22,748 nt of DNA from a virus. Where the stretch lies: positions 1 to 22,748 of IMG/VR virus record IMGVR_UViG_3300017786_000160; one strand, 5' to 3'. Position numbers and translations under genes: made by a program. The notes under the pieces are model-generated. The model did not search any database. It worked only from the letters and a program-made list of their open reading frames with translations, and had not been told where the DNA came from. Position 1 is the stretch's first letter. Every line of letters begins with the position of its first letter. Of the stretch, positions 1 through 22,748 are shown in pieces.

Positions 1-1034
1 CACTGCTACCAAATGGGCTGTGTTTAAGCACAGATCCTGGCTGGCATAATTATGACAACGTAATATACAAAGGACTATCAGTAAATTACTGTAAGTTTAT
101 ATGTGATAAAGAACTTGTTAAAATAGAGCATGATGTAACACGCGGATTTCCGTTATATTATGATGATGATGGAATTACTAATCTAGAAAAATTACCTAAT
201 CAAATATGGGCTAGTCAAACTAACATTCAAGTTGACGGTACAATGCAGATTACTAGTGATCACAATAAAATTGTATTTCAAAAACAGGATATTACAGACA
301 GCAAAATTGTTGATGCTATACACCACAGGCTATGCAATCACTTTGAGGAATTTGTAAAAACAAACAAACTTCCAATTAAAATATTTCTAAGTGGCGGCAT
401 AGATAGTTTGTTGATGTGGGCATATCTTGACAAATATACTAATGACTATGAACTAGTTGACTATGAGTACTGTAAGTATGACGAGTTTTATGTAACTAAT
501 CAAAAATATATTGTACAAAATTACTGGGCATATAGGCAAATACAATACTGGAACGAGCCCTGTGTACTAGTATCAGGAGCTCACGGAGACGAGTATCTAA
601 TGCGAGGTCCTTACACTAGTAGCAAACTACTTGCAAGCATGGGCATAGACATACTAGCAGAAACTAAACCTGAACATTACATGTATATGTACCTTAACAA
701 ACCGGACAATATAAAGGGTATAACAGACAGCGTAACAGACATTAAACGTGATTGTTATACGCAAATACTAGACTGGTTAGCAAACGATCATCAACACTGG
801 CATTTAGGTGAGACACTGACTTTTACGCCATACAAAGATTTGGAGATCCTACGTTTAGCAATGCAAAGCAGTCCAGAACAACTACTTGCACAAGCAATAG
901 ATGCAAGTATATCAAAAGAACTTGTGCGTAAACTGGATCCAAATAAGTTAGATTTACTAGCAAAATACAAAAATGAAAGCGGTCCAGATTGCGGATGTAT
1001 AGTTCACAAAATACAAAAAAACTTATTGACATGA
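1..1034 (+). CDS. Asparagine synthase-like amidotransferase, 5' end outside window
   Basis: The reading frame is open from base 3, so the gene starts upstream; 343 codons are visible. The visible N-terminal part (residues about 45-70: a GFPLYYDDDG stretch, then IWAS) resembles the end of a class II glutamine amidotransferase domain in asparagine synthetases, where a PLYY segment precedes a FASE segment. Then comes a PP-loop of the N-type ATP pyrophosphatases (SGGIDS, about residue 130) and a second synthetase motif, SGAHGDEYLMRG. Known family members adenylate a carboxylate and replace the AMP with ammonia from glutamine. The catalytic N-terminal Cys would lie outside the window, so glutaminase activity cannot be judged. 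Phage and polysaccharide-cluster homologues often amidate sugars or small metabolites rather than aspartate; the substrate here is unknown. The end of the gene contains the -35 box of the gp32 promoter. Confidence 0.82.
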   Translation, partial: LLPNGLCLSTDPGWHNYDNVIYKGLSVNYCKFICDKELVKIEHDVTRGFPLYYDDDGITNLEKLPNQIWASQTNIQVDGTMQITSDHNKIVFQKQDITDSKIVDAIHHRLCNHFEEFVKTNKLPIKIFLSGGIDSLLMWAYLDKYTNDYELVDYEYCKYDEFYVTNQKYIVQNYWAYRQIQYWNEPCVLVSGAHGDEYLMRGPYTSSKLLASMGIDILAETKPEHYMYMYLNKPDNIKGITDSVTDIKRDCYTQILDWLANDHQHWHLGETLTFTPYKDLEILRLAMQSSPEQLLAQAIDASISKELVRKLDPNKLDLLAKYKNESGPDCGCIVHKIQKNLLT

Positions 1035-1054
1035 TAAATAAAAGCGCATATACT
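1026..1054 (+). promoter_or_regulatory. Sigma70-type promoter for gp32
   Basis: TTGACA at 1026-1031 is a perfect -35 hexamer. It is followed by exactly 17 bases and then TATACT at 1049-1054, a 5/6 match to the -10 hexamer. Transcription should start near 1061, giving a leader of about 62 bases before the gp32 start codon. The -35 box overlaps the 3' end of the upstream gene. A 7/8 match to the T4 late promoter element (GATAAATA, 1033-1040) lies in the spacer, but it is a weaker explanation than the two spaced hexamers. Confidence 0.78.
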
Positions 1055-1074
1055 ATACAATATTATAGTATGTG
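1047..1074. promoter_or_regulatory. Dyad over gp32 promoter -10 and start point
   Basis: CATATACTATA (1047-1057) pairs with TATAGTATGTG (1064-1074) across a 6-base loop, with one G-T pair. It covers the -10 hexamer and the predicted start of transcription. A transcript from this promoter would contain only the right arm, so as DNA it looks like an operator; in read-through RNA from upstream it could form a hairpin. No T-run follows, so it is not a typical intrinsic terminator. The function is inferred only from position. Confidence 0.5.
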
Positions 1075-1075
1075 A

Positions 1076-1108
1076 ATAGGCACATACAAGGCTAAAACAT
1101 AGGCACAT
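1076..1108 (+). repeat. Direct repeat in gp32 leader
   Basis: ATAGGCACAT occurs exactly at 1076-1085 and again at 1099-1108, 23 bases start to start. The second copy ends two bases before the Shine-Dalgarno sequence AAGGAG (1111-1116). In T4, gp32 represses its own translation by binding its mRNA leader, so repeated elements just before the ribosome site could be an autoregulatory target. That link is inference. Confidence 0.5.
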
Positions 1109-1122
1109 TTAAGGAGAAAATA

Positions 1123-2115
1123 ATGGCAACATCTTTGGCAGAAATTAGAGCAAAACTAAAATCACAAGAATCACGCAGTGAGCGTACAGGCGGCGGCGAC
1201 AACGCAATCTTCCCACATTGGAATATCCCTGAAGGATCAACGACAGCAGTTCGTTTCTTACCCGATGGTGATCCTAATAACACATTTTTCTGGGCTGAAA
1301 GGCTTATGATTCGATTGCCATTTAATGGTATTAAGAATGATATGAACAGCAAGCCAGTAGTGGTACAAGTACCATGTGTTGAGATGTGGAATGAGACCTG
1401 TCCTATCTTAACTGAAGTGCGTGGCTGGTTCAAAGATTCAAGTCTTGAAGAAATGGGTCGCAAGTATTGGAAGAAGCGTAGTTATGTATTCCAAGGTTTT
1501 GTGACTGAAAACACACTTCAAGAAGACGCACCTGCAAATCCAATACGCAGGTTTGTGATCTCACCAAGTATCTTTAACTTAATTAAAGATGCACTTATGG
1601 ATCCGGATATCCAAGAGATGCCCACTGATTATACACAGGGTTTGGACTTCCGCATCAGTAAAACAACAAAAGGTCAGTATGCAGACTATAGCACAAGCAA
1701 GTGGGCTCGTAAAGAGACTGCACTTACTGAAGCACAAATGGCTGCTATTGAGACACATGGTCTTAATACACTATCTGACTATCTTCCTAAACGACCTACA
1801 GAAGTAGAATTGCAGTGCATTAAAGAGATGTTCGAAGCAAGTGTAGATGGACAGCCCTATGACGTAGAACGTTGGGGTGCATATTATCGTCCATATGGCA
1901 TTGACGCTCCTGCAGGATCCTCATCCTCAAGTACGTCTACTGCAACAGCGGCAACGCCAGCAACACCTGCTCCGGCAGCAACTCCAACACCAGTAGCAGA
2001 GGCTCCTGTTCCTGCACCACAAACTGAAACTGTGGCAGCACCGGCAGCAGCACCTGAAGGTGAAAGCAAGCGGGCAGAAGACATCCTAGCGATGATTCGT
2101 AACCGTCAATCATAA
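1123..2115 (+). CDS. gp32: gp32-like single-strand DNA-binding protein
   Basis: This 330-aa protein matches T4-type gene 32 proteins of marine myoviruses in layout. A basic N-terminal segment (IRAKLKSQESR, 8-18), which in T4 mediates cooperative binding, precedes an OB-fold-like core of about residues 28-250 with a PCVEMWNETCPIL stretch at 84-96. In T4 gp32 the corresponding region supplies Cys ligands to structural zinc. Here only C85 and C93 are present, and the last Cys of the T4 CPVC motif is replaced by Leu. Residues about 263-312 form an Ala/Pro/Thr/Ser-rich linker, and the protein ends in a short conserved-looking tail (EDILAMIRNRQ) instead of T4's long acidic tail. gp32 coats ssDNA at replication forks and works with UvsX and UvsY, both encoded downstream. 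AAGGAG at 1111-1116 supports the ATG. The gene has its own promoter and terminator. Confidence 0.9.
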   Translation: MATSLAEIRAKLKSQESRSERTGGGDNAIFPHWNIPEGSTTAVRFLPDGDPNNTFFWAERLMIRLPFNGIKNDMNSKPVVVQVPCVEMWNETCPILTEVRGWFKDSSLEEMGRKYWKKRSYVFQGFVTENTLQEDAPANPIRRFVISPSIFNLIKDALMDPDIQEMPTDYTQGLDFRISKTTKGQYADYSTSKWARKETALTEAQMAAIETHGLNTLSDYLPKRPTEVELQCIKEMFEASVDGQPYDVERWGAYYRPYGIDAPAGSSSSSTSTATAATPATPAPAATPTPVAEAPVPAPQTETVAAPAAAPEGESKRAEDILAMIRNRQS

Positions 2116-2121
2116 GGTATA

Positions 2122-2147
2122 GAGGGCGGCATATGTCGCCCTCATTC
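2122..2147 (+). terminator. Intrinsic terminator after gp32
   Basis: GAGGGCG (2122-2128) pairs perfectly with CGCCCTC (2137-2143) around a short loop, 6 bases after the gp32 stop. It is followed by a weak T-rich stretch (ATTCTT). The GC-rich stem stands out in AT-rich DNA. The poor T-run may allow read-through into the next gene, which has no obvious promoter of its own. Confidence 0.72.
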
Positions 2148-2151
2148 TTAA

Positions 2152-2718
2152 ATGATACATTACAATAAAGAACTAGTATATCCGAGACTATGCACAGTTA
2201 TTGAACTACCAGTGCATAGTTTCGTGTATCCTATTTTTAAGAATGCCAGTAGTAGTCTAGAAGAATTAGGCGTTGCTACACATATTGTAAATAAAAACTT
2301 TAATAAAACCACGCAAAATATTACAGTTTACTGGCGAGAAGCACAAAAAAGATTCAACAGTGGAGTAAATACATTTTTAGAACTTAATAATCAATTACAC
2401 GAAGGTACACTTATATCCCTAATAGAGCGTGGCGAACTAGTTAATAGACATTTTATGCCACAGTATATGTGGTTGTGCCATCTATATAAAAGTTATACTG
2501 GACTAATTAACATACAAAGTTTGGATAATCTTAACATTAACGTACATAAGAATGCCAGCACTAGATACTATGATTTCATTGCACCAACACACTGGATAGA
2601 TTTAGATAACACAATTTTTAATCATTTTGCTAATACAACAACTAGCATATCTGAAATTAACAAATATATACAAGATAAACACAAGGTTCTTTATAAAAAA
2701 TGCATTGCCCAAGAATAG
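2152..2718 (+). CDS. Small sulfotransferase-like protein
   Basis: The 188-aa product has the two phosphate-binding signatures expected of PAPS-dependent sulfotransferases. YPIFKNASSSL (26-36) resembles the 5'-phosphosulfate loop, where a Lys is followed by small residues and Ser/Thr. YWREAQKRFNSGVNTF (60-75) resembles the 3'-phosphate-binding segment usually written RDPxxRFxSxxxxF. Family members move sulfate from PAPS to sugar hydroxyls or other acceptors. At 188 residues it is shorter than most, so it may be a minimal or degraded version. It starts right after the gp32 terminator with no clear Shine-Dalgarno, and it overlaps the next gene by 19 bases. A link to glycan decoration is inferred from the other accessory genes. 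Confidence 0.6.
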   Translation: MIHYNKELVYPRLCTVIELPVHSFVYPIFKNASSSLEELGVATHIVNKNFNKTTQNITVYWREAQKRFNSGVNTFLELNNQLHEGTLISLIERGELVNRHFMPQYMWLCHLYKSYTGLINIQSLDNLNINVHKNASTRYYDFIAPTHWIDLDNTIFNHFANTTTSISEINKYIQDKHKVLYKKCIAQE

Positions 2719-3671
2719 GTCACTACGCAAGGCTTAATAGTAACGGTACTATTGGTTGCTGTGGACATATGGTTGATGCACAAGAATATACAACATTTAG
2801 GCAAATGGAAAACAGTGCCTGGCAGCAATGGCTAAAGTGGCAAATGGAACAACAAGGCAAGTGGCCCAAAGAATGTGTGCGTTGTAAACAAACAGAAGAA
2901 CTTAATGGCACAAGTATAAGGCTTAACAGTATTAAACGCGATAAAATATTGCGTAAGTTTGATGAAAAATACCTACAACTAGGCGGGACACTGGACAATT
3001 ATTGCAACAGTGCTTGCGTCACCTGCAGTCCTAACCTAAGCACTAAAATAGGCAATCTTAAGAAACAACTTGTAGTGAAAGATAACTACGAACTTTATAA
3101 AACACTACCATTAGATCGTGTAGTTGAAATAGACATCAATGGTGGAGAGCCAAGTATTAGCAAAAACTATGGTGATCTTTTAAGTAATCTACCTGCTAGT
3201 GTACGCATTGTGCGTATTAATACAAATGCGTGTGTAAGAATTAAACAAGTGAAGCAGTTGTTAGATAAGGACGTGGCAGTAATTGTTACAGTGAGTTTTG
3301 ATGGCATTGGTCCTGTGCATGATTATGTTAGGTATCCTGTGAAGTGGCAACAATTTGAAAATAACTTGTTATACTACAAGGAACTAGCAACACAGTATAA
3401 CAAGTTAACACTTGACACATGGACCACTGTAAGTTGTCTCAATATACAACAACTTGAGTTACTACAAAAATACTGTAAAAATGTGGGTATACGACATGAA
3501 TTTGCATTTTTAAGTAAGCCTGAACCTCTTAACGTAAAGTATACAAATTGGTTTACTAAAGAAGTTGACATGGATGGCGTGGCGACTCACAGGGATAACA
3601 CACAGGAACTAGAGGCTTTTCTTGGATTAGAAGAAGCATGTAGGAACGATATAGAAAGATTTTGGGTATGA
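2700..3671 (+). CDS. Radical SAM protein with N-terminal Twitch-like Cys cluster
   Basis: This 323-aa protein carries the radical SAM motif CNSACVTC (C102, C106, C109), which binds the 4Fe-4S cluster that cleaves S-adenosylmethionine, and a GGEP SAM-binding motif at 148-151. Before the core, residues 1-70 hold further cysteines (C3, C20, C21, C59, C62) in a context resembling SPASM/Twitch auxiliary-cluster domains, which usually sit at the C-terminus. The same layout recurs in the product of the gene at 4173, so the two are probably paralogues. Related phage proteins are often annotated as Twitch-domain radical SAM proteins of unknown substrate. The start overlaps the sulfotransferase-like gene, and the stop overlaps the SDR start as ATGA. 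Confidence 0.8.
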   Translation: MHCPRIGHYARLNSNGTIGCCGHMVDAQEYTTFRQMENSAWQQWLKWQMEQQGKWPKECVRCKQTEELNGTSIRLNSIKRDKILRKFDEKYLQLGGTLDNYCNSACVTCSPNLSTKIGNLKKQLVVKDNYELYKTLPLDRVVEIDINGGEPSISKNYGDLLSNLPASVRIVRINTNACVRIKQVKQLLDKDVAVIVTVSFDGIGPVHDYVRYPVKWQQFENNLLYYKELATQYNKLTLDTWTTVSCLNIQQLELLQKYCKNVGIRHEFAFLSKPEPLNVKYTNWFTKEVDMDGVATHRDNTQELEAFLGLEEACRNDIERFWV

Positions 3672-4183
3672 AAGTAGCAATTACTGGACATACTGCTGGC
3701 ATAGGACAAGCATTTGCAACTTGGTTTACAGATCAAGGACATGAAGTAGTGGGATTAAGCAGGCGCACAGGACGCAACATCAGAAGTATACCAAAGTGTA
3801 TGGGGGATATAGTAGACTGCGATATGTTTATAAACAATGCACAAGCAGGATTTGCGCAGACGGATTTGTTATATAAAGTATGGCATCAATGGCACAGTGA
3901 ACCTAAACTGATTTGGCTTATAGGAAGCATTATGAGTACACAGCATGCTACAGATTTTGAAATGCAGGAATATCAGTTACAAAAACAAACACTTGATCGT
4001 GCATACTATAATTTAAAAAATACACATAGCAAATGCAATCTTATGTTAATACGTCCTGGCAAAGTTGATACACAAAACGAAGGCGGTGCTAATGTTACTG
4101 TATGGGCAAACACTGTATGTGAGTATTGGAAAATTGCACAAGAAAGAAATTTAAGTTTGCAGGAAATTAGCCTTGGATCCTAA
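3668..4183 (+). CDS. Short-chain dehydrogenase/reductase (SDR)
   Basis: The ATG at 3668 forms an ATGA overlap with the preceding stop and gives a 171-aa protein; a TTG six bases earlier is possible but less likely. It has the Rossmann dinucleotide motif TGHTAGIG (6-13), an NNAQ motif (56-59) like the SDR NNAG, a Ser in GSIMS (86-90), and a Y102-QLQ-K106 catalytic pair. These are the standard SDR landmarks for NAD(P)-dependent oxidation or reduction of alcohols and ketones, including sugar intermediates. It is much shorter than classical SDRs of about 250 residues, with shortened middle and C-terminal parts. It lies between two radical SAM genes and overlaps both, suggesting joint translation. 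Confidence 0.8.
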   Translation: MKVAITGHTAGIGQAFATWFTDQGHEVVGLSRRTGRNIRSIPKCMGDIVDCDMFINNAQAGFAQTDLLYKVWHQWHSEPKLIWLIGSIMSTQHATDFEMQEYQLQKQTLDRAYYNLKNTHSKCNLMLIRPGKVDTQNEGGANVTVWANTVCEYWKIAQERNLSLQEISLGS

Positions 4184-5300
4184 ACGTGCAATAAACGGAA
4201 CGTTTTGTCCTATACCCTGGACTGGCTTTATAATGAATCCAGATGGTGAAATAAAAAATTGCGTAATAAGTGAACAAAAACTGGGTAATATAAATGATAC
4301 TGATATACAGGATATACTGGGAGGTCAAGCAAACACACAAGTAAAAACGTGTATGAATGCTGATAAACAACACACTGGATGTATAAACTGCTATAAAAAT
4401 GAACAAGGCACTGCAGGACTTAAAAACGTTCGCAGCGATAGATATTATTATTTAAAAGCACTAAGCGGCATACCCTATAGTGCATATGACACAATGGATA
4501 CTACACTGGGTACAGTAGATATGCGTTGGCGTAATACCTGTAATCTTGCATGTGTTTACTGCGGTCCAACATTAAGCAGTACATGGGCAAAAGAACTTGG
4601 TGTTGATATAGGTGTAAATGAAGAACAATTAGATAAAACAAAACAGTATGTGCTAGACAATGCACCAAACTTAAAAAATGTCTATCTGGCAGGTGGAGAA
4701 CCACTGTTAATGAAAGAGAACAGCGAATTACTGGATAGACTAGATCCAAGTTGTACAGTGCGTATTAACACTAATTTAAGCAATATTAAAGGCCCTGTGT
4801 TTAAACGTGCAAGCAAGTTTAAGGATGTACACTGGACAATCAGTGTTGAAACAATGGGTGCAGAGTTTGAATACATACGCTATGGTGCAGTTTGGGACAC
4901 CTTCTTAGAAAATTTAGAAGCAGTAAAGGATTTAGATCATAAGATAAGTTTTAACATGCTGTGGTTTATCCTTAATCCATACACAGTATTTGATACAGTA
5001 GATTACTTCAAAGCACTTGGATATAGCGAAAACAGTTTTGTAATAGGTGCTTTAACAAGTCCAAAAGCATTTGATGTAAGAAACTGTAATAGTAGAACAT
5101 TATTAGACTTACAAAATCATTTAAAAATGCGTATACAAGGCGCAAACAGAAACTATTTTTTACACAATAGTTATGTTAATATGCTTAAACACTTGGATGA
5201 AACGTTCGATAAACATAGTAGCAAACAACGTTTGAAAGAAATGGATACACGTCGTGGACAAAACTATAAAAATGTGTTTGACATAGACAAGTATCTGTAA
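4173..5300 (+). CDS. Radical SAM protein with N-terminal Twitch-like Cys cluster
   Basis: The start is taken as TTG at 4173, overlapping the SDR stop by 11 bases, because it keeps a conserved-looking N-terminus (FCPIPWTGFIMNPDGEIKNC, 11-30) and follows an AGGA ribosome-site match; the next ATG would remove that segment. The 375-aa protein has N-terminal cysteines C12, C30, C60, C70 and C73, then the radical SAM motif CNLACVYC (C123, C127, C130) and GGEPLL (174-179). It appears to be a paralogue of the 2700-3671 product. The N-terminal cluster probably binds an auxiliary iron-sulfur centre, and the substrate is unknown. Its last codons carry the -35 box of the next promoter. Confidence 0.82.
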   Translation: MDPKRAINGTFCPIPWTGFIMNPDGEIKNCVISEQKLGNINDTDIQDILGGQANTQVKTCMNADKQHTGCINCYKNEQGTAGLKNVRSDRYYYLKALSGIPYSAYDTMDTTLGTVDMRWRNTCNLACVYCGPTLSSTWAKELGVDIGVNEEQLDKTKQYVLDNAPNLKNVYLAGGEPLLMKENSELLDRLDPSCTVRINTNLSNIKGPVFKRASKFKDVHWTISVETMGAEFEYIRYGAVWDTFLENLEAVKDLDHKISFNMLWFILNPYTVFDTVDYFKALGYSENSFVIGALTSPKAFDVRNCNSRTLLDLQNHLKMRIQGANRNYFLHNSYVNMLKHLDETFDKHSSKQRLKEMDTRRGQNYKNVFDIDKYL

Positions 5301-5306
5301 TATAAT
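5278..5306 (+). promoter_or_regulatory. Perfect sigma70-type promoter for the uvsX-uvsY unit
   Basis: TTGACA (5278-5283), a 17-base spacer and TATAAT (5301-5306) match the bacterial housekeeping consensus at every hexamer position with ideal spacing. The start point would fall near 5313, leaving a leader of only about a dozen bases that contains AGGAG (5316-5320) ahead of the ATG at 5326. The promoter overlaps the end of the radical SAM gene. It probably serves the SGNH-like gene and, by overlap, uvsX, the 73-aa gene and uvsY, using host RNA polymerase. Confidence 0.85.
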
Positions 5307-5325
5307 AGTGTACATAGGAGTATAA

Positions 5326-6387
5326 ATGACAATACATACACTCTATATTTCTGCTGGTATAGATCATACTTGGGACGAAACATTAGATTTGCAGCCAATG
5401 TTTGCTAAACGTGATTTTGAAAAATTATCGCAAGATGATGAAGCACATGATTGTAAAACAGATGTTTACAATTTACTTGATATTGTACAAAAGTACGCAG
5501 GAGATTTGGACAGAGTTTTTGATCATATAGAATCTATACACTTAGTAGAAGATTATGATATATTTTTTTATAAAGGTGTGTCTCCTTCTGATATATGGAT
5601 AATATTGTACAAGTTAATTGAAAGAAAAGAAGCACAAGGACAATCAATAAGTTCACGGATAATTGAGGAACTTAACAGTGTTGTAGCCACAAGATCAACA
5701 TCTGAAAGTGTTTTATGGACAGTGGGATGTAGTCAAACAGTAGGGGTAGGATTAGATTATAAAGATCGTTGGGGAACTATACTATCAAAAAAACTAGGCA
5801 TGCCAGAAGTGTCGCTTAGTTTAGGAGGAACAAGTATAACTTGGGCAGCAGATCAATTATTAAGAAGCGATGTAAGGAAGGGCGATATTGTAGTATGGGG
5901 GTTAACAAATGGATCAAGAGTAGATTATTGTCATAATAAAGTTTTTAGTTATAAAGGATTTACATTTGACTCTTATGAGGATAAACTCCCAAAAGAAAAA
6001 AAGATGTACAATGTCAACTATTTTGACAGCGTAACACATGACACTCAATCAGCAAGAGCAGTTCTGCAGTGTATAAATTTTTGTAAAAAAATAGGAGCGG
6101 AACTGTATTTCGCTAATATATTAAACACAACAGGTCTACCTATTTTATTGAAAGATAATCCAAATTACATAAATTTTAATTTTATGAGCAGACATTATAG
6201 TAATGGATATATATCCCCTAAGGATCTAGAAGAAAATAGAAAATTCTACTTAATAGAAAGACAAGGGCATGTTGGTTGGTTAGATTTAGCATCTGATAAC
6301 TGCCACAGTGGTCCACTACAAAACAAATATCAAGCAGAAGAACTATACAAACTAATAAAAGGAAACAGACATGGCAAAGCCGTTTGA
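5326..6387 (+). CDS. SGNH/GDSL hydrolase-like protein
   Basis: The 353-aa product has about 125 unrecognised N-terminal residues and then an SGNH-type domain. GCSQTVG (134-140) supplies the candidate nucleophile S136, GGTS (167-170) the Gly block, WGLTNGSR (191-198) the Asn block with N195, and DNCH (324-327) the Asp-His pair. SGNH enzymes remove or transfer acyl groups, for example on sugars and lipids. A second, shorter SGNH-like protein lies at 13794-14552. The gene is first behind the 5278-5306 promoter and overlaps uvsX by 17 bases, so it should be expressed with the recombination genes. Substrate and localisation are unknown; no signal peptide is visible. Confidence 0.65.
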   Translation: MTIHTLYISAGIDHTWDETLDLQPMFAKRDFEKLSQDDEAHDCKTDVYNLLDIVQKYAGDLDRVFDHIESIHLVEDYDIFFYKGVSPSDIWIILYKLIERKEAQGQSISSRIIEELNSVVATRSTSESVLWTVGCSQTVGVGLDYKDRWGTILSKKLGMPEVSLSLGGTSITWAADQLLRSDVRKGDIVVWGLTNGSRVDYCHNKVFSYKGFTFDSYEDKLPKEKKMYNVNYFDSVTHDTQSARAVLQCINFCKKIGAELYFANILNTTGLPILLKDNPNYINFNFMSRHYSNGYISPKDLEENRKFYLIERQGHVGWLDLASDNCHSGPLQNKYQAEELYKLIKGNRHGKAV

Positions 6388-7483
6388 CGTAAGTAAATTT
6401 AGAAAAGACATTACAAAAAGTATTGATGGATTAAGTATTGGATTTCATGATCCTACAGACTGGATCAGTACAGGTAGTTATGCACTTAACTATCTTGTAA
6501 GTGGAGATTTTTACAAAGGTGTGCCCATGGGCAAAGTTACAGTGTTTGCTGGGGAATCAGGTGCAGGCAAAAGTTACTTTGCAAGTGGCAATATTATTAG
6601 AGCAGCACAGGAACAAGGTATCTTTGTTGTAGTAATCGACAGTGAGAACGCACTAGACGAAAGTTGGTTGCATGCACTGGGAGTTGACACAGATGAAAGT
6701 AAGTTGCTTAAATTAAGCATGAGCATGATTGATGACGTTGCTAAAACATTCAGTACATTTATGTCAGACTACAAAGCAATGGCAGAGGAAGATCGTCCTA
6801 AGGTATTATTTGTACTAGATAGTTTGGGTATGATGATGACACCTACTGATGTTGACCAGTTTAACAAAGGCGACATGAAAGGTGATATGGGACGCAAACC
6901 TAAAGCACTTACTAGTCTTGTGCGTAATACAGTAAACATGATTGGTAGTTACAATGTTGGCATGGTGTGTACTAACCATACATATGCAAGCCAGGATATG
7001 TTTGATCCAGATGACAAGATCAGTGGTGGACAAGGCTTTATCTATGCTAGTAGTATTGTTATTGCAATGCGCAAACTAAAATTAAAAGAAGATGAAGCAG
7101 GAAACAAAACTAGCACAGTACAAGGAATTCGTGCAGCGTGTAAGGTTATGAAAACACGTTATGCAAAGCCGTTTGAGGCAGTGCAAGTAAAAATCCCGTA
7201 TGAAACAGGCATGGATCCATACAGTGGATTGCTTGACTTGTTTGAAGCAAAAGGCATGCTAACTAAACAGGGCAACCGTTTAAAGTATACAACCACTGCA
7301 GGTGAAGAAATGCTGGAGTTCCGTAAAGGCTGGACAGGTGATAAACTGCAGGCAATTATGGATGACATTAGTAATGCAGATGGACTAAGTATAGACGAAA
7401 TCGCTGAAGCACAAACAATTACAGCACCCAATGGTGATGTTGTAAATGCGCAAACAGGCGAAGTACTTGAGGAAGCAAAATAA
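6371..7483 (+). CDS. uvsX: UvsX, RecA-like recombinase
   Basis: This 370-aa RecA/Rad51-family ATPase has a Walker A motif GESGAGKS (61-68), acidic residues after strand 2 (D90, E92), Walker B VLFVLDSLG (145-153) and a NHTY motif near 202. UvsX forms filaments on ssDNA, drives strand exchange, and starts recombination-dependent replication in T4-like phages. It does so together with gp32 and the mediator UvsY, both in this window. The length is close to T4 UvsX. AAAAGGA 7 bases ahead of the ATG supports the start. The gene overlaps the SGNH-like gene by 17 bases and the next gene by one base. Confidence 0.95.
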   Translation: MAKPFDVSKFRKDITKSIDGLSIGFHDPTDWISTGSYALNYLVSGDFYKGVPMGKVTVFAGESGAGKSYFASGNIIRAAQEQGIFVVVIDSENALDESWLHALGVDTDESKLLKLSMSMIDDVAKTFSTFMSDYKAMAEEDRPKVLFVLDSLGMMMTPTDVDQFNKGDMKGDMGRKPKALTSLVRNTVNMIGSYNVGMVCTNHTYASQDMFDPDDKISGGQGFIYASSIVIAMRKLKLKEDEAGNKTSTVQGIRAACKVMKTRYAKPFEAVQVKIPYETGMDPYSGLLDLFEAKGMLTKQGNRLKYTTTAGEEMLEFRKGWTGDKLQAIMDDISNADGLSIDEIAEAQTITAPNGDVVNAQTGEVLEEAK

Positions 7484-7704
7484 TGAGCGAGGTTGAAACT
7501 GTAATTGAATGTTACATGATTCTTAAAGAATATATCCCAGCAAAAGAGAGACAGTTAGCAAGTGATCACTTTGTTGAAGATATGCAAGAGATTTTAGATG
7601 AACAGGATCTTTATCAGTTAGCAGGCGTAGACAAATATCTTAAAGCAAGTGTAAAGGATACACTTGGTGAAGAGGACTTCGAAGTCGAAGAAGAAGAATA
7701 TTGA
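7483..7704 (+). CDS. Small acidic protein between uvsX and uvsY
   Basis: This 73-aa protein is not recognised. It is rich in Glu and Asp, mostly helical in appearance, and ends in an acidic tail (EEDFEVEEEEY). It has no Cys motif beyond a single Cys, no signal peptide and no membrane segment. The ATG overlaps the uvsX stop (TAATG) with GAGGA at 7469-7473 as ribosome site, and its stop overlaps the TTG start of uvsY (TTGA). This tight placement suggests a role in recombination or in regulating UvsX or UvsY, but nothing in the sequence proves it. Confidence 0.75.
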   Translation: MSEVETVIECYMILKEYIPAKERQLASDHFVEDMQEILDEQDLYQLAGVDKYLKASVKDTLGEEDFEVEEEEY

Positions 7705-8162
7705 GTCAGTGGTATAACAGAGTTGTAAACGATATTGGGCAGATTCCAGGATTCATTAACTATTTTGAAAGTGAACTGGAAGAAGCAAAGCGTGAATGTA
7801 TAGTTAAGGGTATTGTGGAACGTAACATAACTGCATTACCGGGTATTACTGAACATCGCTTCAATCAACTACAAGAGATTGAAGCAGTGCTTAATCACCT
7901 TAACATACAGTTGCGTAGAATCCGTCGCAAGCATTTTCAAAAGTATCTGGAAGGTTATGCTAGAGCATTGACTAGCCGTGATGCAGAGAAGTATGTAGAT
8001 GGTGAAGATGAAGTTATTGACTTTGAGACTATCATTAACGAAGTAGCACTACTGCGCAATAGGTGGCTAGGCATAATGAAAGGCTTGGATACCAAGCAGT
8101 GGCAAATGGGACATGTTGTTAGACTTAGGACAGCAGGTATGGAAGATATTAGAATAGACTAA
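7701..8162 (+). CDS. uvsY: UvsY recombination mediator
   Basis: The 153-aa basic, helix-rich protein fits UvsY in length, composition and position. UvsY loads UvsX onto gp32-coated ssDNA. Residues about 60-90 include a strongly basic helix (LRRIRRKHFQKYLEGYARAL) and the C-terminal half includes a NEVALLRNRW segment, consistent with the helical family. The start is TTG at 7701, overlapping the previous stop as TTGA; no ATG near the N-terminus preserves the full protein. A terminator follows within ten bases, ending the transcription unit. Confidence 0.85.
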   Translation: MSQWYNRVVNDIGQIPGFINYFESELEEAKRECIVKGIVERNITALPGITEHRFNQLQEIEAVLNHLNIQLRRIRRKHFQKYLEGYARALTSRDAEKYVDGEDEVIDFETIINEVALLRNRWLGIMKGLDTKQWQMGHVVRLRTAGMEDIRID

Positions 8163-8167
8163 GTCAC

Positions 8168-8198
8168 AAAAAAAGCAGCGTTTCCGCTGCTTTTTTAT
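8168..8198. terminator. Bidirectional intrinsic terminator between uvsY and porin gene
   Basis: GCAGCG (8175-8180) pairs with CGCTGC (8185-8190) around a TTTC loop. The stem is flanked by seven A on the left and six T on the right, which extend the pairing and give a T-run in both orientations. It sits between two convergent genes and should stop both. Confidence 0.92.
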
Positions 8199-8213
8199 TA
8201 TCCTAAATATAAA

Positions 8214-9053
8214 TTAGAACTTAATAGCAATTCCCATTGCTGTTGTCTTTTCGCTAGAAGTCTTGTCATCAGCAGTATTTTCAATAAATGCTACTGCACC
8301 TGGAGCAAGTGTATACTGTGCGCCTAGTGTAATCTCATCACTTGAAACTGTGCCTGCTGATTCAGTTTTCATTGTTTCAACACCTACCATCATTGCACCA
8401 ACACTGTATGTTGCGCCCATTGTAGTTGTGTCTGTATCAACGTCTGCTGCAGTTGTTGCTGTATGCTTTTCAAAAGCAACACCGATTGCACCAACTTTTG
8501 CAGTTGCGTTCATTAGGAATTCTTCTGAATCATCAGCGTTTTTCATCTGACCTGCACCAAGTGTTGCAATTTCACTGAGACCATAAACAGCACTGTAAGC
8601 ATAGCCTTCGCCTGCTGTTGTGCCATAGTCATTGCCAGTTGCATTACTAATGTTTACAGTAAGTCCACCAATTGGTGATAGACTTAAAATACTTGAATGA
8701 TCTGTGCTTGGTGAGCCATTGCCCAATACATATGTAAAGTCAGTGGTGTCGTCGATTGCATCAAGCGCACTGTTTACGTCACCTAAATCAAGTGTCCATG
8801 TATCATTGCTAAGTGTAACACTATTACCGCCATCATCACTGCCGGTGTGATCCAAGTTAATGTCTGCACCGAAAGTCAAGCCTGTGTCTGTTGTAGTACT
8901 TGCTTTAAAATTAATATCACCATCCATTGCTGTTGATGCTGTTCCGTCGTTGTCCTGGTATGACCATTCCATGTCGCCGCCGATAGTTACATCAGCCATA
9001 ACAGGTGTTGTCAATACTGCTAATAGAGCAGTAGTTGCTAGTAGTCGTTTCAT
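8214..9053 (-). CDS. Outer-membrane porin-like protein
   Basis: The 279-aa product begins with a clear signal peptide (MKRLLATTALLAVLTTPVMA, cut after residue 20), followed by DVTIGGDMEW, typical of Gram-negative porin mature ends. The rest alternates polar and hydrophobic residues with Gly/Asp/Thr-rich turns, as in beta-barrel strands, and it ends in AMGIAIKF, whose final Phe is the usual sorting signal for BAM-dependent outer-membrane insertion. Families of this type form trimeric diffusion pores of 16 strands; at about 259 mature residues this one is on the short side. A ribosome site (AAGGA, complement of 9065-9069) lies 11 bases ahead of the ATG. It is opposite in direction to the replication genes and has its own promoter and terminator, like a phage moron. 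Possible roles are altered uptake, receptor masking or superinfection exclusion. Confidence 0.8.
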   Translation of the reverse strand: MKRLLATTALLAVLTTPVMADVTIGGDMEWSYQDNDGTASTAMDGDINFKASTTTDTGLTFGADINLDHTGSDDGGNSVTLSNDTWTLDLGDVNSALDAIDDTTDFTYVLGNGSPSTDHSSILSLSPIGGLTVNISNATGNDYGTTAGEGYAYSAVYGLSEIATLGAGQMKNADDSEEFLMNATAKVGAIGVAFEKHTATTAADVDTDTTTMGATYSVGAMMVGVETMKTESAGTVSSDEITLGAQYTLAPGAVAFIENTADDKTSSEKTTAMGIAIKF

Positions 9054-9139
9054 CGTATTATATTTCCTTAGGGGGTTATTTTACAGTTTCTATCACTGGT
9101 TTGTTCTTTGTTATGCTTGCAAAAAGGTGAATTAACACG

Positions 9140-9170
9140 AATAACTTGGCGAAAACATAACAAGGTTATT
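9140..9170 (-). other. Hairpin in porin gene 5' leader
   Basis: AATAACTTG (9140-9148) and CAAGGTTATT (9161-9170) are complementary apart from one bulged base, around a 12-base loop. Read on the minus strand this lies near the 5' end of the predicted 118-base leader. It could stabilise or regulate the mRNA; that is inference. Confidence 0.35.
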
Positions 9171-9177
9171 TATTGTA

Positions 9178-9206
9178 ATTATATTACTCTTATTAAAAAA
9201 TTGCAA
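9178..9206 (-). promoter_or_regulatory. Sigma70-type promoter for the porin-like gene
   Basis: On the minus strand, TTGCAA (9206-9201, 4/6 match to -35) is followed by 17 bases and a perfect TATAAT (9183-9178). The start point would be near 9171, giving a leader of about 118 bases. The -35 region overlaps a Fur-box-like sequence. Confidence 0.65.
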
Positions 9207-9216
9207 ATAATTCTCA
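9202..9216. promoter_or_regulatory. Fur-box-like site overlapping the porin -35
   Basis: TGCAAATAATTCTCA matches the Fur consensus TGATAATnATTATCA at 11 of 14 defined positions and covers the -35 hexamer of the porin promoter. Metal-bound Fur repressors typically bind in this place and block RNA polymerase. In AT-rich DNA such matches occur by chance, and many alphaproteobacteria use other iron regulators, so this is a candidate only. Confidence 0.35.
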
Positions 9217-9240
9217 TCTAGGTAATTATTTTTTGCATCA

Positions 9241-9260
9241 GTGTTGCAAATTTGCAACAC
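9241..9260. repeat. Perfect 20-bp palindrome upstream of the porin promoter
   Basis: GTGTTGCAAATTTGCAACAC is a perfect dyad. It directly follows the stop codon of the minus-strand GT-B-like gene and lies about 80 bases upstream of the predicted porin start point. No T-run follows in either direction, so it is a poor intrinsic terminator, and it looks more like a protein binding site. TTGCA or TGCAA also occurs at 9201-9206 and 9233-9237, making a cluster. Confidence 0.6.
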
Positions 9261-10088
9261 CTATAATTTTGCTCTAATACGATGCCACTGGACATGAATT
9301 TCATCTGCAAGCCATTCTGTATAGCACAAACGTTTTATCCAGATGTGTCTATAGGGTTTGCTTAACCATCCGCTCATGCTAGTTCCAACATCATATGCTA
9401 AACTATGTTCGCTTACAACACTGGGTACTCCAGCAATAACACTGTGTATGCCAGCGTTGCTACTATGGCTTATTGTAAACTTGGCATTCTCTAGCATTGC
9501 TGGCAAATCAAAATCATCATAGGTATTTGCTAGTTGTGCTGGCGTGTTCCAAGTTACACCTTCAAACTGTACAGTTTCTTTACAGCGAGGATGACTCCTA
9601 ATAATAATGGGCAAGTCAGTATGTTCACGTATTTCATCTACAGTCTGACGATAGTAGGTATCTATGTCGGGCATGTTACGCCACTGTTCACTTGCAGTGT
9701 GTTGACCACATATTAGTACATACTCACCATCCTGCTTCCAAGGTTGTAGTACAATGCCAAACTTTTTTAATCTATCCTCAGGCATGTAATTGTCTAATGC
9801 AAAGTCTGCATCTCTGTTGATCCCGTTTATACCCAACTTCCAAGTTGTGTTGCGTATAAGCCCGCCCACTTCTATGACAATGACTGGCTTGTTCTGTGCG
9901 CGATAGTGATCCCATACAGTTTTATTTGGACGCATTTTACCTTGCCATAGCACACTCCATATCAATGCTGCATCAGCATCCATAGTATTTTCTACAAGTG
10001 TATCTGTTTTCTGTATTGCGTCTACTAGTTGTGGATAAACTAAATTTGCATTGCCAGGAAGATTGTTAGGAAAGTGAGATATTTTCAT
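9261..10088 (-). CDS. GT-B-like glycosyltransferase family protein (paralogue 1)
   Basis: The 275-aa protein shares a layout with the products at 16132, 19553 and 20319. A middle segment (PEDRLKKFGIVLQPW, 103-117) leads to a strand motif YVLICG (123-128), then a DEIREHTDLPIIIRSHPR helix-strand segment (151-168), and a NAKFTISHSSNAGIHSVIAGVPSVV-type stretch (201-225). The C-terminal end has TEWLADEI. The IIIR-HP segment and the later Ser/Asn-rich loop before AGVP recall the nucleotide-sugar-binding half of GT-B enzymes such as capsule or Kdo transferases. No donor or acceptor can be assigned. It is the only member on the minus strand and lies just upstream of the porin-like gene. The ribosome site is weak. 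Confidence 0.5.
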   Translation of the reverse strand: MKISHFPNNLPGNANLVYPQLVDAIQKTDTLVENTMDADAALIWSVLWQGKMRPNKTVWDHYRAQNKPVIVIEVGGLIRNTTWKLGINGINRDADFALDNYMPEDRLKKFGIVLQPWKQDGEYVLICGQHTASEQWRNMPDIDTYYRQTVDEIREHTDLPIIIRSHPRCKETVQFEGVTWNTPAQLANTYDDFDLPAMLENAKFTISHSSNAGIHSVIAGVPSVVSEHSLAYDVGTSMSGWLSKPYRHIWIKRLCYTEWLADEIHVQWHRIRAKL

Positions 10089-10094
10089 TAAGGA

Positions 10095-10102
10095 TATAAA
10101 TC
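10095..10102 (+). promoter_or_regulatory. Possible T4-type late promoter element
   Basis: TATAAATC matches the T4 late promoter element TATAAATA at 7 of 8 positions. It lies in the 28-base gap between divergent genes, 15 bases ahead of the ATG at 10117, the first gene of the long plus-strand cassette. No sigma70 pair with good spacing was found there. AT-rich DNA makes chance matches easy. Confidence 0.3.
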
Positions 10103-10116
10103 CAATAAATAGTTAT

Positions 10117-11007
10117 ATGCGTACATTATCAGTATTTAGTACCTGGCATCCCTCAGGTTATGAAAAATATGGCAGAGATTTTGTCAAGGGATTTATTCAG
10201 AACTGGCCCAGTGAGATTAACCTAAGCATCTATGCTGAAGGACACGTTCCTGATACACAAGGCGATAGCCGCATTTGTGTATATGACCAACATGAAACAT
10301 TGCCAGACTTAAAGGCTTGGCAACATAGACACAAAGACAATAAGCATGCACATGGATGGAATAAAGACCTGACCAAAAAAAGTTTTTTATGGGATGCAAG
10401 TCGTTTTGCAAACAAAGTATTTGCACTTTGGCACTTTGCTAATAACTGCAATACCGATATTTTTATTTGGTGTGACGGAGATGTTAGAACACACACGCCT
10501 ATGTCACATGACTTTCTACAAAGTATTGCGCCAAATGAAAATCAACTAGCAACTTATTTAGGAAGAAAAACTTGGCCCGAATGTGGCTGGATGATGTTTA
10601 ATCGTAACCATCCAAAGTTTGCTGAGTTTTTAGAACAGTGGCGTTGGATTTACGAAAGCGATGATATTTTTAATCATATAGAGTCACATGATAGTTTTAT
10701 TTTTGGTGAACTAGTGGAGGACTTTCGTGCAGTAGGCGTAGAGTTTAATGACCTAGGTGGACCTGATCAAGGCGGTCATATTTTTATTAATAGTGTACTA
10801 GGACAGTATATGGATCACCTTAAAGGCTTTCGCAAAGAAGTAGGAAAAAGTTTGCAAAGTGATGTAGTAAGAGGCGAACATTTTAGCACAAATGAATGGT
10901 GGAGTGATCTAAGACAAGTGACTAAACAACAAATACAAGCAGAAAAATTAAAGAATCCGCACGAATATGATGCAACACAGGAAGTAAAAAGTAAGGGGAT
11001 AAAATGA
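10117..11007 (+). CDS. GT-A-like glycosyltransferase
   Basis: The 296-aa protein appears to be a nucleotide-diphospho-sugar transferase. FIWCDGDVRTHTP (116-128) provides a D120-G-D122 motif in the usual DxD context at the end of a strand, which binds metal and nucleotide sugar. ECGWMMFNRNHPKFAEFLEQW (155-175) resembles the acceptor-side segment of such enzymes, in which a residue-rich loop precedes a helix, and SHD (190-192) may be a later acidic site. It opens the plus-strand cassette with no clear Shine-Dalgarno and overlaps the next gene by 4 bases (ATGA). It lacks a signal peptide or membrane span, so it should act in the cytoplasm. Confidence 0.6.
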   Translation: MRTLSVFSTWHPSGYEKYGRDFVKGFIQNWPSEINLSIYAEGHVPDTQGDSRICVYDQHETLPDLKAWQHRHKDNKHAHGWNKDLTKKSFLWDASRFANKVFALWHFANNCNTDIFIWCDGDVRTHTPMSHDFLQSIAPNENQLATYLGRKTWPECGWMMFNRNHPKFAEFLEQWRWIYESDDIFNHIESHDSFIFGELVEDFRAVGVEFNDLGGPDQGGHIFINSVLGQYMDHLKGFRKEVGKSLQSDVVRGEHFSTNEWWSDLRQVTKQQIQAEKLKNPHEYDATQEVKSKGIK

Positions 11008-11780
11008 GCGAACTAAGTGTAATACAAAATGTAACAAAAGTAGAAACAGATCCATATCCTTATGTTTGTGTTGAAGGAGCATTACCAGATCGTTTTTACA
11101 AAGAGCTACAGGATACATTTCCTGAGCAACTAATAACAAGTACAAGCCCACACGACGGAGGCATTTGTTATAGATATAAAATGAAAGAGTGTGCAGAAAT
11201 AGAACAACCACCTGCAATATGGCAAGACTTCTTTGCATATCATACAAGTCCTGAATACTTCCGTGCTTGCGCAGAACTATTTGCTACAAGTATTGTAGAT
11301 CATTATAGTGAAGACTTTTATGAAAGTTTAAAGACACAGAGCGTAACACCGCGTGATGTTGATAACAGTGGGCATTATGTAGCAGATTGTCAGTTTGTTG
11401 TACATGAACCAGTAGATCAAACAGGCACAAGTCGCACACCGCATGTAGATAACCCTGTTGAAATATATGCTGGACTATTATACATGAGACAGGAAGGCGA
11501 TACTGCACAAGGTGGTAATTTTACTGTACATCGTGTGCATGGGCAAATTACAGAAGTAAACAAAAGTTTAGGCAGACAAGTAGATAATAGTTTACATAAG
11601 CCACACTTTGAAGTACCCTATATGGCAAATAACTTTTGTATGTTTTTAAACGTAAAGGACAGTGTACATGGCGTAACACCTCGTATAGAGCCCACAATGC
11701 GTAGACGTAGCATTAACATTATTGGTGAGTTTAACGGCAATGGTAAGATGTGGAAAGTAAAAGAAATTAAGAACAAGTGA
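11004..11780 (+). CDS. 2-oxoglutarate/Fe(II)-dependent oxygenase-like protein
   Basis: The 258-aa protein has the iron triad of this superfamily: H147 and D149 in RTPHVDN, and H222 in DSVHGVTPR. An Arg that could bind 2-oxoglutarate follows (R227 or the R233-R235 group). A YAGLLYM strand and a GGNF turn lie between, as in prolyl-hydroxylase-like folds. Such enzymes couple decarboxylation of 2-oxoglutarate to hydroxylation of proteins, sugars or small molecules. AAGGGG at 10993-10998 is the ribosome site, and the start overlaps the GT-A-like stop as ATGA. A second, smaller member of this superfamily is encoded at 18026. The substrate is unknown. Confidence 0.78.
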   Translation: MSELSVIQNVTKVETDPYPYVCVEGALPDRFYKELQDTFPEQLITSTSPHDGGICYRYKMKECAEIEQPPAIWQDFFAYHTSPEYFRACAELFATSIVDHYSEDFYESLKTQSVTPRDVDNSGHYVADCQFVVHEPVDQTGTSRTPHVDNPVEIYAGLLYMRQEGDTAQGGNFTVHRVHGQITEVNKSLGRQVDNSLHKPHFEVPYMANNFCMFLNVKDSVHGVTPRIEPTMRRRSINIIGEFNGNGKMWKVKEIKNK

Positions 11781-12991
11781 AATACAGTATAGGAAAGGCA
11801 AGCGGAGTTTTTATAGGTGAAGATACAGTTGTAAAAATATTTAATCTTAGAAACAAGCCTGTAAAAGCAGCAAGAGGCAGTTACGAATTGTGTTGGGCAA
11901 GAGAACGTGAATGTTTAAAAAGACTAGGCAACAGCAATCATTTTCCTAAACTAATAGCAAGTCATGAAGATCATTTAGGATTACAAATGACCCAATGTGG
12001 AGAAAGTTTATTTCATACTTGGCAAGAACACAATTTAATGTTATACTTAGATCAAGTACATGCAATTGCGGATGCACTTGAGGCAGCGAATATACAATAT
12101 TTTTTTCCAGGTATGGATCCACTTGCTAATTCAAAAAAGTATGCAAAGTTTCCACTTAGTAACTTTTGTATAGAAGATGGACATTTAAGTTTAATAGACT
12201 TTGAACTTGCTAATCCTGTTGGAAGTAATAGTGAAAAGTATATGAGTGATCGTTTGAGATACTTGTATGACAATTACAACGCTAAAGGCTTTAGACAGTC
12301 ATTAGTGGAAACATTAAAAAATCCAAGGATAAGTTACGAATCAGAACTTATGGCAAAACTAACTGATAAAAGTAAGTTTGACGAAATGCGGGTACAAAAT
12401 CCAAGAGAGGTATACAAAACTATGACATCATTTACACAGCCCAGTGAAAAAATTGTAAACGAATGGAAAAAATATCAGAAACGCTATGGAATGGACCAGG
12501 CTGTAGATCGTGTTGCAAATATGAAACTAGCAAACGTTTGTACAGGCAAAACTGTTGTAGATATTGGATGCAATGATGGTTATATTACAGGATTAGTAAG
12601 TAAATTTGCTACAAGCGCAACTGGCGTAGAACCACATGTCGAACTAAGTGAAGATAAGCCTGCAAACGTTAATTGGATCCGTACCACATTTAATAATTTT
12701 TTAGAAAGTAAGCCTGGTACGTTTGATGTACTACTAAGTTTAGCAGTAAGTATACAGTTACGCGATTTTGGAGGATTGACAGAACAAGAAATTGTTAATG
12801 GTTATTACAGTTTATTACCAGTGGGCGGTATTGTAGTTCACGAAACACAGAAATTACAAGATCGTCCAAATAATCAAAATCATACAAATGCAATGATTGC
12901 TGCTTTTAAAACTAAGTTTGTGCAAGTAGATCATGGAGATGCTAGAGGCAGTGGCAAACGAGAATATTACCATTTCCTTAAGGAGGCATAA
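11777..12991 (+). CDS. Kinase-like and SAM methyltransferase fusion
   Basis: The GTG start at 11777 overlaps the preceding stop (GTGA). The 404-aa protein has two domains. Residues 1-180 resemble a small protein/sugar kinase fold: a VVKIF strand with K20, Glu residues in the next helix (E42, E45), and PLSNFCI with N129 ahead of LIDFE with D141 in the DFG position. The catalytic Asp expected five residues before N129 is K124, so phosphotransfer is doubtful unless D114 serves. Residues 255-400 form a class I methyltransferase with VVDIGCNDG (260-268), an acidic-type GVEP loop (283-286) and a DVLLSLAVS motif IV. Kinase plus methyltransferase is the composition of WbdD, which caps O-antigen chains, although there the methyltransferase comes first. 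A chain-capping role is inference. Confidence 0.68.
   Translation: MKYSIGKASGVFIGEDTVVKIFNLRNKPVKAARGSYELCWARERECLKRLGNSNHFPKLIASHEDHLGLQMTQCGESLFHTWQEHNLMLYLDQVHAIADALEAANIQYFFPGMDPLANSKKYAKFPLSNFCIEDGHLSLIDFELANPVGSNSEKYMSDRLRYLYDNYNAKGFRQSLVETLKNPRISYESELMAKLTDKSKFDEMRVQNPREVYKTMTSFTQPSEKIVNEWKKYQKRYGMDQAVDRVANMKLANVCTGKTVVDIGCNDGYITGLVSKFATSATGVEPHVELSEDKPANVNWIRTTFNNFLESKPGTFDVLLSLAVSIQLRDFGGLTEQEIVNGYYSLLPVGGIVVHETQKLQDRPNNQNHTNAMIAAFKTKFVQVDHGDARGSGKREYYHFLKEA
12981..12986 (+). promoter_or_regulatory. Strong ribosome binding site
   Basis: AGGAGG, an exact anti-16S match, lies 5 bases before the ATG at 12992 and inside the last codons of the fusion gene. It is the strongest site in the cassette and suggests that the following methyltransferase-like protein is made at a higher rate than its neighbours. 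Confidence 0.75.
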
Positions 12992-13807
12992 ATGGCTTTT
13001 AATAACATTATGCAATTAGCAACTGCGCAACTTGTAAAGCAACGTGCATTTGCTGCTGGTGCAACAGTAGTTGAATGGGGCAATCAACGTTTTAGATACA
13101 GTGAGGATTGGTTAAATGAATGTGAAAAAACAAGCGGGCGAACACTGCGTAAACCAACACAGTTTGTATGGGAGTACTTTGAGGATCTGGGGTTTAGCGA
13201 TTACCTTGCTATTGATATTAACACTGAACTTAGGTCTATCGCTATGGATCTTAATTTCATCCTAAAAGACAAGTACAACTACACACAAGAGTTTGACTAT
13301 GTAACAAACAACGGCACAGGTGAACACATCTTTGACCAGCGCACAGTGTTTGAAAACATGCACAACTTGTGCAAAGTTGGTGGTACAATGATTAATGTGT
13401 TACCATTTGCACCCTGGTTTAATCACTGCTTCTATAGTTTTCATCCACAGTTGTTCCGTGATATTGCTGCAGCAAATGGATATACTTGGCGTTTTATGTG
13501 GTTAGCACAAAACACAGGTAAGTACGTTGAATGCCCTACGGACTTTGATAGTTGGAGTTACTATGAACAAAAGAAGCCTCGCAATCCTATTAGTGATTTG
13601 GAAAAAACTTTTGATACCCTACATAATCGTGAAGGCAAAACTCATAATGTTAGTATTGTTAGTGCGTACACTAAAATGTCTGATAAACCGTTTCAGATTC
13701 CGTTCCAAGGACGATATGTAAACGACATTGTAGATGATCTCAAAGGCGAATACAGTGAGACAAATGTAGATGTGAGACAAAAGGATCACACTAGTGCGAC
13801 TTATTAA
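12992..13807 (+). CDS. Methyltransferase-like protein
   Basis: The 271-aa protein looks like a class I SAM-dependent methyltransferase with a modified nucleotide site. VVEWGNQRF (26-34) stands where motif I would normally be a Gly-rich loop, YLAIDIN (71-77) matches the acidic strand that binds the SAM ribose, FDYVTNNGTGEH (101-112) fits motif IV, and the KVGGTMINVLP stretch (128-138) fits the helix-strand after it. FAPWFNHCFYSFHPQLF (139-155) is typical of this group after motif VI. Because motif I is degenerate, binding of SAM is likely but not certain. It overlaps the next gene by 14 bases. Confidence 0.6.
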   Translation: MAFNNIMQLATAQLVKQRAFAAGATVVEWGNQRFRYSEDWLNECEKTSGRTLRKPTQFVWEYFEDLGFSDYLAIDINTELRSIAMDLNFILKDKYNYTQEFDYVTNNGTGEHIFDQRTVFENMHNLCKVGGTMINVLPFAPWFNHCFYSFHPQLFRDIAAANGYTWRFMWLAQNTGKYVECPTDFDSWSYYEQKKPRNPISDLEKTFDTLHNREGKTHNVSIVSAYTKMSDKPFQIPFQGRYVNDIVDDLKGEYSETNVDVRQKDHTSATY

Positions 13808-14552
13808 TATTGGTTGTAGTTTTAGTTATGGCAACTGTATTGCAAAACACGAAGAATTTGCACAAGAACATGTAAGTCCAGGTACACTAATTGCACAACA
13901 TTTAAATTGTGAGGAAGTAAATATTGCCAGTCCGGGTCTAAGTCTTGACGGCTTGCTGCGCAGATTATATACATTTGAATTTGAAGAAAAGGATGTTTTC
14001 CTAATAGGACTCCCACCTAACCTTAGAGTACAATATGTTTGTAAATCGCCGCGCAATCAATATAAAATTCGTGGAGACTTGTCTGCAAGTGAATATAGAA
14101 ACGATGCGTTTAATCGTGGCCCAAAGATAGCAGAAGACTGGTTCAAAACAATGCGCTGGGACACGGATGTAAATATTGCTAAACTTGATCTGTTAGATAC
14201 AACTACTTACTGGAGTTACTTAAATATTCTGCTTATCCAACAAGCAATGAAAACTGTTATGAACGATAAACTGCCTGTTGGTAGGATTCTAAGTAAGAAA
14301 AGACGTTATTGGATGTACAACAGTGTGCATGGACATATGCAACAAGACACTGATAAGATTGAGATACAAGCATTGCGTAAACAAATCGACATGCGTTATT
14401 ATTATATGCCAGAAGTTGGACTAGCAGACCTCATAGACAACCAAAGTAAATACACTGTTGCCCGTGACGATACACACCCTAACCATGTATTTTATCATAA
14501 GTGGGCAAATGATTTTATTGCCTGGATGGAAACATGCGACCAAGACTACTAA
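13794..14552 (+). CDS. SGNH hydrolase-like protein
   Basis: The GTG start at 13794 overlaps the previous gene and keeps the first strand MRLINIGCSFSYG. The 252-aa protein has all four SGNH blocks: S9 in GCSFSYG (7-13), a SPGLS Gly block (46-50), N76 in IGLPPNLR (71-78), and D225 with H228 in DDTHPN. Unlike the 5326-6387 product it lacks the extra N-terminal region. These enzymes act as esterases or acyltransferases, often on O-acetylated sugars. In a cassette rich in glycosyl- and methyltransferases, adding or trimming acyl groups on a glycan is a reasonable guess. Confidence 0.72.
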   Translation: MRLINIGCSFSYGNCIAKHEEFAQEHVSPGTLIAQHLNCEEVNIASPGLSLDGLLRRLYTFEFEEKDVFLIGLPPNLRVQYVCKSPRNQYKIRGDLSASEYRNDAFNRGPKIAEDWFKTMRWDTDVNIAKLDLLDTTTYWSYLNILLIQQAMKTVMNDKLPVGRILSKKRRYWMYNSVHGHMQQDTDKIEIQALRKQIDMRYYYMPEVGLADLIDNQSKYTVARDDTHPNHVFYHKWANDFIAWMETCDQDY

Positions 14553-16135
14553 TTGTATATCCTAATTTGCCATTAATGATGAGCCCTGCAATGAGTGTTG
14601 CTATACTTAATGCTATTGGTAAACGTGAAGGATGTAAAGTAGAAGTTTTTGAGACAACACAGTATAGCAGTGAATTTAGCAATAAGCATATTAGACAAAG
14701 TGAAATGGGTGCAGTTCGTGCTAATAAAGATGACGAACTAAAAGATATGTTTTATGTTGCAGATCCTGATCGTATTATACCAGACTTTGTAGCACATGTT
14801 GAAAGTTTTAAACCTGATCTCATAATGATGAGTGTGCAAGAAGATGTGTACCGTATGGCATTAGAACTATTGGATAGTATTAAAGATAAAAATATACCTA
14901 ATATACTAGGCGGTGTACTTGTTATGAGTGATCCAGCACTTGTAATTAACAATCCACTAGTAGATCAAATATGTGTATACGAAGGAGAACGTGTTGCTGT
15001 AGATATGATAAACTGTATCAAAGCAGGAGAAACTACAAAGCATGTGCGTGGAACTTGGTATAGTGAGACAGATGGAATACACAAAAATTTAGCACAGCCA
15101 CTTGCAGATATTACTAAAGTAGTACCTGATTACACATGCTTTGAAGTAAAACGCTGGAACAGACCCATGGGCGGTCAGACATTTAATGCTGCAGTAAGCA
15201 TGGAGACATACAGAGGTTGTCCATACAACTGCACATATTGCAACAGTCCAAACACCCGTGACATAGCAAAGGTATACGAACTTGGCAATTTTATGCGTAG
15301 GAAAAGTGCTGACATTGTAGAGCGTGAACTAGCAGAATTTATCGAACTATATAATCCTGATCTAATAATGATACAGGATGATAGTTTTCTTGCCCGTCCT
15401 TCAAAAGAAATATTTGAATTTGCAGAAATGTGGGGCAAGTATAAGATACCATTTTGGATGAACACACGAATTGAAAACTGTAGATTAGAATACATGCAAG
15501 CACTAAAAGAAGCAGGTATGTATCGTGTTAGTTTAGGAATAGAAAGTGGTAACGCAGAGTACAGAGAAAACGTGCTAAAGCGTAAAGTAAAAAATGAAAA
15601 GTATGCAGAGTATTTAGGATATATTAACGAAAGCAATGTACCTTATGGATTAAATGTTATTGCAGGTATGCCCTATGAAACACGCGACATGGTATTAGAG
15701 ACTGCACAAATGGTACGAAATGCCAGAGGTTATGACAGTATCAACATAAGTATATTCCAGCCATACAGAGGGACTAAACTAAGACAAATAGCAGTAGACG
15801 CAGGCTTTATGGATGCAGATCATATAAATGGTTGGGAAAGCGGAGCAATAGGCGGTGGCTTTATGGATAGTTGGGCTCTTAAAATGCCTAAACCATATTT
15901 ACAACCTGAGGAACTAGCAGGACTTGTAAAGTGTTTTGCATTGTACAGTTACTTTGGCGATGAACGCTGGATAGAAATTGAAAGTGCAGAGACAGATGAC
16001 ACGCTTTACTTGCCCCTAATTGAAGAATACAAAGAACAATTCTTTGAGCCTATTCAACAAGGTGGTAATGAACGTATAGAAAAGTTTTGCGCAATGCATG
16101 ATCATACCAGCACATACCAATGGGAAGTAGCATGA
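14534..16135 (+). CDS. B12-binding-type radical SAM protein
   Basis: The 533-aa protein has a Rossmann-like N-terminal domain (LLIVYP at 5-10, then GGV at 126-128 and YEGE at 149-152) of the type that binds cobalamin in class B radical SAM methylases and BchE relatives. A radical SAM core follows with CPYNCTYC (C229, C233, C236) and a later LGIES segment typical of this group. The DxHxxG motif for base-off cobalamin is not seen at its expected place (MMSVQEDVYRMAL, 98-110), as in several relatives that bind without it. Possible reactions include methylation of unactivated carbons or ring chemistry. The start lies within the SGNH-like gene (19-base overlap). Confidence 0.78.
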   Translation: MRPRLLIVYPNLPLMMSPAMSVAILNAIGKREGCKVEVFETTQYSSEFSNKHIRQSEMGAVRANKDDELKDMFYVADPDRIIPDFVAHVESFKPDLIMMSVQEDVYRMALELLDSIKDKNIPNILGGVLVMSDPALVINNPLVDQICVYEGERVAVDMINCIKAGETTKHVRGTWYSETDGIHKNLAQPLADITKVVPDYTCFEVKRWNRPMGGQTFNAAVSMETYRGCPYNCTYCNSPNTRDIAKVYELGNFMRRKSADIVERELAEFIELYNPDLIMIQDDSFLARPSKEIFEFAEMWGKYKIPFWMNTRIENCRLEYMQALKEAGMYRVSLGIESGNAEYRENVLKRKVKNEKYAEYLGYINESNVPYGLNVIAGMPYETRDMVLETAQMVRNARGYDSINISIFQPYRGTKLRQIAVDAGFMDADHINGWESGAIGGGFMDSWALKMPKPYLQPEELAGLVKCFALYSYFGDERWIEIESAETDDTLYLPLIEEYKEQFFEPIQQGGNERIEKFCAMHDHTSTYQWEVA

Positions 16136-17061
16136 GAGTTGTAGCATTTAGACATCAGTACAACGGCAGTGGTCTTAGTGATATACAATTTACACATCCC
16201 GAATTAGAAATGGTGGATTGGATGGTAGAACCAAGACCACAAGCAGATCACTATATTCTAGTAAACATAGACTGTGAAAAGTTTAGAGAGGATCCAACAT
16301 ATAAATTTGTAATGAACAGTGGTAAGCCATATATGATTTTTGAAACTGCAGTGTTTAAACGTAATGCAAGAGCTGGAGATTGGAAAGACTGGCACTGGCG
16401 ACTAGGATGGTGGCACTTACTAGGCCCTGGTAAGTTTAATAATCACAACAGTCCTCCAGATAGGTGGAAAATGATAAAGCGCCAACAAGGTTTAGAGATA
16501 CATCCATGGCGTAGAGGGGGTAAACATATACTAATACCCCTACAAAAAAATAATGATAGCGTAACACAAACAATGATGGATCGTTATGGAAGTATGCGTG
16601 AGTGGTTAAACTACACTATAGATGAAATACGGAAAGTAACAGACAGACCTATTCTAATACGTCCTACAATTAAAACTGCCCTTTGGAGTTATTTAGAAGC
16701 AGCATTACGTCCAGATGTTTTTATAAGTGAAACATATAAAGATAATCCTAGTACAGATGGTACAAAGTTTACACGCAACATTGAGGGCGGACCTGGATTA
16801 ATTAACGAACTAAGAGATTCATGGGCAGTAGTAGGATACAATACTAGCACACTGTTTGAAAGTATAACTGATGGCATTCCTACAGTAAGCATGGATCCAG
16901 ATGCACTTACTGCTCCTATGAGTATACAGATAAAAGACATAGAAAACCCTCCACTAAATATAGACAGAACACAATGGCTATACGATATGTCATATATAAG
17001 TTGGACCATGGATGAGATACAAAGAGGCGTAGCCTGGGAGCATCTTCGAGGAAAGTATTAA
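16132..17061 (+). CDS. GT-B-like glycosyltransferase family protein (paralogue 2)
   Basis: The ATG at 16132 is chosen over one 12 bases earlier because it gives the ATGA coupling seen at other junctions. The 309-aa protein follows the same plan as the 9261-10088 product: PYMIFETAVF (66-75), PPDRW (108-112), GLEIHPWRRGGKHILIPLQ (120-138), TIDEIRKVTDRPILIRP (162-178), and a WAVVGYNTSTLFESITDGIPTV-like stretch (231-252). The C-terminal end (IENPPLNIDRTQWLYDMSYISWTMDEI) is shared with the 19553 product. It probably binds a nucleotide sugar, but the donor is unknown. The stop overlaps the next start (TAATG). Confidence 0.5.
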   Translation: MRVVAFRHQYNGSGLSDIQFTHPELEMVDWMVEPRPQADHYILVNIDCEKFREDPTYKFVMNSGKPYMIFETAVFKRNARAGDWKDWHWRLGWWHLLGPGKFNNHNSPPDRWKMIKRQQGLEIHPWRRGGKHILIPLQKNNDSVTQTMMDRYGSMREWLNYTIDEIRKVTDRPILIRPTIKTALWSYLEAALRPDVFISETYKDNPSTDGTKFTRNIEGGPGLINELRDSWAVVGYNTSTLFESITDGIPTVSMDPDALTAPMSIQIKDIENPPLNIDRTQWLYDMSYISWTMDEIQRGVAWEHLRGKY

Positions 17062-18026
17062 TGTTTGAAATCGACAGGGCAGTCATAGAAATTAATGGCG
17101 GATGTAACTATACATGTGCAATGTGCCCTCAAACTACACCTGAAGGAAAAACTGGCGCAAGAGGTAAATCATGGCTAAAGAAAATGCCATTGGATTTATT
17201 TGAGGAAGCAGTTAAACAGTGTGCCAGCGCAGGTGGTCTTAATGTAGTAAACTTGGAAGGCAGCGGCGAAGCAACGCTTAATGCTGACTTGCCACTGTAC
17301 ATTGAAATTGTAAAAAAGTATGGCGCAAAGGCTTATATATTCAGCAATGGATTTAAGATGCACAGCCAGTTTATGCGCGACTGTGTAGACGCTGGACTTG
17401 ACTTTTATAGATTTTCTATTATAGGATACAATAAAGAAAAATATCGTGAATGGATGAACAGTACAAACTTTGAAATTGTTGTTGATAATTTGCATAAAAT
17501 GCAGGAATATGTCCTAACATCAAATTCAAATACAGAAGTAGCAACATATCATTTAATACTAGACAATAATAACATAGACCATGAAGTAGCGCAGTATAGA
17601 AAAATAGTAGACAGTGCTGGTGTACACACTGAGATATGGAAAATGCACAACTGGAGTGGGGTATATAATCCAGACTATGACAGACAGGGTGCTAAAAAAA
17701 CTTGTGGTAGACCTTTTAGTCCAGACATTGTTATCCGTGCAGGCGGTTCAGACGGAAAGTTAGGTGCAGTACACCCTTGTTGTCAAGTATTAGGCAGAGA
17801 TGATGAAGCAGTGCTAGGGCATTTTAGTGAAATGACAGTTGAAGAAATAATGACTGGTGATCTATATGAAAAACTACGAGAGCAACATAGAACAGGCAAT
17901 TATCCTGACTTTTGTAAAGACTGCGACTTTCTTATTGACGATCCAGAAACACTAGTGTATACTAATAGCGGAAGAAGTGAGATGCATATGAATGGTACAA
18001 AATTTAGTCTCAATGATTACAGATAA
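17061..18026 (+). CDS. Radical SAM protein with C-terminal SPASM-like domain
   Basis: The 321-aa protein begins at once with a radical SAM motif CNYTCAMC (C15, C19, C22). LEGSGEATL (65-73) takes the place of GGEP. The C-terminal part has C215, C240, C241, C285 and C288 in a SPASM-type context (HPCC, then GHFSEMTVEEI, then FCKDC), which usually binds one or two auxiliary iron-sulfur clusters. Here the cluster domain is C-terminal, unlike the two proteins at 2700 and 4173. SPASM enzymes modify peptides, sugars (for example aminoglycoside dehydration or epimerisation) or cofactors. No peptide substrate is visible nearby, so a sugar or metabolite is more plausible. Confidence 0.82.
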   Translation: MFEIDRAVIEINGGCNYTCAMCPQTTPEGKTGARGKSWLKKMPLDLFEEAVKQCASAGGLNVVNLEGSGEATLNADLPLYIEIVKKYGAKAYIFSNGFKMHSQFMRDCVDAGLDFYRFSIIGYNKEKYREWMNSTNFEIVVDNLHKMQEYVLTSNSNTEVATYHLILDNNNIDHEVAQYRKIVDSAGVHTEIWKMHNWSGVYNPDYDRQGAKKTCGRPFSPDIVIRAGGSDGKLGAVHPCCQVLGRDDEAVLGHFSEMTVEEIMTGDLYEKLREQHRTGNYPDFCKDCDFLIDDPETLVYTNSGRSEMHMNGTKFSLNDYR

Positions 18027-18526
18027 TGTTTGATATACAAAAATTTACATATCCTTATGAACATCTCATAATTGATAATTTTTTTCCACAAAACATATTA
18101 GATAAGATACTTAATTTACCTAACCACGGCAAGCGTGTAATGCGTATTGAAGATCCTGAAATTTTTAATTACTTTGAGGATAATACAGGTATAGATTTTA
18201 TAAAAAAACATCTTACATACAATAAAAAAGAACCCAACGGCAGTAGTTATTGTGAGATTGCACGTTGCGAACCAGATCCTGACCGTGGATATATATATGG
18301 CATACATGATGAACACCTAAAAAAGAAAGTAAGTACAGTAGTATATATTGAACCACAGTACGGAAGCGGCACAATACTGTACAATGAACATAAAGAACTT
18401 GCAAAACTAGTTACATGGAAGCCAAATAGAGCATTTATATTTGTAGGTAAGCCAGGTGTGACATGGCATGATTATGGACACTGGGAACCACAAACAAGAG
18501 TAAGCGTAAACTATTTTATAAAGTAA
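18026..18526 (+). CDS. Small 2-oxoglutarate/Fe(II) oxygenase-like protein
   Basis: The 166-aa protein has a compact double-stranded beta-helix pattern. GIHDEH (92-97) offers H94 with E96 or D95 as the first iron ligands, followed by a KKVSTVVYIEP strand and GSGTILYN. VTWHDYGH gives the distal His (H148), and TRVSVNYF gives R158 for 2-oxoglutarate. The HxE or HD arrangement is less standard than the HxD in the 11004 product. It starts on the last base of the preceding gene (TAATG). Hydroxylation of a cassette intermediate is a possibility, not shown. Confidence 0.65.
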   Translation: MFDIQKFTYPYEHLIIDNFFPQNILDKILNLPNHGKRVMRIEDPEIFNYFEDNTGIDFIKKHLTYNKKEPNGSSYCEIARCEPDPDRGYIYGIHDEHLKKKVSTVVYIEPQYGSGTILYNEHKELAKLVTWKPNRAFIFVGKPGVTWHDYGHWEPQTRVSVNYFIK

Positions 18527-18534
18527 GGATATTA

Positions 18535-19593
18535 ATGCCTAAAATTTTATCATGGGATACATTGAATAAACCGCCCAATGGACCTGCATTTATTATAGGC
18601 GGAAGTCCTAGTGTTCTTGATGAGCCTCTACATTTACTATCTGGACATCGCGTTTATTTGTGTAATAAGTCTTGGAAAGCACTTGAAATGGGATTGCTTG
18701 AAAAGGCAAACGGATTATGTTACACTGGTTTAAGCAGTTATGAAGAGCATATAGATGAAATGAATCAGTATGGTCTTGCTAATATCCGTAAATTTTATAG
18801 TGATCTAATAGTAACTGGTGTTAAGCGTAGCACTTTTAAAGTTAAAGGAGATCCAAAAGAAGAAGTATTTGTTTTTCCAAAACGTGTTGCACAAAAAGAC
18901 GGTAGTAAAAATTTAAAGAATAATTTGTATTTGCCAAGTAGAATAGAAGATGGCATAGGTAAAACTGGCAGCGTGACACTGGACATGGCAGTGATATGTT
19001 ATCTAATGGGATTCAGAAACATATACTTATTAGGCATGGATTTAGATTATACTGCCGCACAGTACTACTTTTTTGAAGGTAATAGTTGGGATAGAAAAGT
19101 AAGCGAACCCACACTGCGTTTAGGTATCCACACTTGTATGTGTAATTTAGCAAAAGCAATGGGTGCAAAAGGCGTAAGTTTAAAAAATATAAGTTTAGGG
19201 TATAATCCAGAACTTTATGCAGAGCACACAGATCTTACAATTAATACAGATACTCTTCAAAATGTACTAGGCGGTTACATAAAACCAAAATCAATTGGCG
19301 TTATACATGGTGACTTTTATCCTTTGAATTATCATGACACTGATCAAATTGGTAATGCCCGCAAAAAATGTGACAAATTAATTGTAAGTTGCGCAAAGGA
19401 ATCCATGGTGCGTGTCATGGAACATGTCAGATTTGTTGATGGTGCAATATATTCTGCTACTGAACAACAAGCAGTAGATAACATTACTACACAATACCCT
19501 AAGGATAATATTAGACTATTTCACAGAGACGGAACTTTTACAGTATTTAAATATGGCGATGCTACACAGAAATCAAAACAATACAGACAGTAA
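18535..19593 (+). CDS. MptE/DUF115-like protein with nucleotidyltransferase-like tail
   Basis: Residues about 15-220 of the 352-aa protein resemble the MptE-like/DUF115 group. PAFIIGGSPSVLDE (17-30) is a phosphate-binding-like loop after a strand, TGSVTLDMAV (144-153) a helix start, and NIYLLGMDLDY (162-172) a strand with acidic residues. Members include archaeal 6-hydroxymethylpterin pyrophosphokinase and proteins linked to flagellin glycosylation with nonulosonic acids. Residues 252-345 recall a cytidylyltransferase domain: IGVIHGDFYPLNYH (254-267), then NARKKCDKLIVSC (274-286), then VRFVDG. The HxGH catalytic motif is not intact, so that part may be inactive. TAAGGA at 18524-18529 is the ribosome site. 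Confidence 0.6.
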   Translation: MPKILSWDTLNKPPNGPAFIIGGSPSVLDEPLHLLSGHRVYLCNKSWKALEMGLLEKANGLCYTGLSSYEEHIDEMNQYGLANIRKFYSDLIVTGVKRSTFKVKGDPKEEVFVFPKRVAQKDGSKNLKNNLYLPSRIEDGIGKTGSVTLDMAVICYLMGFRNIYLLGMDLDYTAAQYYFFEGNSWDRKVSEPTLRLGIHTCMCNLAKAMGAKGVSLKNISLGYNPELYAEHTDLTINTDTLQNVLGGYIKPKSIGVIHGDFYPLNYHDTDQIGNARKKCDKLIVSCAKESMVRVMEHVRFVDGAIYSATEQQAVDNITTQYPKDNIRLFHRDGTFTVFKYGDATQKSKQYRQ

Positions 19594-20326
19594 ATGCAAC
19601 TGGGTTATGGATAGTCTCAGCAAAGGCTGGACAGGATCCGAACACCACTTCTGGGGATTTATAAACGACAATGAGCAACAAATAAACACCCTTAAACAGC
19701 AAGGCACGGATTGGTACTTCTGGGATATGCCCTATCATGGACGCTGGAATGCACTATGGGAAGCAGTTAATCCAGATCAGGATTTTTATTGGCGTGCTAG
19801 TAAAAATAGTGTACACTATACGCACGTTAAGGATTATCCCAGTGACAGATTTAATACCTGGGGTGTTGAACCTAATCCCTATGGATCTGGTAGTAAAATA
19901 TTAATTTGTCCTAGCAGTGAAACAATGACACGTTGGACTACAGGTATGGATGTAAAAATGTGGGTGCAAATGATTACTATGGCACTACAAAAATACACAG
20001 ATAGATATATTGAAGTACGCTACAAACCTCGAGGCGGCGGTACTAGTGGACCAGCGGCTGCACTTATTCCTTTTGAAGAACAAGCACAGAATACTCACTG
20101 TGTGGTTACATGTATAAGTTTAGCAGCAATTGAGGCACAACTGTTGGGTATTCCAACCATATGTCATCCAAGTAGTTTTGCTGCAGATATAAGTAGTACT
20201 AAACTAGAAGAAATCGAAAATCCCAAACGTGTAGACACACAACAGTGGTTTAACAATCTTGCTTACAGTCAGTTTACACACAAGGAAATAGAATCAGGTT
20301 ACGCTCAAGAGGTTCTTAATGCCTAA
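19553..20326 (+). CDS. GT-B-like glycosyltransferase family protein (paralogue 3)
   Basis: The 257-aa protein starts 41 bases inside the previous gene; ATGs at 19553 and 19559 are both possible, and neither has a clear ribosome site. It is similar along most of its length to the next gene's product. WYFWDMPYH (54-62) matches YYYMDHAYF there, RASKN (81-85) matches RVTKN, KILICP (115-120) matches LILICP, and THCVVTCISLAAIEAQLLGIP (181-201) matches the corresponding HCVIAWNSMVALEATLAGIP. This points to a tandem duplication. The IEVRYKPR segment (153-160) fits a GT-B-type nucleotide-binding half. The shorter N-terminus may reflect loss during duplication. Confidence 0.5.
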   Translation: MAMLHRNQNNTDSKCNWVMDSLSKGWTGSEHHFWGFINDNEQQINTLKQQGTDWYFWDMPYHGRWNALWEAVNPDQDFYWRASKNSVHYTHVKDYPSDRFNTWGVEPNPYGSGSKILICPSSETMTRWTTGMDVKMWVQMITMALQKYTDRYIEVRYKPRGGGTSGPAAALIPFEEQAQNTHCVVTCISLAAIEAQLLGIPTICHPSSFAADISSTKLEEIENPKRVDTQQWFNNLAYSQFTHKEIESGYAQEVLNA

Positions 20327-21245
20327 AATTATTGTATACGATACTGGTAGACGTATGACTACAAAATTTACACTAGCATTTGCTAAGGGTATTGTAGAAC
20401 ATAACAATAGAACAGGCGGTTCTTGGGAAGTAAAGCACCGCAGTATAGACAATTATTTACAAGACGGAATTCCGCGCGATTATCGTGCAGGACATGATGC
20501 AGTTGCAACACTGGGTATACTTCGCGGCACAGGTCTGCTCCTTAAAGAGGCTCAGCAGCGCGGTTTTGATTACTACTACATGGATCATGCATATTTTAAT
20601 CCTGGTTATAGTGGAAAAGGCTGGATGCGTGTTACAAAAAATGATCATGCTTGTACATCAATACGAGAAACTACAAAGGATCGCTGGAACGGTTTTCATA
20701 AGCATCATGGTTATGCCACTAATTCCTGGCGTACAAATGCTGAAAGAGGTGGACTAATACTTATATGCCCTCCCACTCCTGCTATATGTTGGTACTATGA
20801 TCTAGATCTTGACTGGGGCGAACGTATAGCACAGCATTTAAAAGATAAAATGCCTGCTAGTGAACATCATAGGATAAAAATAAGACATAAGCCCAAAGAG
20901 CCCGTTGTTGATTCCCAGGGTAATTTAATTGAGTTGCGTGAATTTGCACAACAGGGAGATTTAAAAGAAGATCTTGCCAATGCGCATTGTGTTATTGCGT
21001 GGAATAGTATGGTAGCACTGGAAGCAACACTAGCAGGTATACCTGTTATTACAGGGCCACACAGTGCTTGTGTAAGAGTAAGTTTTGACATTAGTTTATT
21101 GGAGAAGCACCCTGTACCAGAGGAGTTTAATACTGAACCTCTTAATAGGAGTGCAATGTTATATTGGTTAGCAAATAACCAGTGGAAAATGAAAGAAATA
21201 GAAGATGGCACAGCATGGCGTATGCTACAGGAGAACTACAGTTGA
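20319..21245 (+). CDS. GT-B-like glycosyltransferase family protein (paralogue 4)
   Basis: The 308-aa protein is the longest of the adjacent pair. It has an N-terminal domain of about 140 residues (with YYYMDHAYF at 85-93 and RVTKNDHACTS at 104-114), then LILICPP (146-152), HRIKIRHKPK (184-193), and AHCVIAWNSMVALEA (222-236) followed by TLAGIPV. The C-terminal NNQWKMKEIEDGTAWRML motif matches the ends of the other family members. It overlaps the preceding gene by 8 bases and shares 4 bases (TTGA) with the next. The closest known fold guess is a GT-B enzyme acting on cell-surface polysaccharide. Confidence 0.52.
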   Translation: MPKIIVYDTGRRMTTKFTLAFAKGIVEHNNRTGGSWEVKHRSIDNYLQDGIPRDYRAGHDAVATLGILRGTGLLLKEAQQRGFDYYYMDHAYFNPGYSGKGWMRVTKNDHACTSIRETTKDRWNGFHKHHGYATNSWRTNAERGGLILICPPTPAICWYYDLDLDWGERIAQHLKDKMPASEHHRIKIRHKPKEPVVDSQGNLIELREFAQQGDLKEDLANAHCVIAWNSMVALEATLAGIPVITGPHSACVRVSFDISLLEKHPVPEEFNTEPLNRSAMLYWLANNQWKMKEIEDGTAWRMLQENYS

Positions 21246-22264
21246 GTGAAGAATTAGTAGAGATAGGATATAACTCTGTAGAAGAAATACCTGGCTTTGT
21301 ACAAAGACGACATGAACTTGGTCACATAGAAGAGTATATTAGTAATTACTTGGATACACCTAGTTATTGTTTGCAGATAATGGAAACAGGCGTTGCTGGC
21401 AAAGTTGCACGAGACGTAGACACTGGGGAACTGATAGGCGCATATGGCTGGAAGTGTGTCAAACATTTAGGAAAAGGCAAAGACGGTTTTACATTCTGGG
21501 GACACAAGTATGGAGATAATCCTAATGATCTACATATTGTAAAAGTTTTGACTGGATATGGAGAAAATTATCATAACCACACTGAGATATTCAATGCATT
21601 TATGAGAAAACTGTTTCATGCAAAAATGCATCGAAACACCATGTTAAGGGATTTTGCTTGTAAAGCAACACACACAACTTATAAATGTAAAAAACCTTAT
21701 ACAAATTTTCAACCTAAGGACATGCGTGAATTATACAGAGCACTAAGACAAGTTTGTACCATGAACAATTGGTGTATAATACATACTGGATTTGTATTTT
21801 GGGATCTCGGATATGGCAATGGTAGAAATTTTATGGTAGATCCCACAGATGGTAACAACTTGAAGTGGATAGACTATGGTGGTGCTGGCATGGTACGATG
21901 TCCTAGTTTTAGAGACTTGTATAAACAAGAAAAAGATATGCCTGAACTTACACTTAAAAATTCATGGCAACAACCACTTAAAGGCAAAGAAAATTTAGTT
22001 GAAGGCAACAGTGACTTTGTAATGTTACAGTTCCTACTTAACTATGAATTTCATACAAACCCAACAAGCACTGCAGATGTATGGGCGAGTATGCTACAAG
22101 TACGCAAAGATATTGTGCCAGAAATGAAAATAATGCTTCCGCATTATTTTCGCAGTAGGTTTGCAAATGAGGTTTTTGAACGATTTAATGATTTGGACTG
22201 GCTTGAAGCGTCAACATGGAAGCAACTTGGCAAGTATATAGAATCAGATTGGCAAAACAAGTAA
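21242..22264 (+). CDS. Kinase-like protein with intact catalytic loop
   Basis: The TTG start at 21242 is preferred: it forms a TTGA overlap with the previous stop and has AGGAG (21229-21233) 8 bases ahead. An in-frame GTG 60 bases earlier would put the first 20 codons inside the neighbour. The 340-aa protein has a Gly-rich loop HLGKGKDGF (75-83), a likely ATP-binding Lys (IVKVL, K101), a catalytic loop HTGFVFWDLGYGN (181-193) with D188 and N193 in the spacing of HRDxxxxN, and WIDYGGAG (209-216) in place of DFG. This suggests an active kinase for sugars, lipids or proteins, in contrast to the 11777 fusion. The stop overlaps the next start (TAATG). Confidence 0.6.
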   Translation: MSEELVEIGYNSVEEIPGFVQRRHELGHIEEYISNYLDTPSYCLQIMETGVAGKVARDVDTGELIGAYGWKCVKHLGKGKDGFTFWGHKYGDNPNDLHIVKVLTGYGENYHNHTEIFNAFMRKLFHAKMHRNTMLRDFACKATHTTYKCKKPYTNFQPKDMRELYRALRQVCTMNNWCIIHTGFVFWDLGYGNGRNFMVDPTDGNNLKWIDYGGAGMVRCPSFRDLYKQEKDMPELTLKNSWQQPLKGKENLVEGNSDFVMLQFLLNYEFHTNPTSTADVWASMLQVRKDIVPEMKIMLPHYFRSRFANEVFERFNDLDWLEASTWKQLGKYIESDWQNK

Positions 22265-22748
22265 TGCAAGTATTAGAACGAGCAGACATCGAAAGTATTA
22301 TATTTGGCGGACATGACAGTGGTGTTACACAAGTGCGCGGTTATCAAAACTATGATATAAGTGATTTGGAAGTACAAGCGATAGCGAATCCTACAGCAAA
22401 ACGCCCCTGGGTAGATACAAGTGTAAAAAGTGCAGACTTTGAGCGTGTGTTTTTTCAGGTATCGCCTAAGAGTTATGCAGACTTTGGTAGCAATTTAGGA
22501 TACTATGTCTTTAAATGTGCGCAGGAGTTTGACATACACGCCACTGGTGTAGATTATAACTTTGAATATATCAGTGTATGTCAAGGTATAAAAGCACGGC
22601 ACACTGCCAGCCTTGCAGAATTTAAGTATACAAATCTTGAACAGTGGCACAATGCAAGTGATTATTATGATTTTATGACAGTGTTTAATGTTATACATCA
22701 CTTGTATAATCGTACAGAAAAATACATGGACATGAACCGTTTAATAAA
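22264..22748 (+). CDS. SAM methyltransferase-like protein, 3' end outside window
   Basis: The gene starts at an ATG sharing one base with the previous stop and stays open to the window end (161 codons). SPKSYADFGSNLGYYVF matches motif I of class I methyltransferases (Asp, Gly, then Asn-Leu-Gly), ATGVDYN the acidic ribose-binding strand, and YDFMTVFNVIHHLY motif IV, a form common in small-molecule and sugar methyltransferases. It is the third methyltransferase of the cassette. The C-terminal part and the exact family cannot be seen. Confidence 0.68.
   Translation, partial: MQVLERADIESIIFGGHDSGVTQVRGYQNYDISDLEVQAIANPTAKRPWVDTSVKSADFERVFFQVSPKSYADFGSNLGYYVFKCAQEFDIHATGVDYNFEYISVCQGIKARHTASLAEFKYTNLEQWHNASDYYDFMTVFNVIHHLYNRTEKYMDMNRLI

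What the first reader, a model, noticed from the sequence alone, without database searches (positions are those of the whole stretch)
11777..12991. Kinase-methyltransferase fusion resembling a chain terminator
A kinase-like N-terminus fused to a class I methyltransferase recalls WbdD, which ends O-antigen growth by phosphorylation and methylation, but with reversed domain order. The expected catalytic Asp is Lys (K124), so the kinase half may be a pseudokinase or a binding module. A phage-encoded chain terminator could set the length of a phage-directed glycan.
Basis: partly seen in the sequence, partly recalled or inferred. Interest (0 to 1): 0.6.

Follow-up and report, generated by a model that had tools for sequence, protein, structure and literature searches.

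The report
Phage kinase-methyltransferase with swappable kinase half
A marine phage gene really does join a kinase-fold domain to a methyltransferase, most likely to put a methylated phosphate on a surface sugar chain, and related phages exchange the kinase half between otherwise near-identical genomes.

Summary
The gene is real: 404 aa, GTG start at 11777, 31 distinct relatives in marine phage contigs, under purifying selection. Residues 1-222 fold as a protein-kinase-like domain (AF2 pLDDT 85, pTM 0.85; all 50 listed PDB neighbours are kinases). Residues 223-404 are a class I SAM methyltransferase. So kinase-then-methyltransferase, the reverse of WbdD, is confirmed. K124 does sit where the HRD Asp is expected, but 'pseudokinase' is not the best reading: the ATP/Mg residues K20, E43, N129 and D141 are invariant. 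In 26 distinct loop sequences an Asp occurs either at 114 (21, including the window) or at the canonical site (5), never both or neither. The kinase half is exchanged as a module: window versus L004 is 49% identical in the kinase half, 89% in the methyltransferase half and 94-97% in the genes on each side. Three loci carry the halves as two adjoining genes. The same phages carry a second, separate kinase-like/methyltransferase pair and sugar-related genes. Best explanation: phosphorylation then methylation of a phage-directed glycan, as WbdD does chemically. No support for chain-length control: no coiled-coil ruler, no ABC exporter in the contigs searched. Substrate and activity are untested.

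The parts
11777..12991 (+). Kinase-methyltransferase fusion (KMT), 404 aa
   Evidence: ORF; 31 distinct relatives with the same order or as an adjoining pair
11777..12442 (+). Kinase-fold half, residues 1-222
   Evidence: AF2 alone pLDDT 85, pTM 0.85; VIA Z 12.2 Rio2, 11.6 Ark1, all 50 rows kinases; Foldseek Ark1 2e-6
11834..11836 (+). Lys20, beta-3 (VAIK-like) lysine, invariant in 31/31
11903..11905 (+). Glu43, alpha-C glutamate, invariant in 31/31
12092..12163 (+). Catalytic-loop region, residues 106-129: Asp114, variable insert, Lys124, F-P-L-S-Asn129
   Evidence: Asp at 114 or at N129 minus 5, mutually exclusive in 26 distinct loop sequences
12197..12205 (+). Asp141-Phe-Glu, DFG equivalent
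   Evidence: invariant Asp in all relatives that reach it
12443..12988 (+). Class I SAM methyltransferase half, residues 223-404
   Evidence: PF13489; VIA Z 12.5-14.0 to class I enzymes incl. CgnL, NodS, RebM, MePCE; profile hits UbiG 1e-4, MePCE 2e-3
12560..12580 (+). SAM-binding motif DIGCNDG, residues 262-268
   Evidence: invariant in the 14-sequence alignment A2; one Ile-to-Val change in the wider alignment A5
11004..11780 (+). 2OG-Fe(II) oxygenase-like gene, directly upstream of KMT
   Evidence: PF13640 weak; synteny
10117..11007 (+). Putative GT-A glycosyltransferase (invariant D-x-D), conserved upstream
   Evidence: conservation; homologue in pelagiphage Mosig; no Pfam/PDB family match
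9261..10088 (-). Conserved neighbour, possible GT-B-like protein (paralogues at 16120, 19553, 20319)
   Evidence: synteny; only weak Glyco_transf_4 hits
12992..13807 (+). Methyltransferase-like protein, the most conserved neighbour (median 84.5% to the window)
21182..22264 (+). Second kinase-like protein: G-x-G-K-D-G loop, VK, D208-x4-N213, D231-Y-G
   Evidence: alignment of four relatives; no Pfam match, fold not predicted
22216..22746 (+). Methyltransferase overlapping the second kinase-like gene (cut by the window end)
   Evidence: PF13649/PF08241; pair also in L004 and apparent in L056 and L057 by order and length

Best explanation
KMT is a two-domain tailoring enzyme of a large marine T4-like phage. 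The N-terminal kinase-fold half binds ATP-Mg and phosphorylates a hydroxyl of the acceptor. The C-terminal class I methyltransferase then uses SAM to methylate the same site, most likely the new phosphate, giving a methylphosphate as WbdD does. The acceptor is most likely a glycan, probably a host surface polysaccharide remodelled during infection. In window-type enzymes the catalytic Asp has probably moved from the canonical place (K124) to Asp114 at the other end of the same inserted loop. The kinase half is exchanged between phages, so it probably sets the acceptor. Shown: both folds, invariant ATP/Mg residues, reciprocal Asp, purifying selection, module exchange, natural fission, sugar-enzyme neighbours in relatives. 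Inferred: kinase activity, order of steps, phosphate as methyl acceptor, glycan target.
For: Kinase fold. K20, E43, N129 and D141 invariant. Asp at 114 or at N129 minus 5, never both or neither, in 26 loops. dN/dS << 1. Methyltransferase fold near NodS, RebM, CgnL and the phosphate methyltransferase MePCE; MePCE second by profile after UbiG, 2e-3 versus 1e-4. WbdD's methyltransferase is closest to NodS and RebM, and the K. pneumoniae O7 methylphosphate terminator's to CgnL (PMC11231755). Relatives carry GT61, NTP_transferase, CTP_transferase fused to mannose-phosphate isomerase, and FkbM genes near KMT. Two-gene versions L042, L089 and L090 and the separate second pair suggest that kinase plus methyltransferase is the functional unit. 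Module exchange.
Against: No activity data. K124 instead of Asp could mean a dead kinase. The similarities to MePCE, NodS and CgnL are low (14-21% identity) and tied with many other class I methyltransferases. The nearest neighbours are only weakly assignable to glycosyltransferase families. Radical-SAM and 2OG oxygenase genes nearby would also fit a peptide or other small-molecule product. No model coordinates were available to check that Asp114 can reach the gamma-phosphate.
Confidence: 0.45

Rival explanations
1. The window-type kinase half is a true pseudokinase that binds ATP or substrate and positions the acceptor, and the methyltransferase half alone modifies it, for example by O-methylating a sugar hydroxyl. 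The Asp-bearing types remain active kinases.
For: K, V or I at the catalytic Asp site in 21 of 26 distinct loops. E. coli O8 WbdD methylates a sugar hydroxyl without any kinase domain (PMC3482155).
Against: Asp114 is invariant in exactly the members that lack the canonical Asp and is Asn in those that have it. K20, E43, N129, D141 invariant. A pure binding module would not need all of them.
Confidence: 0.25
2. KMT acts on something other than a glycan: a peptide or small-molecule product of the radical-SAM/2OG cluster, or an RNA end.
For: Radical-SAM/SPASM, B12-radical-SAM and 2OG oxygenase genes surround it. The top Foldseek match of the kinase half is the RNA kinase Ark1, and the methyltransferase half resembles MePCE, which caps RNA phosphates.
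Against: Sugar-nucleotide and glycosyltransferase genes accompany it in relatives. Ark1 ties with many other kinases and UbiG outranks MePCE.
Confidence: 0.2
3. KMT is a WbdD-type chain terminator that sets glycan length and licenses export.
For: Same two catalytic modules; glycan-related genes in relatives.
Against: Reversed domain order, no coiled-coil ruler, no ABC2-type permease in eight phage records, no polymerase identified.
Confidence: 0.08

Closest known systems
WbdD of Escherichia coli O9a (PMC3482155)
   Same: One polypeptide with a eukaryotic-like kinase fold and a class I methyltransferase; D-x4-N spacing matches the Asp-bearing members of this family and N-to-DFG spacing is within one residue; its methyltransferase is closest to NodS/RebM, which also rank among the matches here
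   Different: Methyltransferase first then kinase, plus a C-terminal coiled-coil region (460-708); canonical catalytic Asp351; part of an ABC-transporter O-antigen pathway; no WbdD entry among the listed PDB sequence hits
Klebsiella pneumoniae O7 terminator ORF6 N-terminal region (PMC11231755)
   Same: Bifunctional methyltransferase and divergent kinase making a methylphosphate end; its methyltransferase is closest to CgnL, a top-ranked match here too
   Different: Methyltransferase first; kinase resembles AmiN; CBM, coiled-coil and glycosyltransferase modules attached
Ark1 RNA kinase / RIO and Bud32 kinases
   Same: Best compact fold matches of the kinase half
   Different: 14-21% identity; not joined to a methyltransferase of this kind
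MePCE/Bin3 phosphate methyltransferases
   Same: Co-linear weak profile match over the SAM motif and the LSL/E-x-Q region
   Different: Eukaryotic RNA capping enzymes; similarity tied with other class I methyltransferases
Phage-borne LPS/O-chain gene clusters in pelagimyophages and jumbo cyanophages (PMC7029224, PMC7824862)
   Same: Large marine T4-like phages with glycosyltransferase and sugar-nucleotide genes thought to alter the host surface
   Different: No kinase-methyltransferase fusion in the passages read; no match in the 50,697 phage records searched

Membership tests
WbdD-type methylphosphate chain terminator | Kinase fold domain plus class I methyltransferase in one chain | tested here: met
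WbdD-type methylphosphate chain terminator | Domain order methyltransferase then kinase | tested here: not met
   Kinase 1-222, methyltransferase 223-404
WbdD-type methylphosphate chain terminator | C-terminal coiled-coil region for length control and polymerase recruitment | tested here: not met
   Protein ends at residue 404, the end of the methyltransferase
WbdD-type methylphosphate chain terminator | Catalytic Asp five residues before the loop Asn | tested here: not met
   K124 in the window; Asp in 5 of 26 distinct related loops
WbdD-type methylphosphate chain terminator | ABC-transporter export genes with the cluster | tested here: inconclusive
   No PF01061 in eight phage records, several of them fragments; host could supply it
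WbdD-type methylphosphate chain terminator | Basic residues H132/H133/R203 and Y16 around the methyl group | not testable with these tools
   No WbdD sequence or model coordinates to superpose
Protein-kinase-like fold | Bilobal kinase fold with beta-3 Lys, alpha-C Glu, loop Asn and DFG Asp | tested here: met
Protein-kinase-like fold | Catalytic HRD Asp at the canonical position | tested here: not met
   K124; possible replacement by D114
Class I SAM methyltransferase | Rossmann-like fold and glycine-rich motif I | tested here: met
   VIA Z up to 14.0; DIGCNDG motif
MePCE/Bin3 family | Match to the Bin3 profile | tested here: inconclusive
   One of 16 members, E 0.07; PDB profile 2e-3

The most novel reading that the evidence does not exclude
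Marine jumbo-like phages carry a modular methylphosphate-capping enzyme in which the catalytic Asp has moved within the catalytic loop in most lineages, and they swap the kinase half by recombination to change which surface glycan is capped, much as specificity domains are swapped in restriction systems.
Probability: 0.25. Interest if true: 0.75.

Novelty: new variant of a known kind. Interest (0 to 1): 0.52.

Why it matters
It would be a phage-encoded counterpart of bacterial methylphosphate enzymes, with the opposite domain order. The split between Asp114 and Asp at the canonical site gives a natural, testable case of a catalytic residue changing place in a kinase loop. The exchange of one domain between otherwise near-identical phages points to that domain as the one under changing selection, which makes the question of what these large marine phages do to the host surface directly testable.

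Tried and rejected
Chance or decayed ORF: rejected by conservation and dN/dS. Bacterial origin by close homologues: the genome-contig scan gave one methyltransferase-only hit (L019) and no fusion. Known isolates: no tblastn match in 50,697 phage records. Identity of the neighbouring putative glycosyltransferases by profile against PDB and Pfam: no significant match. ABC2 export permease: none found. WbdD does not appear in the listed fold or sequence matches; this is not evidence against relatedness. L005/L011: flanks nearly identical, kinase half differs, but the kinase tree does not reject their grouping (p 0.30), and a mis-assembly cannot be excluded for that pair, so it is not relied on. 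The TumE Pfam hit (E 0.004-0.013, one member) was judged chance. A literature search for methylphosphate plus phage plus kinase plus methyltransferase plus polysaccharide returned nothing.

Full report
Observation. The ORF 11777-12991 encodes 404 aa. It begins with GTG overlapping the stop of the upstream gene, and relatives start at the same place. The window is a 22.7 kb virus record that also encodes gp32- and UvsX-like proteins (gp32 named from its sequence and position). The UvsX is nearest to large phages of Sinorhizobium, Agrobacterium and Vibrio (64-68% identity). Longer relatives carry a phage terminase in all seven records tested.

Relatives. Scans of viral contigs with the whole protein, the kinase half and the methyltransferase half gave more than 30 contigs, the longest 203 kb. 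Thirty-one distinct rows were aligned, the window included and two of them partial. No relative is in 50,697 named phage records. One scan of bacterial genomes gave only a methyltransferase hit. The gene sits in a conserved block: putative GT (minus strand), GT-A-like gene, 2OG oxygenase, KMT, an optional radical-SAM gene, a conserved methyltransferase-like gene, then further putative GT genes.

Domains. The kinase half alone gave an AF2 model with pLDDT 85 and pTM 0.85. Its fold matches are kinases throughout: Rio2 Z 12.2 (rmsd 3.3, 149 aligned), Ark1 Z 11.6 (rmsd 2.7, 135 aligned); Foldseek puts Ark1 first at 2e-6. The other half matches class I methyltransferases, Z up to 14.0 (rmsd 3.2, 151 aligned), with CgnL, NodS, RebM and MePCE among near-tied rows. 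By profile the nearest PDB sequences are UbiG (1e-4) and MePCE (2e-3).

The catalytic Asp. Lys20, Glu43 and Asn129 are invariant in 31 of 31, and Asp141 in all that reach it. Lys124 is five residues before Asn129, the D351/N356 spacing of WbdD (PMC3482155). A motif scan of all loci gave 26 distinct loop sequences: 21 have Asp114 with K, V or I at the canonical site, and 5 (L004, L017, L022, L090, L093) have Asn114 with Asp at the canonical site. None has both and none has neither. Positions 114 and 124 flank a variable insert, so they may be close in space; that is inference, as no coordinates were available. The split may be a single evolutionary change, so the counts are not independent. The kinase half is under purifying selection (dN/dS 0.02-0.23 in ten pairs), so it is not decaying.

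Module exchange. Window and L004 are 49% identical in the kinase half and 89% in the methyltransferase half, with the genes on each side at 94% and 97%. DNA identity falls from about 85% to 48-67% over most of 11760-12420, apart from one 60-base bin at 83%, and rises again at 12420. In the kinase tree L004, L017 and L022 form one clade; in the methyltransferase tree they fall in three places. AU tests reject the alternative groupings (p 2e-59 for the methyltransferase data, 3e-37 and 5e-57 for the kinase data); the groups were chosen after seeing the trees. In three loci the halves are separate adjoining genes: L042, L089 and L090.

Context. Near KMT, relatives carry GT61 (2e-8), a HAD-NTP_transferase fusion, a CTP_transferase-mannose-phosphate isomerase fusion and an FkbM methyltransferase. 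A second kinase-like gene (21182-22264) keeps a glycine loop, Lys, D208-x4-N213 and D-Y-G, and is followed by an overlapping methyltransferase gene; the kinase-like protein recurs in other phages, next to a similar-sized ORF in L056 and L057. No ABC2-type permease was found in eight records. Published work proposes that glycosyltransferases of large SAR11 phages alter the host O-chain (PMC7029224).

Reading. The chemistry most consistent with these parts is phosphorylation followed by methylation, as in WbdD and the K. pneumoniae O7 terminator (PMC11231755). The order of domains is reversed and the length-control parts are absent, so it is not filed as a WbdD family member. Whether the window-type kinase is active, whether the methyl group goes onto the phosphate, and whether the acceptor is a glycan are all untested.

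Noticed in passing
window 21182-22746: Second kinase-like gene with D-x4-N and D-Y-G motifs overlapping a methyltransferase gene; relatives of the kinase-like protein in six viral contigs, no Pfam match.
   Followed up: partly
window 8214-9053 (-): A Gram-negative porin (Porin_4, E 3e-21) encoded in the phage between UvsX and the sugar-related block; also in L002, L003, L004, L015, L016, in the last two on the other strand.
   Followed up: partly
window 2700-3671, 4173-5300, 14534-16135, 17061-18026: Four radical-SAM-type ORFs by sequence; Pfam run only on the last two (one B12-binding, one SPASM). Radical-SAM-like genes also lie between KMT and the next gene in several relatives (L007, L010, L012, L015, L042).
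   Followed up: no
window 18535-19593: MptE-like (PF01973, E 2e-5, below cut-off) protein; this family includes Maf-type flagellin glycosyltransferases (own knowledge).
   Followed up: no
window 12992-13807: Methyltransferase-like protein that is the most conserved gene of the block (67-97% in relatives) with no phage-record homologue.
   Followed up: partly
L059 1597-3818 (-): ORFs that look like tripartite tricarboxylate transporter TctA and TctC in a 131 kb phage contig; judged by eye only, no family search run.
   Followed up: no
L056 11306-13443: Two unusual fusions in a phage contig: HAD phosphatase-NTP_transferase and CTP_transferase-mannose-6-phosphate isomerase C-terminal domain.
   Followed up: no
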